Assembly: GCF_038594945.1 (NCBI RefSeq)
Contig: NZ_JBCFYD010000002.1
Span: forward strand, 1,178,001 to 1,242,000
DNA: 64,000 nucleotides
DNA from: Fodinibius sp. Rm-B-1B1-1
GTDB taxonomy: Bacteria > Bacteroidota > Rhodothermia > Balneolales > Balneolaceae
Reading direction: 5' to 3'
Shown: piece by piece, positions 1-64,000 of the stretch
Numbering within the stretch: position 1 is the first letter of the stretch
How the letters are laid out: every line of letters begins with the position of its first letter
Made by a program: the position numbers and the translations under genes
Notes under the pieces: generated by a model
What the model saw: only the letters and a program-made list of their open reading frames with translations
What the model was told of the DNA's origin: nothing
Database searches by the model: none

Positions 1-615
1 ATTAAGAGCATTCTTATACCCCTCAATGCGCTGCTTACCAGGTTTTGATGTCTTCATACCGCTAATCATGGCAATACGAGTCATCCCCTGATCTAAAAAG
101 TAATGCATAGCCTTTTCAATGCCCTTGTCATTGTCTACAGATACCGAGTCCATCCCGGGATGTGACTCGTCAATCAGTGTAATGGGCATGTCATAATTCT
201 GTAATTTCTTGAGCTCTTCGTCGTGCATATGTGTTGAAATAAAGAGATACCCATCCGCCCATTGACGTTTGATAATATTTTCAACCTGAGAAAACATATT
301 ATCATCGCCATTGCTCTGCACGTTAAAAATGTTAAGATCATAATCATAATTGGATATCTCATCCTGTATACCAGCCAACACTTCCATAAAAAAGTAGTTC
401 GACAGCACTGGTACCACAACCATAATGATATTCTTTTTCTTTCGCGCCAACCCCTGTGCATAAGCTTGCGGGTAATATCCAAGCTCATCAGCTACCTTCA
501 ATACCTTCTCCCTCGTTTTATCTGCAATACCATCACTATTATTAACCACTCTTGATACAGTAGCAATACTTACACCCGCTTTTTTTGCGATATCATAAAT
601 TGTACTTCCAGCCAA
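1..615 (-). CDS. LacI-family transcriptional regulator, C-terminus cut by window edge
   Basis: A sugar-responsive repressor of the LacI/GalR family. The 205 visible residues open with the family helix-turn-helix (STIYDIAKKAGVSIATVSRV, about residues 4-23), followed by the hinge helix and the first part of the periplasmic-binding-like effector domain (VVVPVLSNYFFMEVLAGI, about 65-82). I place the start at a TTG at 615, preceded by an AGAGGAA sequence about 10 bases upstream; no in-frame ATG fits the domain start. The frame is open to base 1, so roughly the last 130 residues lie outside the window. A palindrome of LacI type sits 45 bp upstream and suggests autoregulation. The effector sugar cannot be read from this fragment. 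Confidence 0.9.
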   Translation of the reverse strand, partial: MAGSTIYDIAKKAGVSIATVSRVVNNSDGIADKTREKVLKVADELGYYPQAYAQGLARKKKNIIMVVVPVLSNYFFMEVLAGIQDEISNYDYDLNIFNVQSNGDDNMFSQVENIIKRQWADGYLFISTHMHDEELKKLQNYDMPITLIDESHPGMDSVSVDNDKGIEKAMHYFLDQGMTRIAMISGMKTSKPGKQRIEGYKNALN

Positions 616-659
616 TTGTAGGTTCCTCTAACTCCTAATTACAAAGATAATTTAAAAAT

Positions 660-679
660 AAATGTAAGGGCTTACATTT
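660..679. promoter_or_regulatory. LacI-type operator palindrome
   Basis: Perfect 9-bp arms, AAATGTAAG and CTTACATTT, flank a GG centre. The inner 14 bases differ by one position from the LacI/CcpA-type consensus TGWAANCGNTNWCA. It lies just upstream of the LacI-family gene start, so it is probably the autoregulatory operator of that gene. Confidence 0.7.
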
Positions 680-772
680 GTAATAATAACCAATTTAAAG
701 GATTTCGCAACCCCTCTTTTTAGTCCTACCAATAACCCCTCAAGCCCTGCTATAAGCATTTTTAACAAGTAA

Positions 773-2056
773 TTATACTTTTCGGTGGTTTTCAACAGCA
801 TCTATGAGCGCACGAGCTTTAACTTGTGTCTCCTCCCATTCCCGTTCAGGGTCCGAATCACCGGTTATGGCCCCACCTACCGAATAGTATAATTGTTCGT
901 TTTTTATAATTGCTGTGCGAATAACTACATTAAAATCAAAATCGCCACCGGGCGTTATGTACCCTATTGCTCCCGAGTAGATGCCTCGTTTATAATCCTC
1001 CAACTTTTCAATGGTTTTCATAGCACTAATTTTGGGTGCGCCCGTCATCGATCCCATCGGAAAGCATGCCTTAACAACCTCAACAGGGTTTGCTTCCATC
1101 GTTTGTGCCTTAATAGTCGACACCATCTGATGTACCGTCTCAAATGATTGAACCTCAAAAAGCTCAGTTACTTCTACAGTCCCCTGTTGAGCAATTTTAC
1201 TCAAGTCATTGCGCACCAAATCTACGATCATCAAATTTTCGGCCCGCTCTTTTTCTGATGATACCAATGCATCAACCAAGCTCTTATCTTCTTCGCCTGA
1301 ATACCCTCGTTTAGCTGTTCCTTTTATCGGCTGAGAGTATACCGTAGCTCCTTCTTTACGAAGGAAACGCTCCGGCGATTGACAGCAAATCGATAGATCT
1401 CCGACCTTCATAAAACTGCCAAAAGGTACTGGTCCAGCCTCCATCATCTTTTGGTATAGATCAACTGATTCACCATCGAATGAGGCCTTCATCTGGTGAG
1501 AGAGATTGACTTCATAAAAGTTTCCCTCTTTAATGTGCTGCTGTGCTTGGTAAATCTTTTGTATATAATCTTTTCGACTCGTTTGAAAGTACAACCTTCC
1601 AAATTTAAAAGCGTTAGAATCTGTACTGTTCTTTAAAGTCATTTCATTATCCGAAGAGAGCTCCCCTTTTAACACAGCCGTCTCCCCACTATAGTGATCA
1701 AAGCGCAACAATACCCCCGGATTCATAAAATAGAGATCAGGCGCCTTAACCTCATCGGGATTTGATGAGTGCAATCGTTCCACATGGTTTTTAAGATCAT
1801 ATCCAAGATAACCGAACAGCCAATTATCTACTCGGTCCCGAAAATCATGTAATGCTTCCCACGGATTCTCGGTATAACGGCTTTCCTTTTCCCCAATTTG
1901 GGTGATAATATTTTCCCCATACGCTTCAATTTTTGCGGATGGTTGTGCTGCTAAAAATGAAAACCTTGCCGATGGATGTTCTGTTAACTGGGACTGCAAC
2001 AAAACCACTTCTCCCTGAGAAGCAAAATAACGCGTATATCTCAGCAGGTCAGTCAT
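773..2056 (-). CDS. pabB: Aminodeoxychorismate synthase component I
   Basis: Chorismate-utilising enzyme, 427 residues, that converts chorismate and ammonia to 4-amino-4-deoxychorismate on the route to p-aminobenzoate and folate. Family motifs are visible: SPERFL (227-232), PIKGTAKRG (243-251), the ENLMIVDLVRNDL helix (about 273-285) and TGAPK (338-342). The lysine in PIKGT is the active-site lysine of PabB; anthranilate synthase TrpE has alanine there, so PabB is favoured. The next gene upstream, three bases away, is the class IV aminotransferase-fold lyase that completes PABA synthesis. The glutamine amidotransferase subunit (PabA) is not in the window. This is the last gene of a leftward operon starting at pfkA. 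Confidence 0.9.
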   Translation of the reverse strand: MTDLLRYTRYFASQGEVVLLQSQLTEHPSARFSFLAAQPSAKIEAYGENIITQIGEKESRYTENPWEALHDFRDRVDNWLFGYLGYDLKNHVERLHSSNPDEVKAPDLYFMNPGVLLRFDHYSGETAVLKGELSSDNEMTLKNSTDSNAFKFGRLYFQTSRKDYIQKIYQAQQHIKEGNFYEVNLSHQMKASFDGESVDLYQKMMEAGPVPFGSFMKVGDLSICCQSPERFLRKEGATVYSQPIKGTAKRGYSGEEDKSLVDALVSSEKERAENLMIVDLVRNDLSKIAQQGTVEVTELFEVQSFETVHQMVSTIKAQTMEANPVEVVKACFPMGSMTGAPKISAMKTIEKLEDYKRGIYSGAIGYITPGGDFDFNVVIRTAIIKNEQLYYSVGGAITGDSDPEREWEETQVKARALIDAVENHRKV

Positions 2057-2059
2057 CGG

Positions 2060-2938
2060 TTATTCGATCAGTGATTCAAGGTTTTTGGTACGAAGAGTTT
2101 TAAAAGCTTGCTTTAATTTCTCAACCGCTGCCGAGTTAACATCAAAAGTCCTTTCATCGATACTTTTTATCGGCAATAGTTCCCGTACCGAATTCGCCAT
2201 CCAAACTGCATCGGCTTCAAAAACATGATCTAACTGAAATCTACCTTTATGTAAATCCCATTGATCGCTTTGTCCAACAATATTACAAATTGCCTCTCGA
2301 GTGATACCTGGAATCAGATCACATGCTTCATCCGGAGTGAAGATGGCACGCCCCTTCACCCAAAAAATATTGCCAATAGTTGTTTCTGATACAAAATCAT
2401 CAACGGTAAGCATCAGGGCCTCATCAGCACCTTTCGCATGAGCTTCTTTTGCAGCTAAGATATAATTAATGCCATTGGTCAGCTTCACTTTCGATGGCAG
2501 GGACTGCGATGGTATTCGTCGGATGTCAACACTTTTTAAGGTTGGATATGCAAACTCATCAGGACAAACAGAAGTAGTAATCGAAAAATGGAGTCCACTA
2601 TTTTCCTGGGGATGATAACCACGTCTCCCACCTCGCCATACCTGCAATCTTATAATAGCATTAGTTTCTTGCAACTGATTCTTTTGAAGCAGCTGGTATA
2701 CCGATTTCTTAATCGCTCTTATCTCAAGTTTTGAAGTGAGATTCATCCCTAATAATTCCATCCCAGAATGGAGCCGCTCTATATGTTTTTCAAGCAAGAA
2801 AACCTGTCCCTGATAGGTTCTAAACGTTTCAAAAATACCATCTCCGTACATCAACCCACGAGAAACCACAGGCACTACCGGACGATCATCCGGCACCAAA
2901 GAACCATCAAAAATGACCCAATTATTCTCGCTGCTCAT
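2060..2938 (-). CDS. pabC: Aminodeoxychorismate lyase (class IV aminotransferase fold)
   Basis: PLP-dependent fold-type IV enzyme of 292 residues. The N-terminal SRGLMYGDGIFETFR (26-40) is the family signature; the likely PLP lysine is Lys152 in SKVKLTNGINYILA, and SETTIGNIFWV (184-194) is the cofactor-phosphate region. Branched-chain aminotransferases and D-amino acid transaminases share this fold, but tight coupling to pabB (three-base gap) argues for the lyase releasing p-aminobenzoate and pyruvate. The ATG at 2938 lies inside the 3' end of the upstream thioredoxin-fold gene (17-base overlap), consistent with translational coupling. Confidence 0.82.
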   Translation of the reverse strand: MSSENNWVIFDGSLVPDDRPVVPVVSRGLMYGDGIFETFRTYQGQVFLLEKHIERLHSGMELLGMNLTSKLEIRAIKKSVYQLLQKNQLQETNAIIRLQVWRGGRRGYHPQENSGLHFSITTSVCPDEFAYPTLKSVDIRRIPSQSLPSKVKLTNGINYILAAKEAHAKGADEALMLTVDDFVSETTIGNIFWVKGRAIFTPDEACDLIPGITREAICNIVGQSDQWDLHKGRFQLDHVFEADAVWMANSVRELLPIKSIDERTFDVNSAAVEKLKQAFKTLRTKNLESLIE

Positions 2939-3470
2939 TTTCTATCAGCACTCGTAAACTATCATATTGACTATCATCAGAATATCCCAAAAATACGTGT
3001 CTAAGGTCAAGTTGTTGATCATAGACAAACTGTACAGGCAATCCCGGCATATTAAAAGCAGAAAATTGTTGAGATCCCGCAACAAATTTGAAAGGAAACT
3101 GGTGCTTTTTGATATAGGAATCAACCTGCTGCTTTTGAAGCCCTACCGCAGCTGCTAATACTTCCACTTTATCAGAATATTCTTCTTTTACCTTCGTGAG
3201 CTCTCGATGTGATTTTAGGGATGCATCCGACCAATCTGACCATAAATCAAGCACCACAAATTGACCTTCAAAATCGGCTACTCTTACACTATCATCCGTT
3301 TGTGCTTTATTCCACCAAATCGTTTGCAACGAATCCTGGGCAAACATTCTTTGTTTAAAATCAGACTCTTCGGCCGTGCGGTTGCTCACAATAAAATAGA
3401 CTATCAGTGAAGCCGCAGCAATTGCTACAACCAACAAAAAGGTATTAAAATACTTGGGGTCAATGCGCAT
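2922..3470 (-). CDS. Membrane-anchored thioredoxin-fold protein lacking the CXXC motif
   Basis: 182 residues with one N-terminal membrane segment (about 9-29, FLLVVAIAAASLIVYFIV), then a TlpA/redoxin-like domain facing the periplasm. The beta strand FVVLDLWSDWSDASLKSHRELTKVKEEY aligns with the family element that normally reads WCxxC, but SDWSDAS replaces it and no cysteine is present in the protein. Later elements (VEVLAAAVGLQKQQVDSYIKK, the PGLPVQFVYD cis-proline loop, LRHVFLGY) are kept. It therefore looks like a redox-inactive thioredoxin relative with a binding or scaffolding role. It overlaps pabC by 17 bases and follows the GH13 gene by 2 bases, so it is co-transcribed with genes of unrelated pathway. 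Confidence 0.7.
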   Translation of the reverse strand: MRIDPKYFNTFLLVVAIAAASLIVYFIVSNRTAEESDFKQRMFAQDSLQTIWWNKAQTDDSVRVADFEGQFVVLDLWSDWSDASLKSHRELTKVKEEYSDKVEVLAAAVGLQKQQVDSYIKKHQFPFKFVAGSQQFSAFNMPGLPVQFVYDQQLDLRHVFLGYSDDSQYDSLRVLIENEQRE

Positions 3471-3472
3471 AA

Positions 3473-5248
3473 TTAATCTTGTTCGGGTGACAAAATTGCT
3501 CCTGATATTGGGGGAAGCGTAATTGTAGCGACGCCATCATCAACTACTGCCCTGTTTCCGGTAACTACATTTTCCAGATGCCGTCCTTCCAAAATTTTAA
3601 ACTCATAAACAGGAATCTCTAATTTACGTGTTTGGGAGGATCGGTTTATTGCTACAAGACAAAACATCTGTTTGTTGCAAAAGCGAACAAACGTAAATAT
3701 ATCGCGTTCGTTATCAACCAACAATTCCTGGAATTCTCCCGTCCGCAACGCCAAATGCTCATTCCGAATTCCTGCCAGTTTTTTATACCAACGATATAAT
3801 TCTTCGTCAAAAGTATTTTCATCGGCAGAACGGTACTGATCTAACGGATGCGAGGACTCCGCCTCATAATCTAAATCAGGCCATAACATTGGTTTACGAT
3901 CATCAGGATCATCTGCCCCCCACATACCTGCTTCGGTGCCATAAAAAATCATGGGGGCTCCCACATAGGTGTATTGAAAAAGTGCTATAAGCCGTTGCAA
4001 ACGACGCTCCTCAGCATTGGGTTTACGTATCTCAAACCCCTCTTCAGGCTTGGTATTTGTGTCAAAATCACGACCCGGATTTACAATCATTGAAGCCAAA
4101 CGGGGAGTATCATGGCTGTCCATTAAATTTTGTTGGACCAGTTCAGCAGAATCTGGCAACCCTTCTCGTAAATGCCGTAGCCTATTCATAAAATCAGATA
4201 CTGCCATCGACTGGTCAATCATATAGTCTTGTACAGCTTCCGTAAATGGGTAATTCATAGCCGCGGTAAAGAGCTCACCGTTAACCCATTCACTACCTTT
4301 ATCCGTCCAAATTTCTCCCACAGTGTAGGCGTTGGGATTAATATCTCGCACTACTGCATTCCACTCCTTCCAAAACTTTTTACCCACTTCCTCCGGAACA
4401 TCCAATCGCCAACCGTCGATCCCATCAGAAGGGTCACCGTCACCATTGGGATCCATCCATCGCTTGGTAACTGCAAAAATATGCTCACGAATAGGCTCTA
4501 CCAACGTACCATCCACTTCCCGTAATTCGGGCAAGCTTTTAACACCCCACCAACCATCATAATCAAACTTTTGACTATCACCATCCGAAAATGAATTGAT
4601 AGCATACCAGTCTTTGTACTTCGATTTTGACTGTAGCTTCTGTACATCCCGGAAAGCCCAAAAATCAGTGCCTGTATGATTAAAAACACCATCAATAATA
4701 ATGTGCATATCTCGCTTGTGGACTTCACCAATCAATTCTAAAAAAAGTTTATCAGCAGAGGTCCACTGCCACGTCTCGGGGTCTTCAGGATTTTCCTGCT
4801 TCATGATCTCTACATCACCCTCGGGATCAGGTCCAAAAAAACGATCAACATGATGATAATGACTGGTATCGTACTTGTGAAGCGATACCGCATCAAAAAT
4901 GGGATTCAAATATAGGCCGCCAATCCCCAGATCCTGTAGGTAATCCAGTTTATCAATAATACCCTGCAGATCACCACCGTAACGACGCTTAAAAACCCCA
5001 TCACGAAATGAGTTGCCAAGTGACTTTTCCCAATCGGCCCGTTTATACCAGTCACCAGTCCACGACGAAATTTCCCAACCTTCGGGCCCTCCTACCCGTT
5101 CGCGGCTCGGATCATTATTGGAATCGCCATTTCGAAATCGCTCTGGAAAAATTTGATACCAGATGACATGTTTAGCCCATTCTGGAGCATGATAAGTGGT
5201 ATCAACAAACTCACCATTCGATGATGTATTTTTCAGCTCATCTTCCAT
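3473..5248 (-). CDS. GH13 family alpha-glucan hydrolase (alpha-amylase / neopullulanase-like)
   Basis: A 591-residue glycoside hydrolase of family 13. The (beta/alpha)8 barrel elements are in order: WYQIFPERF (30-38), GGDLQGIIDKLDYLQDLGIGGLYLNPIF (91-118), region I DGVFNH (186-191), region II DGWRLDVPEEV with nucleophile Asp283, region III GEIW with acid/base Glu312, and region IV DSHD with Asp380. QIFPERFRNGD near the start resembles neopullulanase, cyclomaltodextrinase and maltogenic amylase subfamilies. There is no signal peptide, which fits intracellular maltodextrin or glycogen degradation. It sits 23 bases downstream of pfkA, so its products could feed glycolysis. Exact specificity is not readable. 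Confidence 0.85.
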   Translation of the reverse strand: MEDELKNTSSNGEFVDTTYHAPEWAKHVIWYQIFPERFRNGDSNNDPSRERVGGPEGWEISSWTGDWYKRADWEKSLGNSFRDGVFKRRYGGDLQGIIDKLDYLQDLGIGGLYLNPIFDAVSLHKYDTSHYHHVDRFFGPDPEGDVEIMKQENPEDPETWQWTSADKLFLELIGEVHKRDMHIIIDGVFNHTGTDFWAFRDVQKLQSKSKYKDWYAINSFSDGDSQKFDYDGWWGVKSLPELREVDGTLVEPIREHIFAVTKRWMDPNGDGDPSDGIDGWRLDVPEEVGKKFWKEWNAVVRDINPNAYTVGEIWTDKGSEWVNGELFTAAMNYPFTEAVQDYMIDQSMAVSDFMNRLRHLREGLPDSAELVQQNLMDSHDTPRLASMIVNPGRDFDTNTKPEEGFEIRKPNAEERRLQRLIALFQYTYVGAPMIFYGTEAGMWGADDPDDRKPMLWPDLDYEAESSHPLDQYRSADENTFDEELYRWYKKLAGIRNEHLALRTGEFQELLVDNERDIFTFVRFCNKQMFCLVAINRSSQTRKLEIPVYEFKILEGRHLENVVTGNRAVVDDGVATITLPPISGAILSPEQD

Positions 5249-5271
5249 TACGCAATTAGGCTAAAAACCTC

Positions 5272-6246
5272 TTAAATAGAAATAATATCAGCAATGCGCA
5301 GAAGTTCATCATCCATTTTGGGATTCTGCTTTGTTGCTTTTTCAAAATCAGTATAGCGAACACTTCGGTCGCGAATACCAACCATAACATCACGCTTACC
5401 TTCCCTAAGTCCTTCAACTGAAAGCACCCCTAACCGACTTGCCAGCACCCGATCGGTACAACTGGGGCGACCGCCTCGCTGAACGTGTCCCAAGATGGTT
5501 ACTTTTGTTTCATATCGGTCACCAAATTCTTCTTTTACCCGATCTTCCAGGTCATAAACACTACCATTCTTATCCCCTTCAGCAACAATCACCAATCGAG
5601 ATGATTTATTTCGCTTGGACGTACGAGCAAGCGAATCAAAAAGTTTTTCAATACCGCGATCTTCCTCCGGAATCAAAATTTCCTCTGAACCGGCAGCAAT
5701 TCCTGAATACACAGCAATAAATCCGGCATCACGTCCCATCACTTCAATAAAAAACAGGCGGTTATGCGAAGTAGCTGTATCGCGAATTTTATCCACAGCC
5801 TCAACCACAGTGTTTACAGCCGTATCAAAACCGATAGTGAAATCGGTACCATAAATATCGTTATCGATAGTACCCGGTATTCCAACGATGGGGAAATCAT
5901 ACTTTTGGCCAAACCTCATAGCCCCGGTAAAGGTACCGTCCCCACCAATAACAACAAGACCATCAAGGTTATTCTCTTGGATATTTTCCCAGGCTTGTTC
6001 CATACCAGCCTCGGTCTTAAACGCATCGCTGCGGGCCGACTTTAAAATAGTTCCTCCTTGGTGAATAATATGCTTCACCGAACCGGCATCCATCTTTTCA
6101 ATATCGTTTTTGATAAGCCCTTCGTACCCCTGATAGATCCCATAAGGAATCATATCATAATACACACATGTTCGCACGACTGCACGTATGGCAGCATTCA
6201 TACCCGGGGCATCTCCACCGGATGTAAGTACACCTATTCGTTCCAT
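5272..6246 (-). CDS. pfkA: ATP-dependent 6-phosphofructokinase
   Basis: Phosphorylates fructose 6-phosphate to fructose 1,6-bisphosphate, the committed step of glycolysis. The 324-residue length is that of bacterial PfkA. Motifs: the N-terminal nucleotide loop TSGGDAPGMNAAIR (8-21), GGDGT (101-105), the catalytic PGTIDND (124-130) and MGRDAG (170-175). Glycine in GGDGT, in place of the second aspartate of GGDDS, marks the ATP-dependent form over the pyrophosphate-dependent one. It is the first gene of the leftward run pfkA, GH13, thioredoxin-fold, pabC, pabB; the 80 bp upstream probably carry the promoter. Confidence 0.95.
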   Translation of the reverse strand: MERIGVLTSGGDAPGMNAAIRAVVRTCVYYDMIPYGIYQGYEGLIKNDIEKMDAGSVKHIIHQGGTILKSARSDAFKTEAGMEQAWENIQENNLDGLVVIGGDGTFTGAMRFGQKYDFPIVGIPGTIDNDIYGTDFTIGFDTAVNTVVEAVDKIRDTATSHNRLFFIEVMGRDAGFIAVYSGIAAGSEEILIPEEDRGIEKLFDSLARTSKRNKSSRLVIVAEGDKNGSVYDLEDRVKEEFGDRYETKVTILGHVQRGGRPSCTDRVLASRLGVLSVEGLREGKRDVMVGIRDRSVRYTDFEKATKQNPKMDDELLRIADIISI

Positions 6247-6326
6247 TATTTATTGAAGAATTGTAATTCTAAATTATTGGGATGTGCAAATATCAACTAT
6301 CCAATTTTAATCGCGTAACATAACAA

Positions 6327-7097
6327 TTATTGGAGATCAAAGATAAGTTTTCTGCACTGTTCTTTTAACATAGGGTCATCAGGGGTTCTACTTTCCAACT
6401 CAACGGCGTTCTCACAAACGGCTATTGCCTGTTCGTCATGACCCATCTCCTCATACACTTTAGCAAGGTCAAGATAGTATAAAATATTTTCGCCATTGAG
6501 ATCTATCGCTTTTTGGATAGCGTCGGCCGCTTTTTGATTTGTTGCATCGCCCGGAATACCTCCAAATAACGTATTGGCAGCCGTACGTTCCACCCAGCTT
6601 AAGTTAGCCACTTTAAAATGCCAGCGTCCCAGTACGTGCCATGCTCCTGCATGATTGGGTTCTATCTCAAGAGTACGGTCTGCATACTTTTTTATATCGC
6701 GGGAGGCCGCTACGCGGTCACGGGCTCCTGAAATGAGTGCTTTTCGCCCCATAGCAACAGCCATCACAAAGTTCGACTGTGCGTCTGTAGAATCGACCTT
6801 GAGCGCGCGTTCTGCAAGCTCAATGGCACGATTAAAATAATCTTTTTTGTCATCTTCATCTTTAAAGCGATTACCAATTCTGGAGTGCAAAAAACTGGAC
6901 CTCCAAAGTGCCGTATAATTTTGGGGATTTTCTTCTAAGATTTCACGATACAGTTCCAGTGCTTCTTCCTCTTGAAACGTACTATATAATGAATCTGCCC
7001 GGGCCGTTTTGTCCATCCCATCCGATTGACCTAACATAACAAGCGGTAAAAGGATAAAAAAAGCACTCAACCAGATGGATTTTTTTAATAGTGTCAT
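6327..7097 (-). CDS. Exported TPR-repeat protein
   Basis: Secreted or periplasmic tetratricopeptide-repeat protein. I start it at the ATG at 7097, giving 256 residues that begin with a clean signal peptide (MTLLKKSIWLSAFFILLPLVML, ending near GQ); a longer frame from a GTG at 7157 would put 20 polar residues ahead of it and is less likely. Helical repeats of TPR type run through the protein: ADSLYSTFQEEEALELYREILEENP, AIELAERALKVDSTDAQSNFVMA, ADAIQKAIDLNGENILYYLDLAKVYEEMG. This pattern resembles the RMD1/regulator-of-microtubule-dynamics-like TPR proteins found in the group. The binding partner is unknown. It follows a lipoprotein gene by 56 bases. Confidence 0.75.
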   Translation of the reverse strand: MTLLKKSIWLSAFFILLPLVMLGQSDGMDKTARADSLYSTFQEEEALELYREILEENPQNYTALWRSSFLHSRIGNRFKDEDDKKDYFNRAIELAERALKVDSTDAQSNFVMAVAMGRKALISGARDRVAASRDIKKYADRTLEIEPNHAGAWHVLGRWHFKVANLSWVERTAANTLFGGIPGDATNQKAADAIQKAIDLNGENILYYLDLAKVYEEMGHDEQAIAVCENAVELESRTPDDPMLKEQCRKLIFDLQ

Positions 7098-7153
7098 AAG
7101 CTTGATTTCGTTGAAACTCTCACTAATAATTTTAGTCTGTGATAATATATTTA

Positions 7154-7795
7154 TCACAATTCACTGATACCACCGCTATCATCAATACGATATTCTACAA
7201 CTATTGTATTTTCCTGTTTTAGCGGATATTTAATATTTCTATTGGTTTCAGATTTGATATATAGAGCACCATTTTTTTCGCTTATTGAAATAATCGTAGA
7301 AATTTCTCTGGCCGGTACTTTTTCAAAAACACCAACTGTTTGGAAACTACGTAATTGTCCACCATGAAATGTTGCAACTACAATTTCTGCATCGCGGTAA
7401 GCTGACTGGTATTCTATCAAAAACCATCCCAAGAAATGATTCTGCCATTGCTGCTTTCCAAAAAAGATGATACGACTACCTTCCTGGTCTTGCTGGCATT
7501 CAGTACCCTTTATGTAATCCTGCATTTCATCCCATCCAAAAGTAGCAGGCGAAGTAATTTGAGCAGTAGATTCACACGTCGAAAGAGTCTGTAATTGCTG
7601 TCCAATATTCATTCCTTTATTGGCACTGCGCTCAATTTCCTGGTCGGTGTCTTTCTTAAAAGAATTGTATTCCTGGGAATCCAAGTATTGTTGATCTACT
7701 GTTTGATCCTGCTCTCCTGAACAAGAAATGGTAAGCAACGCAAATAAACCTACCGTAAATACATTAATAACTTTTTGTAATCCCTTGTTAACCAT
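7154..7795 (-). CDS. Putative lipoprotein of unknown function
   Basis: 213 residues with a lipoprotein signal: positive N-terminus MVNKGLQK, a hydrophobic stretch NVFTVGLFALLTIS and Cys25 in the lipobox LTIS-C. The mature part is mixed alpha/beta with strand-rich C-terminal segments (IVVATFHGGQLRSFQTVGVF, KNGALYIKSETNRNIKYPL, TIVVEYRID) suggesting a beta-sandwich or barrel. I do not recognise a family. It starts 19 bases after ispG on the same strand, so it is probably transcribed from the ispG promoter. Confidence 0.65.
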   Translation of the reverse strand: MVNKGLQKVINVFTVGLFALLTISCSGEQDQTVDQQYLDSQEYNSFKKDTDQEIERSANKGMNIGQQLQTLSTCESTAQITSPATFGWDEMQDYIKGTECQQDQEGSRIIFFGKQQWQNHFLGWFLIEYQSAYRDAEIVVATFHGGQLRSFQTVGVFEKVPAREISTIISISEKNGALYIKSETNRNIKYPLKQENTIVVEYRIDDSGGISEL

Positions 7796-7814
7796 AAATG
7801 AGGCTTATTGACCT

Positions 7815-9071
7815 TTACGCAGGCTCCTCGACCGCTTCATTTTCTTCCTGTCCATTCGAACTTCCATAATTTTGCATGACATAGTCATCCAGTATTTTGC
7901 GGAATTCTTCGCCAATACCATCACCGCGAAGAGTCGTATAATGTTCGCCATCCATATAAACCGGAGCTTTGGGCTCCTCAAACGTACCTGGCAGCGAGAT
8001 ACCAATATTGGCATTGCGGGATTCACCAGGGCCGTTTACAACGCAACCCATTACAGCCACATTCATTTCTTCAACGCCGGGATACACATCGCGCCAGATC
8101 GGCATCATTTCGCGTAAATAATCCTGAATTTCATCAGCCAATTCTTGGAAATATGTGCTATTAGTACGACCACAACCGGGACAAGCCGTAACCTGGGGAA
8201 CAAAGTTTCGGATCCCCAGCGATTGCAAAATCTGCTGACAGATGCGGACTTCTTCTGCACGATCCCCACCAGGTTTCGGGGTAAGAGAGACACGAATAGT
8301 ATCACCTATACCCTGCTGCAGTAATACCGACAACGCAGCCGTACTGGCTACTGTCCCCTTCATACCCATGCCCGCTTCGGTTAGTCCCACATGCAGCGGA
8401 TAATCGAGTAGCTCAGCAATGCGTTCGTATACGTGTACTACATCCTGCACATGCGACATCTTACAACTAATAATAATTTTATTGGATGGAAGTCCCACAC
8501 TTTCAGCCAGCTCAGCAGAACGACGTGCACTTTCGACCATCGTATCGAGCATTACCTGCTTTGACGATTTCGGATTTTCGAGCTCGTTATTTTCGTCCAT
8601 CTTCTTAGCCAATAACTTCTGATCAAGCGAGCCCCAGTTTACACCAATACGTACTGGTTTATCGTGCTTAATGGCCTGCTCTACAATAGTACAGAAATTT
8701 TCGTCCCGTGTTTTGGTCCCGGTATTGCCGGGATTGATCCGAAACTTTGAAAGGGCTTGTGCCGCATCTGGATAATCGACAAGCAGTTTGTGACCATTAT
8801 AATGGAAATCTCCCACCAAGGGCACGGTCACATCATCTGCCAAAAGTTTCTCCTTAATTTTGGGTACCGCTTTGGCAGCAGCATCATTATTAACCGTAAT
8901 CCGCACAATCTCGGATCCCGAGCGATGTAAATGTTTAACCTGCTCAACAGTAGCATCAACGTCGGCAGTATCAGTATTCGTCATCGACTGCACCACAATA
9001 GGCGCTTTGCCCCCTACCGGTACATCGCCAACCATTACTTGAATAGAATCTCGTCGTTTAATGTGAGACAT
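7815..9071 (-). CDS. ispG: 4-hydroxy-3-methylbut-2-en-1-yl diphosphate synthase (flavodoxin-type)
   Basis: IspG/GcpE, the [4Fe-4S] enzyme of the methylerythritol phosphate pathway that reduces 2-C-methyl-erythritol cyclodiphosphate to HMBPP for isoprenoid synthesis. The 418 residues match the short bacterial form, without the extra middle domain of the long form. Cluster ligands are Cys297 and Cys300 (TACPGCGRT), Cys343 and Glu350 (GCVVNGPGE). The TIM-barrel start [10 protein letters not shown] (27-36) and the GDFHYNG loop are typical. Its product leads to the polyprenyl chain that MenA, encoded further right, attaches to the menaquinone ring. Confidence 0.95.
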
Positions 9072-9141
9072 AACACATACTTTTATTGTTTTAAGCGTAC
9101 TTGGTTAAACCGTGAGTACGATTAAAATCATTCAAATTTCT

Positions 9142-10008
9142 TTAATTTTTTTTGCTGAGTTCAAAGAGCTTTTGCTTCTCTTCTTTGGTAAGTCCATCAT
9201 ACCCTTTCTGGGATATCTTTTCTAAAATCTTATCGAGCTCCGACTGATCAACTTCATCGACAACCTCAACATCCGAAACAGCATGCATATTTTTATTTTT
9301 GGGACGGGATTTCTGCTTTTGATAAACACCTTTTAACCGATACCAAAACTGCTCAACCGGTAGTACCCAGCGACTTAGATCGTTACCTTGACGATGGTAC
9401 TTCATCAATAAATACCCAATTCCAGCACCGGCCAAGTGGACAATTCGCGCTGTTCCATCTGAGGATCCCAAAAGCAATGCATCAATAGCAATAAGCCCAG
9501 CCACCACGTATCGTGCCTGAATGGGGGGGAAGAAAATAAGCATTATAGGCATGGTGGGATACAGCATCGCAAAAGCAACCATAATGCCATATACCGCCCC
9601 GGAGGCGCCGATAACAGGATTAAAGCCTAATAACGGAGCCGCAACAATATTGAATAACGCTCCACCAATTCCAGCCCCAAAATAAAGCACCGAGAATGTT
9701 CGGGGCCCCATCGATTCTTCCACGGAACGTCCCAACCACCACAGCCAAAGCATATTGAATAAAAGATGAAAAGCCCCGCCATGTAAAAACATGTAGGTAA
9801 TTGCCCTCCACGGTTGAAACAGGGCCGTTTGCCACTCGGGATAAAAGGCAAAAACATCAACAAAAAGAGTACTGTAGGCAGGACTAAAAATGCTCAGCAG
9901 CGTTTGAAGAATAAAAACTGCTACATTGATGGTAATAATCACCCGTATTGCTACAGGTAATCCCCAATAACCGCGTTTTACTGAGTTACCAAAAGAATCG
10001 TTATACAT
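9142..10008 (-). CDS. Rhomboid family intramembrane serine protease, longer paralogue
   Basis: 288-residue polytopic membrane protease. Six membrane segments occupy about residues 20-210. The catalytic dyad is Ser136 in IGASGAVYG and His191 in RIVHLAGAGIGYLL; His81 and Asn85 (HLLFNML) match the conserved helix-2 residues, and WRAITYMFLHGG (67-78) is the loop-1 signature. After the membrane core comes a cytoplasmic tail of about 70 charged residues (VEVVDEVDQSELDKILEKISQKGYDGLTKEEKQKLFELSKKN) that the neighbouring paralogue lacks; this tail resembles the C-terminal helix (YDGLTxEEK) common in Bacteroidota rhomboids. Substrate unknown. Confidence 0.9.
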   Translation of the reverse strand: MYNDSFGNSVKRGYWGLPVAIRVIITINVAVFILQTLLSIFSPAYSTLFVDVFAFYPEWQTALFQPWRAITYMFLHGGAFHLLFNMLWLWWLGRSVEESMGPRTFSVLYFGAGIGGALFNIVAAPLLGFNPVIGASGAVYGIMVAFAMLYPTMPIMLIFFPPIQARYVVAGLIAIDALLLGSSDGTARIVHLAGAGIGYLLMKYHRQGNDLSRWVLPVEQFWYRLKGVYQKQKSRPKNKNMHAVSDVEVVDEVDQSELDKILEKISQKGYDGLTKEEKQKLFELSKKN

Positions 10009-10065
10009 GAGTCGCGTCTGCCATTAAACTTTGCTGCATGACATAAAGTTAAAAAAAATTTTCAG

Positions 10066-10695
10066 TTAGTAGTAAGATTCTTCGCTTTTTAATCCCCAAT
10101 ATTTTATCAGGATAAAACCTACAAGCATCCCTCCTAAATGAGCAAAATGGGCAACCCCGGAATTCGCTCTTGTAAGTCCACTAACAAGTTCAATAGCTCC
10201 AAAAATAGCTACAAAATATTTGGCTTTTATTGGGATGGGAGGAAACAGAAGCATGATCGGCCGATTGGGAAACATCATCCCAAAGGCAAGTAAAATTCCA
10301 TATACTGCGCCCGAAGCACCCAATGTTGGAGCACCACCACCGCCAATAAGCATATGAAGCAAGGCCGCACCAATACCGGTTAAAAAATAATAGGTTACAA
10401 AGCGATTGGTTCCCCAAAAGTTTTCGATAGCCTGCCCAAACATCCACAAGGCAAAAAGGTTAAAAAAGATATGCCCAAATCCGGCATGTAAAAACATATA
10501 CGATACCAATTGCCAAACGTCAAAGCGTCCCGAACCAATGGGCCAGAGCGCTCCAAACTCGAACAAAAACTGACCAATCATTGGGGTATTCAATGCTACA
10601 AAAGCCAGTATATTAATAATAAGCAAGTGTTTTACAGCCGGTGGAAAAATCGAAAATTGCGTATTCGGGCTGTATTGCGATGATTGATAATTCAA
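10066..10695 (-). CDS. Rhomboid family intramembrane serine protease, short paralogue
   Basis: 209-residue rhomboid, immediately upstream (57 bp) of a second rhomboid. Catalytic Ser128 (LGASGAVYG) and His186 (AHFAHLGG) are present, as is the helix-2 segment WQLVSYMFLHAGFGHIFFNLFALW. It consists of little more than the six-helix core. The start used here is a TTG at 10695 because the first in-frame ATG (residue 40) would remove the first membrane helix; there is no strong Shine-Dalgarno, so the exact start is uncertain. The tandem arrangement suggests an old duplication and possibly joint regulation. Confidence 0.85.
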   Translation of the reverse strand: MNYQSSQYSPNTQFSIFPPAVKHLLIINILAFVALNTPMIGQFLFEFGALWPIGSGRFDVWQLVSYMFLHAGFGHIFFNLFALWMFGQAIENFWGTNRFVTYYFLTGIGAALLHMLIGGGGAPTLGASGAVYGILLAFGMMFPNRPIMLLFPPIPIKAKYFVAIFGAIELVSGLTRANSGVAHFAHLGGMLVGFILIKYWGLKSEESYY

Positions 10696-10832
10696 GAATA
10701 TGAGGTATTTATTAGCAATTTATTTTGATGGAATATACGGTTCCTAATCGTCAAATCTAATAACAGATAAAGCGCAGTCAACTCGACTTATGTACATACG
10801 ATTAATCGGTCTTTTTGTTGTCAGATTAATCG

Positions 10833-10872
10833 TAAAAAAACAAAACTGCCACAAGATGTACACTTGTGGCAG
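10833..10872 (-). terminator. Rho-independent terminator of the M20 amidohydrolase gene
   Basis: Perfect 10-bp stem, CTGCCACAAG (10846-10855) against CTTGTGGCAG (10863-10872), with a 7-base loop. Read on the minus strand it is followed by a T-rich run (TTTTGTTTTTTT), as expected downstream of the leftward gene that ends at 10921. Confidence 0.85.
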
Positions 10873-10920
10873 TCCTGTAATGTTAGATTGAAATTTATAA
10901 CAAAAACTGTTGTCTCATTG

Positions 10921-12246
10921 CTAATGTTGCTTCATATAATCCACCGTAAGTTGTACCATCGTTTTAACACCCAGTTTCATCCCCTCTTCTTCGATATAAA
11001 AATCAGGAGTATGGTGTGGGGCTGCCTCTGACGGATCCATATCTTTAGGCATACCCCCTACGAACCAATACAATCCGGGTACCTTCTTTTGGAAAAACGA
11101 GAAATCCTCAGCACCCGTAATAGCGTCCGACAATATCACATTTTCTGATCCAGCTGCATCCTGCAGGGTAGGCAACATCTGCTCGGTAAGTTCGGGATCA
11201 TTATACGTCACCGGATATCCCTTCTCAATTTTGACCTCCGCTTTTGCTCCCATACTTTCGGCCGTTTTTGTAGCTACGTGTCGTATTTTATCATGAATAA
11301 TCTCCTGCATTCCGGTATCCAACGTGCGAATAGTCCCAATCATTTCCGCTTCTTCAGGAATAATATTATTTCGAACGCCTGCTTCAATTTTTCCAACAGA
11401 TATTACGGCCGCTGCTTTCGTCAATTCAGTTTGACGGCTAATAATAGACTGTAACCCCTCAATTATTTTTGCCGATGTTACAATAGGATCAACACCGGTC
11501 CAAGGCGTAGACCCATGCGTTTGATTTCCTTTAACAGTAATAACAAAGCGATCCGCAGCTGCCATGGTCCCTTTGGGACGATATCGAATTTTACCGACTT
11601 CGGTCTGCGAATTTATATGCTGTCCAAATACAACATCCACATCCGGATTTTCTAATACTCCTTCTTTAACCATCAACTCGGCACCGCCTTCTTCTCCCGG
11701 AGGTGCCCCCTCTTCAGCTGGCTGAAAAATAAATTTAACCGTTCCATTTAATTCATCTTTCATATCAGAAAGTATCTTTGCTGCTCCCATGAGCATCGCA
11801 ACATGTGTATCATGTCCACAGGCATGGCTAACCCCCACTTCTTTACCTAAATAGGTCGTCGTTTTTGTCGATTTAAATGGCACATCAGCCCGCTCTTTCA
11901 CCGGCAAAGCATCAATATCAGCGCGTAAACCAACTACGGGACCGTCATTTTCCCCCTCTAAAATTGCTACAACTCCCGTATGCGCAACCCCCGTTTCAAC
12001 CTCCAGTCCAAGCTCACGCATATAATCGGCAATAAATTCAGCCGTTTCTTCTTCCCTGTTTGATAGCTCTGGATTTTCATGCACATGACGACGCCACTCA
12101 ACAACCTGACCAAATATCTCTTCCGTCTGTTCATTAATTTGCTCATCTATTTTCTGGGAATGCTCTTGCTGTGCTACTGCTTGGCTTTCTAAACCTAAAA
12201 CAAGCAATACAATTAACATCCCACATATGCCTACTTTTTTCATCAT
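10921..12246 (-). CDS. Exported M20D-family amidohydrolase
   Basis: 441-residue metal-dependent amidohydrolase of the peptidase M20 group (hippurate hydrolase / IAA-amino acid hydrolase branch). An N-terminal signal peptide (about 1-25, ICGMLIVLLVLGLESQAVA) directs it out of the cytoplasm. Metal ligands and active-site elements are visible: RADIDALP (108-115), HACGHDTHVAML (141-152, with Cys143 and His145), FQPAEEG (174-180) and GAEDFSFF near the C-terminus. The dimerisation domain lies between (about 210-330). N-acyl amino acids or peptides are likely substrates; the exact one cannot be told. The gene is flanked by terminators on both sides, so it is probably monocistronic. Confidence 0.88.
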   Translation of the reverse strand: MMKKVGICGMLIVLLVLGLESQAVAQQEHSQKIDEQINEQTEEIFGQVVEWRRHVHENPELSNREEETAEFIADYMRELGLEVETGVAHTGVVAILEGENDGPVVGLRADIDALPVKERADVPFKSTKTTTYLGKEVGVSHACGHDTHVAMLMGAAKILSDMKDELNGTVKFIFQPAEEGAPPGEEGGAELMVKEGVLENPDVDVVFGQHINSQTEVGKIRYRPKGTMAAADRFVITVKGNQTHGSTPWTGVDPIVTSAKIIEGLQSIISRQTELTKAAAVISVGKIEAGVRNNIIPEEAEMIGTIRTLDTGMQEIIHDKIRHVATKTAESMGAKAEVKIEKGYPVTYNDPELTEQMLPTLQDAAGSENVILSDAITGAEDFSFFQKKVPGLYWFVGGMPKDMDPSEAAPHHTPDFYIEEEGMKLGVKTMVQLTVDYMKQH

Positions 12247-12283
12247 TTTCCCGAATTTAGTTCTAATTAAAACCTATCATAGT

Positions 12284-12319
12284 AAAAAACCCTCAGGATT
12301 TCCAAAATCCCGAGGGTTT
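12284..12319 (-). terminator. Terminator of the glutamine synthetase gene
   Basis: Two 15-base arms (12287-12301 and 12305-12319) pair with one mismatch around a three-base loop. On the minus strand the hairpin continues into TTTTTT, as expected for the leftward gene ending at 12353. Confidence 0.85.
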
Positions 12320-12352
12320 AAATAACTACAGTTAATATTTATGCCTGGTATA

Positions 12353-14536
12353 TTACTTTACAAACAGCATTTCACGATATATCGGCAGTGGCCAGTAATC
12401 GTCAGCAACATGCCGTTCCAAGTAATCAACCGAATCACGGATCTTTGTCATAGCCGGACGTACCTCGTCTTTAACGTATGTAGCACTTTCGAGGACCGAA
12501 TCGCCATTACTTTGAAGAACAACTTCACGAAGTTCTTCCAACGCATCATTGAGATCATTCAATCCGCTATTTACTTTTTTAAGCATTTCAAGTGAACCCC
12601 GATTTTCTAACCCGAGCTTATCAATGCGCTCTACATTTTCTGAGAGCTCATTCATGTAACGTACAGCAGCTGGATAGATCATCGTTTTAGCCATCGACTC
12701 GGTGGTATCTGCTTCAATATTGAGCGTCGTTAAATACTGCTCCGCCCAAATTTCCTGCCGTGAATGGATCTCTCGTTTATTTAACACTTTATGTTTTTCA
12801 AAGAGCTCAACATTTTTGTCGTCTGTTAACTTTGGCAGCGCATCCATCGTCGTTCGCAAATTAAGCAAACCACGTTCTTCCGCTTCCTTCTCCCATTCTT
12901 CGGAATAACCATCCCCATTAAAGATGATATCTTTCGAATCAGATAACGCCTCTCGGATCACTTTACCAAGGGATTCTTCCAGAGGAGTACCGCTATCCAC
13001 TTTTTCTTCAAGGTCGGTGCATAGTTTGTCAATAGCATCAGCCACTATGGTATTTAACACTGCAATAGGGAAGGAAATTGACTGACTTGACCCTACAGCT
13101 CGAAACTCAAACTTATTACCTGTAAAGGCAAAAGGTGAGGTTCGATTTCGATCACCAGCATGCTTTGGCAATGACGGTAGCACGGGTGTACCTAATCCGA
13201 GCAGCCCCCCTTGTTTCGATTCCTTGGCTCCACCATTCAGCAATTGTTCAATAACATCAGCTAATTGATCTCCAATATACGCCGAAATAATAGCTGGCGG
13301 TGCTTCATTTGCTCCCAAGCGATGATCATTTCCAGCATGAGCAATGCTAATCCGTAGTAAGTCCTGATGCTCATATACAGCTTTTAAAATAGAGGTAAAG
13401 AAAAACAGGAACTGTCTGTTGTCATGCGGATTATCTCCAGGTTCAAGCAAGTTTATACCGCTGCTGGTACTTAACGACCAGTTTAAGTGTTTTCCACTGC
13501 CGTTAAGTCCGTCAAACGGCTTTTCATGAAGCAAGCATTCGAACCCATAGTTACGTGCTATCCGTTTTAAGGTGATCATCATCAGCTGTTGGTGATCGGC
13601 CGCGATGTTGCACGTTTCAAATATTGGAGCGATTTCGAACTGGCCCGGTGCCACTTCGTTGTGACGCGTTTTTACCGGAATTCCCAGCTTGTATAATTCC
13701 TTTTCAGCTTCCAGCATAAACGACAGCACGCGCTCTTGTATCGTACCAAAATAGTGATCATCCAGCTCTTGTCCACGTGGCGGCTTTGCACCTACCAACG
13801 TTCGACCGGCTGTCATCAAATCAGGACGGCGATAGAAAAATTCCTGATCAATCAAGAAATATTCCTGCTCGCATCCTACCGTCGAAGAAACGCGTTTGGC
13901 ATCTACATCAAAAAGTTTTAGCGCTCTCTTAACTTGCTTGTCCAACGCTTCATTAGACCGCAAAATAGGTGTCTTGTGATCCAAAGCTTCGCCCGACCAT
14001 GATGCAAATGCAGTAGGAATACATAAGTAGCACCCATTATCATTCTCCATAATGAAGGCCGGTGATGTAGGATCCCAAGCTGTATATCCACGAGCTTCAA
14101 ACGTTTGTCGCAAACCACCATTGGGAAAGCTGGACGCATCGGGCTCACCCTGAATAAGATCAGATCCCGAAAACTCTGCAATAGCTCCACCACCTTGGTT
14201 AGGCGTAATAAAGCTGTCATGTTTCTCAGCAGTTAGTCCCGTCAATGGTTGAAACCAATGTGTAAAATGAGTGGCTCCCTTCTCCATGGCCCAGTCTTTC
14301 ATAGCCACTGCAACTGCATCAGCCACTTCAGGGTTCAACTGCTCCCCCTCTTCAATCGTCTTTTCGAGATCTTTCCAGATGGCTTTCGGCAGCCGTTCCT
14401 CAAGCTCTTCCTGCTGAAAAGTATTTTCACCGAAAATTTCGGTGATATTCATAGATTCGTGTTTTTTACCATTCGATTTGGGCGACCAATTTCGCGCAGC
14501 CGCCAGCGGATCATATCGTCGCATTGCTTTTGTCAT
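12353..14536 (-). CDS. glnN: Glutamine synthetase type III
   Basis: ATP-dependent ligation of ammonia to glutamate, as a dodecameric cytoplasmic enzyme. The 727-residue length and N-terminal extension mark the GSIII class known from Bacteroidota and cyanobacteria, not the roughly 470-residue GSI. Typical stretches: [21 protein letters not shown] (about 97-117), the metal-binding [14 protein letters not shown] region, [12 protein letters not shown] (ammonia/glutamate site) and the arginine-rich [17 protein letters not shown]. The C-terminal helical part (about 590-727) is specific to GSIII. It is divergent from menA across an AT-rich spacer and ends in its own terminator. Confidence 0.93.
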
Positions 14537-14819
14537 TGGAGTAAGAGAATGTAGTTGTTAAGTTGGAATTTTAAACTGCCCTAAATATAAGTGATATCAA
14601 ATACACTGCACAAATTATTTAATTAAATTATTATTAACATATAACTTTTAAAGGGTATATAATAAATTTAATTAATTTTTTTAATTAAATAAGCATTTTG
14701 TCGGGTTCTCATCTAAATAAATTTACCACACATAAAAAATAGCTTGTTTTTTTAAGCGATCAATTTATTGCTATAATTGGGCCGAAACTTTTTCCACAAC
14801 TTTTCCCCATTTTTTAGGT
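14537..14819. other. AT-rich divergent promoter region between glnN and menA
   Basis: No gene. It contains repeated TTAATTAAAT motifs: a 12-bp palindrome ATTTAATTAAAT near 14617 and a 10-bp inverted repeat, ATTTAATTAA (14666-14675) and TTAATTAAAT (14681-14690), with a T5 loop. These may be regulatory sites or simply promoter-associated AT-rich DNA; I cannot assign a factor. Confidence 0.4.
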
Positions 14820-15716
14820 ATGAAAAATACATCGAAGATGAGCATTTGGATAAAAGCTGCGCGTCCCCAAACCCTTGCCGCCGCTTTTGTTCCAGTATGC
14901 GTTGGTGCTTCACTTGCATTTCACGATCAGCAACTGCTTTGGATCCCCTCTATTATTGCCCTGCTCTGTGCTTTCTTGATTCAAATTGGCACCAATTTCG
15001 CCAACGACTATTTCGATTTTAAAAAGGGAGCTGATACCGACGACCGTATCGGCTTTGAACGAGCTACATCAAAAGGGCTCATATCAGAACAAGGAATGCG
15101 TAATGCTACGATCGTTACGATGGCCATTGCCTTTTTATTTGGACTTTATCTTGTATGGCATGCCGGCTGGGTCATCTTCGGAATCGGTATAGCCTCTCTT
15201 TTATTTGGAATACTCTATACCGGCGGACCATTTCCACTGGCTTATAATGGACTCGGAGATCTCTTCGTATTCATTTTTTTTGGGATAATCGCTGTCATGG
15301 GCACTTACTATGTAAATGCCCTGGAATGGAGTAACAGCTCATTTTGGGCTTCTCTTGCTGTTGGCGCCCTTTCGACAAACATTTTGGTGATCAATAACCT
15401 ACGGGATGTTGATCAAGATGTCCGAGCTGGCAAAAATACCTTGGGTGTATTGTTCGGCGAAAATTTTTTACGGATTGAATATCTGGCTATGCTATGCCTT
15501 GCCTTTGCCATACCACCTCATTTTTATTTCAAGCTGCATTATGGTGCCATCATATTTCTTCCATTCCTAATTATTCCATTCGGAATTTTATTATTAAAGA
15601 AAGTCTGGTTTGAAGACGATAAAGAAACCTTCAACAATTTATTAAAACAAACAGCCCAGTTTATGACGGCTTATGGTATATTGTTTAGTATCGGAATAAT
15701 TGTGGATTCTCTATGA
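14820..15716 (+). CDS. menA: 1,4-dihydroxy-2-naphthoate polyprenyltransferase
   Basis: Integral membrane prenyltransferase (298 residues) of the UbiA family that attaches the polyprenyl chain to 1,4-dihydroxy-2-naphthoate, giving demethylmenaquinone. The first aspartate-rich motif NDYFDFKKGADTDDR (62-76) binds the Mg-diphosphate, and NNLRDVDQDVRAGKNTLGV (about 192-210) is the second. Eight or nine hydrophobic helices are evident. The start codon has a poor upstream ribosome site; Met7 (MSIWIKAARPQTL) is an alternative. It is the first gene of a menA-menC-menE operon with a four-base overlap into menC. Confidence 0.93.
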   Translation: MKNTSKMSIWIKAARPQTLAAAFVPVCVGASLAFHDQQLLWIPSIIALLCAFLIQIGTNFANDYFDFKKGADTDDRIGFERATSKGLISEQGMRNATIVTMAIAFLFGLYLVWHAGWVIFGIGIASLLFGILYTGGPFPLAYNGLGDLFVFIFFGIIAVMGTYYVNALEWSNSSFWASLAVGALSTNILVINNLRDVDQDVRAGKNTLGVLFGENFLRIEYLAMLCLAFAIPPHFYFKLHYGAIIFLPFLIIPFGILLLKKVWFEDDKETFNNLLKQTAQFMTAYGILFSIGIIVDSL

Positions 15717-16786
15717 CTTTTAACTGCTTCGAATATCAGCTCCCATTTGTAACCCCTCTTACCACAAGTAATCGAACATATGCCAAACGGAATGGCATTA
15801 TCTTGGTTTATCGAACCGAGCAATTCGAATGGTATGGAGAGGCTGCTCCTCTTCCCGGCTTTTCTTCTGAGGACATTGCCGAAGTAAAAGAAAAGCTGAT
15901 CACTCACAAAGATCACATTAACAATATTTTAAGCGCTGGTAAACCTATTCAACTTTTATCAAAACTTTATAAAAGGGAATTAATTCCGGCTTCTCTGCAA
16001 TTTGGATTAGATTCTCTGGCCTACCAAATTGAAGCACAGAACAATAACCAACGATTAGTCGAACATATCTTCTCAGAATACGAAGAAAAAATTCCTGTTA
16101 ATGCGCTCATTTCCCTGACCGACTCAAGCATTCTTTCCCGAATCCAAGAAAACAAAGAAAATGGATATACGACGTTTAAAGGCAAGATTGGCATAGATTT
16201 CGACCGTGAACTCAAATTGATCAAAAAAATTCGATCACATTTCCCGGATATCACCATTCGTTTGGATGCCAATCAAGCCTGGTCACTGGATCAAGCCATT
16301 TCGTTTTGTAATGACTTAGCCCCATTAAATATAGAATACTGCGAAGAACCACTTACCGATAATACTCCGGAAAATTGTGAAACCCTCTCACAAAATATAC
16401 CAATTCCCATAGCCCTTGATGAATCAACAACACAGCATTCGTACTGGCCTAACTTACTCCCCTATACCGACTATTTAATCTTAAAACCAATGGTCACGGG
16501 AAGTTTTCAAAAAAATTTTGAAACAAAACGGCTTGCAAATACTCATAATAATAAAGTAGTGGTTACAACCAGCCTCGAAGGTAGTGTGGGTCGCTATTTT
16601 TCGGGTATTTTGGCTGCGGGGATTGGCTCCTCTCAAATAGCACATGGACTTTCTACCCGTCATCTTTTAAAGGATGATGTTTTGCAAGATGATTCATTTG
16701 TTTCAAACGGTTATCTTGCAATAATGGATTGCAAATTAGGCACCATCGATTTTAATCGGCAACAAATTTTCACCAATGTATTTTAG
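15713..16786 (+). CDS. menC: o-Succinylbenzoate synthase
   Basis: Enolase-superfamily enzyme (357 residues) that dehydrates SHCHC to o-succinylbenzoate in menaquinone synthesis. The catalytic barrel residues align: KGK (Lys156 and Lys158), metal ligands Asp185 (RLDANQAW), Glu211 (YCEEPL) and Asp236 (ALDES), and Lys258 (ILKPM). The C-terminal VTTSLEGSVGR is typical of OSBS. The start ATG overlaps the menA stop in an ATGA arrangement, indicating translational coupling. The family also includes dipeptide epimerases, but the neighbours menA and menE settle the role. Confidence 0.92.
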   Translation: MTFNCFEYQLPFVTPLTTSNRTYAKRNGIILVYRTEQFEWYGEAAPLPGFSSEDIAEVKEKLITHKDHINNILSAGKPIQLLSKLYKRELIPASLQFGLDSLAYQIEAQNNNQRLVEHIFSEYEEKIPVNALISLTDSSILSRIQENKENGYTTFKGKIGIDFDRELKLIKKIRSHFPDITIRLDANQAWSLDQAISFCNDLAPLNIEYCEEPLTDNTPENCETLSQNIPIPIALDESTTQHSYWPNLLPYTDYLILKPMVTGSFQKNFETKRLANTHNNKVVVTTSLEGSVGRYFSGILAAGIGSSQIAHGLSTRHLLKDDVLQDDSFVSNGYLAIMDCKLGTIDFNRQQIFTNVF

Positions 16787-16792
16787 CACACA

Positions 16793-18295
16793 GTGAGTGG
16801 CGTAAACGACATACCCACATTTTCCGAACCGCGTTCCGATGATCTTTTCCTTGGATCCAGTTTTGGGCTGCATTCGTATGCCGACTTGGAAAAATTCGAA
16901 GACTTCTTCCTCCAGTTTCTCTTCGATTTCGATCATGATTTCAACAAACCTGTGGGGTTTTTAGCCCAGTCGTCAGACACCCTCATCTTCGCTATTGCCG
17001 CCTGCTGGAAACTGGGAATTCCTTTCGTCTCATTTGATATTAAAGCAGCCCCATTAGAGCTTAATCGCCAAATTAGCCAAATTGATCCCGGTCTTATTTT
17101 TGCCGATAAGGATTTACAGTCAACAATAGAGTATCCCGACTTTATTGACATTATGCAGCTGGATTTGCCACGGTCACTGAATATGGAAGTGGTCCTTGGT
17201 TTTGATGCTAAAAACTTTACCCCGACAAACGATCCAGACCAGATCTTTGGATACTTTTTTACTTCCGGCACTACTTCTGGAACCCCCAAAATTGTTCCGC
17301 TCAAGCGCAGGCAAATGTTGTATGCTGCCCACGCATCTGCACATAATTTTAAACCCCGCAAAAATCACTTTTGGCTTTTATGCCTACCATTAAATCATAT
17401 CGGCGGAATCTCAATTATCCTGCGCTCTATTCTTTATGGATCTGCTATTTTTAGGATGAAAAGTTTTCATCCTAAAATGATTACCACCTTTTTAACAGAA
17501 AACAAGCTGTTCCAAGTAGCGTCTCTGGTCCCCACCATGTTACGCAGGTTATTGGAGCAACCAGCTTTTTTTGTACACAAAAATTTCAAAGCGATTTTAT
17601 TGGGAGGGGGTCCTATTGATGTAGAACTCATCAAGAAATGCCGAAACAAAGGCGTTCCCTTGGTTCCAAGCTACGGTATGACGGAAACCTGTGCTCAAAT
17701 TGCAGCCAATCCTATCCTTAAACCAAGTGGCACTTACGGACCTATCAAAAGCGTGGGGACGGTATTGAAGCCCAACAAAATTCAAATTCGTGATGAGAGC
17801 GGTAAACCTGTTAGCATAAACACCTCTGGAGAAATTTGGATTAAAGGTCCCCAGGTATTTGATGGCTACCAATACCTTGACAATACGACATTCTTTGATG
17901 ACAATGGATGGTTTAAAACCGGTGACTTTGGCTATTTTAATGCCAACAACCAACTTTTTATTGATACGCGCCGATCTGACCGTATTGTTACCGGCGGCGA
18001 AAATGTTTCTCCTTTCGAAGTAGAATCGGAGCTATGTAAACTGCCTAACATAAAAGAAGCTGCCGTATTCGGTATTGAAGATAAAAAATGGGGGACTAAA
18101 GTCGTTGCTGCTGTTGTAACCAAGAATGGCAAACATGTCGACTACCATTCGGTTAAAAACAAGCTAAAAAAACGATTAGCAAACTATAAAATCCCCAAGG
18201 AGATAATCAATGTTGAAGCCCTGCCTAAAACAAGAACAGAGAAAATAATTCGCGCAAATCTGCCCGAACTATTTCTCACATCAGCCGAAGGATAG
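16793..18295 (+). CDS. menE: o-Succinylbenzoate-CoA ligase
   Basis: Acyl-CoA synthetase of the adenylate-forming (ANL) superfamily, 500 residues, activating o-succinylbenzoate with ATP and CoA. Signature motifs: the phosphate loop FTSGTTSGTPK (156-166), YGMTET (294-299), the ADP-binding TGDFGYFN aspartate, the hinge DRIVTGGENVSPFEVE and the C-terminal catalytic lysine in RTEKIIRANL. The gene starts with GTG, six bases after the menC stop; the first in-frame ATG is beyond residue 120 and would delete the N-terminal domain. It is the last gene of the men operon; menB, menD and menF are not in the window. Confidence 0.92.
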   Translation: MSGVNDIPTFSEPRSDDLFLGSSFGLHSYADLEKFEDFFLQFLFDFDHDFNKPVGFLAQSSDTLIFAIAACWKLGIPFVSFDIKAAPLELNRQISQIDPGLIFADKDLQSTIEYPDFIDIMQLDLPRSLNMEVVLGFDAKNFTPTNDPDQIFGYFFTSGTTSGTPKIVPLKRRQMLYAAHASAHNFKPRKNHFWLLCLPLNHIGGISIILRSILYGSAIFRMKSFHPKMITTFLTENKLFQVASLVPTMLRRLLEQPAFFVHKNFKAILLGGGPIDVELIKKCRNKGVPLVPSYGMTETCAQIAANPILKPSGTYGPIKSVGTVLKPNKIQIRDESGKPVSINTSGEIWIKGPQVFDGYQYLDNTTFFDDNGWFKTGDFGYFNANNQLFIDTRRSDRIVTGGENVSPFEVESELCKLPNIKEAAVFGIEDKKWGTKVVAAVVTKNGKHVDYHSVKNKLKKRLANYKIPKEIINVEALPKTRTEKIIRANLPELFLTSAEG

Positions 18296-18309
18296 ATAAA
18301 AAACTAATT

Positions 18310-19590
18310 TCAGCTGGTATACTTTAATCCCTTGGCGCCAATATCTGAGCGATAATAGCGATTCTCAAAATTAATTTTCTTCACTTCTCGATAGGTATTT
18401 GTAATAGAATCTTCCAGAGATTCGCCCGCTCCAACCACACTTAATACACGTCCACCATCCGTATATGTTTTGCTGTCTTGTTCTTTTGTCCCAGCATGAA
18501 ATACAAGAGCATCCTCAGAAACATCAGTTAGCCCTGAAATTTCCTTCCCTTTCTCGTACTTAGTAGGATATCCATCCGAAGCTAATACCACGCAGCAGCG
18601 ATAATTGTCATCAACTCGTACTTCTTTTTGATTTAACTCTTCGTTCACAGCGGCTTCCATTAGCTCAAGAAAATCAGACTCCAGCGCCGGTAATACGGCC
18701 TGCGCCTCGGGATCCCCTAACCGACAATTAAACTCGACTACTTTGGGACCATCTTCGGTAATCATTAATCCACAATATAAAATCCCCTTATAAGGGTTTT
18801 CGTCCAGCAACATAGCCGAAATTGTGGGTAAGATAATCTCTTTTTCCACCCGCTGTAACATACGATTCCCAATTACCGGTGTTGGACAATATGCCCCCAT
18901 CCCTCCGGTATTAAGTCCGGTATCGCCCTCTCCAATTCGTTTGTGATCTTGCGCATAGTGAAGAATTTTAGCTGTCTTCCCATCGGATATCACAAAGACA
19001 GAAGCTTCTTCGCCTTTCATAAACTCTTCGACCACCAACTTCTGGGCCGCTTTTTGGAAACGTTCATCTTCTTTTAGTTCATCCAGGCGTTTTTCCACTT
19101 CCTCCGCCGATTCACAAATAAATACCCCCTTCCCGCCAGCAAGGCCATCTGCTTTTAAGACGACTGGATATTCATCTTTACTTTTGATCACCTTTAACGC
19201 CTTGTCAAACTCCTTGCGGGAATAGGTCTGGAAATCTGCCGTAGGAATACGATTCTTTTTCATAAACTCGTTAGCAAACTCCTTACTGCCTTCAAGCTGA
19301 GCTGCGACTTTGGAGGGGCCAAAAACCTTGTGTCCTTTTTCTTCGAGAAAATCAGTGATACCATCAACAAGCGGCTTCTCTGGTCCCACTACAGTGAGAG
19401 CAATTTCTTTATCCTCAATAAATTCAAGAATCGCCTCAAAATCAGATAACGAAAGATCTACATTCGTACCTACTTGGGCCGTACCAGGATTACCAGGCGC
19501 AATAAACAGCTGGTCAAGGTTATCAGATTTTGCAATACTCCATGCCATAGCGTGTTCACGTCCACCGCTACCCAGTAATAATACATTCAT
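18310..19590 (-). CDS. purD: Phosphoribosylamine-glycine ligase
   Basis: GAR synthetase (426 residues), the second step of purine synthesis, an ATP-grasp enzyme. Visible: the N-terminal LLLGSGGREHAMAWSIAKS (4-22), the GPSKVAAQLEGSKEFANEFM linker, the ATP-grasp core PVVLKADGLAGGKGVFIC, HDHKR-like AQDHKRIGEGDTGLNTGGMGAYCP and the metal-binding VEFNCRLGDPEAQ. It converges on menE with a 14-bp gap, leaving almost no room for a terminator. It follows tpiA by 43 bases in a leftward group with gatB. The purine genes purK and purE lie separately at 34-35.8 kb. Confidence 0.95.
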   Translation of the reverse strand: MNVLLLGSGGREHAMAWSIAKSDNLDQLFIAPGNPGTAQVGTNVDLSLSDFEAILEFIEDKEIALTVVGPEKPLVDGITDFLEEKGHKVFGPSKVAAQLEGSKEFANEFMKKNRIPTADFQTYSRKEFDKALKVIKSKDEYPVVLKADGLAGGKGVFICESAEEVEKRLDELKEDERFQKAAQKLVVEEFMKGEEASVFVISDGKTAKILHYAQDHKRIGEGDTGLNTGGMGAYCPTPVIGNRMLQRVEKEIILPTISAMLLDENPYKGILYCGLMITEDGPKVVEFNCRLGDPEAQAVLPALESDFLELMEAAVNEELNQKEVRVDDNYRCCVVLASDGYPTKYEKGKEISGLTDVSEDALVFHAGTKEQDSKTYTDGGRVLSVVGAGESLEDSITNTYREVKKINFENRYYRSDIGAKGLKYTS

Positions 19591-19633
19591 AATATGCGCT
19601 TACTTTTAAATAAAACTGATAAAAAATTTGGAT

Positions 19634-20404
19634 TTATGAGGACAACTGTTCTGCAATTTTGATAATCTTGGTAAAACTATCGGCTTTTAGTGAAGCACCA
19701 CCAATTAAACCGCCATCAACATCAGGCTGTTCCAACAGCTCTTCAGCGTTGTGAGGTTTCATACTTCCGCCATATAAAATGCGAACGCTGTCTGCTGCTT
19801 CTGTATAAAGCTCTGCAAGCACTTCGCGGATCATCTTGTGCATTTCCTGAGCCTGATCCGGAGTTGCAGTCTCACCGGTACCTATCGCCCATATTGGCTC
19901 ATATGCAATAACTATATTATCAGCATCTTCATCCTCTACCCCAATTAAGGCACCTTGAACCTGCTTTTTTACACGTAGCACATGCTCATCAGCTTTACGC
20001 TGTTCAAGAGATTCCCCAACACAGATAACCGGTTTTAAACTGTCATTCAGTGCTTTGTTAACCTTGGCATTAACAGTTTTATCGGTTTCACCAAAATATT
20101 GACGGCGTTCGGAATGCCCCAATATCACATATTCACAGTTTACCTCATTCAGCATTGTCGTACTCACTTCACCGGTAAACGCGCCATTATCCTCATAATG
20201 CATATTTTGGGCGCCCAATGCCATACCATCAATGTTCTGCAGTTCATCAGCGGCTGTAGTTAGCGAAATAGTAGGTGGACAAACCAACCCATCAACCTCC
20301 TTTGGCAAGGTATTCATCTCTTCCTCAATCCCCTGTAAGAGTGTTGAAGTCTCTTTAGGGCCGCAATTCATTTTCCAATTACCAGCAATTAAAAAACGTC
20401 TCAT
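19634..20404 (-). CDS. tpiA: Triosephosphate isomerase
   Basis: Interconverts dihydroxyacetone phosphate and glyceraldehyde 3-phosphate in glycolysis and gluconeogenesis. At 256 residues it has normal bacterial length. Active-site residues: Asn9 and Lys11 (GNWKMN), His97 (ILGHSERRQYFGE) and the catalytic base Glu169 (AYEPIWAIGTG). The phosphate-binding loops ILYGGSMKP and LIGGASLK close the barrel. Its ATG overlaps the stop of the TlpA-like lipoprotein gene upstream by four bases (translational coupling). Confidence 0.96.
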   Translation of the reverse strand: MRRFLIAGNWKMNCGPKETSTLLQGIEEEMNTLPKEVDGLVCPPTISLTTAADELQNIDGMALGAQNMHYEDNGAFTGEVSTTMLNEVNCEYVILGHSERRQYFGETDKTVNAKVNKALNDSLKPVICVGESLEQRKADEHVLRVKKQVQGALIGVEDEDADNIVIAYEPIWAIGTGETATPDQAQEMHKMIREVLAELYTEAADSVRILYGGSMKPHNAEELLEQPDVDGGLIGGASLKADSFTKIIKIAEQLSS

Positions 20405-21780
20405 GATGCAGGTTCCTCGTTATTGTCTTTATTAATAATTTTTTGAATATCTTGTATTACATCGTCAAACTCGTTACCCACGTATTTCCTAACAATTCGG
20501 CCTTCCTTGTCAACCAAAAACCGAGTGGGGACTAAACGGATATTAAACAGTTCCAGCAATTCTTCACGATCAAATGCTTTTGCATCCGCTACCGGCCATG
20601 GCTTTACCCGTTCTTCAAAAAAAGCATCTACTGTTACCTGACTATCATCCAATGGTAATGTCACAATTTGAAGGCCATAATTTTTGTAGATACTGTGTAT
20701 GACAACAGTACGATCAAACTGTTCTTGGTATAAGCCATTACTCAATCGAGTAATCTCCAAAATATACGGAGCTTCTAACAAGGAGTCGCGGCTAAATACC
20801 TGTCCATTTTGAGAGAACTGAAATTTAGGAATAGTATCACCCGGAGACAGATACGTTAGGTCATACGTCATTGATTTGGCCCAAGTACTGGCCGAATCTT
20901 CAGGGAACTGCTTTTTAAAAGCTGCAAGCTCTTCTTGTGCTTGGTCAACCCGGGCACTGTCGTATAATAGCTTTATTTTTTCACGTGCAATTCGACTGGC
21001 ATTATCTTCCGTTTCAGTCATTTTTGCTAACGAATCCATATAGACCAGTGCAGAATCAAGTCCTTTGTTTTCTGCTAAATATTGCTTTCCAAACGTTGCC
21101 CCTAAATCACTTAAATCATCATGCTCGTCGACCAAACGAATGCGATTCATCATTTGGGGTTGATCGTACATCTCCAAAATTTTGATCGCTTCGCGAGCTG
21201 CAAAATTAGATGCAAATGTGCCTTGCTCATCATCATAAACATCCCAATAAAGGTTTGTCCACTTTTGGAGTTCATCGCGCAACGTATCCCCCTTAATCTG
21301 ACCGGCACGAGCCAAATCCATAACCCTGCGAAAATTTCTTCCAAGTCGTTGAAATGTCTCCATCGCGTCGTGTTCTCGAGAATCATAAGTCAGCGTCTCT
21401 TGCAAGTTGGGTAGCTGTCCAGTTATAAACACTGAATCCCCATCAGCCAATATAACACCGCTGCGCCCTAAATTGCGATTATTTCGACTAATAATAGCCG
21501 GATAACGTCGCTTTTCCTGGAATTTAGCAAAACCCGAAAAGCTACCATTTGTATCAGTAACCGCATGGAAAAGGGTATCCGCATCGGCGTTGGCAGAATC
21601 TCTTTTAATGACGGTAAAACCGATGCCGGAGAAATCTCCGCTGCTGTCGATAGAGTCGGAAACCGTAAAGTTTCCTGAGATATGAGCTTTCTTTGTTTCG
21701 GGTTCGCTTGAACAACTCCAGCTAACAAGCCCTACAAGCAATACCGCTACCAAGCCTTTTATACGTTTGAACATAGCCAT
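20401..21780 (-). CDS. TlpA/AhpC-like thioredoxin-fold lipoprotein without CXXC
   Basis: 459 residues. Signal with lipobox LVSWS-C (Cys23), then a DUF4369-like N-terminal beta domain (HISGNFTVSD...FSGIGFTVIKRDSANADADTLFHAVTDTNGSFSGFAKF), a helical middle part (about 140-290) and a C-terminal thioredoxin fold (YGLQIVTLPLDDSQVTVDAFF, FNIRLVPTRFLVDKEGRIVRKYVG). This layout is that of outer-surface TlpA-like proteins common in Bacteroidota. The usual catalytic CXXC is not present, so disulfide chemistry is doubtful. It overlaps tpiA by four bases and follows gatB by 39. It may start at Met1 or Met3. Confidence 0.72.
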   Translation of the reverse strand: MAMFKRIKGLVAVLLVGLVSWSCSSEPETKKAHISGNFTVSDSIDSSGDFSGIGFTVIKRDSANADADTLFHAVTDTNGSFSGFAKFQEKRRYPAIISRNNRNLGRSGVILADGDSVFITGQLPNLQETLTYDSREHDAMETFQRLGRNFRRVMDLARAGQIKGDTLRDELQKWTNLYWDVYDDEQGTFASNFAAREAIKILEMYDQPQMMNRIRLVDEHDDLSDLGATFGKQYLAENKGLDSALVYMDSLAKMTETEDNASRIAREKIKLLYDSARVDQAQEELAAFKKQFPEDSASTWAKSMTYDLTYLSPGDTIPKFQFSQNGQVFSRDSLLEAPYILEITRLSNGLYQEQFDRTVVIHSIYKNYGLQIVTLPLDDSQVTVDAFFEERVKPWPVADAKAFDREELLELFNIRLVPTRFLVDKEGRIVRKYVGNEFDDVIQDIQKIINKDNNEEPAS

Positions 21781-21819
21781 TAAATAAAATAGAACATTAA
21801 GTTTACTGATCCCAGTTTA

Positions 21820-23268
21820 TTACGCTTCCAGACGTTCAGTAATCATTTCCCGCACCATTTGTGGATTCGCTTTACCTTGCGAACGCTGCATAACCTGTCC
21901 GATAAAAAAGCCGATAAGCCCCTTCTTACCGTCTCGATACCGCTCTACTTCATCCGGATGCTCCTCAATTACATCATCTACAATAGGTTCCAGGAAGCCA
22001 GTATCCGAAACTTGAACAAGGTTCATCTCTTTAGCTAATGCTTCTGCTGATTTATCCTCATTCAACATCGCATCATAAATTTCGGTCATGGCTGATGAAT
22101 TAATTTTGTCATCCTCGCGAAGCTGAACAAGTCCTGCCAACCGCTCTTCCCCAATAGGAAACTCCTGGATATCAATACTACGATCGTTAAGAGTTCGCAG
22201 CACCTCCGTTAAAACTAAATTCGATACCGCTTTAGGGTTTCCAGCATGTCGTAACACCTCTTCGTAATAATCTGCTAAATACCGGTCTTCGGTGAGTGTC
22301 TGTGCATCATCTTTACTCATATCAAACTCATCTATAAAGCGCTGTTTGCGTACATCCGGCATCTCGGGAAGCTCTGACTTGATATCATCAAGCATCTCAT
22401 CGGTAACTACCACCGGAGGAATGTCTGGCTCCGGAAAATAGCGATAATCGTGCGCCTCCTCTTTTGTACGCATCATGCGCGTTTCCATCTTGTTGGCATC
22501 CCAAAGCAACGTCTGCTGCACCACTTCTCCGCCCGACTCAATAAGGTCGATCTGGCGCTCAATCTCAAATTCGATAGCCCGTTCCACATTGCGAAACGAG
22601 TTCATATTCTTGAGCTCCGTACGTGTACCAAACTCTTCTTGTCCCTTTGGACGTACCGAAACATTGGCATCACAGCGGAGACTCCCCTCCTCCATGTTAC
22701 CATCACAGATCTCAAGATACTGTACAATCTGTTTGATACGTTTTAAATACTCATACGCTTCCTTGGCCGTACGGATATCCGGCTCCGAAACAATTTCGAT
22801 AAGCGGAACACCGGCACGGTTAAGATCAATCAGGGTATTAAACGGGTCCTGATCGTGAATAGACTTCCCGGCATCCTCCTCCATATGGATACGGGTAATA
22901 CCAATTTCCTTATCGTAGCCATCAGCAGTAATAGAAATATGCCCATCTTTACAAATGGGAGTTTCGTACTGCGAAATCTGATACCCTTTAGGCAGATCGG
23001 GGTAAAAGTAATTCTTACGGGCAAAAATTGATTTACGAGCTATATCACAGTTCGTAGCCAATCCCATCTTAATGATGTACCGCACCAGGTTCTCATTCAA
23101 AACAGGCAGTGTTCCGGGATGCCCCAGGCAAAGTGGCGTAACTTGCGTGTTGGGCGACCCACCAAATTCTGTTGAAACCGAGGCAAAAGCCTTACTTTCC
23201 GTTAAAAGTTGGGCATGTACTTCAAGCCCAATAACTGCTTCATAATTTTCGTAAACCGAACTGCTCAT
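21820..23268 (-). CDS. gatB: Aspartyl/glutamyl-tRNA(Asn/Gln) amidotransferase subunit B
   Basis: Subunit B of the GatCAB complex, which converts misacylated Glu-tRNA(Gln) (and Asp-tRNA(Asn)) to the amide form. 482 residues of normal length. The N-terminal kinase-like core is clear: YEAVIGLEVHAQLLTESKAF (9-28), CLGHPGTLPVLN, the YFYPDLPKGYQISQYE signature (67-82), LIDLNRAGVPLIEIVSEPD and MEEGSLRCDANVSVRP. The C-terminal YqeY/helical tail (LIGFFIGQVMQRSQGKANPQMVREMI) binds tRNA. It is the first gene of the leftward group gatB, TlpA-like, tpiA, purD. Confidence 0.96.
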   Translation of the reverse strand: MSSSVYENYEAVIGLEVHAQLLTESKAFASVSTEFGGSPNTQVTPLCLGHPGTLPVLNENLVRYIIKMGLATNCDIARKSIFARKNYFYPDLPKGYQISQYETPICKDGHISITADGYDKEIGITRIHMEEDAGKSIHDQDPFNTLIDLNRAGVPLIEIVSEPDIRTAKEAYEYLKRIKQIVQYLEICDGNMEEGSLRCDANVSVRPKGQEEFGTRTELKNMNSFRNVERAIEFEIERQIDLIESGGEVVQQTLLWDANKMETRMMRTKEEAHDYRYFPEPDIPPVVVTDEMLDDIKSELPEMPDVRKQRFIDEFDMSKDDAQTLTEDRYLADYYEEVLRHAGNPKAVSNLVLTEVLRTLNDRSIDIQEFPIGEERLAGLVQLREDDKINSSAMTEIYDAMLNEDKSAEALAKEMNLVQVSDTGFLEPIVDDVIEEHPDEVERYRDGKKGLIGFFIGQVMQRSQGKANPQMVREMITERLEA

Positions 23269-23374
23269 CGCTGAAATTTATTACTTTGTTATTTTTGATG
23301 GCGAAAGATATTAAACGTCTGGGACTTTTATTAATCATTCTGATATAAAATCGGTACTTCACCGTGCAATAACA

Positions 23375-23923
23375 ATGAGACATAAAGAACTGCATGTATT
23401 TGAAGAAAGCAACCATCTTTTTTGGGGATTAATTATTTTGGTTGCCACTGCTGTGGGTACCTACCTGCTGGCTGGTTCGTTCGTGACAATGGATTGGTAT
23501 CCCTTTAACGTTAGGCAACTGCTTGCATTGGGCCTCTATGCCATAAGTTTCACTGGCATTATCAAGTTATCGGAACCTCTTTATCATTTCATTCTCTATT
23601 TTAGAGACTCAGACTTGATGATAGATATCAAAAAAGGTGATCTAAAAACAGATACCCTTCGTATTCCGGTCGATAATCTACAACAACTGAAGTTTACGCC
23701 CCATACCTCCCGAGACGCCGACGAAGCTCTGTTCGATTTTTCTACGAGTTATCACTTGCTCTATCAAAAGAAAGGCGACGAAACGTTTTATAAACTTCTT
23801 GGGGATCAATCTGCTTCTATTACGCTAAAAGTAGACGATATTGCTGATATTATGCGATTTATCAGTGATAAAAATCCTGATATTCATATCCCAAATGAGC
23901 AAGCGGCCTATTTTAACTTATAA
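23375..23923 (+). CDS. Two-helix membrane protein of unknown function
   Basis: 182 residues, no family recognised. Two predicted membrane segments (about 15-36, FWGLIILVATAVGTYLLAGSF, and 46-67, LLALGLYAISFTGIIKLSEPLYHFI) are followed by a soluble domain rich in alternating beta residues (LMIDIKKGDLKTDTLRIPVDNLQQLKF, FDFSTSYHLLYQKKGDETFYKLLGD), like PH-type or bPH2 membrane-associated domains. It is a lone rightward gene divergent from gatB and convergent with the collagen-like lipoprotein. Confidence 0.6.
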   Translation: MRHKELHVFEESNHLFWGLIILVATAVGTYLLAGSFVTMDWYPFNVRQLLALGLYAISFTGIIKLSEPLYHFILYFRDSDLMIDIKKGDLKTDTLRIPVDNLQQLKFTPHTSRDADEALFDFSTSYHLLYQKKGDETFYKLLGDQSASITLKVDDIADIMRFISDKNPDIHIPNEQAAYFNL

Positions 23924-23985
23924 AAGCGATCTTAATACCATTGGGTATTTGAATCAATTATAATTTCATTGATTATTTTTCATCC

Positions 23986-24020
23986 AAAATAAAAAATGCC
24001 ACCGCCCTAAGGCGATGGCA
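23986..24020 (-). terminator. Terminator of the collagen-like lipoprotein gene
   Basis: TGCCACCGCC and GGCGATGGCA pair (one G-U in the minus-strand RNA) around a four-base loop. The minus-strand transcript continues into ATTTTTTATTTT. It lies between convergent genes and may also act on the rightward transcript. Confidence 0.8.
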
Positions 24021-24049
24021 TCCAAGGTGCCTATCTCTATCAGAAATAT

Positions 24050-24934
24050 TTATTTATAAAATCCATAATAGTCGGCAATAGATTTGTAATTGGAAGGATC
24101 CAAATGATCGGGGATTACAGAAGCCTTCTGTTTACTCATATCCTCGGTGTTGGCGGCCTCGATACGGACTACTTCAATTCCTTGATATTCCTCTCCCGGA
24201 CCATCAACTTCAATAACACATAATACACTAGGCTCGGAAAAATAGAAACTATCATGGTCCCAACCTATAAAAACCCCATAATGAGTATCCATTCGCCACC
24301 CATAACCCGGAATTGGAATATGAACTGAATTTATATTGGGATCAGAATCAATCAAATATACAAACCAAGCATTTTGATTCATCTGCTCTTCACTATCAAT
24401 ATCTGGAATTTGTAATATTTTACCCTGAATTTGCTCAAAATCATGCCCTGGAAAAATGTACCGCGTCACATTTGCATTCCCGTCAGCTCCTTTTAGGTTT
24501 AAGGGTGCTCCCCAGCCGTTGTCTGTTTTCGGGCCATACAGTTCATAGCTATCCTTGTCCAAATAATAGTCTCCCTCAACTCCTAAAGAAGCATCTGGTG
24601 CTCCAGTACCGGAATGAATCTGGCTGCCGTTTTCTCCATCGGCTCCATCCTCTCCCATCAGTACTATAATCGGATTGCCCCATCCATTATTATCCTTGGG
24701 GCCATGCAATTCGCCGGTATCCTGATTAAGATAATAGTCGCCTATATCTCCTACGTCTTCACTCGGTTCCCCTGTACCGGCATACATAACACTACCGTCT
24801 TCACCTGCGGGTCCAATCGGACCTACCTCTCCCTGCGGGCCTTGAGGTCCTTCCGTACCTGACGGCCCTTCGCATGCTAATGCAATTAGACTTACTAAAA
24901 GAATACTTAACACCATTCGACTTAGTTTATACAT
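24050..24934 (-). CDS. Surface lipoprotein with short collagen-like segment and duplicated module
   Basis: 294 residues from the ATG at 24934, which has a GAGAG site just upstream; a TTG nine bases earlier is less likely. The signal ends in the lipobox LIALA-C (Cys21). A short Gly-X-Y run (GPSGTEGPQGPQGEVGPIGPAGEDG) follows. Then come two similar modules: MYAGTGEPSEDVGDIGDYYLNQDTGELHGPKDNNGWGNPI and IHSGTGAPDASLGVEGDYYLDKDSYELYGPKTDNGWGAPL, separated by another Gly-rich linker. The C-terminal 130 residues are a distinct domain without recognised family. Such GTGxPxxxxGxxGDYYLD...LYGPK repeats are typical of collagen-like and tail-fibre-associated proteins; a surface role is inferred. Confidence 0.75.
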   Translation of the reverse strand: MYKLSRMVLSILLVSLIALACEGPSGTEGPQGPQGEVGPIGPAGEDGSVMYAGTGEPSEDVGDIGDYYLNQDTGELHGPKDNNGWGNPIIVLMGEDGADGENGSQIHSGTGAPDASLGVEGDYYLDKDSYELYGPKTDNGWGAPLNLKGADGNANVTRYIFPGHDFEQIQGKILQIPDIDSEEQMNQNAWFVYLIDSDPNINSVHIPIPGYGWRMDTHYGVFIGWDHDSFYFSEPSVLCVIEVDGPGEEYQGIEVVRIEAANTEDMSKQKASVIPDHLDPSNYKSIADYYGFYK

Positions 24935-25013
24935 AACTCTCAAAAATTTAATTGATTATTTTTTTACAGAGGTATCCCATAGGTATCTACGAAACACAGA
25001 GCATGAATCAGCT

Positions 25014-25050
25014 CAAAAAAAAAGCGGGACGCTATCAACGTCCCGCTTTT
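25014..25050 (-). terminator. Terminator of the PKD/beta-helix lipoprotein gene
   Basis: An 11-bp perfect stem, AAAGCGGGACG and CGTCCCGCTTT, with a 7-base loop; A-tracts and T-tracts on either side make it potentially bidirectional. On the minus strand it ends the gene that stops at 25085. Confidence 0.88.
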
Positions 25051-25084
25051 ATAGGCTATTTGAATGTGAATTTATCCTACAAAC

Positions 25085-27091
25085 TTAGTAGTTATATAAA
25101 TTGTCATTGCTGTTATGGGAATATGTGACATTACTACCCATATTGAGCTGGGCGCCCCGACTATCTCTGACAATGATTCCATAGTTAGCGCTATTCTCAA
25201 TAGCTGCATTCGAAAGTTCCAAATAGGCATCACTATGCACCCCTAAGTTTCCGGCATCCATATAGATATCCAGATCTTTGCCACCTCCATATTCTATTAC
25301 GATATGGTCCATTTCATTTTCCAGTGAACCCGAAGAAATCCATATGCCACCCCAGGCCCCCTTAGCCTTAGACCGACCGGTGAATACAATAGGATCGTTG
25401 GATGTTCCTATGGCTTTAATATATCCCGGACTATTTCCACCAGGAACTTTTAAAACCACATCTGTTCCCATCTCAAAAAGAGCCCCGGCTTCTACCGTTA
25501 CATCTTTCACGATAGAGACCGTAGAGGTGAAATAGAATGTTCCGTTATTCAGGTTACTCCAGGTCTCAGATCCCGTTGACTCCGTATCTCCTCCATATAC
25601 TTCAACATCCCCTCCATTGAAATTGGTTTGACTATCAATAAAATCAATCTGAGTCGGATGAATACGCATATCATGAGTTGTATTATTCTCAAAGTAGCTA
25701 TCCTCCACGCTGAATTCGGAGCCCGATCGTCTGGTTTGTATACCATAACCCGCACTGCCAGTAAAAGAAACATTGCGAAGGGTAATCTTGGCATTGTCGA
25801 TCACCATATTGGTTTTACCAAAATAGGTAGCCATAGCGGTACTGCCCCCATAGCTGATATCCACGTGCTCCATAATATTATCTACGGAGGCGGAACCGAT
25901 AAATATACCGCGCCACGCTCCTGGTGTTTTACTGGTACCGGTAAATACAATTTTATTGGATTCTGTTCCCACGGCTTCAATAACAGCACCGTTACGAACC
26001 ACAATACCCGCATCGGGAACAAACTCAAATTCCGCGCCTTCATCAATTACGATATGATGTTCAAAGTCCACATTATTTTCGATTTGATATTTAGCACCAT
26101 CAAGAGCTGATACATTCATATCTCCGGTAGTGCCTCCACCAAAAGCTGTTACGTATCCCCCATCAAAGATAGTTGCTGCGTCAAAATATCCAATCTGGCT
26201 AATATGGATATAGGCGTGATATCCCTCATTTTCGGCAAAGGTCATGTTTTGCATTGCAAATTCTGACCCGTCTCTGCGCGTTTGAATGCCATGCTGACCA
26301 CTATTTGTAATGGTAACATCAGCGAGTTGTACTTTTGCACGGTCAACCGTTAAAGCGGCAGCCCCAAAATACGTACCGGCTTCATTACTTCCCGCATATT
26401 CTATGGTAGTATGGGTTATTTTATTCTCCACGGTATTTGAGGAAATAAAAATGCCACTCCAGTATCCTTTGGATTTATTTTCTCCGGTTAAGGTAATGGG
26501 TTCTTCTTCAGTTCCAGCTGAAACAAGTACAGAATTATCAGCATTAACATGAATACCGGCATCAGAGGCAAATTCTACTGTTACACCTGGTTCAATGGTC
26601 AATGTAGCACCATTCCGCACATCTATCTTATTCAACACCCGGTAGTGATTATCAGGGATCCAGGTTTCATCTTCCGTAATATCATCAGCAATCTCAACAA
26701 TTGTTGACTCTGCCGTTACCGTCACGTCATCCTTATCCGATTCACCATTGCCATCACTAACCGTAAGCGTAGCCAAATAATCTCCTGCTACATCAGGGGT
26801 AAACGTTGGAGCTTCAGCCTGATCATCCGACAACTGCACACTGCTGCCGCTGGGAGTATCTAAACTCCATTCAAAGGACAAGTCATCCCCGTCGGGATCG
26901 GTAGAACCAGAAGCATCAAGAGTAATTTCTTCTCCCACATTAATTGTTCCGTTGTCTGCATCAGCTACCGCTGACGGGGCATCATTTGTTGCATTCCCAT
27001 TATCATCTGTTCCTGATGGACTGTCACTGCAGGCGCTAACCAATAGTAACACCACCATTGATATTCCAAGTAAAGTTCGTGTCATCTTCAT
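25085..27091 (-). CDS. PKD-domain lipoprotein with three right-handed beta-helix modules
   Basis: 668-residue exported lipoprotein, lipobox LLLVSA-C (Cys21), then a Thr/Asn/Asp-rich linker. A PKD (Ig-like) domain occupies about residues 40-130 (ITLDASGSTDPDGDDLSFEWSLDTPSG, GDYLATLTVSDGNGESDKDDVTV). The remainder is three tandem units of about 175 residues, each with the same order: EPGVTVEF or equivalent, ITLTG or IVFTG, GxWxGIFI, IEYAG or ISYGG, YFGAAALTVDRAKVQL and GIQTRR or GIIVRD. That is the architecture of parallel beta-helix (pectate-lyase-like) surface proteins. A carbohydrate-binding or adhesive role is likely; catalytic activity cannot be claimed. Confidence 0.8.
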   Translation of the reverse strand: MKMTRTLLGISMVVLLLVSACSDSPSGTDDNGNATNDAPSAVADADNGTINVGEEITLDASGSTDPDGDDLSFEWSLDTPSGSSVQLSDDQAEAPTFTPDVAGDYLATLTVSDGNGESDKDDVTVTAESTIVEIADDITEDETWIPDNHYRVLNKIDVRNGATLTIEPGVTVEFASDAGIHVNADNSVLVSAGTEEEPITLTGENKSKGYWSGIFISSNTVENKITHTTIEYAGSNEAGTYFGAAALTVDRAKVQLADVTITNSGQHGIQTRRDGSEFAMQNMTFAENEGYHAYIHISQIGYFDAATIFDGGYVTAFGGGTTGDMNVSALDGAKYQIENNVDFEHHIVIDEGAEFEFVPDAGIVVRNGAVIEAVGTESNKIVFTGTSKTPGAWRGIFIGSASVDNIMEHVDISYGGSTAMATYFGKTNMVIDNAKITLRNVSFTGSAGYGIQTRRSGSEFSVEDSYFENNTTHDMRIHPTQIDFIDSQTNFNGGDVEVYGGDTESTGSETWSNLNNGTFYFTSTVSIVKDVTVEAGALFEMGTDVVLKVPGGNSPGYIKAIGTSNDPIVFTGRSKAKGAWGGIWISSGSLENEMDHIVIEYGGGKDLDIYMDAGNLGVHSDAYLELSNAAIENSANYGIIVRDSRGAQLNMGSNVTYSHNSNDNLYNY

Positions 27092-27430
27092 AAGTAGTTT
27101 TTTATTTTGATTTTAGTTGATAACCTGTGTTGAATCTATAGGGGTAATCCCCACTACTAATGAGATGCGAAACGTATTTCGAAAAGAGTTCAAATTGCCC
27201 GAAATTTCTTTTTATTCGTTGTAAGGGATACCAAAATCATCCAATATCCCCAGGCAGGAAATAGTCCAATTCCGTTTTGTGATTTCCTATTACCCAACCA
27301 CATAACTATTGCATGATTAATCAACTGGCTTAAACCAATTTATTTACGTTAATTAGCTAACTATTCATCTGCACAACAGCCACATATAATTTTCGGCACG
27401 TGCTAACACAGAAAAAAATCTACGGGTTCT
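27092..27430. other. Divergent intergenic region between beta-helix lipoprotein and ECF sigma gene
   Basis: No gene seen. A small palindrome GGGGTAATCCCC (27141-27152) lies upstream of the leftward lipoprotein. I see no convincing promoter consensus that could be assigned to either gene. Confidence 0.3.
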
Positions 27431-28009
27431 ATGGGTAATAGTTCTGAAGTTACGCAGCTTTTGAAGCGACTTAGCAAGGGCGAAAATGGTATATTTGATA
27501 AGTTATATCCGCTTATCTATGACCAGTTGCACCGCATCGCTCACTCTCATATGTCGCGGCAAAGTCCCGATCACACGCTTTCGAAGACCGAGCTTGTGCA
27601 TGAAGCTTACCTCAAAATGATTGACCAAACACAAATAAGTTTTAATGACAAGACACATTTTCTGGCTATCGCTTCACGATGTATGAGACAAATCCTTATT
27701 GATCATGCCCGAAAAAAGTACGCTGATAAAAGAGGTGGAAAAGAAAAAGATGTTACTTTTATCGATGGGATTTTAAATGCACAAAAGCAGCAAGCCAAGG
27801 AATTAATAAATATTGATGCCGCTCTTGATGAGTTAGAAGAACTCAATGATCGCCTGGCACGCGTTATCGAAATGCGTTTTTTTGGGGAAATGACCATTGC
27901 ACAAACGGCCGAAGCCCTTGATATATCAGAAAGTACGGTAAAAAGAGATTGGATGAAGGCACGGGGATGGCTATATAACAAACTAAAAAGCAGGTTTGAA
28001 ATAGAGTAA
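27431..28009 (+). CDS. ECF-subfamily RNA polymerase sigma factor
   Basis: 192-residue sigma-70 family protein of the ECF type often labelled Acido_ECF/TIGR02999. Region 2 runs through ELVHEAYLKMIDQTQISFNDKTHFLAIASRCMRQILIDHARKKYADKRGG (about 54-103); region 4 is the C-terminal helix-turn-helix RVIEMRFFGEMTIAQTAEALDISESTVKRDWMKARGWLYNKL (about 143-184). No anti-sigma gene is adjacent; the next gene, 100 bp downstream on the same strand, is a membrane Ser/Thr kinase with TPR repeats. This sigma/kinase pairing recurs in the group, and the kinase may control the sigma factor (inference). Confidence 0.9.
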   Translation: MGNSSEVTQLLKRLSKGENGIFDKLYPLIYDQLHRIAHSHMSRQSPDHTLSKTELVHEAYLKMIDQTQISFNDKTHFLAIASRCMRQILIDHARKKYADKRGGKEKDVTFIDGILNAQKQQAKELINIDAALDELEELNDRLARVIEMRFFGEMTIAQTAEALDISESTVKRDWMKARGWLYNKLKSRFEIE

Positions 28010-28109
28010 GTGAGCTAATTTGCTGCTTAAATACGTATATCCAAAAAAGAAAGGGGAATTTCACTCCTCTTGCATAATCAGGACATCATAAATCAATCAT
28101 GCTATCATT

Positions 28110-30731
28110 ATGAGTGATCTACATTGGGAAAGGATAGAAACGATTATTGACGAAGTATTGGATCTTCCTCAAGATCAACGGCTTTCGTACATTGAACAGA
28201 CCTGTGGACACAACCAACATCTAAAAACGAAAGTCACCCAATTAATTGACTCTATTTTTGATTCCGAAGGTTGGCTCGAAGAACTCAAAGGTAACCACAA
28301 TAATTTTTATAGTGATCTTACCGATGATTTGGAATCACTCTCAGGTACTCCTGATTTTATAGGTGCACAACTCGGCTCTTATACTGTTAAAGAGCAAATT
28401 GGCGAAGGCGGTATGGGATTGGTCTTTCGGGCGGAACGTACAGAAGATTCGTTTGATCATCAGGTTGCTATTAAAATTATTCGCCAGAATCGGGCTACTG
28501 AAACAAATATTCAACGTTTTAAAAGAGAACAGCAAATTCTCGCGGGTCTCAATCATCCCGGCATTGCCCATCTCTACGATGGTGGCATTACATCTGATGG
28601 TTTTCCGTACATCATTATGGAATATGTTGACGGAATTCCCATTACTAAATATTGCCAGCAAAAAAGTTATTCAATAAAGCAACGTATCCATCTCTTTAAA
28701 CAAGTATTAGAAGCGGTACGCTATGCACACGAAAATCTGGTAATCCACCGAGATTTAAAACCAGATAATATATTAGTCAATGATAATGATGAGATAAAAA
28801 TCCTGGATTTTGGTATTTCTAAACTGTTAGAATCGGATGAAGATCTAAACCTTACCCAAACCGGATCGCGTATTCTAACGCCTAAATATGCTGCACCCGA
28901 GCAGATTATACAAACGAATATTACTACCGCAACGGATTTATATTCTCTGGGAATCATTTTTTATGAACTTTTGGCTGGCGTTCCACCTTTTGACTTCTCG
29001 AATTGTACCACCTATCAGACCGAGCAAATAATTCTTAAGCAGAACCCTACCAAGCCCAGCACCAAAGTTTCTGATCCTAAAATTAAGAAACAACTCAAAG
29101 GAGATTTGGATGCTATTACTTTAAAAGCCATCCGCAAAGAACCCGACTATCGTTACCGTATGGCTAATAAGTTTCTGGAAGAACTAAAGAATTACCAAAA
29201 AGGTATCCCAGTTACGGCACATGAAAACTCTTTTAACTATCGTAGCCAAAAATTTATTAAACGGCATAAACAAGGGATCACTGTCACCGTCGGAATTATC
29301 CTACTGCTTATTGGTCTTTCTGGATTTTATACCTGGCGTATAGCCCAGGAAAGAAATCAAGCACAGCTACAAGCCCAACGAGCAGAACGTCAGGCTGAAC
29401 GAGCTGAACAAGTTTCTAAATTTATGATTGATTTGTTTGATAGCAATTTGCCTGAACGTACACCTGGCAAAGACATTCCAGTAAGTGCAGTCATTGATGC
29501 GGGGATAGCGAATATAAATGAACAGCAACTAAACCCGGTTAATCGTGCAACAATACTTGGCGTGATTGCCCAAGTACAGGTAAAACTTTCTAAAATTGAA
29601 TCTGCCCGACAACTAAGCAGCGAAGCTTTTGATTTAATAACACATTCTGTAGAACAACATAATATCAACACGGTAGATGTTCCAACTATATATGGCCAAA
29701 TTGCTTATGAAGCTGGTGATTTTGAAGAAGCGGTACGGGCATTTCAAACAGGCGATTCTTTGTTTAAAGCTAATAATCTTACCAATACATATGAATACCG
29801 CACTTTAAAGTACAATCTAGTCAACCTTTACACAGAACAAAAAAATTACCAAGAGGCATTAAAGATTCTTGATAAATTAGATCCAAGCACTTTTGGTGAT
29901 GATAGAGAAGCAATCATTGAAAAAAGCGATTACTATAATTATAAAGCCATTTCTCTTAAAAACCTGGGACAATTAAGAGAAGCATTACCGATATACAAAA
30001 AAGCTCTCGAATATAGATTAGAGGTATATGGGGCAAATAATCCTGAGGTTGGTACCATATATCACAATATTAGCAACGTATATATCTCTTTAGAACAGTA
30101 TGAAAAAGCTTTGGAATATAGCATACGAGCATATAAAATTAGAAATAGTGCTCTGGGACCAAATCATAATTTAACTGCATCAACGCTCTGGGGGCTTTCT
30201 CTCATCAATCGCAAACTGGGTAATTTTGAAGAAGCTCTTAAATATACAAAAGAGGCGGGGACGATATTGAAAGAGACTCTTGGAGCAGATCATTGGAGAT
30301 ATGCCTATACCATTCGGGGACAAGCTGAAGTTTTGATAAAAATGAATCAGTTTCTAAGAGCAAAACAAAAAGCTGATAAAGCCATTAAAATCATTAATGC
30401 CAATTACCCATCAAATGTCACTTTTAAAGCTCATTTTAATGCAACTTATACAAATATATACATAGGGTTAGAAGACCTTGATAAAGCCGCAAAGTACTTT
30501 ACTATATCGATTAGTTTCCTTAGAAAAGGGATGGGAGATAAACATCCACTCTTAGCAGAAATGTTGATTAGTTATGCAAAGATGGAAATAGGCAGAGAAA
30601 ACTATAAAAAAGCCCATCCTCTTTTAAAAGAAGCCCTTGAAATAGAAAACTATAATGGAAAAAGTGATAAAGAGCTACAAGCAACTAAAAAACTTATTAA
30701 TAAGTGCGTAAATAAGTTAAAATCTGCTTGA
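28110..30731 (+). CDS. Membrane Ser/Thr protein kinase with TPR-repeat C-terminus
   Basis: 873 residues. A Hanks-type kinase domain (about 91-365) has the glycine loop IGEGGMGLVFRA (97-108), ATP-binding Lys122 (VAIKII), catalytic loop HRDLKPDNIL (213-222), DFG (233-235) and APE (262-264), all intact. One membrane helix follows (about 390-408, ITVTVGIILLLIGLSGFYTW), then a coiled stretch rich in Ala, Gln, Arg and Glu, and at least six TPR units from about residue 470 to the end (YEAGDFEEAVRAFQTGDSLF, LGQLREALPIYKKALEYRLEVYG, LEQYEKALEYSIRAYKIRNSALG). The TPR part would be outside the cytoplasm and probably senses or binds a partner. Co-oriented with the ECF sigma gene. Confidence 0.9.
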   Translation: MSDLHWERIETIIDEVLDLPQDQRLSYIEQTCGHNQHLKTKVTQLIDSIFDSEGWLEELKGNHNNFYSDLTDDLESLSGTPDFIGAQLGSYTVKEQIGEGGMGLVFRAERTEDSFDHQVAIKIIRQNRATETNIQRFKREQQILAGLNHPGIAHLYDGGITSDGFPYIIMEYVDGIPITKYCQQKSYSIKQRIHLFKQVLEAVRYAHENLVIHRDLKPDNILVNDNDEIKILDFGISKLLESDEDLNLTQTGSRILTPKYAAPEQIIQTNITTATDLYSLGIIFYELLAGVPPFDFSNCTTYQTEQIILKQNPTKPSTKVSDPKIKKQLKGDLDAITLKAIRKEPDYRYRMANKFLEELKNYQKGIPVTAHENSFNYRSQKFIKRHKQGITVTVGIILLLIGLSGFYTWRIAQERNQAQLQAQRAERQAERAEQVSKFMIDLFDSNLPERTPGKDIPVSAVIDAGIANINEQQLNPVNRATILGVIAQVQVKLSKIESARQLSSEAFDLITHSVEQHNINTVDVPTIYGQIAYEAGDFEEAVRAFQTGDSLFKANNLTNTYEYRTLKYNLVNLYTEQKNYQEALKILDKLDPSTFGDDREAIIEKSDYYNYKAISLKNLGQLREALPIYKKALEYRLEVYGANNPEVGTIYHNISNVYISLEQYEKALEYSIRAYKIRNSALGPNHNLTASTLWGLSLINRKLGNFEEALKYTKEAGTILKETLGADHWRYAYTIRGQAEVLIKMNQFLRAKQKADKAIKIINANYPSNVTFKAHFNATYTNIYIGLEDLDKAAKYFTISISFLRKGMGDKHPLLAEMLISYAKMEIGRENYKKAHPLLKEALEIENYNGKSDKELQATKKLINKCVNKLKSA

Positions 30732-31132
30732 ACATTCTCTTCAACCCGAGTTCTACCTCTACTATTCCTCTTATACTTTCAAATCCCACTTTTACCCAAA
30801 AAAGCATAAATCCCATTAATCCATAGTAGTAACTTTGAAATTCTCCTATTTTTTTGTTCCGCGTATGTCCTTTCCTAATAACTGGATAAACTTTATTTAG
30901 TTTTGAAACTCACATTATTCTGTAATTAATTTAACAAAATAGAGAATCAATTATTTTAATTTAAGGATGTAAGCGCTTTCGACCTCTAAAGAATTCATAT
31001 TCCTTATTTGTGACATATATTCATCATAATTATTCTTATACTTAGCACCTGTTAATGAGGGCTACTTACCCCTCAATTTTTTACATCTCGCTGTAACATC
31101 AAACTGCTAAAGGAATAAAAAATCACTTATCA
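30732..31132. other. Intergenic region upstream of pckA
   Basis: 401 bp with no credible coding frame, strongly AT-rich. It holds the cre-like site at 30968-30981 and presumably the pckA promoter and leader. No clear terminator for the kinase gene was seen. Confidence 0.45.
30968..30981. promoter_or_regulatory. LacI/cre-like operator upstream of pckA
   Basis: TGTAAGCGCTTTCG matches the TGWAANCGNTNWCA consensus at all but the last defined position and contains the palindromic core AAGCGCTT. It is very similar to the palindrome at 660-679 in front of the LacI-family gene. It lies 152 bp upstream of the pckA start. Confidence 0.55.
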
Positions 31133-32734
31133 ATGAGTAAGCATTCACACCCCCGCAGCAAAGTTGGACTCGACTATTTAGGGTTAGAAGAAAACGAAAA
31201 AGTAATTTGGAACCTCACTCCTCCAGAACTTTACGAAGAAGCTATTGAAAATGGAGAGGCGATTTTAACAAAGGATTATGCGTTACGAGTTTTAACTGGA
31301 AAATATACCGGACGTTCTCCCCAAGATAAATTTATCGTTGATCAACCTTCGATTCATGATGATATCGATTGGGGTGATATAAATCAGCCTACTGATGAGG
31401 AAGTTTTTAAAAATTTGTTTGAAAAAGTAACCGGTTACATGCAGGATAAGAAGCTGTATGTAAAGGATTGTTATGCCGGTGCCGATGAAAAATATCAACT
31501 GAATGTACGGGTAGTAAGTGAAGCTGCTTATCATGGGCTTTTTGCACATAATATGTTTATTCGTCCAAACAAAGAGCAACTTAAAAATCACAATCCGGAC
31601 TTTACCGTCGTGGCGGCTCCAAACTTCAAAGCCGATCCCGAAGTAGACGGCACGCGTAGTGAAGCATTTGTACTCGTCAACTTTGAAAAAGAAATTATCC
31701 TGATCGGTGGAACACTCTATTCCGGGGAAGTTAAAAAGGGTATTTTCTCAGTAATGAATTATCTGCTTCCCAAGCAAGATGTGATGGCTATGCATTGCTC
31801 CGCGAATATGAGCAAAGACGGAGATACCGCCGTATTCTTTGGGTTATCAGGAACCGGAAAAACAACGCTTTCTTCTGATCAAAGCAGAGTGCTAATCGGC
31901 GATGACGAACACGGATGGAGCGAAGATGGGGTGTTCAATATTGAGGGTGGTTGCTATGCTAAAACCATCAACCTTTCAAAAGAAGGCGAACCCCTCATCT
32001 ATGCTACGACAAAAATGCCGGGAACTATTCTGGAAAATGTTGTTCTTCATGAAGATGACCGGTCTCCCGACTTTGACGATACCAGCTATACACAAAATAC
32101 GCGCTGTTCCTATCCCATCCACTACATTCCCAATGCGGCAGATGACAGCATGGGCAACCATCCCAGTAATGTTATTTTTCTAACTTGTGATGCTTTTGGA
32201 GTGTTGCCACCAATTTCCAAGTTAACTCCCGAGCAAGCGATGTATCACTTTATAAGTGGTTATACCGCAAAAGTTGCGGGTACCGAACGCGGTGTAACTG
32301 AACCACAAGCTACATTTTCGGCTTGCTTTGGCGCTCCATTTATGCCATTGCATCCAACCGTGTATGCCGAGCTGTTGGCCGATAAAATCAGAAAGCACAA
32401 CTCAACAGTATGGTTAATAAATACTGGCTGGACCGGCGGACCGTACGGCGAAGGTCATCGCATGGATCTTCCCCACACGCGCCAAATGTTAAGCGAGGCA
32501 TTAGATGGAAATCTCGATGATGCAACTTTTGATATTGACCCGGTATTCGGATTAGCTATTCCAGAAGAGATTAATGGGGTACCCTCTGAAATACTGATTC
32601 CTCGCAATACTTGGGCCGATAAAGAAGCCTATGATGAGAAAGCGAAAAAACTTGCGGCAATGTTTGCCAAAAATTTCAAGCAGTTTGAGGATGAAGCAAG
32701 CAAAGAACTTATCAAAGCCGGACCGAAAGTATAA
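31133..32734 (+). CDS. pckA: Phosphoenolpyruvate carboxykinase (ATP)
   Basis: Converts oxaloacetate and ATP to phosphoenolpyruvate and CO2, the entry step of gluconeogenesis. 533 residues, standard for the ATP-dependent form. The P-loop GLSGTGKTTLS (237-247) is the kinase-1a motif; LIGDDEHGWSEDGVFNIEGGCYAKTI (254-279) supplies the metal-binding aspartate (kinase-2). RSPQDKF (61-67) and NTGWTGGPYGEGHRM are typical substrate and nucleotide segments. A LacI/cre-like operator lies upstream, which fits carbon-source control. The gene converges with prfA on a long perfect palindrome. Confidence 0.96.
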   Translation: MSKHSHPRSKVGLDYLGLEENEKVIWNLTPPELYEEAIENGEAILTKDYALRVLTGKYTGRSPQDKFIVDQPSIHDDIDWGDINQPTDEEVFKNLFEKVTGYMQDKKLYVKDCYAGADEKYQLNVRVVSEAAYHGLFAHNMFIRPNKEQLKNHNPDFTVVAAPNFKADPEVDGTRSEAFVLVNFEKEIILIGGTLYSGEVKKGIFSVMNYLLPKQDVMAMHCSANMSKDGDTAVFFGLSGTGKTTLSSDQSRVLIGDDEHGWSEDGVFNIEGGCYAKTINLSKEGEPLIYATTKMPGTILENVVLHEDDRSPDFDDTSYTQNTRCSYPIHYIPNAADDSMGNHPSNVIFLTCDAFGVLPPISKLTPEQAMYHFISGYTAKVAGTERGVTEPQATFSACFGAPFMPLHPTVYAELLADKIRKHNSTVWLINTGWTGGPYGEGHRMDLPHTRQMLSEALDGNLDDATFDIDPVFGLAIPEEINGVPSEILIPRNTWADKEAYDEKAKKLAAMFAKNFKQFEDEASKELIKAGPKV

Positions 32735-32735
32735 T

Positions 32736-32800
32736 TAGTTATTGATCAAGCGTTATTAGCTATTGGGGAAATTTCCCCAATAGCTAATAACCAATAACTA
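32736..32800. terminator. Perfect 40-bp palindrome between convergent pckA and prfA
   Basis: Bases 32752-32771 and 32772-32791 are exact reverse complements with no loop. A further 9-bp pair (TAGTTATTG at 32736-32744, CAATAACTA at 32792-32800) extends the stem across a 7-base one-sided bulge. There is no T-tract, since the centre is AAATTT, so it is not a textbook intrinsic terminator. Position between two convergent genes suggests a bidirectional terminator or mRNA 3'-end stabiliser. It reaches into the prfA stop region. Confidence 0.7.
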
Positions 32801-33880
32801 CCCTTCCTCCATTACAGCATTCAGCTTATCAAGATTATCCTGTACGCGCAACGCCTCTATAACCTCTTCAATCTCACCCTTCATAATATCTTCCAGATTA
32901 TATAGCGTTAAATTAATGCGATGATCCGTCAGCCGACTTTGTGGAAAGTTATAGGTGCGAATTTTCGCACTTCGATCACCCGTGGAAATTTGACTATTCC
33001 GTTCCGCCTCACGCTCTTTGCGAAGTTTTTCTTCTTCCTTCTCATATAGCTTTGAACGCAACATCTTCATCGCCTTCGATTTATTTTTATGCTGCGAACG
33101 TTCCTGCTGACATTCTACGACCACACCACTGGGCTCATGAGTTAAGCGCACAGCAGAATCTGTCTTATTTACGTGCTGTCCTCCTGCCCCACTGGCACGA
33201 AACGTATCCACACGGATATCAGCTGTATTTACTTCGATATCAACTTCTTCGGCCTCTGGCAATACCGCAACAGTTGCCGCCGAAGTATGAACGCGTCCCT
33301 GTGTTTCCGTCTCCGGCACTCGTTGTACACGATGTACACCGCTTTCATACTTCATTACGCCATACACCTCTTCGCCTTCTAACTCAAAATTAAGTTCTTT
33401 ATATCCCCCCTTCGTAGATTCGCTGAAGCTCAAAATACTTAGCTTCCACCCCTTTTTATCAGCATATCGGCGGTACATATCAAAAAGATCTCCCACAAAA
33501 ATAGCCGCTTCATCACCCCCAGTTCCCGCACGCAGCTCCACAATCACATTCTTCGAATCATCTGGATCTTTAGGAATAAGCTTAAATTTAATGTCTTCCT
33601 CTAACTCCTCAAGCCTTGGCTTTAGCTCTTCCAATTCAAGCTTAGCCATTTCCGTAATCTCAGCATCATCTCCTTCTTCAATCAGCTCTTCATTTCCAGC
33701 AATCTGGCTCTTCGTATCTTTCCATGCCTCGTAAAGCTCTACCAACTCCTTTAACTCGCTATGCTCTTTGGTAAGCTCAGTATATCGAGCTGGATCATCA
33801 TACACCGAGGGATCACTCATTGCCGCCGTCACCTCTTCAAATCGTTCTCGAACCTGTTCTAACTTTGCTTCAATATCCAT
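32798..33880 (-). CDS. prfA: Peptide chain release factor 1
   Basis: Recognises UAA and UAG in the ribosomal A site and triggers peptide release. 360 residues. The codon-reading PXT motif appears as PET (189-191) in HRVQRVPETETQGRVHTS, and the peptidyl-transferase motif GGQ at 233-235 in SGAGGQHVNKTDSAVRLTH. The RF1-type sequence AGTGGDEAAIF (118-128) is present. No frameshift site, which would be typical of prfB, is seen. The gene converges with pckA. Confidence 0.96.
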   Translation of the reverse strand: MDIEAKLEQVRERFEEVTAAMSDPSVYDDPARYTELTKEHSELKELVELYEAWKDTKSQIAGNEELIEEGDDAEITEMAKLELEELKPRLEELEEDIKFKLIPKDPDDSKNVIVELRAGTGGDEAAIFVGDLFDMYRRYADKKGWKLSILSFSESTKGGYKELNFELEGEEVYGVMKYESGVHRVQRVPETETQGRVHTSAATVAVLPEAEEVDIEVNTADIRVDTFRASGAGGQHVNKTDSAVRLTHEPSGVVVECQQERSQHKNKSKAMKMLRSKLYEKEEEKLRKEREAERNSQISTGDRSAKIRTYNFPQSRLTDHRINLTLYNLEDIMKGEIEEVIEALRVQDNLDKLNAVMEEG

Positions 33881-34055
33881 GTACTTCTACTTTTTAGTAG
33901 ACTATTTTCTATTTTATGGCTCATAAAATACGATACTTTAAGCAAAATTAAGAATAGATATATGGTTCAAATCATTCGATCTATTTCCTTAATTCCCAGC
34001 TGAATTATTATTAAGTTCAGCTTCCAAATTTTAGAATTTTAAAGTTCACAGATTG

Positions 34056-35216
34056 ATGCAGAAAAATCCTTTATCAGCAACGTTTAAACTCGGTTTCTTA
34101 GGGGCCGGACAGTTAGCTCGCATGTCGGGTTTGCAGGCATTTCGCTATGGTATCCAAATAGGCGTTTTTTCTGATCGGGATGAAAACGAGCCCGTCCAAT
34201 TTATGACGCCACACGCAACAACCGGTTCATATGACTCGGTTGATGACCTAACTAATTTTGCCAGAAATTGCGATGTTCTTACGTTGGAGAATGAATTTAT
34301 TGATTCTGCAATTCTCCGGGCGGCACAAGAACAAAGTGGTACGAATATTTTTCCCTCTCCCGATACGTTTTCGCTCATCGAAAACAAGCTAATTGAAAAG
34401 CAAACCTTTGAGGATGCTGGACTTGCGGTTACCCCTTACAAACTTATTGAAGAGGAATCAGATCTAACAACATTTGGGGAAAAGCACGGCTGGCCCTACG
34501 TTTTGAAATCATCCAAAGGAGGCTACGACGGCTATGGCAACGAAACCGTCAGCGATATTGACGAAGCAATCGTGGCCTATGAAAATCTTGGCGGGCACAG
34601 CGGTCGCGATATTGTTGCTGAAGCTTTTGTTGATTTCACCCATGAGTTAGCCGTTCAAGTTGCCCGAAATGAGACGGGACATGTTGTTTATCCTTGCTGC
34701 GAAACCGTACAAGAGAACCATATTTGCGTAGGAGTCAAATCTCCGGCACCGGTTTCTAAATCCATCCAGGAAAAAGCCCAGCAGATGGCTGTAACAGCAA
34801 CTGAGGCTATCAATGGCAAGGGGATTTTTGCCTACGAATTTTTCCTGACTCCTGATGGAGAGCTTCTTCTTAACGAATCTGCACCACGTCCCCATAATTC
34901 AGGACATTATACCATTGAAGGATGTATCACTTCCCAATTCGAAAATCACGTCCGTGCCGTAATGGGCCTTCCCCTGGGATCACCCAAACTTCGTGCCCCG
35001 GCCGTGGCGATGATTAATCTGCTTGGTACCGATGAGCGTGATGCCCAAATTGATAATGCGCTCGAAGGGCTTAGAAATACTGATGGTCACCTCCATGTTT
35101 ATGGGAAACTTGACAGCCGTCCTGGTAGAAAAATGGCCCACTATACCCTGTTAGGTGACGAAATGGAATCCACTTACAAAAAAGCCCAACAGTTAACCGA
35201 CGCTATTAGAATTTAA
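34056..35216 (+). CDS. purK: N5-carboxyaminoimidazole ribonucleotide synthase
   Basis: ATP-grasp enzyme that carboxylates AIR to N5-CAIR in purine synthesis; PurE then rearranges the product. 386 residues from the ATG at 34056 (a TTG directly before it is unlikely). The N-terminal LGFLGAGQLARMSGLQAFRYGI and DVLTLENEFID are typical; the ATP-grasp core contains YVLKSSKGGYDGYGNETV, and the metal site FAYEFFLTPDGELLLNESAPRPHNSGHYTIEGCITSQFENHVRAV is intact. It is 82 bp upstream of purE on the same strand. Confidence 0.95.
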   Translation: MQKNPLSATFKLGFLGAGQLARMSGLQAFRYGIQIGVFSDRDENEPVQFMTPHATTGSYDSVDDLTNFARNCDVLTLENEFIDSAILRAAQEQSGTNIFPSPDTFSLIENKLIEKQTFEDAGLAVTPYKLIEEESDLTTFGEKHGWPYVLKSSKGGYDGYGNETVSDIDEAIVAYENLGGHSGRDIVAEAFVDFTHELAVQVARNETGHVVYPCCETVQENHICVGVKSPAPVSKSIQEKAQQMAVTATEAINGKGIFAYEFFLTPDGELLLNESAPRPHNSGHYTIEGCITSQFENHVRAVMGLPLGSPKLRAPAVAMINLLGTDERDAQIDNALEGLRNTDGHLHVYGKLDSRPGRKMAHYTLLGDEMESTYKKAQQLTDAIRI

Positions 35217-35298
35217 ACCAACCATTATAATTCTGATTTCTGAGTTGTGAATTCTATATTTGATGTAATTAAAAACTGAACTAAACTGATCAAACTAT

Positions 35299-35790
35299 AT
35301 GAGTTCCGAGAAGCCTAAAGTTGGCGTCATTATGGGGAGTGACAGTGACTGGCCTACTATGAAAGCCGCCTGCGATATATTAGATGAGTTCGATATCTCC
35401 TACGAAAAAAAGGTCGTTTCGGCCCACCGTACACCTGATGATATGGCTGAATATGGAAAAACAGCTCGTGACAAAGGGATCAAAGTTATTATTGCGGGAG
35501 CAGGTGGAGCTGCTCACCTGCCGGGCATGACTGCGGCCCATACAACGCTTCCGGTTATTGGCGTGCCGGTTAAAACAAGCACTTTAAGCGGACTTGACAG
35601 CCTCTATTCTATTGTACAAATGCCGCCGGGTGTGCCCGTTGCTACTGTCGCGATTGGGAAAGCAGGGAATGCTGCCCTGTTAGCTATTCGAATGCTGAGT
35701 ACTGGAGATAACGATCTAGCAGAAAAGTTATCCAAATACCACAAACAGATGGCGGAGGATTCCCGGGCTAAAACCAAGAACTTGACATAA
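35299..35790 (+). CDS. purE: N5-carboxyaminoimidazole ribonucleotide mutase
   Basis: Class I PurE, 163 residues, which converts N5-CAIR to CAIR. Signature segments: [24 protein letters not shown] (8-31), the AHRTPDDM loop holding the catalytic histidine (42-49), [27 protein letters not shown] (65-91) and [19 protein letters not shown] (about 107-125). Presence of purK directly upstream fits class I mutase activity rather than the class II carboxylase. A hairpin terminator follows. Confidence 0.96.
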
Positions 35791-35830
35791 ATTTATATTT
35801 ATCTCTCCAATTTTACATTAGCAATCATCT

Positions 35831-35867
35831 TAAAACCCCCCCCTTTAGTTAAGGAGGGAGTTTTTTT
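35831..35867 (+). terminator. Probable terminator of purKE
   Basis: An imperfect hairpin (C-rich arm ending CCCTTT, then AAGGAGGGAG) followed by seven T residues, 40 bases after the purE stop. Two mismatches in the stem lower confidence. Confidence 0.6.
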
Positions 35868-36046
35868 ATTGTCCTGCTTTTAGTTAGCTACAGAATCATT
35901 TCCTTGGCAAATAGACGGTGAAGTGGGTTTATGCTAAAATTCTTTATTAGAGGTTGAATTACAAAATCTTCTTTGTACAGAAACAAATCTATCCCAATAT
36001 TACTATTAAGAGAAGAGAGTAATTTCGACCCTTATCAAATTATCCC

Positions 36047-37102
36047 TTGTCATTGGAAACTATACTATTTGGATTGGGCATATTTTTAATCTCCGCCACT
36101 CTTTTACCCTTTATACCTAAGGATAATTGGTGGATCAGGGGATTTGATTTTCCTCGGCTGCAGATTGTCATTCTTTCACTCATGGTTATGGCAGGGTACC
36201 TGTTTTACAGCCCTGATATAAACCATACCGATCAATTGCTTCTATCAATCTTGGCTGCTTGTACCCTCTACCAAGGATACATGATCTATCCTTATACCAT
36301 CATAGCATCACCACAAGTAGAGCATAGAAACCAATATAACGACCATTCTACAGTAAGCCTGATGTGCTCAAATGTGCAGATGACCAACCGCAATACGAAT
36401 AAACTAAAAAAACTGATCAAGACCCATGATCCTGACATACTACTGGTTATTGAAACAGATGAATGTTGGTTAAATGAACTTCAGGAAGTTGAGAGTAGCT
36501 ATCCCCATCATATAAAACAGCCGCAAGATAATCAGTACGGGATGGCTTTATATTCTAAGTTTGAACTTCATGACAGCGAAATTAATTTTTGGATTGAAGA
36601 TGACATTCCATCTATAAAAACACGTATAACACTATTCGGTCAAAACGAAGTTATTCTTTATGGGCTTCACCCACGTCCCCCTTTTATTACGGGAAACAAT
36701 ACCTCTACCGAACGCGATGCCGAACTCTTAATCGTTGGCAAAAAAATAAAAGATATAGATACACCAGTAATTGTAATGGGGGACATGAATGATGTGGCAT
36801 GGTCAAAAACCAACAACCTCTTTCAAAAGATCAGTGGTCTGCTGGATCCCAGAATTGGGCGCGGATTTTATAATACCTTTCATGCCCAATATCCATTTGT
36901 TCGGTTTTCGCTTGACCATTTCTTTCACTCCAATCATTTTAGACTTGTAACCTTTCAACGGCTTGAATATATAGGTTCAGATCATTTTCCTGTTTATATT
37001 AAATTAAGCTACGAGCAAGATGCTGACATCAAACAAGAAGAACCTGAATCTACTGACGCTGAAGAAACACAAGCTAAAGATAAAATCAAGGAAGGGACTT
37101 AG
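36047..37102 (+). CDS. Membrane endonuclease/exonuclease/phosphatase-family protein
   Basis: 351 residues. The N-terminus has about three membrane segments (ETILFGLGIFLISATLLPFI; FPRLQIVILSLMVMAGYLFY; QLLLSILAACTLYQGYMIYP) followed by an EEP (DNase I-like) domain from about residue 100. Family landmarks: LMCSNVQMTNRNTNKLKKLIKTHDPDILLVIETD, PVIVMGDMNDVAWSKT and RFSLDHFFHSNHF...YIGSDHFPVYIKL. The layout matches EEP proteins of unknown substrate in many Bacteroidota. The start is uncertain: TTG at 36047 or 36053, as no ATG precedes the first helix. Its tail is acidic and glutamate-rich. The next two genes follow within 5 bases each. Confidence 0.78.
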   Translation: MSLETILFGLGIFLISATLLPFIPKDNWWIRGFDFPRLQIVILSLMVMAGYLFYSPDINHTDQLLLSILAACTLYQGYMIYPYTIIASPQVEHRNQYNDHSTVSLMCSNVQMTNRNTNKLKKLIKTHDPDILLVIETDECWLNELQEVESSYPHHIKQPQDNQYGMALYSKFELHDSEINFWIEDDIPSIKTRITLFGQNEVILYGLHPRPPFITGNNTSTERDAELLIVGKKIKDIDTPVIVMGDMNDVAWSKTNNLFQKISGLLDPRIGRGFYNTFHAQYPFVRFSLDHFFHSNHFRLVTFQRLEYIGSDHFPVYIKLSYEQDADIKQEEPESTDAEETQAKDKIKEGT

Positions 37103-37107
37103 CTGAA

Positions 37108-37560
37108 ATGTCAATATTTCAACAAGACTTTCTGATGCGGCAAATTCAATATTTAACACAGTTGCTGCAACAGGTTATCTTTAAGAAGAATCAGCAAAAA
37201 CCTAAAGAGGCTATCCAGGATATCCACAATGCCTTTGAGCGGCTTACCAAAGATCGACCTGATGCTTTTCACGAACTAAGTTTGCCAGATACTATCAGCA
37301 TTTTTTGCCGTGATGGAAATTTTACATCAGAATTAGCCGCGGCCGCAGCCGATTTGCTATTTGAAGAAGGAAAGATGAAACAGAAAGAATCCTATTCTCA
37401 ATCCCAGAAATGTTACGCTCAGGCACTTCTCCTCTATCGAAGGATACTCAAAGAAAATAAAGCGACGGTTCCACTGGATATCAGCACAAAAATTGATCAT
37501 CTTACTCAAAAGCTGAACAGCGATTACCTTCATCAGGTAAATAATGCGTTAAAAAAATAG
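37108..37560 (+). CDS. Small all-helical protein resembling DUF6483
   Basis: 150 residues, entirely helical in appearance: QDFLMRQIQYLTQLLQQVIFKKNQQKPKEAIQDIHNAFERL, a short linker and LAAAAADLLFEEGKMKQKESYSQSQKCYAQALLLYRRILKEN. The second half has TPR-like helix spacing. It resembles the DUF6483 family of small cytoplasmic proteins; this is from memory of the pattern and unverified. It begins 5 bases after the EEP gene stop and is followed 4 bases on by the TfoX-like gene, so the three form one transcription unit. No function proposed. Confidence 0.6.
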   Translation: MSIFQQDFLMRQIQYLTQLLQQVIFKKNQQKPKEAIQDIHNAFERLTKDRPDAFHELSLPDTISIFCRDGNFTSELAAAAADLLFEEGKMKQKESYSQSQKCYAQALLLYRRILKENKATVPLDISTKIDHLTQKLNSDYLHQVNNALKK

Positions 37561-37564
37561 TACT

Positions 37565-37921
37565 GTGGCTGAATACAATGAACGATTAGAAGACTTGTTA
37601 GATCACCATCTGATTGCAAACGAGGAGCTGGAAAAGAAAAAAGAAGGTGGCGGTGTGGGGTATCTTCTAAATGGTAATATGTGTCTTGGTATCTATGAGG
37701 ATTTTCTCATTGCTCGCATCGGTAAATCCCTGGCTAACTCACTAATCGCAAAAAAGGGAGTCAGAAGATATTTACCTGACAAAGACTTGTATGATGACTT
37801 TATCATGGTTGAAGAAAAGGTGTATTCCCATTCAAAAGCACTAAAGAAATTTATTGACCAAAGTCTTAGCTATACGGGCAATTTGCCGCCTAAAGATCAC
37901 GGTAAATCAACAAATATCTAA
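37565..37921 (+). CDS. TfoX/Sxy N-terminal domain protein
   Basis: 118 residues starting with GTG, four bases after the preceding stop. The sequence follows the TfoX N-terminal domain plan: GGGVGYLLNGNMCLGIYEDFLIARIG (28-53), a variable middle, then DDFIMVEEKVYSHSKALKKFIDQSLSYTGNLPPK, matching the M.GY..V......L..WI...L.Y...LPPK ending. In gammaproteobacteria TfoX relates to natural competence, but stand-alone N-domains elsewhere have no known role, so competence should not be assumed. Confidence 0.72.
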   Translation: MAEYNERLEDLLDHHLIANEELEKKKEGGGVGYLLNGNMCLGIYEDFLIARIGKSLANSLIAKKGVRRYLPDKDLYDDFIMVEEKVYSHSKALKKFIDQSLSYTGNLPPKDHGKSTNI

Positions 37922-37926
37922 AAAAA

Positions 37927-38499
37927 CTATTCTTCGAGAAGCGTTTTAATTCTCGGCTCCAATTCTTTATTGGTTAGTGCTCCTACCGCAAAATACTCAA
38001 GATTCCCTTTTTTATTAATAATATATGTTGTTGGGATTCCCATGGTAGGCCCGTACTTATCCATAATCTCTCCCTGGTCGATGACAATTGGATAACTTAC
38101 ATCGTATTCTTCAATAAACGGACGCACAACCGATTCGCCCTGCTCATCAATAGAAACACCCAATATCATAAAGCCATCTTCTTTATATTTTTCGTAGAGT
38201 TCCTGCAGATCTGGCGTTTCTTGTCGACAAGGTGCACACCAGGTAGCCCAAATATTCAACAGTACGACCTGTCCTTGATAATCAGATAAGGTGAATGTAT
38301 CACCATTTAATAACGTAACTTCAAAATCACGCGCTTCTGCTTGGCGCTGGGCAGGATATAACGTTGCTGAACTGGGATCAAGTTGCTCAAGTGGCTTTGT
38401 GGGGCCTTCTTGTGATGAATTACTTTCTGAATTGCATCCCCAAAATACGAAAGCACTGAAAGTCAGAAAAAGTCCTAAAATGCTTAGCGATTTCTTCAT
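37927..38499 (-). CDS. TlpA/ResA-like thiol:disulfide oxidoreductase lipoprotein
   Basis: 190 residues. Lipobox FVFWG-C (Cys22) anchors a thioredoxin-fold domain with an intact WATWCAPCRQE active site and the preceding strand YQGQVVLLNIWA. MGIPTTYIINKKG supplies the cis-proline loop. It should reduce or shuffle disulfides outside the cytoplasm, for example in cytochrome c maturation. Unlike the two thioredoxin-fold proteins elsewhere in this window, the CXXC is present. It lies 18 bases downstream of a DUF411 metal-binding protein on the same strand. Confidence 0.88.
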   Translation of the reverse strand: MKKSLSILGLFLTFSAFVFWGCNSESNSSQEGPTKPLEQLDPSSATLYPAQRQAEARDFEVTLLNGDTFTLSDYQGQVVLLNIWATWCAPCRQETPDLQELYEKYKEDGFMILGVSIDEQGESVVRPFIEEYDVSYPIVIDQGEIMDKYGPTMGIPTTYIINKKGNLEYFAVGALTNKELEPRIKTLLEE

Positions 38500-38517
38500 A
38501 ATCCAGTTAATTCGCCA

Positions 38518-38991
38518 TTAATGTTGGGCAAAAACTTCGGTGCTACCATCATTCTTAAGCAAATATACCTTGTAAGGCTCGTTTATTTTTGTATTCATCC
38601 CCGGAGAACTGGCTGGCATGCCTGGTACAACCAATCCGCGCGCGTCAGGCTCTTCCGTAAGTAACCGCTCAATATCCCCTGCCGGAACGTGCCCTTCTAC
38701 TACATAATCACCTACTATAGCCGTATGGCAAGCTCCCATATTTTGCGGGATCCCCTGGTCAGCTTTAACACCATACAGATTGGGCGAATTAATTGACTTA
38801 ACACTATATCCATTACCTTGCATGTAAACAGCCCATTTCTCACAACACTGGCATCCTTCGTTTTTGTACATGGTTACTTCGGCGGCGCTATTGTCCTGAC
38901 GATTATAATAATCGTTAACAATATACCAGATGGCCCCACCGGCTATTAATATGATCAGCGTTGCGTAAGTAAGAAATTTTTTGGGCTTCAT
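38518..38991 (-). CDS. Membrane-anchored DUF411 metal-binding protein
   Basis: 157 residues from the ATG at 38991 (MKPKKFLTYATLIILIAGGAIWYIV), which gives one clean N-terminal membrane segment. Longer in-frame starts run into the tRNA-Leu gene and are rejected. The soluble part is a DUF411 domain: VTMYKNEGCQCCEKWAVYMQGNGYSV with the CxCC cluster, then GACHTAIVGDYVVEGHVPAGDIERLL and GLVVPGMPASSPGMN. DUF411 proteins (CopG-type annotations) are linked to copper handling in other bacteria; here that is family knowledge only. It is co-oriented with a ResA-like gene. Confidence 0.82.
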   Translation of the reverse strand: MKPKKFLTYATLIILIAGGAIWYIVNDYYNRQDNSAAEVTMYKNEGCQCCEKWAVYMQGNGYSVKSINSPNLYGVKADQGIPQNMGACHTAIVGDYVVEGHVPAGDIERLLTEEPDARGLVVPGMPASSPGMNTKINEPYKVYLLKNDGSTEVFAQH

Positions 38992-39024
38992 AACAGGGTT
39001 GCTTGCCGTTAAAGAAATGAAAAG

Positions 39025-39109
39025 TACCCGAGGTCGGACTCGAACCGACACGACCGCAATGGCCACCGGATTTTGAATCCGGCGCGTCTACCAATTCCGC
39101 CACTCAGGC
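39025..39109 (-). tRNA. tRNA-Leu (anticodon CAA)
   Basis: 85 nt, type II cloverleaf. Acceptor arms GCCTGAG and CTCGGGT with discriminator A; D-arm GGCGGAATTGGTAGACGC; anticodon stem CCGGA/TCCGG around the loop TTCAAAA, giving anticodon CAA for UUG; a long variable arm (TGGCCATTGCGGTCGT); T-arm GTCGG TTCGAGT CCGAC. CCA is not encoded. Its 5' end marks the border with the accessory region. Confidence 0.95.
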
Positions 39110-39393
39110 AAATGTGTTAAATCGTTGTTTCCCAACAACTTAAGGCCGATTAAATGATTTTAGAACTATGTCCTCCATCGTACTTCTAAGCCCGTAAAAA
39201 AGGGCATTTTTAACACCTGATTTGGTGTCTATTTGGTGTCTAAGGACTATCTATTTCATTCAGCCTTCATTTTTTAAAAGAACGTATTTGAATACGCGAT
39301 GAATATAACAGTTTGAGTATTACTTCTACAACATTCTTTTCGTATTTTCTCAGCGATTTTTTTTAATGCAACAAGAATAAACTGAGATAAAAA
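39110..39393. other. Junction between tRNA-Leu and the accessory region
   Basis: 284 bp without a gene. It contains a weak hairpin GCCC/GGGC (39190-39205) followed by ATTTTT, and two abutting copies of TTTGGTGTCTA (39221-39231 and 39232-39242), the first preceded by an inverted AACACC. Such short direct repeats next to a tRNA are compatible with recombinase-binding sites, but the matching right junction is outside the window. Confidence 0.4.
39221..39242. repeat. Tandem 11-bp repeat, possible recombinase arm sites
   Basis: Two perfect, directly abutting copies of TTTGGTGTCTA. They sit about 110 bp from tRNA-Leu and 150 bp before the first accessory gene. Confidence 0.55.
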
Positions 39394-40794
39394 ATGGCTG
39401 ACACTAAAGAGGAAAAAGAGAAAGAAATTAAATCGAAAGTAATCTCAATTTATCAAGAGCGAGTGATCAGGTTTTTCGACTATTTAATTGAGCATAATGC
39501 CAAGATTTCCGTTGAAGTGCCCTCTGGCATTCGAGGAGAATCCAAGTGGAGAACTTATACCAAAGACCACGATGTATTTAATTACAGAGAGCTATTAGGC
39601 GAAGCATTAGGAATTGACATAATTGACGAAGATTACAAAATTGATGAGTTTTTTAGAGACTCCTATATACAAAGCGTATCCCACCAAAATTCAATACGTC
39701 TTAGGTCGGCACGTAAAGGTATTATTCATGATGTTCATTTTGATTTTAAGGAAGATAAACCAACCGAGCCAAGATACGTCAAGGGCTTATCGACAAAGAG
39801 AAAGCTATTTATTTTAAAGAATTTCAACGTCCATAGACCTCTGAATGTGCAGGAGGTCTATCCCCTCTTCGACAGAAATATTCGACTTCGTGTGCTCAGC
39901 TTAATAGACTGTTTTTTAAATAATGAGGAAAATTCTCCTAAGCACCACGACCATGAAAATTATTTCATAAGTGGGGTTCAAGGTTCGGCTCCCTTCTTGA
40001 ATAATCTATATATGAAAGCGCTGAGAAATTATAGCTCTAAGGATTTAAACACATTGAGAGAAACATATTCTAAGGTCTCTTATAATAATGTTTCCAAAAT
40101 TGATTCCAAGCCATTTCCTTATATTCTGCCTGATTACCCAACCTTAAAAGTGCCATTTAATGTCTGCTCGTCCAGAAATACAGATCGAAAGACATTAAAA
40201 GAGCAAGAAAAATTAATCAATCCTTTTCTCCCAACCCCTGACCACTTTGAAGACCAACAAATCTGGTTTCAAGGTACAAGATATCAAACCATAAAATTAA
40301 AGGAAGAAGAACTTTTTAACAGCCCTGTTGAAGAATGGCCTCGTTTTTTTGCGGAACATCTTATTCTCACTGGTGCCGAATACATAGCAATTGAAAATGA
40401 AATCATTGACATTTGCATTGATGAAGTATTAACAAATATTGAATTCAGGTTATATAATGGAGATAAAAATAAAGTCAACTTATATAACAGAAAATTTAGC
40501 ATAGATGATTTAGTCGAGTTATTAGATGTGTATATAATTAACGAGGGAATTAATGAGCTTATAGACATTAAGCCATCGTCAATTTTTTCCAAAAAGCTAA
40601 AAAAACACCCCAATCTGCAAGTGATTGAACAACGTCCTGACTTTAAACTTGATTTTAAAAAACGGCTGTTATTTGAGCTTACTCTTTATCTATTTGTAGA
40701 AATGGCAAAACATATTGGGTTTTATTCAAGAGATCACAATGAAGGATTGAAAAGCGAACTCGATTATTTCTTTGATGATCTAATATCTGGATAG
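39394..40794 (+). CDS. Orphan protein, first gene of the accessory region
   Basis: 466 residues; no family recognised. No membrane segment, no signal, no nucleotide-binding motif and no obvious nuclease motif. It is soluble and mostly helical, with a charged N-terminus (MADTKEEKEKEIKSKVISIYQERVIRFFDYLIEHN) and a C-terminal half rich in hydrophobic helices (IAIENEIIDICIDEVLTNIEFRLY, FSIDDLVELLDVYIINEGINELIDI). A GAGAT sequence precedes the ATG at suitable spacing. It is single, ahead of the palindrome-preceded HTH-like gene. AT-richer than the core region. Confidence 0.6.
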   Translation: MADTKEEKEKEIKSKVISIYQERVIRFFDYLIEHNAKISVEVPSGIRGESKWRTYTKDHDVFNYRELLGEALGIDIIDEDYKIDEFFRDSYIQSVSHQNSIRLRSARKGIIHDVHFDFKEDKPTEPRYVKGLSTKRKLFILKNFNVHRPLNVQEVYPLFDRNIRLRVLSLIDCFLNNEENSPKHHDHENYFISGVQGSAPFLNNLYMKALRNYSSKDLNTLRETYSKVSYNNVSKIDSKPFPYILPDYPTLKVPFNVCSSRNTDRKTLKEQEKLINPFLPTPDHFEDQQIWFQGTRYQTIKLKEEELFNSPVEEWPRFFAEHLILTGAEYIAIENEIIDICIDEVLTNIEFRLYNGDKNKVNLYNRKFSIDDLVELLDVYIINEGINELIDIKPSSIFSKKLKKHPNLQVIEQRPDFKLDFKKRLLFELTLYLFVEMAKHIGFYSRDHNEGLKSELDYFFDDLISG

Positions 40795-40831
40795 TAAAAT
40801 ATTTTTACTATCCAGTCCCACTTCTCCCGGT

Positions 40832-40892
40832 ATTGAGATATTCGACTACAATGCAAGTAATTCTTGCAGAAACGTTAATCGAATATCTCAAT
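40832..40892. promoter_or_regulatory. Nested palindromes directly before the HTH-like gene
   Basis: Outer arms of 14 bp, ATTGAGATATTCGA (40832-40845) and TCGAATATCTCAAT (40879-40892), enclose an inner palindrome TGCAAG-TAATT-CTTGCA (40852-40868). The right outer arm ends one base before the ATG of the next gene, so it covers the ribosome-binding site. It may be an operator pair for that gene's product or an RNA hairpin that hides the start. Confidence 0.65.
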
Positions 40893-40893
40893 C

Positions 40894-41157
40894 ATGGAAA
40901 TACAACACTTCTTAATTACTGGTGAGGCTGTAGAATACCTACAGCAACAAATCAAGCAAGAGGTCCATTATTACGACCTTGACAATATAATAAGAGCTGG
41001 AGCTATAGATCCTCCTGAAATGATTGGTGGACGACGATTGTGGTCGCCCGACGACCTCAAAGCGGCTGCCAAAGCCCTACGAATTCGTCGTGCTAAACGC
41101 CCATCTCTAACCCAAGAACGATCACTTGTAAACAATCAGGAGGACACCAATGAATAG
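40894..41157 (+). CDS. Small helix-turn-helix-like protein, possible regulator or excisionase
   Basis: 87 residues. The middle (YYDLDNIIRAGAIDPPEMIGGRRLWSPDDLKAAAKAL) resembles a MerR-like or excisionase-type winged helix: helix, turn, a GGRRLWSPDDL wing/second helix start. The C-terminal tail is basic then acidic. It follows the nested palindrome by one base and overlaps the next gene by eight bases. Roles as autoregulator, excisionase or replication accessory factor are all possible; the sequence does not decide. Confidence 0.6.
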   Translation: MEIQHFLITGEAVEYLQQQIKQEVHYYDLDNIIRAGAIDPPEMIGGRRLWSPDDLKAAAKALRIRRAKRPSLTQERSLVNNQEDTNE

Positions 41158-41554
41158 ATTAAATTTAGACGATTTCGATCTGTGGATATTTGCTTCACAT
41201 ATGGCCATACATATCAATGAGTTCAACCCAGAGGAATACAACCTGGATACCAGTTTTGTACCTGATGGCAGAGCTCTACGAAGGCTTAACCGATCACGTG
41301 ATGTATTTGCCCGAATAATCACCGAGTTTACTTCACTTATCAGCGGGAAACCTCGCTGCCATTATCTCAATGATTATCTCACAGCGATCTTACGGAAAGA
41401 CCTGAAGATGTATGTCGACAAGAAGGAAATCGCCCGTATTTGGGAGATTCCGATTGCCCAATTAGACATCGATAACTTAGCAGAGTTGGAAAGTAAGCAT
41501 CTCTATGGTCAACCATGTTACCTGTGGGAAGATGTCGTCAACTTTGTGAGCTAA
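41150..41554 (+). CDS. Small protein of unknown function coupled to the HTH-like gene
   Basis: 134 residues, no family recognised. A canonical AGGAGG stands seven bases before the ATG, inside the end of the previous gene, so efficient coupled translation is likely. Sequence is mostly helical (DLWIFASHMAIHINEFNPEEY, GRALRRLNRSRDVFARIITEFTSLIS) and the C-terminal half, KKEIARIWEIPIAQLDIDNLAELESKHLYGQPCYLWEDVVNFV, looks like a helix-turn-helix segment of the type that selects DNA or replication partners. It is upstream of a DUF3987 protein. Confidence 0.6.
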   Translation: MNRLNLDDFDLWIFASHMAIHINEFNPEEYNLDTSFVPDGRALRRLNRSRDVFARIITEFTSLISGKPRCHYLNDYLTAILRKDLKMYVDKKEIARIWEIPIAQLDIDNLAELESKHLYGQPCYLWEDVVNFVS

Positions 41555-41632
41555 TCAAATACATGGAGAGGGAACTCAATCCCCCTCTCCATTCTTATCT
41601 CCGTACAACCAAAAGAAATTACTTTTTATAAG

Positions 41633-44029
41633 ATGAGTATATCTGAAAAACTATATCCCAACGAAGTTAAAACGATTTTAACTACTATTTTGAACCTAAA
41701 TATCTCTCCAAATGGTAGTGAACAACAAACAATATTAAGTCCCCTTCGGGACGAACAGAACCCATCCTTTAGTATTAATATTAAAACTGGTTATTGGACT
41801 GATCATGGAACTAACGAAAGCGGTGATATCATTACGTTACTGCGAAAAATACTCAATATTAGCTTTTATAAAGCCGTAAAGAAGATAGAACCAGTGGTTG
41901 GTAGACAACTATTAAACCTTGTTGATCAAACAAATACCAAATACGCAAATATTCAGACATCAAACTATTCAAATGGTCATACAGACGACCAACTGTCTAA
42001 AGATATTGATGAACTTATAGCTGAACTTCCCAATGAAAACGATCGAAATCGCCTAACAAATGAGCCTCACCACCCACTACTAAAACAGCTATCGTCATAC
42101 GATTTAATCTCCAAGGAGACGCTTGAAAGGTTCAATTGTGGTATTAAAACACAATGGGATAAAGACTGGCTATCTATTCCCTATCCTACAGGTATGCAGT
42201 TGTATCGTCGGGAAAACGGGGAAAAAGTTATCCGAATGATGAAAGGGAGCAAGCCGAAAGATTCCTGGTTTGGCACAGGTCAGCTAACCGGTAAATCGAT
42301 TCTGTTTATTTGTAAGTCACCTCGTGAGGCGATGATGCTTAGCGAGCGATACAGCGATGTGATTGATGTTATAAGCATTGCATCCGGTGAAATCCCAGAA
42401 ATGTCTGACAAACAAGCCAATGACTTAAAACGAATCGTTAAACACGTTCATACTATAAAGATTCTATTTGACTGTGATACGAACTCTGTCAAACAAACTG
42501 CACACTCGTTTACCCAACATGTTAACCGTTCGGTTACTAATAATAACGTGAATGTTGAATTGGTTAACATTTCGAAGCTCACTAACAACAAATGCAAGGA
42601 TATAACGGATTATTTTAAGCAAGAGCCAGACCCTCAAAAAGTGTATAAAAAGATTCTTGCCAAAGGAACCACAATCCAACATAGAAAAAAGCGTCTTTCG
42701 GATATATTCAGCAATGAATGGAACGTGCAACAGGCCAAACCACACGGCGACAAGGTTTTTGAAAGACTGCCCAAAGCATTAAAAGAAATCACGGACCTAT
42801 TTCCCGACCAGTCCGAACGTGATGTGTTCCTTAATGCAGCCCTTCCAGTGTTATCTGCCCATTTGCCTAACGTACATATTCCTCATCGAGATGGAGCTTA
42901 TTCTCCTGATCTTTATACCATTGTTATAGCAAAACCGGGATCTGGCAAAGGAATCGCTGAAAAGGCTCGAAAGATTGGTCATCAGTTAAACAACAAACTT
43001 ATTGAAGACGGTAAAAAGGAACTACTAAAGTGGGAAGGATTACCCAAAAAGGATAAAGAGAAAACCCCTAAGCCTATTCCGCGTCAACTATTCCTGCCGG
43101 GCAATACCAGCTCTCGGGCATTGTATGACTTTTTAGCCCATAACGATGGACGTGGACTTATTTTTGAAACCGAAATCGATACCCTTGTCAATGCTACCCG
43201 ACAGGATTGGGGCGATTTTACGGATGTTATACGAAAGGGATTCCATCACGAACCCTCAACGATGAGACGAAAGAACGATAATATGTATATCGAACGGCCT
43301 GAGCTATCAATTTTTATGTCTGGTACGTTTGACCAATTTTCGAAACTGTTTGACAATGCAGAAAACGGACACTTCAGCCGGTATGCCTATTATACATTTG
43401 AATCCAAATTGACGTGGAAGACCCACCGTCCCACGAATAACTCCCAACAACTCGCTGAAAAGTTAGACCATTTTTCATCGGTGATGTTCAAAACGTATAA
43501 TATCTTAAAAGAGAAAGAATCTCCGCTTGTCATACAATTAGAAGACCGTCATTGGGACTACCTCAATGATACCTTTATGCATAAGATGCAGGAGCTCGAA
43601 GACCATGGAATGAGCCGGTACCTGCAATCAAATAATCAACGGATTGCGGTAATAGCACTTCGAATAGCCGCCATTATGTGTATTGTCAGAAATATAATAG
43701 CAACTAAACCAGAAATTGTTAAACGCTCAACACTAATCGTAACCAATGCAGACATGGAGGTAAGTATTGGGCTGGCGCAAAACTTTCTGGACCATGCCAT
43801 TCGGCTGTTTCACTTGCTCCCCGGTAGCTCCGCCAAACCTTCTAACAACAAAACCATGAATCGCTTTTTTTATGCCCTGCCTGAGCGATTTGAAACCAAT
43901 CAGGCCTATTTTTATGGTTATGAAGCGGGTATACCCGAACGTACCGTACGCAACTATTTAAAAAAGTTATGCGATCAAGAGTTTCTTTATAAAAAAGCAC
44001 ACGGATCGTATGTCAAAACGGATCACTAA
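41633..44029 (+). CDS. DUF3987 primase/helicase-like protein
   Basis: 798 residues. The N-terminus (about 35-85, LSPLRDEQNPSFSINIKTGYWTDHGTNESGDIITLLRKI) has the plan of a CHC2-type primase zinc domain but with the cysteines replaced. A Toprim-like stretch follows (about 220-290, SILFICKSPREAMMLSERY ... IKILFDCDTN). The C-terminal half is a DUF3987 P-loop ATPase with Walker A IAKPGSGKG near residue 432 and GLIFETEIDTLVNATRQDWGDFTDVIRKGFHHE further on. The last 60 residues look like a winged helix (YGYEAGIPERTVRNYLKKLCDQEFLYKKAHG). It probably primes or unwinds the element's own DNA. A 9-bp repeat array starts three bases after its stop. Confidence 0.82.
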   Translation: MSISEKLYPNEVKTILTTILNLNISPNGSEQQTILSPLRDEQNPSFSINIKTGYWTDHGTNESGDIITLLRKILNISFYKAVKKIEPVVGRQLLNLVDQTNTKYANIQTSNYSNGHTDDQLSKDIDELIAELPNENDRNRLTNEPHHPLLKQLSSYDLISKETLERFNCGIKTQWDKDWLSIPYPTGMQLYRRENGEKVIRMMKGSKPKDSWFGTGQLTGKSILFICKSPREAMMLSERYSDVIDVISIASGEIPEMSDKQANDLKRIVKHVHTIKILFDCDTNSVKQTAHSFTQHVNRSVTNNNVNVELVNISKLTNNKCKDITDYFKQEPDPQKVYKKILAKGTTIQHRKKRLSDIFSNEWNVQQAKPHGDKVFERLPKALKEITDLFPDQSERDVFLNAALPVLSAHLPNVHIPHRDGAYSPDLYTIVIAKPGSGKGIAEKARKIGHQLNNKLIEDGKKELLKWEGLPKKDKEKTPKPIPRQLFLPGNTSSRALYDFLAHNDGRGLIFETEIDTLVNATRQDWGDFTDVIRKGFHHEPSTMRRKNDNMYIERPELSIFMSGTFDQFSKLFDNAENGHFSRYAYYTFESKLTWKTHRPTNNSQQLAEKLDHFSSVMFKTYNILKEKESPLVIQLEDRHWDYLNDTFMHKMQELEDHGMSRYLQSNNQRIAVIALRIAAIMCIVRNIIATKPEIVKRSTLIVTNADMEVSIGLAQNFLDHAIRLFHLLPGSSAKPSNNKTMNRFFYALPERFETNQAYFYGYEAGIPERTVRNYLKKLCDQEFLYKKAHGSYVKTDH

Positions 44030-44031
44030 TT

Positions 44032-44113
44032 TTGCCACGGTTGCCATATTTGCCATTCTTGCCGCTTTCAACTCAAATGGCACAAAAGGCAAGAATGGCA
44101 ACCTGGCAAAAGG
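44032..44113. repeat. Iteron-like array: four TTGCC 9-mers facing four GGCA 8-9-mers
   Basis: On the plus strand four head-to-tail 9-bp units start at 44032, 44041, 44050 and 44059: TTGCCACGG, TTGCCATAT, TTGCCATTC and TTGCCGCTT. After an 11-bp spacer come GGCACAAAA, GGCAAGAAT, GGCAACCT and GGCAAAAGG at 44079, 44088, 44097 and 44105, i.e. the same motif on the opposite strand. 14 bases (44050-44063 and 44088-44101) form a perfect inverted repeat. Such phased repeats next to a primase-like gene resemble replication iterons. Confidence 0.75.
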
Positions 44114-44310
44114 TAGGTAAGCCTCTCTATTTGTCATACGTTTGCTCTACATTTTGCCCTACCTAACACTGACGTTTAAACTTTCCTAAAACCTTGTACT
44201 ATAGTCTCTATTAATGGTTCTAAGCTCTTTGTTATACAATTTTGTCAAACAATTAGGCTGAATTTCATAGCTTGTTAAACGTTAAATACTTCCCATAATA
44301 GACAGTTCCA

Positions 44311-44374
44311 GTTATGTTTTTATGGGATTATGGTTTTATGGTTCGGCTTTATGGTTTTATGTTTTTGCCTTCAA
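44311..44374. repeat. Short degenerate TTATGG repeat tract
   Basis: Repeated TTATG units (TTATGTTTT, TATGGGAT, TATGGTTT, TATGGTTC, TATGGTTT, TATGTTTT) in 64 bp of T-rich DNA just beyond the 3' end of the KAP NTPase gene. Function unknown; possibly slipped-strand expansion. Confidence 0.5.
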
Positions 44375-44434
44375 CTTCAGACGTATTGAGAAAACACATC
44401 TCCGGCTAACTCTTCAACCTCAATTACAAGCTTA

Positions 44435-45808
44435 TCAATCAGAAACTTCGTACTCTAAATCTTTCACTTTAATGTTGTTAATCTTTAAATCAGAAGGTAA
44501 GTCATACATATCAACTATTTTTGCAGCTTCTTTCAAACTTTCTATTTCAACAGTGTTAGAGGCACCTCCTGTAATATTAGACTCTGGGAAAAAATCATTT
44601 TTTAAATAATCTATAAAATTCCCTCCTACAACGGCATCTTCACTTCTAATTTTTTTCATAATTCGACCATTTCCTTTTGCATCCTTATATATCGGTGGTA
44701 TATGTATTTTTAATAAACTCAATAGTAAAATATGGGGATAAAAATCCTTCTTCTTTTCCTCTCTACAGCTACTAATAGAAATAGAAAATAGAGTTAATGT
44801 CCGTTCAATTGATCTGGGGTTATAATCAACATATCTCCAAGATTTTCGGATCAAATTATAAAGGCCCTCAGAATCAAAAATACTTTCTATTATTTGAAAT
44901 GAGTCAACTAATTCTTCAATGTATAACTTTAAATTATCATCGTCATTAGTCCGTAAATCTTTTAGAGTAGGTAAATTTGTTTCTACATGGACAAATTTTT
45001 GTAAATATACATATGCATCATCTTCATTTACTCCATAAGCATGTTTAACAATTTCAACCAACTGTTCCCGGTTTATAGCCAACACAAAGTTGACATGAGA
45101 AACACTAAATAAATGCTTAATCTTTTCTATTACATGAATAGCAAAATCGGGTCTACACCTATCTAATTCATCTACGAAAAATATTATCCTTTTATCTTTA
45201 ATATCCGGCCCAACTTCCAATAAAGCTTCCAGGGCTTCTTGGTATTCTTGGATCGTTTTTCTTCTATTTAAAAAGGCATCATATTTTTCTGATACAAGCC
45301 CTTTATTCTCTCGTTTATCCAGTTCTTCTGCTTTATCAAATAATATATCCCATATACTATCCGCTTTTAACAATCCTCCGGTAGCTAATTTTAATGTTGT
45401 ATTAGCCCCCATCTTAACAAGTTCAATACCTAATTTTTTGGCTACTTCTTTATAACCATCAATGAGGTGTTCCTTGTCATGATCTAAATCAAACTTTTCA
45501 TAGTGTCTCTTTATAGCCTCTTGAATAGTTACGGCAATTGAAATAAATGCATCACTGGCAAAATCATTTTCAAACGCATCGTAATAGATAGGAATAAATT
45601 GTTCTGATTCCTCAAGCTCATCCTTCCAGAGTTTGATGAAGGTTGTTTTACCTTCACCCCAATCAGCATTAATGGTTAATGTCAGAGAATCCTCGGTTGA
45701 CGAGAGTAGGTTTGTCAAATTATCCTTGAAATCCTCTCGATTGAAAAAATCATTTCGTACACTCCCCTCCTTTACTCTCTCGTAGTATGGTGGAATTGTA
45801 TGCTTCAT
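44435..45808 (-). CDS. KAP-family P-loop NTPase
   Basis: 457 residues. Walker A is ADWGEGKTT (48-56) and Walker B IIFFVDELDRCRPDFAIHVIEKIKHLF (208-234) with Asp213 and Glu214, both typical of the KAP family (named from Kidins220/ARMS and PifA). FVLAINREQLVEIVKHAYG (about 241-259) is the following sensor segment. The usual membrane insertion is reduced here to one moderately hydrophobic helical stretch (about 125-150). PifA is an F-plasmid phage-exclusion protein, so a defence role is plausible by family and context. It begins two bases after the 5'-nucleotidase stop and is the last gene of the leftward run. Very AT-rich. Confidence 0.85.
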   Translation of the reverse strand: MKHTIPPYYERVKEGSVRNDFFNREDFKDNLTNLLSSTEDSLTLTINADWGEGKTTFIKLWKDELEESEQFIPIYYDAFENDFASDAFISIAVTIQEAIKRHYEKFDLDHDKEHLIDGYKEVAKKLGIELVKMGANTTLKLATGGLLKADSIWDILFDKAEELDKRENKGLVSEKYDAFLNRRKTIQEYQEALEALLEVGPDIKDKRIIFFVDELDRCRPDFAIHVIEKIKHLFSVSHVNFVLAINREQLVEIVKHAYGVNEDDAYVYLQKFVHVETNLPTLKDLRTNDDDNLKLYIEELVDSFQIIESIFDSEGLYNLIRKSWRYVDYNPRSIERTLTLFSISISSCREEKKKDFYPHILLLSLLKIHIPPIYKDAKGNGRIMKKIRSEDAVVGGNFIDYLKNDFFPESNITGGASNTVEIESLKEAAKIVDMYDLPSDLKINNIKVKDLEYEVSD

Positions 45809-45810
45809 AT

Positions 45811-46743
45811 CTAATTATCTTTATTAGCTATACCGAATGGAATATGAACTAAAGTAATATTTTTTAAATCCTGATCGAGGTGAGATTTTTGATCATCAAT
45901 AAATAAATGAGGTTTTAACACTTCCAGTACTCGTTTTTTCTTAATCCCTCCTAAAAAGAACATTTCATCTACTGAAACACCCCAATGCTCCAAAGTATTA
46001 ATTGCTCTTTCATGAGAAGGTGCATTACGAGCAGTAACAATTGCAGTTTTAAGTATTTTATTATAGTCAGGATCTTTTTCTTTTTTCTTCGACTCTAACT
46101 TCTGAAAGAAGGCTAATTTTCTAAAAAAATCAGCTAATATTCCGGGACTATGAGGTTTTACGACATTTTCAGTTTCATGATCATGAAAAGCATCCAATTG
46201 GTCTTCAGCTTGATAAACTTTTTCTGCCTCATCATCAATTACAACTCCGTCAAAATCAAAGGCGACTCTTAGTTCCATCTCCTCGTCATCATCTTCAATA
46301 TCTGATTTAAGTATCAAACCAGCTGGATAGTTCAGATCAATACTTTTATTCACATCATCTTGATCCGTAGTTAAAAATAAGGAGATATTATATGATGGAA
46401 GATATACATGGGGCGATTTCCCAGAGGTGAAGACTCCTCTTGTAATGTCTAAATCATATTCCTGAATTGAGTTAAAAATTCGTACCCCTGTTTCCGGACT
46501 ATTTTTAGATAATAAAACTACTTCAACAGGTACTTTTTCATCATAGACGTCATTAATATTCAGGAATCTCTTTACAAATGGGAATGCCAAACCCTTTTCG
46601 AGTATTGTTTCACGATTTTGTATTTGAAACTTCTTGTAGGCCTCTAATCCGTCTCTTCTAAAAATTTTGTCTTCTTTTTTTAAATCAAAGAGGGCACTGG
46701 ATGAGATACCAACAACAAGCTTTTTTTCAATTGGATATGGCAT
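45811..46743 (-). CDS. HAD-type 5'-nucleotidase (PF06189-like)
   Basis: 310 residues that follow the bacterial cytosolic 5'-nucleotidase family closely. The N-terminal half carries LVVGISSSALFDL and VEVVLLSKNSPETGVRIFNSI, with ITRGVFTSGKSPHVYL. The HAD motifs are in the second half: RVAFDFDGVVIDDEAEKVYQ (159-178, nucleophile Asp163), IVTARNAPSHERAINTLEHWGV (235-256, motif II Thr237) and KPHLFIDDQKSH (277-288, the acidic DD pair). It probably removes the 5' phosphate of nucleoside monophosphates. It sits 12 bases behind a type IIG restriction-modification gene and 2 bases ahead of a KAP NTPase gene, an unusual place for a metabolic enzyme. Confidence 0.85.
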   Translation of the reverse strand: MPYPIEKKLVVGISSSALFDLKKEDKIFRRDGLEAYKKFQIQNRETILEKGLAFPFVKRFLNINDVYDEKVPVEVVLLSKNSPETGVRIFNSIQEYDLDITRGVFTSGKSPHVYLPSYNISLFLTTDQDDVNKSIDLNYPAGLILKSDIEDDDEEMELRVAFDFDGVVIDDEAEKVYQAEDQLDAFHDHETENVVKPHSPGILADFFRKLAFFQKLESKKKEKDPDYNKILKTAIVTARNAPSHERAINTLEHWGVSVDEMFFLGGIKKKRVLEVLKPHLFIDDQKSHLDQDLKNITLVHIPFGIANKDN

Positions 46744-46755
46744 CGTAGTTTAGAT

Positions 46756-49700
46756 TTAGTTACCCACACTCTCTTCCACAATCCCAATTTCCTCCTCACT
46801 CAACCCATAAAGCTCATAAACAAGTTGGTCTATCTCCTCCTCCAGCTTGCTGGTGTCAGCTTCAGGGTCTTCTTCTTTGGCAGTGAGGATTTGATCGACA
46901 AGGGATTCTATTTTCTGTGGTAGATCTGAATTGTTAGCACTGGGGATAGGAAATTCTTTAAAATAGACATAGCTTGGCTCATAGTAGTCCCCCCTAAGTT
47001 TCGGAAGTATGACTTCGAATAAAAAATGCGTGGTTTTACTATTAAGGACACCTAATAGAAATTTATCATTTAATGAAATTATGTAGCATTTCTGATTAGT
47101 AATTTTGTTATCAGTATCGAAAGTAAATTCTGGACGATTGCAAATATTGGGGAAAACTATTTTATCCTCCGCAAATTGATCGTAATACGAACATGCCCTT
47201 AATTCCCACCAATATTCGCCCTGATCGTATCTTTTCTTAGCTCTATTCTTGAAGTTTTCTAAATGTTTTGCAATTGCTGGATACTCATTTTTAAACCAAT
47301 TCCATTTATTTTCTGAGGTTGCATTATTCTCTGTAAATCCATCAGGTATTAGAATTACGAAAGACTCATTTATTGGTTTTTTGTATCTCTTAATCTCATT
47401 TCCTACGAGAAAAGGTTTTATCAGGTCAGTGCTCTTTCTATCTTTTTCTATAAGTTTATCTTTAGTTTCTTTATCTATCAGAAAGGCATCATTTAGACCA
47501 GTAATAATCCCCCGATAGATATTATCATTTGCATAGTCTTCAACTCTTGTCCCTTTTGCCCTTAATTCTTCAATAAGTTTTTGGGCTTTTTCTCCTACTA
47601 AAGTCCATCCTTCATCAAGTAACTTTGTTTGGTCTACACTAAAACTACTTTCAGCAATTAGCGAAGCTAAATCTTCGAATTCGAGAGATTCTATTTCCAT
47701 TGCTTTAAAACTTTCTGTTACCTCAGTTTTATTGATCTGAAGTAAGCATGGATAAGCAGACGCTTCCTGAAAAACTGGTAGATCACCAAAATCAATCAGT
47801 GATTTTAACTGATAATTACTTAAAAATTCACGAAGTGGTTGACCGTAATTTGTCCTCAGCCATTTGTTTGAAACTATGTAATGAAAGGTACCTTTATGTG
47901 TAAGCAAATTAATACCTTGTTCTACAAAATACTGATATAGGTCAGCAGTGCCGTAATACACTTCAAAACTCTCTGACAAATAATCTTTTATATCTTTCAA
48001 CGCTTCTTGTCGCACATAAGGCGGATTTCCAATCACTGCATCAAAGCCGGTGTAATTTCCGTCCTCATCCAGCACTTCAGGAAACTCAAACCGCCATTCA
48101 AAGGCTTGTTCGTAGAAGGTAGCACTTTCAAGTTCCTCTAACTCCTCTTCCAATTTGCCAATTTTCTTTTTGGTCTTCTTTATTTTCTTCTGGTCCTTTT
48201 TGCTCTTCTTTCCGCCCTCAAACAAGTCCAGCTTGGCTTCTTCCTTAATCAGTACCTCACGCTGCTTTTTAAGTTTTTGTCGGACGGGGTGCAGTTCTTT
48301 AAGTCCCACTGAGAAACTCTCCTTAATAGAGTTAATCTTCTTTTTCAGCGCCCGTTTATCCTCCTGGTCACCGGTTTCCTTGTAGCTTCGTACGGCTTGT
48401 TTATACTCTTCAATCGTCAGATCATCGTTGTTGGCCAGAATCTGAGAAAGGTCGGCATCCAGATCAAAACGGCTTACCAGCGAGTTGCCCTTCTTGATGT
48501 TAATATCAATGTTGGGTAGTACTTCAAGCTGTTGGAAGTCCGTACCTTCTTTGTAATAGGCGTGCTTGAGCAACTCAATCCACAGGCGAAGCCGACAGAT
48601 ATTGACGGAATTGGGATTGATATCTACCCCAAACAAACAGTTTTCAATGAGGATATTCTTTTCGCGGAACAGAGCTTTCTGCAGTCGCTGGGTATCAGAG
48701 CCGACCGTACGCTCTAAACGATTGTTCTCCTTCCAACTGTGGTGCACCCGGTATTCAAAGAAGGGATCTTGTCCCACTGAGATGCTTAACTCATCATTAT
48801 CCACGCTAATATCCACATCCCGAATGCGATGATTCTCCTCATCCACAAAGATGCGTAGATCACTTTTAATAGCAATTAGTTCATTCAAGGCCGAAACCAA
48901 AAAGTGTCCGGACCCTACGGCCGGATCACAAATGGTAATGCTATTTACAATCTTGTTGGCTTCATCATACGGGACTTCATGACGAGCAATCTTTTGGGAT
49001 ACCTCTTCAATATCTTCACATTCCCACCCATTGTACTCATCATTAAACTTCTGTACCACCGCCCGACGAATGGTCTCCCGACACATATATTCGGTGATGT
49101 AGCCGGGCGTAAAAAATGAGCCATCCTTATAGCCGTTAATCTTTTCGAATATACGTCCCAGTACCGACGCATTGATCAGCGTCTTGGCTTCTTCCTGAAC
49201 TTCGGCTGTGCCCTCGGTATTAAAGTTATAGGCATCCAGGAAGCGCAGCAGGTATTCGAGCGCAGATAGCTCTTCTCCTTTCAGACGCTGACCATCCCGA
49301 TCCGTAATTTTACTGCGGTTATAAACCGGCATTTCTAATCCGTCTTCCAAAGCGGAAATAAAGATGGCATCCGCTTCAATATCAGCCACATCAAAAAGTG
49401 AGCTATTCAGGTATGGGATATGACCGAAATGCGTATTAATGCGATCAGAACGCTCTTCAACCGGTACGGCCAATACCTGAAAGAAAAGCTTATTCAGTCC
49501 ATCGTACTCCTCAATGTCACGGTGATTTAAAAACCGGAACCGATCATCTTCGCGATGATATTTGAAGAGCTGGGCTTCCAACAGCTTTAAAAACAGGATG
49601 CGATTGATCCAGGTAATCAGCAGTTGGATGGCCACATTAAATAGCTGCTCTTCTTCATCGTCCCCAAACTCCGATCGATTCGGCAGCCGTGATAATACAT

Positions 49701-50601
49701 TCACACTTTTGAGCTGGGTAATCGTATTCTCAATAAGCGAGGCATGCTGACGGTTCTCCTCATCCAGTCGCGTAATATAGTGGGTCCCTTTTTCTTTGTA
49801 TTCCTTAAGCCCCATGATATACAGCAGCTCTTTGTAAAACGCCTTGTTGAGCTCGTTGCTATCACTGGCAAAGGGTTGCTTGAGTAGGTGCGTTGGCGTA
49901 AATAGTTTAAAGACCGGAACCAGCTTTTTTTGCTCATCTCTACTTAATTCTTCTTTCTCTAACAGCGTACGGTATTTTGTGATATCCAGCTTAGCTGCCT
50001 GAATCGTGGTATCCAGCTCATCAACAAACGCCGAAAGATGGTTATATACAAAGTCGGTACGCGAGCTTACCTTTTGTCCCTGTTTCCACTCTTCATACCA
50101 TCCCGTTAAGGTTTTCGACTCATAAAAATGACGTTCAAAATCCTGGGCATCGAAAATATACCACTGGTAGGTATCGGTAATGATGATATGCTTAATATCT
50201 TCATTGCCATTATCGATGCGTTCCCGCAGGTAATATAAAATCGTCTCGTGGAAGGCCTTGCGATTCAGATCATCCCCGGTAATCATTTTGTTATTAGAAG
50301 GGCGTTTGGCTTCTATAATCACCCCTACCTTCGACTGGCGGGTTTTACCGTTGTGGATTGCTAAATCCTGCCGCTCCTTGGTGTTGATATAGTGCTCTTC
50401 TTCAAAATTAGTGTTATCAAAGAAGGGCTTCATTAATCCTTTGAGGTGTTCTTCGGTTTCGCTGTCTTTGACCGCATCATCCGCCTCATTTAACAGCTTC
50501 AACAAACGCTGACGAAAGGTCTCAAATTCGGTTTTTGTGATAGACTCTTGAAGGAAAGCGTTATCAACGGCTCGTCTTGCGGAAATCGTCGCTATCTGCA
50601 T
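46756..50601 (-). CDS. Type IIG restriction-modification enzyme (Eco57I-like)
   Basis: One 1281-residue chain that combines nuclease, methyltransferase and target recognition. The N-terminal PD-(D/E)XK nuclease shows Asp79 (ERQDLAI) and Glu97-Ala-Lys99 (VIIEAKRP). The helical linker spans about 150-480. The N6-adenine methyltransferase has motif I DPAVGSGHFLVSAL (559-572) and motif IV NPPY (859-862) preceded by FDAVIG. A coiled, lysine-rich insert (about 770-830) separates them. The C-terminal 400 residues are the target recognition domain, ending in LRGDYYEPSYVYFKEFPIP. A specificity subunit is not needed. The DNA of the C-terminal part is visibly more AT-rich than the rest. It heads the 5'-nucleotidase/KAP operon. 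Confidence 0.9.
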   Translation of the reverse strand: MQIATISARRAVDNAFLQESITKTEFETFRQRLLKLLNEADDAVKDSETEEHLKGLMKPFFDNTNFEEEHYINTKERQDLAIHNGKTRQSKVGVIIEAKRPSNNKMITGDDLNRKAFHETILYYLRERIDNGNEDIKHIIITDTYQWYIFDAQDFERHFYESKTLTGWYEEWKQGQKVSSRTDFVYNHLSAFVDELDTTIQAAKLDITKYRTLLEKEELSRDEQKKLVPVFKLFTPTHLLKQPFASDSNELNKAFYKELLYIMGLKEYKEKGTHYITRLDEENRQHASLIENTITQLKSVNVLSRLPNRSEFGDDEEEQLFNVAIQLLITWINRILFLKLLEAQLFKYHREDDRFRFLNHRDIEEYDGLNKLFFQVLAVPVEERSDRINTHFGHIPYLNSSLFDVADIEADAIFISALEDGLEMPVYNRSKITDRDGQRLKGEELSALEYLLRFLDAYNFNTEGTAEVQEEAKTLINASVLGRIFEKINGYKDGSFFTPGYITEYMCRETIRRAVVQKFNDEYNGWECEDIEEVSQKIARHEVPYDEANKIVNSITICDPAVGSGHFLVSALNELIAIKSDLRIFVDEENHRIRDVDISVDNDELSISVGQDPFFEYRVHHSWKENNRLERTVGSDTQRLQKALFREKNILIENCLFGVDINPNSVNICRLRLWIELLKHAYYKEGTDFQQLEVLPNIDINIKKGNSLVSRFDLDADLSQILANNDDLTIEEYKQAVRSYKETGDQEDKRALKKKINSIKESFSVGLKELHPVRQKLKKQREVLIKEEAKLDLFEGGKKSKKDQKKIKKTKKKIGKLEEELEELESATFYEQAFEWRFEFPEVLDEDGNYTGFDAVIGNPPYVRQEALKDIKDYLSESFEVYYGTADLYQYFVEQGINLLTHKGTFHYIVSNKWLRTNYGQPLREFLSNYQLKSLIDFGDLPVFQEASAYPCLLQINKTEVTESFKAMEIESLEFEDLASLIAESSFSVDQTKLLDEGWTLVGEKAQKLIEELRAKGTRVEDYANDNIYRGIITGLNDAFLIDKETKDKLIEKDRKSTDLIKPFLVGNEIKRYKKPINESFVILIPDGFTENNATSENKWNWFKNEYPAIAKHLENFKNRAKKRYDQGEYWWELRACSYYDQFAEDKIVFPNICNRPEFTFDTDNKITNQKCYIISLNDKFLLGVLNSKTTHFLFEVILPKLRGDYYEPSYVYFKEFPIPSANNSDLPQKIESLVDQILTAKEEDPEADTSKLEEEIDQLVYELYGLSEEEIGIVEESVGN

Positions 50602-50770
50602 CAGTAAATAGTTAAAAAACCAACTTTTTGTTAGGCCTCATTCTAAGGACTGCAGAGGGAAAGAGCAAAACAGAATTTACACTAAAAATTAGCCAACATA
50701 TTCTGCTTAAATACAGAGTTCAGTTTACACTACCGCTTACACATCTTTAAGTGCTTCAAATAATGAATAC

Positions 50771-52444
50771 TTACTTACCCTTAACATTAAGAATTGAATC
50801 GTCAATAATTGGTGCTGCTTCCACTGCCTGTGGAATGCTTGTATTACAAGCATGACGATGTTTAGCATTTTTTATACTGGATTCTGAAATTAAAACTTCT
50901 TTAAAGTCATCATGTTCACAAAACGGACAACTATCACCATCCAATTTAGAAAAGTATAACAAACACTTCTTACACCTTCGTCCCTCTTTCTCATTTTGCT
51001 CAAACACCCTCTTTTCAGATGCAATCATATCTTGTATCCTTTTCATTACAAGTCTTCTATTCATGAGATTAACCAACTTACTATATAGATACTGAACGCG
51101 CTTTCTCTTTTTCGCTATTTTGTACCTCCTCTTTCCTATAGCTCTTAACCTTCTCAAATGAGCTAAATATTTATCCCAACTATTGATCCTAATTCTAAAT
51201 TTATTATAATCATCGTCATCTGTGTTGAGAATATTAATCTCTGCAAGGTAGTTTAAATACTGTACAATTGGTTTATAGGGACTATCAATCATCCAATTCT
51301 CCTCATCTGAAAAAAACCATGCCCCTTTCTCTCCATACCATTTCCCTCTTCTCTTGCCTATTTTTTTATGCTTTTGTTTTATAGAATTCAAGGTTTCAAC
51401 AAAGTCTAAAATACCATATTTGTTTACCACCCAATTTTTGACCTTGTTGGCTTTTATTATAGTATCAACGGATTCATCCTGTATGAACTTTAGAAAAATA
51501 GCACTTTGCCAAACTTTTGGGTGGACTTGAAATATCCAACCACTATCAGTTTGAACAGAAAATATTTTGGGGCCTACTTCCTCCTCATAACCAATGTGTT
51601 GAAATTGCTTCCGTATAAGATTAGAGTTTGCACTTTCCAACTTGCCAAGACGATCTTCTATTTCTTTACTGTCTTTCGCTTTTTCTAATCTTTCTAAATC
51701 CTCTTGATATAGCTCTCGTTTTTTCTCCTTAAGCTCTTTGAAATCTTTTTTCTTTTCTTTCTGCTTTCTAATTTTTTTGTTTATTTGCTCAACTTTTATT
51801 TCTAATTGAGCCAAGTTCTTTTCATAATTTTCTTCTCCCTTAGGATTGTGAATCCATTCTTTATTTTCGACATTCTGTATTACCTCCCAATTAAATTGCT
51901 CAATATCTAAAAGTGTGTCTTCAGTTAAATCACTTAAATCAATTTCAAGCATTGGTTCTTGCACTGATTTAATCAAAGAAGCTTTTTCCTCATCCACCTC
52001 ATGAGAAACTTTGATTTCTATATTTAAAGATTTCCCATTTTTAAAAGCTATAACATCTGGTCTATATCCACTTTTTGACACTTCTACATCGACTCTGTCA
52101 AACTCAACATTGTCAGGTGGGATATGAGTGTTTTTACCGTAATGAGGTATCCCTTCATCATCATAGGCTATCGTCTCTTTTGAATACTTAGGAGTATAAA
52201 TTAAAAGTTCATCCTGTATAATTTGTTTAGCCATAAGATGAATAGCCGTTTCAAGTGAACCTGGGCATTGCGTAGATTTATAATGTGCAAAATGTGGAAC
52301 CTTCTTCTTACCCTGATTGCGTGCAATTAATTTAGCTTCACAGTTAGGACAAATACAATTGCATTTTAACCCATTCTCTACTTTTGTAATGTGGTATAAT
52401 CGCCCCTCTTTGAGGCCAAAGGGTAGTTTTATATCCCCTGACAT
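50771..52444 (-). CDS. CoiA-like nuclease with two zinc-binding motifs
   Basis: 557 residues. The N-terminus has a CoiA-type zinc region: CNCICPNCEAKLIARNQGKKKVPHFAHYKSTQCPGSLETAIHLMAK (28-73). It continues into a PD-(D/E)XK-like core: GYRPDVIAF (Asp130) and LNIEIKVSHEVDE (Glu143, Lys145). A long coiled coil (about 200-290, KKIRKQKEKKKDFKELKEKKRELYQEDLERLEKAK) and a helical middle follow, then a second CxxC pair (CKKCLLYFSKLDGDSCPFC, about 495-515). CoiA is known from competence, but in this setting a DNA-processing or defence nuclease is likelier. It is 169 bp upstream of the type IIG gene, same strand, and very AT-rich. Confidence 0.78.
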   Translation of the reverse strand: MSGDIKLPFGLKEGRLYHITKVENGLKCNCICPNCEAKLIARNQGKKKVPHFAHYKSTQCPGSLETAIHLMAKQIIQDELLIYTPKYSKETIAYDDEGIPHYGKNTHIPPDNVEFDRVDVEVSKSGYRPDVIAFKNGKSLNIEIKVSHEVDEEKASLIKSVQEPMLEIDLSDLTEDTLLDIEQFNWEVIQNVENKEWIHNPKGEENYEKNLAQLEIKVEQINKKIRKQKEKKKDFKELKEKKRELYQEDLERLEKAKDSKEIEDRLGKLESANSNLIRKQFQHIGYEEEVGPKIFSVQTDSGWIFQVHPKVWQSAIFLKFIQDESVDTIIKANKVKNWVVNKYGILDFVETLNSIKQKHKKIGKRRGKWYGEKGAWFFSDEENWMIDSPYKPIVQYLNYLAEINILNTDDDDYNKFRIRINSWDKYLAHLRRLRAIGKRRYKIAKKRKRVQYLYSKLVNLMNRRLVMKRIQDMIASEKRVFEQNEKEGRRCKKCLLYFSKLDGDSCPFCEHDDFKEVLISESSIKNAKHRHACNTSIPQAVEAAPIIDDSILNVKGK

Positions 52445-52597
52445 AACTATATTTGGCTAAAGTACTTAAGTATATTTTGTGATATACTTTAATCTAAAAT
52501 TTATGAATCAACAAATCAGAAGTAAATTTCTTTTATTGCTAACAATAATTTTTATTACAAATGAATTAATAAATTAGTAATCCATTTGTTTAGAGAT

Positions 52598-55500
52598 ATG
52601 ATTCCTGAAAATATTACGAAGGAGCACATTAACAATGCGTTGGCAGAAATAGATAAAAAGGGAGTGCCACAAGGTCGCCATTCAACAACATACGACCTTC
52701 TTTGTGATGGTAAGACCTATCCTCCCAAATTAGTCCTCTCCATAGCTAATAAATATGCTAATGGAGAAGAGCTGGACCCAAGTGAATTTAAAGGTGGTGA
52801 AGGGACTCCCGCTTTTAAAAAGCTCAAAGAATTAGGATATGACATTATTCCTAAGAAAGATGAAGTAGCTGAACCGGACACCGATTACAATTCAATTCAG
52901 AAAGAGTTAATTGAACGTTATAAGAAATTAATTCAAGCGGATAACAACGAAAAAGAGCTATATAAGTGGCAGCTTGTAAAAGAATTTCAACAAAAATGGG
53001 ATATTGATGCTGAAAACTTTGCTGAAATGGCTCAAGGTATTGAGTTCGGTAATCTATTGGACTATAGGAGCAAGACTCTTATTCACTTTGTAGAGGATTA
53101 TCCGGAGGAGGCTCGCTCGTTATTTAAGATGCTGTATGACGAGACAATTCCTGTGAAAAAACGAATTGATGATTTTGGTGAGCAAGCAGAAGAATTAGTT
53201 AGAGAGCATTATCCTGATAAAGGATCATTTCAAGATGAGCGTACTATAGCTACCTATCTTACTTTTAGGTATCCAGATAAATACACCTTCTATAAGTATT
53301 CTTTTTACTCAGATTATACTGATTTATTAGGGATTGATAGACCTTCAGCCGGTGAACGATATATTCATTATTTAGAGCTTATAGAAAAATTTATTGATGA
53401 GTTTATCTCTAAGGATAAAGAGCTGATAGAATTATCTCGAAAAACGTTGACAGATGACTGTTACGAAGATGATAATCTAAACCTACTGGCTCAGGATATT
53501 TTATTCAGAACCTTAGAAGGTGAAAAAGAGTCCGAAAGTGATTTTAAAGAGGTTTTGGACCAAATGGAATATGAGCAAGCCTCAAAATATTTCAATGGCC
53601 TCCAAAAAGTTGTCAAAGAGTTAAAGGTAGAACCTTCCGATCAGCGAGTAGTCTTTAGCGTTCGCACGGACAGCCCAAGATTAAATCTAACTATCGGGCA
53701 GCGCTATTGTTTAAGTTTCTATGCTGATAAGGAAAAACCATGGAGATTTATTCATCCAAATAGCAGAGTAAACTCAAAAACCGGTGAAAAATTTAATGGA
53801 CCACCAGAGGCATATTTCCATTGGACTAAGAGCTATACCGAATTGCAGGAAGAATTTGATAGTATCACAGCTGCTTCTCTAAAAGAATTAGAACGTACTC
53901 AAAGTTCCAGTTTTAAAAAGTACAATAACGATTTCTTTGAGAAAGCTGTATTTGATGATCAATATAAAAGAGAAGTATTTAAAGACGTTTTTGATATGGA
54001 AGCAGATAGATTACCAAAGGTTAAGAGCTATCTTAAAAAGTTTTCAGAAGTAGCTGACCAACATTTTACAGAAAGAGCCTTTGTAGAACGAAGGTATGAG
54101 TACTTTCAGGATTTCTTTAAAAAAGAAAACTTGAAGCAAGCTGAGTGGAGTGATTTTCAAGAGATGGGGGAAAAAGTCCATGGCCTTGCTACTAACGCTT
54201 TAGCCTTGAAAAGAGCTTTTGGCGATCCCAATCATGACATCAAACGCTATCGCAAGGCGTTTTTATATCTGGCCTATGGCGATGATCCGTTATCAGATCG
54301 AATCAATGCAATGCTGGATAATGACAGCGAATATCATCTAAAATATTTGGCTGAATCCTTTTACGGTGAATTAGTTGGGTATTTATTCCCTGAAAAATAC
54401 GTGTTTTATAATCGCCGAGATAAAGAAGCTACCTCCTTTTTGGAATTGGATATATCCCGTGAACGTGGAGAATCGTTTGGTGATTTCTTTATTCGATATA
54501 ACAATCAGCTAAGTCCACTTATAGAACTTTATAAAGAGATCGTTGGTAGGAGAACCGAAACAACCATACCGTTGGAATTAGATCAGTTTTTTAGTTGGCT
54601 GTACGAAAATCACGTATCCAAAGAAGAATCGGATGTCAGTAAAGAGGTAGCTGAAGAAGATCGCAATTACTGGTGGCTAAATGCGAATCCGGATATTTGG
54701 CGTTTTTCTGAGAAAGAAGTGGGACAAGAGCAATGGTATACATCCCGCAATGACAATGGAAACAAACGACGTATATACCAACATTTTCAAGAAGTAGAGC
54801 CTGGTGACTTGATAATTGGATATGAATCTACTCCGGTAAAGCGCGTTAAAGCCGTACTGGAAGTTACAGAAGCTCTGCATACTGATGATGACGACAAAGA
54901 AAAATTTACATTTAGGTTAAAAGAGTTTACACCGAATCAACCGGGTTGGGATGCCTTACAATCGATTCCTGAATTGGAAAGCTGCTCTGTCCTGAATAAT
55001 AACCAAGGCAGCCTATTTAAGCTTACAGAAGATGAATTCTTGACGATACGAGATCTGGCATTTAACGGGGTCCAACAACATTCCCCCTATACCATGGAGG
55101 ACGCACTGAATGAAGTGTTCATGCAGGAAGAAGAGCTCCAAAATATTCTCGATCTGTTAGAGTATAAGAAGAATATCATACTACAAGGTCCTCCAGGTAC
55201 TGGAAAAACATTTTTAGCTAAGCGTTTAGCCTGGCTAATGTCTGGTTTTAAAGATCGAAACCGTATAGAAGTCGTACAATTTCACCAGTCCTACTCGTAC
55301 GAAGACTTTATCAGAGGCTATCGTCCCACAGAAGATCACTTTGAGCTGAAGGACGGCATTTTTATGCAGATGTGTAAGCGAGCAAAGTCAGACCCAGAAA
55401 ATAGACCGTATTTCTTGGTCATTGATGAAATAAACCGTGGAAATTTAAGTAAGATTTTTGGTGAGCTCATGATGCTCATCGAAAATGATAAGCGTGGTAA

Positions 55501-55957
55501 AGATTTTACCGTTAAGTTGCCCTATAGGAAAGGTGAAGATGATCCCAACTTTTATATCCCGAAGAATCTACATCTCATTGGCACAATGAATACGGCTGAT
55601 CGATCGCTGGCTATGGTTGATTATGCTCTTCGCCGACGGTTTGTCTTTATTGATATGATGCCCAACTTCGGGGATAAGTTCCAGAACCACCTTAAAGAGC
55701 GAGGTGTTGAAGAGCATTTAATTGATACCATTGTAGAGCGTCTCCGTGAACTGAACAATAAAATAGCTGATAAACAAGAGCTGGGGCCTGGACCTGGTTA
55801 CCAGATTGGACACAGTTATTTTTGTGGTACCAAGAACGGTGACGAAGATTGGTATAAAAATATCATCGAATACGAAATTATACCGCTTCTTAATGAATAT
55901 TGGTTTGATAAACCTACCAAAGTAGAAGAAATTGAAGAGCAACTGCTTACGATATGA
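52598..55957 (+). CDS. mcrB: McrB-type GTPase with ScoMcrA-like head and EVE domain
   Basis: 1119 residues from the ATG at 52598 (a TTG twelve bases earlier is possible). The first 90 residues (ITKEHINNALAEIDKKGVPQGRHSTTYDLLCDGKTYPPKLVLSIANKYANG) resemble the ScoMcrA N-terminal head. After a long helical part comes an EVE domain (about 690-820, YWWLNANPDIWRFSEKEVGQEQWYTSRNDNGNKRRIY...VEPGDLIIGYESTP), a reader of modified cytosine. The C-terminal AAA+ GTPase has Walker A ILQGPPGTGKTFLAKRLAW (about 865), Walker B FLVIDEINRGNLSKIFGELMMLIE (about 942) and the McrB signature GTMNTADRSLAMVDYALRRRF (about 996). It powers DNA translocation for cleavage of modified foreign DNA by McrC, whose gene overlaps it. 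Confidence 0.9.
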   Translation: MIPENITKEHINNALAEIDKKGVPQGRHSTTYDLLCDGKTYPPKLVLSIANKYANGEELDPSEFKGGEGTPAFKKLKELGYDIIPKKDEVAEPDTDYNSIQKELIERYKKLIQADNNEKELYKWQLVKEFQQKWDIDAENFAEMAQGIEFGNLLDYRSKTLIHFVEDYPEEARSLFKMLYDETIPVKKRIDDFGEQAEELVREHYPDKGSFQDERTIATYLTFRYPDKYTFYKYSFYSDYTDLLGIDRPSAGERYIHYLELIEKFIDEFISKDKELIELSRKTLTDDCYEDDNLNLLAQDILFRTLEGEKESESDFKEVLDQMEYEQASKYFNGLQKVVKELKVEPSDQRVVFSVRTDSPRLNLTIGQRYCLSFYADKEKPWRFIHPNSRVNSKTGEKFNGPPEAYFHWTKSYTELQEEFDSITAASLKELERTQSSSFKKYNNDFFEKAVFDDQYKREVFKDVFDMEADRLPKVKSYLKKFSEVADQHFTERAFVERRYEYFQDFFKKENLKQAEWSDFQEMGEKVHGLATNALALKRAFGDPNHDIKRYRKAFLYLAYGDDPLSDRINAMLDNDSEYHLKYLAESFYGELVGYLFPEKYVFYNRRDKEATSFLELDISRERGESFGDFFIRYNNQLSPLIELYKEIVGRRTETTIPLELDQFFSWLYENHVSKEESDVSKEVAEEDRNYWWLNANPDIWRFSEKEVGQEQWYTSRNDNGNKRRIYQHFQEVEPGDLIIGYESTPVKRVKAVLEVTEALHTDDDDKEKFTFRLKEFTPNQPGWDALQSIPELESCSVLNNNQGSLFKLTEDEFLTIRDLAFNGVQQHSPYTMEDALNEVFMQEEELQNILDLLEYKKNIILQGPPGTGKTFLAKRLAWLMSGFKDRNRIEVVQFHQSYSYEDFIRGYRPTEDHFELKDGIFMQMCKRAKSDPENRPYFLVIDEINRGNLSKIFGELMMLIENDKRGKDFTVKLPYRKGEDDPNFYIPKNLHLIGTMNTADRSLAMVDYALRRRFVFIDMMPNFGDKFQNHLKERGVEEHLIDTIVERLRELNNKIADKQELGPGPGYQIGHSYFCGTKNGDEDWYKNIIEYEIIPLLNEYWFDKPTKVEEIEEQLLTI

Positions 55958-57009
55958 AGCAGGTACCGGTCCAAAATATCTATTACCTATTAAGCTACGC
56001 TTGGGATAAGCTGGATGAAGCCGAGCTAACCAAGGCTGGGATTGACGATTTTGAGGAGGTGGCCAACCTTTTGGGTAAAGTATTAGCCAACGGCTGTAGC
56101 TATCTATTCAAGCGGGGACTGTATCGAAATTACCGGCAGAAAGAAGAGGAAATCCCGGGTATTCGAGGGAAGCTGTTAATCGATGAATCATTAAGTAGTC
56201 TTTCTTTTCAGAATAAAAAAGCTTGGTGCCAGTATGATGAACTAAGCCGCAACGTGTTACCCAATCGCATTCTTAAATCTACGGTATTGCGGCTCTTACA
56301 AATGCCTGAAATCGAGAATGGTTTGCATCGAGAGTTAAAGGAGATCTATTACCGATTTTCCGATGTTGAAGAGATTCGCCTACAAGGTCACCATTTTACA
56401 CAAGTTCAAATACATCGGAACAATGCCTTTTACGGATTTTTGATACAGATCTGCCAGCTAATATTTGAATCTTCAGCACTGGATGAATCTGGGCAGCGAT
56501 ATCAATTCAGGGACTTTACCCGAGATCATCAAAAATTGGCTCGTCTCTTTGAAGCGTTTGTCTTTAACTTTTATCAGAGAGAACAAAATCGATACAAAGT
56601 AAAAAGTCCCAGCTTTCCTTGGCCCTTTAAATCTGAGATAGAGGAGCACAACGAATTAATGCCCTCTATGTTTACCGATATCGTATTAGAAGACGATGAG
56701 CGTATCATTATTATTGATACCAAGTTTTATTCCAAAACAATGGCCCGTCGTGAAGATATAGACTCCATCTCATTTAAGTCGCCCAATATGTATCAGATCT
56801 TTGCCTATATGCAGCATATTCCCAATCCTGAAAATAAAAAGGTAGAAGGCATGTTGCTTTATCCGGATGTGGGAGATTCCATTCATGCTACTTATACGTG
56901 GAATGATCAAGCATTGACGTTTAAGACAGTAGATTTGAATAACGAATGGGAAAACATTGAGGCTGAACTTTTCGAACTAATAGATTTAATTAAACATATT
57001 TCAGCATAA
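55954..57009 (+). CDS. mcrC: McrC-type nuclease of the modification-dependent system
   Basis: 351 residues, the McrBC 5-methylcytosine restriction component. The N-terminal module has NIYYLLSYAWDKLDEAELT and IPGIRGKLLIDESL; the C-terminal PD-(D/E)XK nuclease shows FTDIVLEDDERIIIIDTKFYSK (about 240-258) with the acidic D and D-x-K pattern. It shares an ATGA overlap with mcrB, so the two are translated together and act as one complex. No third partner is present. Confidence 0.92.
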   Translation: MKQVPVQNIYYLLSYAWDKLDEAELTKAGIDDFEEVANLLGKVLANGCSYLFKRGLYRNYRQKEEEIPGIRGKLLIDESLSSLSFQNKKAWCQYDELSRNVLPNRILKSTVLRLLQMPEIENGLHRELKEIYYRFSDVEEIRLQGHHFTQVQIHRNNAFYGFLIQICQLIFESSALDESGQRYQFRDFTRDHQKLARLFEAFVFNFYQREQNRYKVKSPSFPWPFKSEIEEHNELMPSMFTDIVLEDDERIIIIDTKFYSKTMARREDIDSISFKSPNMYQIFAYMQHIPNPENKKVEGMLLYPDVGDSIHATYTWNDQALTFKTVDLNNEWENIEAELFELIDLIKHISA

Positions 57010-57210
57010 GTAATTTTGTAAACATCCCAATATTAGAACTAAATTTTGAGGAATTTAAATAGAACTTCTGTATGAATTAGGCTCTTCTTAAAGCCTGGTA
57101 TGAATAATTACTCTTCGCATATTTTTCTTGATGCATAGTATTTTAAAAGCCTATATCATAGACGCCCTTGATCTTGAAGAACCTAATTGTAAAGACTTAT
57201 CAAAATTAGA

Positions 57211-58677
57211 TTATTGTTTAAACTTCCTTACAAAGTCATCAATAGATATCCGCTTAAGTTCATTCTGACTTTTCTTAAACAAATAACCCTCCCCGAAATC
57301 TAAGTATAGCGGACAAGAAGCCATATTCCAGCTTTTTCTTTTTTGTTTCCAATCAAATTCGTAGTGACCTTTTTGGGTACGCATAATCTCAAAGCCCTTA
57401 CTTTTTGTGTCACTAACTATTTTTTCTCTTTCCTTTTTCAAAAAACTTTCTTTTGAGTTAACTATTTTAGATTTTTTTTGAATTAACTCCTTTTTTGATT
57501 CTTTCAACTCTTCTACTTTAGCCCACAAGTTGTTGTTTTCTTTGTTTAGCTTATCAATTTTTGACTCGACTAACTCATGTAAATCTTTTATAAGCTCTTG
57601 TTTTTGGAGGATAATTTGTTCCTTTTGATTGATCAATTGCTTTTCCAGATTTTCCAAATTACGCCTTAACGAATTGACTATTTCTGTTAAGTCCAAAAGA
57701 AAGAGGTAGTCTCTTCTTCGATAAGAATAACGTTCAAATTCTTTATCACTACTTATGGACATTAACTCTGGAAATAAAGTATTTTTGTCTTCTTTTTTGA
57801 TTACCTGTGTATTGGTATAGTTTTGGGGACTAATTTCATTGTAGCTTACAATCTTAAAAGATTGTTCCCTTATTTCTAACTCCTCTTTATTATTGATGTA
57901 AGATAACTGCTCCTTAATGGAATTTATTTTATTTTTTACCTGCTCAATTTTTTCTTTTTTATTTAGGTAATCTTCTTTGTAAACATCTGCTACCTCCCAT
58001 TTTATTCTGGATATCAAGTTGTTCCAAATCAAATCGTTTGAATACCAATGATTTAAGATCTTATCAGCGAGAGAGGTTATGTTATTTAATTTACCTTTGC
58101 ATTTTGAAATTAAATCATCGTTTTCTTCAATTTTTGACACTTCGTAATCAATCGAGGATTCTACTGAGGATATTTCATTTTTTAGTCTATCTATTCTTTT
58201 TGATACTCCTTGTTTTAATATGCTTAGGTCTCTTTGGGCATTCCTTTTTATTCGTTGTAAATTTTTATTGACTACACTTTTTAATTGAAGACGTGATTTA
58301 AATTCTTCAGCATTAATTATCCAAATCATATCACCGTAAAAATTTTCCCTTCTTCTTATTTCAGAAGAAGAAATTGGTGAGTTTTGAAATTCCAGTACTT
58401 TTCCACTTGGGGTTTGGATATCTGCACGATGAATTTCATCAGCTTTACTAATTACGACTTCTTGCCATTCATCGGGGAATCGGGATTTCCATTCTACATG
58501 CCATTGAGTTTCTTCGCCTGACCATTCATCACAATCCCTTTTACTCTCATGTTGCCAATGACGTCTAAACTCTCCATAATGTCCTATCACTATACTTTGA
58601 CAAACTGGACATCTTGCTTTTTGGCCAGAATGTTTGGGGCTTATTTTATTCCCATTTTTATCAAGTGCAAATTGCAT
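57211..58677 (-). CDS. CoiA-like nuclease with long coiled coil
   Basis: 488 residues. N-terminal zinc-binding pattern RCPVCQSIV (Cys23, Cys26) with RRHWQHESKRDCDEW (His40, His43, Cys49), then the CoiA nuclease core: WHVEWKSRFP (60-69), HRADIQTPSGKVLEFQNSPISSSEIRRRENFYGDMIWIIN (83-122), with Asp86 and Glu96-Phe-Gln98. From about residue 130 to 420 the chain is nearly continuous coiled coil (RLKNEISSVESSIDYEVSKIEEND, LEKQLINQKEQIILQKQELIKDLHEL). It is less similar to the first CoiA-like gene than a simple paralogue would be. It flanks mcrBC on the other side. Strongly AT-rich. Confidence 0.8.
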   Translation of the reverse strand: MQFALDKNGNKISPKHSGQKARCPVCQSIVIGHYGEFRRHWQHESKRDCDEWSGEETQWHVEWKSRFPDEWQEVVISKADEIHRADIQTPSGKVLEFQNSPISSSEIRRRENFYGDMIWIINAEEFKSRLQLKSVVNKNLQRIKRNAQRDLSILKQGVSKRIDRLKNEISSVESSIDYEVSKIEENDDLISKCKGKLNNITSLADKILNHWYSNDLIWNNLISRIKWEVADVYKEDYLNKKEKIEQVKNKINSIKEQLSYINNKEELEIREQSFKIVSYNEISPQNYTNTQVIKKEDKNTLFPELMSISSDKEFERYSYRRRDYLFLLDLTEIVNSLRRNLENLEKQLINQKEQIILQKQELIKDLHELVESKIDKLNKENNNLWAKVEELKESKKELIQKKSKIVNSKESFLKKEREKIVSDTKSKGFEIMRTQKGHYEFDWKQKRKSWNMASCPLYLDFGEGYLFKKSQNELKRISIDDFVRKFKQ

Positions 58678-58837
58678 TATTTATGAACTTCTAAAGCTAA
58701 TTTAATTTTGGCCTTGAAGATAAAAGAAATTTCATTAAGCAATGAATATGTAACTTTGATTTAAAACCTCAATACGGACGTTCCTTTTCAGAAAGCCGAG
58801 TTAAAAATTGGGAAACATTGGTTAATTGATTTTAGAT

Positions 58838-59440
58838 TTAATCATCACCATAAATAAGACACATTTCAATCGCACGCATTTTATCAACTTTATAGTCATA
58901 TCCCGCTTCTGTCAGTCTATCTGAAACTGTATTTTCTATCTGAGTTGACATACCATAATCGTAGCTACTAAATGACTGGCAGGCTTCAATGAATTGCCAA
59001 AGGTATTGTTCCTCCCATTTCAGGGTGGTAGCAGTTTTCTTGTAAAGAACTTTGTCGATTTCTGGGCTATGAATTGGATAACTATATGGATTAAGAAAAT
59101 GAAGCATGGCTGTAGTTGCTTCAAAATTCCCAAAATATAAAGCAAGGTCTGTTAGCTCCTGAAAAGAAATATTTTCGTTAAATGCGCCATTGAACTTATT
59201 AACCATAAACTCCAAATCTTCACTGTCATAATTGAAGCTTTCTTGAGGTAAATTTAACCATCCCTTAATTAATTCGACACCAAGTATGATATATTCAGGC
59301 TCAATATTATATACCCCATCAAACTGTTTTAGTATTAAAGGATAAGACAGCAATTGTTGATCAAATTCAGGCAGTGTTAAATTTCTTGCCCTCTCTTCAA
59401 AGTTAATATCTTCAAATATTGACATATAACTACTTTCCAT
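58838..59440 (-). CDS. Orphan protein of the defence block
   Basis: 200 residues; no named family. The start may be ATG at 59440 or, with a GGAAAG site seven bases upstream, the ATG at 59425 (MSIFEDI). The middle segment FGNFEATTAMLHFLNPYSYPIHSPEIDKVLYKKTA resembles the helical stretch of OGG-like or HhH-type proteins (ATTAMLHFLNP...YPI-S), but catalytic residues cannot be named. All helical, acidic, AT-rich; it is isolated between the CoiA-like and polymerase genes on the same strand. Confidence 0.55.
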   Translation of the reverse strand: MESSYMSIFEDINFEERARNLTLPEFDQQLLSYPLILKQFDGVYNIEPEYIILGVELIKGWLNLPQESFNYDSEDLEFMVNKFNGAFNENISFQELTDLALYFGNFEATTAMLHFLNPYSYPIHSPEIDKVLYKKTATTLKWEEQYLWQFIEACQSFSSYDYGMSTQIENTVSDRLTEAGYDYKVDKMRAIEMCLIYGDD

Positions 59441-59517
59441 TTCTAATTGCCCAAGAATATTACTAATAAATTTAACCTATGCTATATTTTTTCATTTAAG
59501 ACCAAAATTCACTCATT

Positions 59518-60876
59518 TTATATCGACCGCTCTTTAAAATGGGTATTCCCCTTCACGTCAAATTGAGCAATACCGTGATCAATGGTATCTAATCCGAAGC
59601 GGTTGTTCAGATAATCCATAGCTTGGTACATTCGCTTTACTTTGGGATTTTCCTGGAAAAACAGTTCGGCTTGTGTCGTCATATTTAACTTGGTCGTACC
59701 CAGCATGATTGCCCGAAACTTCTTGCCTTGGTCTTTGCAGTAGAATAGCATCGGCAGGGCTTTCTGCAGGCAGTTTCGGAGTACGTATCCATCTAAGTTT
59801 GTCAGTCCCGGAGCTCGAAACGTAAAGGAGAATCCTTCTTTCTCTTGCCCTTGAAAGCGAACATTGCCAAAATATTTGTCTGATTTCTTTCCGTATCCTC
59901 TTAGGCGGTAGCAGACCTGCTTAGTCGCCTTGGCAAACTCTCCGGCCACCTTCCACGGGTCATCCGTCCACGTCGAAAACGTATGGCCGTATGATACTCG
60001 CTCCGGAATATATTCGCTGTCATCGCTTACAATTGCCCGGTCTTTTCCGGCCACCGTCTCCCACAGCATCTTGCCAAAGTATTTCCCAAACAGCTTTTGA
60101 AAAAGCGGATAGCCCCGCGCGATAGCCTCACCGATAGTGGTAATGCCCCGACCTTTGATCTTCGCATACCGACGGCTACCGATACCCCACACCTCATCAA
60201 CAGGTAAGGGCCAGATCTTCTCTTTAATTTCTTCCTCCTCTGTCAGCACCGTAAGTCCGTCTGGTTTCTCTAAATCCGAAGCCAGCTTGGAGTAGGTCTT
60301 AGAAGTCGATATTCCAACGCTACACCGAAGACTGGTTTCCTCATAAATAGCCTCCTTCATCTCCCAGGCGAATTCCACCAATTGCTCATAGGATTCCTCC
60401 AGCTTCCACGTAATATCCAAGAAATACTCGTCCATACTGTAGGCTTCTACATCCGGGGAAAAGCTGTCCAACACATCTTTGATACGTTTGCTAAACGCCC
60501 GGTACTTTTCGTAGTCCACTTGCTTAAAGATTACATGCGGACAAAGCTTATAAGCTTCCAAAGCGCTCATGCCGGTCTTCACGCCCCAAGCCCGAGCTTC
60601 ATACGAGCTGGTGGCCACAATCCCTTTAACCGTTCCGTCCGGCTTGCGCCAGCCGCCCACGACCACTGGCATACCGTACAGGTTATAGCAGAGCTGCTCG
60701 ACTTGTGCGTAAAAGGCGTTCATATCTACGTGCACATACAGACGCGGAGAGTTCCCCGGATGCTGCATGTCGGCAGCTATGGTTTGGTACCGCGTGATGT
60801 TGTGGACGTTCTTATTTAGTTGGTAGCGACCGGGATCGGGCAGTTCAGGGAGACTATTAAAATCAGGGATATTCAT
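59518..60876 (-). CDS. Y-family translesion DNA polymerase
   Basis: 452-residue DinB/UmuC-type polymerase for bypass of damaged bases. The catalytic metal residues are Asp51 (YVHVDMNAFYAQVE) and Asp149-Glu150 (AYSMDEYFLDI). VVVGGWRKPDGTVKGIVATSSYEARAWGVKTGMSALEAYKLCP (71-113) is the fingers/palm signature. The helix-hairpin-helix thumb follows (PVDEVWGIGSRRYAKIKGRGITTIGEAIARG). The first 45 residues are an extension before the palm. No obvious C-terminal clamp-binding motif is seen. It is divergent from the SRAP gene across a shared operator of the LexA-like repressor, so it is expected to be damage-inducible. Confidence 0.9.
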   Translation of the reverse strand: MNIPDFNSLPELPDPGRYQLNKNVHNITRYQTIAADMQHPGNSPRLYVHVDMNAFYAQVEQLCYNLYGMPVVVGGWRKPDGTVKGIVATSSYEARAWGVKTGMSALEAYKLCPHVIFKQVDYEKYRAFSKRIKDVLDSFSPDVEAYSMDEYFLDITWKLEESYEQLVEFAWEMKEAIYEETSLRCSVGISTSKTYSKLASDLEKPDGLTVLTEEEEIKEKIWPLPVDEVWGIGSRRYAKIKGRGITTIGEAIARGYPLFQKLFGKYFGKMLWETVAGKDRAIVSDDSEYIPERVSYGHTFSTWTDDPWKVAGEFAKATKQVCYRLRGYGKKSDKYFGNVRFQGQEKEGFSFTFRAPGLTNLDGYVLRNCLQKALPMLFYCKDQGKKFRAIMLGTTKLNMTTQAELFFQENPKVKRMYQAMDYLNNRFGLDTIDHGIAQFDVKGNTHFKERSI

Positions 60877-60908
60877 ATTGACAGCGACAGTAAAAAGAAG
60901 CTATATTA

Positions 60909-60930
60909 TATATGTGTGTTTACACATATA
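60909..60930. promoter_or_regulatory. Operator of the LexA-like repressor, polymerase/SRAP divergent promoter
   Basis: Arms TATATGTGT and ACACATATA separated by GTTT. The core is the same as the palindrome in front of the lexA-like gene. The site is 33 bp upstream of the polymerase ATG and 37 bp upstream of the SRAP ATG, placed to control both. Confidence 0.8.
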
Positions 60931-60966
60931 TTAAAACATTGCCAACAATAATCAAACAGGAGTCTT

Positions 60967-61662
60967 ATGTGTGGACGATATTGGAGAGATATTAAATTTC
61001 AGGAGGCCTGCAAGGATATGTTCGAAGTTCCGTTCGATATTGATGAGATACTGCCGAACTTTAACGTGGCACCGACCACGCAAAACCCAATTGTGTTGCA
61101 ACGAAATGGGACCCGTTCTATCGAAGAATTTCGCTGGGGACTTATTCCCTTCTATGAAAAGGAAGGCAAGCCCAAATACCCTTATTTTAACGCACGAGCC
61201 GAAAAACTTACGGAGACAGCTGCCTATAAAGGTCCATTTAAGAAAAGTCGATGTATTGTACCCATTTCGGGATTTTACGAATGGAAACGTTCGAATGGAG
61301 AGAAGTATCCCTACGGCTTTGAAATGGCCGAAAAACCTATCATGCCACTGGCAGGGTTATATCATGAGTGGGAATCACCGGACGGTTCCAAACGGATTCC
61401 CTCGTTTACGATCATTACGACTGAAAGCAACGATATTATTGGAGAAATCCATACTAAACGTCGCATGCCGGTTATCCTAAGCGAAGAGGATTTTGACTTT
61501 TGGCTGGACCCTGACAATGAAAATACCAAGGTCTACTATGATGGTGGCATTTTCAAACCCTATCCAGATGAAGCAATTCACCGCTTTCCGGTGTCGCGAA
61601 AAGTGAATTCCACCAAAAATAATGGTCCTGAGCTAATTGAAGAGGTCGATGAGTGGCAGTAA
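60967..61662 (+). CDS. SOS response-associated peptidase (SRAP; YedK/HMCES type)
   Basis: 231 residues. Cys2 becomes N-terminal after Met removal and forms a thiazolidine crosslink with abasic sites in single-stranded DNA. The other family residues fall at the positions known from E. coli YedK: Asn75 (YFNARAEKL), Glu105 (ISGFYEWKR) and His162 (GEIHTKRRMPVIL). An AGGAG lies five bases before the ATG. It is divergent from the Y-family polymerase gene and shares its operator; the small following gene overlaps its 3' end by 14 bases. Confidence 0.94.
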   Translation: MCGRYWRDIKFQEACKDMFEVPFDIDEILPNFNVAPTTQNPIVLQRNGTRSIEEFRWGLIPFYEKEGKPKYPYFNARAEKLTETAAYKGPFKKSRCIVPISGFYEWKRSNGEKYPYGFEMAEKPIMPLAGLYHEWESPDGSKRIPSFTIITTESNDIIGEIHTKRRMPVILSEEDFDFWLDPDNENTKVYYDGGIFKPYPDEAIHRFPVSRKVNSTKNNGPELIEEVDEWQ

Positions 61663-61960
61663 CCAACATAGCGAGAAAGAGCCTGAGCCACTGATTGTTA
61701 TTACGACGGTGGCCTCCTTTGCTGATAAGCAAAACGGGATAACCAAACGCCTGCAACCGATTCGCATCAAGCGTCAAAACGGACAGGTCCATCACGTGCA
61801 ACAAATTCGCAAATGCCACGAAGAACCAGTTGGCCACGGACACAAGCAGATCCATATCACCCTGCAAACCAAAGACGACCGCTACCTGGATATTGTTTTT
61901 GACACGAAAAAAGTAGGTTGGTATCTGGTCTATGAAGAAGCAGGCATGCTCTTGGACTAA
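61649..61960 (+). CDS. Small SOS-cassette companion protein
   Basis: 103 residues from the ATG at 61649; an in-frame TTG twelve bases upstream is less likely. The predicted fold is mostly beta: EPLIVITTVASFADKQNGITKRLQPIRIKRQNGQVHHVQQIRKCHEE, then KQIHITLQTKDDRYLDIVFDTKKVGWYLVYEEAG. The pattern is loosely like DUF6504, a small family found beside Y-family polymerases; this is a tentative resemblance. It overlaps SRAP by 14 bases (coupled) and converges with the repressor gene, sharing four bases. Confidence 0.65.
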   Translation: MSGSNQHSEKEPEPLIVITTVASFADKQNGITKRLQPIRIKRQNGQVHHVQQIRKCHEEPVGHGHKQIHITLQTKDDRYLDIVFDTKKVGWYLVYEEAGMLLD

Positions 61961-62607
61961 TTGTAAGAAGCTTTCACCAGTCCATCTTCACTGATATGTC
62001 CCAGGTATTTGCCTAATACCCGAACCTCTTCAAATTCCCCGGGCTCAATAATAATATCATCATGGTCAGGATTGGCCGGTTCCAAGCGAACGCCATTCTT
62101 TCTGACATGAGCTCGTTTTAGTGTCGTATCCCCGTTATATAATACCGCTCCTACGTCTCCATCTCGGAGTTCTGTTTTTGACAGAATGACCTTGTCCCCT
62201 GTAGAGATACCTAAACCTTTCATGCTGTCGCCTTTCACTCGAAGCCCAAATACATTCGAGGCATTGGGAAAGAAATCACCAATGGTAATTTCTCCTAAAT
62301 CCGCTTCTATGGCTTCTTCCATCGTACCCGCAGTTATCTCACCTAAGATTGGTATTGAACGGCTCACCTGTTCCTCATCCCGGGCCATCCAAACATCAGT
62401 CGGATTGGTAAAGGTATAATTGCCTTGGCTATCCTTTTTAAGAAATTGCTTACTTACCAGTGCATTGTAGTACTGGGTTACGCTGTTTTCTGAGCTAAAA
62501 CCAAGCCGGTCGGCCAGCTCTTTGTAGGTTGGCCAACGAAAGTGCTTACGGACATAGGCGATCAGCGTATCGTAAAACTGTTGTTGTTTATTGGTAAGGT
62601 CAGCCAT
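61957..62607 (-). CDS. LexA-like self-cleaving repressor
   Basis: 216 residues. The N-terminal winged helix (LTNKQQQFYDTLIAYVRKHFRWPTYKELADRLGFSSENSVTQYYNALVSKQFL, 4-56) is followed by an S24 peptidase domain: cleavage site Ala93-Gly94 (GEITAGTMEEA), catalytic Ser128 (KGDSMKGLGI) and Lys164 (TTLKRAHV). All needed residues are present. On DNA damage RecA filaments would trigger autocleavage and relieve repression of its targets. It has the palindrome directly before its own start, so negative autoregulation is expected. The host's main lexA, if distinct, is not in the window. Confidence 0.92.
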   Translation of the reverse strand: MADLTNKQQQFYDTLIAYVRKHFRWPTYKELADRLGFSSENSVTQYYNALVSKQFLKKDSQGNYTFTNPTDVWMARDEEQVSRSIPILGEITAGTMEEAIEADLGEITIGDFFPNASNVFGLRVKGDSMKGLGISTGDKVILSKTELRDGDVGAVLYNGDTTLKRAHVRKNGVRLEPANPDHDDIIIEPGEFEEVRVLGKYLGHISEDGLVKASYN

Positions 62608-62612
62608 AGCTA

Positions 62613-62634
62613 TTTATGTGTGTTCACACATAAA
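62613..62634. promoter_or_regulatory. Operator in front of the LexA-like repressor gene
   Basis: Perfect palindrome of 22 bp: arms TTTATGTGTG and CACACATAAA around TT. It ends 5 bp before the ATG, so binding would also block initiation. It matches the divergent polymerase/SRAP site in its TATGTGTGTT...ACACATA core. Confidence 0.85.
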
Positions 62635-62782
62635 TTAACCTAAAGGAAAAAGAAATAAAAGTTTACTGGTTCCCCTATAAAAATTGGAAAAAGTGAAATT
62701 AAATAGAATATGGTAGCTTAAATCAGATTATATTAACCGGAATTTTAATTCACTTAAATAAAAGTAACTCAATCTGACTACC

Positions 62783-62977
62783 TTGAATACCAAAACAAAA
62801 AATAATTCTCAACAAGTTGAAGAGGCTTTAAAAAACACGATCATAGGCTTGGACAATGTACTCAAAATTATTGCCGAGGATCCATCTATGGAGTGGTTGG
62901 TTAATGAAATTATGTATGACATGAACCATCTGGATGAATCCATTCAAAAATTGAAAGAAAAAGCTTCTTTCAGTTAA
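62783..62977 (+). CDS. Small acidic helical protein, doubtful start
   Basis: 64 residues, starting with TTG and without a clear ribosome site. It is helical (VEEALKNTIIGLDNVLKIIAEDPSMEWLVNEIMYDMNHLDESIQKLKEK). A hairpin terminator follows it, which supports a transcribed gene. No family is recognised. It could be a small regulator of the element or a spurious frame. Confidence 0.4.
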   Translation: MNTKTKNNSQQVEEALKNTIIGLDNVLKIIAEDPSMEWLVNEIMYDMNHLDESIQKLKEKASFS

Positions 62978-63004
62978 TTAACCTTTTTTTTAGAAAGAAG
63001 GATT

Positions 63005-63040
63005 AAAACTCCCTATGTATAAACTATCATAGGGAGTTTT
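63005..63040. terminator. Bidirectional terminator before the integrase stop
   Basis: 13-bp arms AAAACTCCCTATG (63005-63017) and CATAGGGAGTTTT (63028-63040) around a 10-base loop. A/T tracts on both sides allow action on the small rightward gene and the leftward integrase gene. Confidence 0.85.
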
Positions 63041-63045
63041 ATATT

Positions 63046-64000
63046 TTATAATAAACCAGCGGTTTCTCGAAAGCTTAATGAATCCGTATGGTCATAAAAT
63101 TCTGAGGTAACCTTGGTACTTGAATGCCCCATTAGCTTGCTTACTGCATACATTTCTCCTCCTTTTTCAAGCGTATGGGTTGCAAATGAATGGCGCAGGC
63201 AATGAAATTTCAACTCATCCGGAAGACCTATTTTCCGCATTGTTCGCCTAAATTTTTGCTGGATACTTCGCAGTGAATATTGCCCATGCCCCCGCTCTTT
63301 CGGAAGCACGTAACAGCTATTCTTTGTTTTGCCTTTATAATACTTCGGGGCTTTCTTCATTTTCTTGTTCAGTGTAAGCTCAAATATCTTGATGATATTA
63401 AATGGTTTTTTCTCTAACGGAACCAAACGTCCCTTATCGGTTTTGGTAATCTCCGGTGGAATATCAATATAGCGCTCCTCAAAATTGATCATATTCCATT
63501 TTAGCTGATTCATTTCACCAATACGCATTCCAGTGAAATATCCCAGGCGGATCACCAATCCAATTAATTTTCCCTCAGTATGTTTGAGTAATTTTTGTAT
63601 TTCTGTATTGGTAAATGCCCGTTTTGTTTTTTTAGTATTATATAAAATATCCTTCCCTTCGTAAGGGTTTTTTATCAAGAAATCATAGTCTTCAGCCCAA
63701 GAGAAGCAAGCTTTTATTGATCGCAATTCAAGATCAATGGTCGTTTTTTCTACTTGGTCTTTATTCAAGCGATAAAGTTTATACTTAGATATTAATTGCC
63801 GGTCATATTCATCTAAAGGTAAATCTCCACAAATACGAAGCAAGTGGTTAAAAGCAAGTTTATAACGATCATAGGTTGATTCGGCCCTACTGCTTCGAAG
63901 ATCCGGTAAATAATACTCGTCAAGATAAGTAGAAAAAAGCGGGGCTTTCTCTTTTTCCTGCTGATGTTGCCGATGATTTTTAAAGTGATCCAATACCAAT
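63046..64000 (-). CDS. Tyrosine recombinase/integrase, N-terminus beyond window
   Basis: At least 318 codons, open to the right edge, so the true start is outside. The N-terminal visible part is a SAM-like core-binding domain (FSTYLDEYYLPDLRSSRAESTYDRYKLAFNHLLRICG). The catalytic domain has all residues of the family: Arg159 (TGMRIGEMNQL), His266 and Arg269 (FHCLRHSFATH), His292 (LMGHSS) and nucleophile Tyr302 (EFYDHTD). A lysine in the beta-hairpin (TKTDKGRLVPL) is also present. It most likely mobilises the accessory region. It is at the opposite end from tRNA-Leu, so the attachment site may be beyond the right edge. Confidence 0.92.
   Translation of the reverse strand, partial: LVLDHFKNHRQHQQEKEKAPLFSTYLDEYYLPDLRSSRAESTYDRYKLAFNHLLRICGDLPLDEYDRQLISKYKLYRLNKDQVEKTTIDLELRSIKACFSWAEDYDFLIKNPYEGKDILYNTKKTKRAFTNTEIQKLLKHTEGKLIGLVIRLGYFTGMRIGEMNQLKWNMINFEERYIDIPPEITKTDKGRLVPLEKKPFNIIKIFELTLNKKMKKAPKYYKGKTKNSCYVLPKERGHGQYSLRSIQQKFRRTMRKIGLPDELKFHCLRHSFATHTLEKGGEMYAVSKLMGHSSTKVTSEFYDHTDSLSFRETAGLL

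Follow-up and report, generated by a model that had tools for sequence, protein, structure and literature searches.

A type IIG restriction-modification gene as the probable first gene of an exchangeable defence cassette in Fodinibius sp. Rm-B-1B1-1

Our analysis of a 64,000-nucleotide stretch of the Fodinibius sp. Rm-B-1B1-1 genome (contig NZ_JBCFYD010000002.1; the whole stretch is hereafter called the window) indicates, with a probability that we put at about 0.7, that a type IIG restriction-modification enzyme (IIG) is encoded there by the fixed first gene of a two-layer defence cassette, in which an exchangeable module is swapped behind the IIG stop codon. Since the slot behind the IIG gene holds different modules in relatives, the trio of the window, composed of IIG, nucleotidase and KAP NTPase genes, appears to be one setting of an exchangeable device. 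The existence of such an exchangeable slot is very likely, and an antiviral role of its cargo is, judging from sequence, a likely one.

Gene array and its genomic setting

The relevant features are listed below by their positions in the window.

39066..39105: left member of a pair of perfect 40-bp direct repeats, within a tRNA-Leu gene (39024-39109)
44435..45808, minus strand: KAP P-loop NTPase (KAP), cargo gene 2, 457 aa; PADLOC candidate PDC-S20
45811..46743, minus strand: PF06189 nucleotidase (HAD), cargo gene 1, 310 aa; PADLOC candidate PDC-S08
46756..50601, minus strand: IIG, first gene of the array, 1281 aa; DUF7149, DUF7814, Eco57I methylase, TaqI_C specificity domain
46768..46899, minus strand: 3' coding tail of the IIG gene (132 bp), conserved, with 86% identity to the second IIG copy in this genome
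46900..48014, minus strand: variable target-recognition region of the IIG gene, with no blastn match to the second copy
48015..50676, minus strand: IIG block alike at the DNA level (~80%) in the second copy, from ~75 bp 5' of the start codon to about codon 862
63046..64000, continuing to 64173, minus strand: tyrosine integrase, adjoining the right repeat
64362-64401: right copy of the 40-bp direct repeat, just beyond the window end

The initial annotation described three leftward genes separated by 12 and 2 bases, with which the ORF coordinates agree: all three genes are on the minus strand, with 12 bp between the IIG and nucleotidase genes and 2 bp between the nucleotidase and KAP genes. Every motif that it claimed for the three proteins is also present, as indicated by Pfam, PADLOC and a residue check. 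Three tightly spaced genes on the same strand are ordinary in bacteria; the excess over chance is found in the same-strand genes behind the IIG family as a whole, described below. KAP closes the array, and the next gene beyond it is on the opposite strand. The 40-bp repeats likely bound an integrative element of 25,336 bp, which contains the trio and also McrBC; its integrase was named by a weak blastp match of the part inside the window to a Pfam-confirmed integrase at the other IIG locus of the genome.

The IIG, in which Pfam recognises the DUF7149, DUF7814, Eco57I and TaqI_C domains, matches the PADLOC type IIG model with E = 2.8e-284. With nuclease residues (Asp79, Glu97, Lys99), N6-adenine methylase motifs (DPAVGSG at 559, NPPY at 859) and a target-recognition domain in one polypeptide, it is by its sequence a type IIG enzyme, predicted to cut unmethylated DNA and to methylate its own site. 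An inverted copy of the IIG tail is present behind the IIG gene of another locus of this family, L218.

The nucleotidase matches PF06189 over its full length (profile positions 1-302 of 302, E = 1.5e-121) and contains HAD motifs I-IV, which together assign it to this family; its Asp163, Asp165, Thr237, Lys269, Asp283 and Asp284 are invariant in 43 aligned sequences, that of the window included. Its match to PADLOC PDC-S08 has E = 2.8e-130. A sequence search of solved structures revealed no credible relative of the nucleotidase (best E 0.3), and a Foldseek search with its model found none at E <= 0.001. Deoxyribonucleotidases can be aligned to residues 156-310 of the model at Z 8.3-9.2; unrelated entries, such as ion-cotransporter domains, score equally high, and because of these ties we slightly lowered our estimate that the protein acts on nucleotides, which we still favour by a little. 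AphA-type phosphatases (Z 10.1-11.0) were set aside as fold relatives, as their alignment falls partly in the wrong half of the protein, and no claim is drawn from polynucleotide kinase-phosphatases, the top matches of the N-terminal half.

KAP matches PF07693 (E = 2.9e-41) and contains the Walker motifs GEGKT (51-55, including Lys54) and VDELD, and hence is a KAP P-loop NTPase. It matches PADLOC PDC-S20 with E = 2.9e-74, and a sequence search against solved structures gave no credible relative. A QatABCD assignment was rejected, as KAP comes last in the array, with the next gene on the other strand, and its QatA match (3.2e-16) is far weaker than that to PDC-S20. PifA was rejected as well, since the 457-aa KAP matches only profile positions 36-359 of 720, with E 1.1e-16, again far below the PDC-S20 match.

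Cargo genes behind related IIG genes

Thirty-seven loci of the IIG family were read, 35 of them readable downstream and 34 upstream (L088 and L226 end at the IIG gene); most of the short or split IIG matches, and of those at contig ends, were left out. A same-strand gene begins within 150 bp downstream of the IIG gene in 25 of the 35 loci, as compared to 7 of 34 upstream (Fisher p = 3e-5; this and the following p-values overstate independence, because the loci are related), while the remaining 10 of 35 have no such downstream neighbour. Behind MmeI-type IIG genes such a neighbour was found in 7/20 cases (p = 0.012 versus 25/35), the set consisting of 20 of 22 places (the two left out being a partial one and one located at a contig end) and including L281 and L282 as weak family matches. 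This contrast becomes weaker with a 50-bp limit (19/35 vs. 6/20, p = 0.10) or without the nine close orthologues described next (16/26 vs. 7/20, p = 0.14). Upstream and downstream neighbours of MmeI-type genes are equally frequent (8/19 and 7/20).

All nine readable loci with close IIG orthologues, the window included, carry a same-strand array that starts within 130 bp and contains a known or candidate defence gene recognised by PADLOC. Eight kinds of cargo are represented: Gabija (twice), HerA-like, ThiF/E1-E2, Avs2, Dsr1, UG14 reverse transcriptase, Tmn, and nucleotidase with KAP. The gene recognised by PADLOC is fourth in the array in L087 and second in L091, where it follows a 266-bp gap; the cargo of L085 was assigned by its 92-97% identity to L093. 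Among 16 farther homologues with adjacent cargo, eight have a PADLOC match with E <= 1e-10 in the array, including QatA/QatC, SIR2-HerA, an ApeA-like protein, an AriA/OLD-like ATPase and a three-gene PDC-M64 candidate; six have no PADLOC match in the scanned proteins and two have weak matches only (the proteins scanned with PADLOC and Pfam were a selection of the cargo). The PDC-M03A match of L215, located farther along the array, past a 248-bp gap, was excluded from this count. An IIG search centred on another genome returned nearly the same genomes and nothing new. Several of the cargo families are named defences in PADLOC, while the nucleotidase and KAP are candidates only.

Among relatives, the restriction-modification gene is thus constant and the adjacent module variable, as is characteristic of a second-line defence at a restriction-modification locus. 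The backup to restriction suggested in the initial annotation gains support from these known or candidate second-line systems in the slot and from the recurrence of the nucleotidase near restriction or BREX genes described below.

Exchange at a common site and remnants of IIG gene ends

Six loci share an AbiEi-like gene downstream, and five of these six also share an integrase and seven more upstream genes, yet the six contain five different cargoes. In the seven comparisons with L093 in which no cargo is shared, DNA identity breaks off close to the IIG stop codon (from 14 bp ahead of it to 2 bp past it); in the four that have the site in common, it resumes 95-269 bp ahead of the AbiEi gene. 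Additionally, 6 of 35 loci have a relic of the IIG 3' coding tail beyond a cargo gene (E <= 2e-7), as compared to 5 of 335 other genes used as controls (p = 1.5e-4, or 9e-4 with the Gabija pair counted once) and 0 of 175 shuffles at 1e-5. One of the relics still reads LVYELYGLSEEEIGIVEGS. Such relics, which are absent from the window and from 29 of the 35 loci in total, point to cargo entry at the 3' end of the IIG gene.

Occurrence of the nucleotidase and KAP elsewhere

The nucleotidase gene is a mobile gene. It is carried by 13 of 394 genomes of the phylum of the window and by 96 of 5426 Escherichia coli genomes (one query), and many plasmids carry the nucleotidase or KAP as a single gene. 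A DNA-methylation-based defence is close to the nucleotidase in 7 of 12 contexts in the phylum (two nucleotidase fragments of genome G286 excluded) and in 8 of 9 E. coli contexts; in L032, for instance, the nucleotidase gene follows pglZ-brxL on the same strand. Homologues of restriction-modification or BREX genes were found near only 4 of 85 loci of a broad sample, with a fifth, weak case (limited probes), so the nucleotidase is often solitary. A contig scan with the window nucleotidase as a single query gave no relative; a scan with the nucleotidase alignment gave at least 532 among 590 stretches, of which the best 80 were kept, and thus that sample leans to close relatives. Among 105 loci no neighbour family occurs in more than ten, and the larger families are scattered in position and strand. 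A downstream gene block is common to five loci of one bacterial family (L108, L110, L112, L116 and L121).

A KAP gene was detected near none of the 85 other nucleotidase loci (limited tblastn with four probes), the nucleotidase was absent from all six plasmid KAP loci, and the second KAP of the source genome is located elsewhere. Of the proposed recurrence of the nucleotidase with KAP and with restriction genes, the former part has therefore failed and the latter holds in part. The trio as one system finds no support: the nucleotidase and KAP were never together among the loci examined, they are separate PADLOC candidates, and the IIG pairs with many other cargoes. It is doubtful that even the nucleotidase and KAP form one system.

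Proposed mechanism and alternative explanations

The first layer of the cassette would be IIG restriction-modification with its varying target-recognition region, and the second a second-line module directly behind the IIG stop codon, in the window the nucleotidase and KAP. The cargo would presumably be co-transcribed with the IIG gene and act once restriction fails. Any function of the nucleotidase or KAP is one that we infer. In the most likely scheme, infection would activate KAP, as a sensor or a switch, and/or the nucleotidase, which would dephosphorylate nucleotides, deoxynucleoside monophosphates being our best guess; with the nucleotides lost, the phage could not rebuild its DNA, or the cell would stall. 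Possibly, although at somewhat less than even odds, the IIG 3' end is a dedicated entry point, at which the cargo is replaced as one piece with the variable recognition region and the short conserved tail, and the previous tail stays behind every time as a scar. A change of restriction specificity would then also be a change of backup weapon, and the nucleotidase and KAP would make up a hitherto undescribed weapon of two genes, recognisable by its position in the slot. Equally tentatively, the slot position might in that case also mark as weapons those adjacent cargoes that lack a PADLOC match, e.g., in L208, L220, L222 and L223.

The tight spacing on one strand and the proximity of the nucleotidase to restriction or BREX genes in the phylum and in E. 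coli would also suit a dedicated three-gene machine, in which, for example, KAP drives or senses the clearance of restriction products by the nucleotidase, but the separate occurrence of KAP and the nucleotidase and the many other cargoes behind the same IIG family make it very improbable. An ordinary defence island, where genes pile up in a mobile element with no special relation and tight spacing is typical packing, would be in line with the location of the trio beside McrBC in an integrative element, with the single nucleotidase and KAP genes on plasmids, and with the modest MmeI-type contrast. We consider it quite improbable, as the asymmetry between downstream and upstream neighbours, the swapping of cargo between fixed flanks and the tail relics are not expected from clustering alone.

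Two further explanations concern the nucleotidase. It may be a restriction helper that converts deoxynucleoside monophosphates from degraded phage DNA to nucleosides and so blocks their reuse by the phage, rather than a toxin-like backup, with KAP as an unrelated passenger; its position beside several kinds of methylation-based defence in distant bacteria, its family name and HAD motifs, and its solitary spread, which suits a gene useful with many partners, agree with this. Most nucleotidases of the broad sample, however, have no recognised restriction-modification neighbour, and the fold matches are tied between deoxyribonucleotidases and unrelated domains; we find such a role unlikely. More unlikely still is that the enzyme serves plain nucleotide salvage, was acquired by chance and has no role in defence. 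The solitary members, the lack of a neighbour family in a fixed place and the 50/50 split of PDC-S08 carriers between phage-resistant and susceptible strains in the panel of 100 Pseudomonas aeruginosa strains described in PMC10855318 would fit it, but the gene is rare in the phylum and in E. coli and is often near defence genes there, and PADLOC counts PDC-S08 among candidates found via embedding in other defence systems.

If the reading of the trio as an exchangeable two-layer cassette is true, a recognisable gene end shows where to seek new anti-phage modules, strong candidates being all genes found between the stop codon of an IIG of this family and a remnant of that gene's tail. Outside type I loci, too, restriction enzymes would then be reshuffled jointly with backup defences, and the widespread PF06189 nucleotidase and the KAP NTPase would join a short list of candidate defences.

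Comparison with known defence systems

In the open-access literature searched (one collection, in partial texts, and hence a weak negative), no description of the trio or of a type IIG cargo slot was found. PDC-S08 and PDC-S20, where S, in our own reading, stands for single-gene, are separate entries in the PADLOC descriptions, with candidate status only, and the pairing behind a type IIG gene belongs to neither. The window nucleotidase differs from the Chp CARF-HAD phosphatase effectors of type III CRISPR systems, as presented in PMC12715507, in having no CARF domain and in belonging to another HAD family. Point mutants of Chp in the HAD motifs are described there as still protective, which leaves phosphatase action as the cause unsettled for Chp. 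PrrC and PARIS are presented in PMC12707154 as guardians, i.e., second modules active when restriction is blocked; a guardian of this type was rejected for the window, as neither the nucleotidase nor KAP has a PrrC or AriA/AriB match in PADLOC (up to E 0.01). At BREX loci, backup effectors are recruited beside a primary methylation-based defence according to PMC12839542, the main text of which is free of the words nucleotidase, KAP and type IIG, while in L032 the nucleotidase is located behind pglZ-brxL.

The IIG slot is, in our best reading, a variant of a known arrangement in which defences are embedded in type I restriction loci. The original guilt-by-embedding preprint is reportedly that of Payne et al. 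2024. In 7 of 9 E. coli contexts, differing genes are located between the type I restriction-modification genes and the nucleotidase; the laboratory strain E. coli W is one that carries its nucleotidase behind type I genes. According to the relevant part of PMC12255303, DarTG2 of EPEC is embedded between hsdS and hsdR, and this position is a potential recombination hotspot. The likeness is that a restriction-modification locus holds a second defence module, as at the window IIG. What differs is that the anchor in the window is a single-polypeptide type IIG enzyme, that the slot is behind its stop codon, and that some of the insertions bear a remnant of the IIG gene's own 3' end as a mark.

The gene array and its surroundings

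The three genes lie where the initial annotation had placed them, 12 and 2 bp apart, and all residues that it had named were found in their products:

46756-50601, minus strand: type IIG restriction-modification enzyme (IIG), complete, with Pfam domains DUF7149, DUF7814, Eco57I and TaqI_C (PADLOC type IIG model, E = 2.8e-284)
45811-46743, minus strand: HAD 5'-nucleotidase, full length (Pfam PF06189; PADLOC PDC-S08)
44435-45808, minus strand: KAP NTPase (Pfam PF07693; PADLOC PDC-S20)

Passages of PMC10855318 describe the PDC models as phage-defence candidates derived from 'guilt-by-embedding', without experimental validation. Elsewhere, the same genome encodes another IIG copy (83% identity across residues 1-933) and another KAP (54% identity).

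The array is flanked by a perfect 40-bp direct repeat, one copy of which lies inside tRNA-Leu (39066-39105) and the other just beyond the window end (64362-64401). The latter adjoins an integrase, so called because the part of it inside the window weakly matches a Pfam-confirmed integrase. The region between the repeats is likely an integrative element of 25,336 bp in tRNA-Leu, which also contains:

41633-44029: primase-like DUF3987/CHC2 protein
52586-57009: McrB/McrC pair
59518-60876: UmuC-like polymerase
60967-61662: SRAP-like gene (by eye only)
61957-62607: LexA-like gene (by eye only)

The McrB-like protein (1123 aa) carries an EVE domain ahead of its AAA domain. Upstream of IIG, a 557-aa protein (50771-52444) matches the CoiA N-terminal domain; a 488-aa ORF (57211-58677), for which Pfam gave no match, has a Cys-containing start that looks similar by eye.

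The idea of a conserved trio was not borne out within the examined loci. In a set of 97 genomes, made up of the window's own and its relatives, 5 have the nucleotidase, 14 have KAP homologues and 33 have IIG homologues; outside the window's genome, only G046 combines a nucleotidase with a KAP match, a weak one, on separate contigs. Four KAP probes, which may miss diverged KAP proteins, revealed no KAP neighbour at 85 further nucleotidase loci, some on short contigs (the best 80 of 532 relatives among the matches listed, and 5 viral contigs), and no nucleotidase was found within 6 kb of KAP in six plasmid loci. No neighbour family was found in more than 10 of 105 nucleotidase loci, the window included.

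Genes behind the type IIG gene

We read 37 IIG loci, chosen as the strongest and fullest matches, with short or split ones mostly omitted. A same-strand gene lies within 150 bp downstream of IIG in 25 of 35 readable loci (19/35 within 50 bp) vs. 7/34 upstream (2/34 within 50 bp; downstream vs. upstream, Fisher p = 3e-5, uncorrected for relatedness). In the case of MmeI-type IIG enzymes of the same phylum, such neighbours were found at 7/20 loci downstream and 8/19 upstream; the downstream difference between the two types (Fisher p = 0.012) weakens to p = 0.10 at 50 bp and to p = 0.14 without close orthologues, all three values being likewise uncorrected.

In all nine close orthologues with a readable downstream side, the downstream array includes a gene that PADLOC lists as a defence or as a candidate.

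Cargo (same-strand array directly behind the IIG stop codon) in the window and in other loci (L-numbers)
Window: nucleotidase and KAP
L093: HNH and Gabija
L085: HNH and Gabija (assigned by 92-97% identity to L093)
L086: HerA-like
L087: includes ThiF/E1-E2 (fourth array gene)
L089: Avs2
L090: Dsr1, in two ORFs
L091: UG14-group RT and PDC-S32 (second and fourth array genes)
L092: Tmn

Cargo is also adjacent in 16 farther loci. Eight of these have a PADLOC match within the array at E <= 1e-10 (PDC-S06; QatA with QatC; PDC-S58/ApeA; PDC-M34B; AriA/OLD-like; a type II REase; SIR2-HerA as genes 4 and 5; a three-gene PDC-M64 candidate), matches are weak in two, and the proteins scanned gave none in the remaining six. 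In L087, a 200-aa protein (6721-7323) of the same array as ThiF/E1-E2 shows a weak CARF/CasR-type match (E 9e-6). The IIG gene of this locus (8261-12103, genome G009) is split into two ORFs by a stop; therefore, not every anchor is intact.

Variable cargo at one site

Six close orthologues share a downstream AbiEi-like gene, five of them also an AbiEii-like one, and carry five different cargoes. Five of the six have an integrase and seven further upstream genes in common; the contig of the sixth, L085, begins 1.9 kb ahead of IIG, with other genes upstream. The DUF6088 (AbiEi-like) and AbiEii-like genes, which have a type IV toxin-antitoxin look, mark a constant right-hand boundary to the variable cargo (L085, L086, L087, L091, L092, L093). 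In L095, their homologues lie ~300 bp behind a diverged IIG, with no cargo gene between. A 712-aa protein of L093 (2829-4967), with no Pfam match, has homologues in corresponding positions of six loci.

DNA identity to L093, our reference, begins ~70 bp ahead of the IIG start, extends to about codon 863, is lost across the recognition region (retained there in L092) and is back over the final ~132 bp of IIG. In seven comparisons without shared cargo, its end falls around the IIG stop codon, from 14 bp ahead of it to 2 bp past it; four of the seven have the site in common, and there the identity restarts 95-269 bp ahead of the AbiEi gene.

In six loci, the far side of a cargo gene carries a relic, i.e., a leftover copy of the IIG 3' coding end: between HNH and GajA in L085 and L093, 399 bp past the first cargo gene in L220, in L094 and L210, and in L213, where it (58 bp, 95%) begins 18 bp past the cargo gene and still reads LVYELYGLSEEEIGIVEGS. 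Shuffled stretches gave 0/175 at E <= 1e-5. The same test, run on 335 control genes encoding 200 aa or more (244 from IIG loci, 91 from MmeI loci), was positive for five, two of which are repeats right at the end of the gene; the difference from 6/35 is significant at p = 1.5e-4, or 9e-4 if the Gabija pair is counted as one. A protein-level search recovered the relic in five of the six loci; in the window, neither DNA- nor protein-level searches found one. The relics and the identity break are read as signs that cargo was probably inserted at the IIG 3' end, through recombination, homologous or otherwise, within the conserved tail. In L218, an inverted, diverged copy of IIG 3'-end parts (~4076-4480), directly behind IIG on the other strand, is possibly an invertible recognition region.

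Genomic company of the nucleotidase

In the window's phylum, the nucleotidase was found in 13 of 394 genomes. Of 12 contexts read (two G286 fragments excluded), seven have methylation-based defence genes nearby; in the others (L028, L031, L034, L035, L036), none was recognised among the neighbours, which were scanned in part.

Methylation-based defence near the nucleotidase
Window: type IIG
L029: type I methylase
L032: BREX pglZ-brxL, same strand
L030: BREX pglZ-brxL, other strand
L033: type III methylase
L037: methylase related to Eco57I types, and SNF2-type helicase
L038: homologues of the L037 methylase/helicase kinds (the nucleotidase here is a fragment close to the contig end)

One query detected the nucleotidase in 96 of 5426 E. 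coli genomes. We read nine contexts, selected to cover the range of identities. Annotated type I RM genes lie within about 8 kb in eight of them; those of L229 are partly broken, and those of L232 are on the other side and the opposite strand. The ninth, plasmid L021, has none. Between the nucleotidase and the type I RM genes, seven of the nine contexts carry differing genes, namely Dsr1 or SIR2 (each on the other strand), AAA ATPase with HNH, helicase, or hypotheticals. The association with methylation-based defence is clear in these two groups and is not general, since limited probes found RM or BREX homologues at 4 of 85 broad-sample loci (a weak match at a fifth) and a DNA methylase gene is present in two of eight plasmid contexts read, two of the eight being from E. 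coli.

On a Zymomonas plasmid (L023, 6893-10462), a nucleotidase gene broken by two stops adjoins genes of SIR2, a non-canonical purine NTP pyrophosphatase and adenosine deaminase, a set reminiscent of the Kongming system. The cyanophage AS-1 record DQ115828.1 (our entry H43) encodes a PF06189 relative of 35% identity; thus, this type of enzyme also exists in at least some phages.

Possible action and relation to known systems

The predicted nucleotidase model (pLDDT 92) seems to be built of two HAD-like halves, the C-terminal of which holds the catalytic motifs. Over residues 156-310, it aligns with 5'(3')-deoxyribonucleotidases (Z 8.3-9.2, 126-134 residues, 3.6-3.9 A), in a tie with unrelated ion-cotransporter domains of the same list (Z 8.2-9.3); all Foldseek E-values exceed 0.001. 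The prediction that the enzyme takes phosphate off nucleotides thus depends on its Pfam family and HAD motifs. Nucleotide depletion as a defence has been described for CARF-HAD effectors, which reduce ATP and IMP and whose point mutants still protected (PMC12715507), and for Clover, which employs a dGTPase (PMC12265719); PrrC and PARIS are guardians active once restriction is blocked (PMC12707154). Since such defences and guardians are already described, the nucleotidase and KAP may be taken as a second line behind IIG, in which the nucleotidase would drain nucleotides and KAP would be a possible switch. That the two work together is a tentative idea, to which we assign a probability of about 0.3.

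A second defence inside the RM locus is already known for type I loci (PMC12255303), and backup effectors are known beside BREX (PMC12839542). The searched open-access literature yielded no type IIG gene as an anchor for a second defence, no slot behind its stop codon across several families of a phylum, and no 3'-tail relics that mark an insertion.
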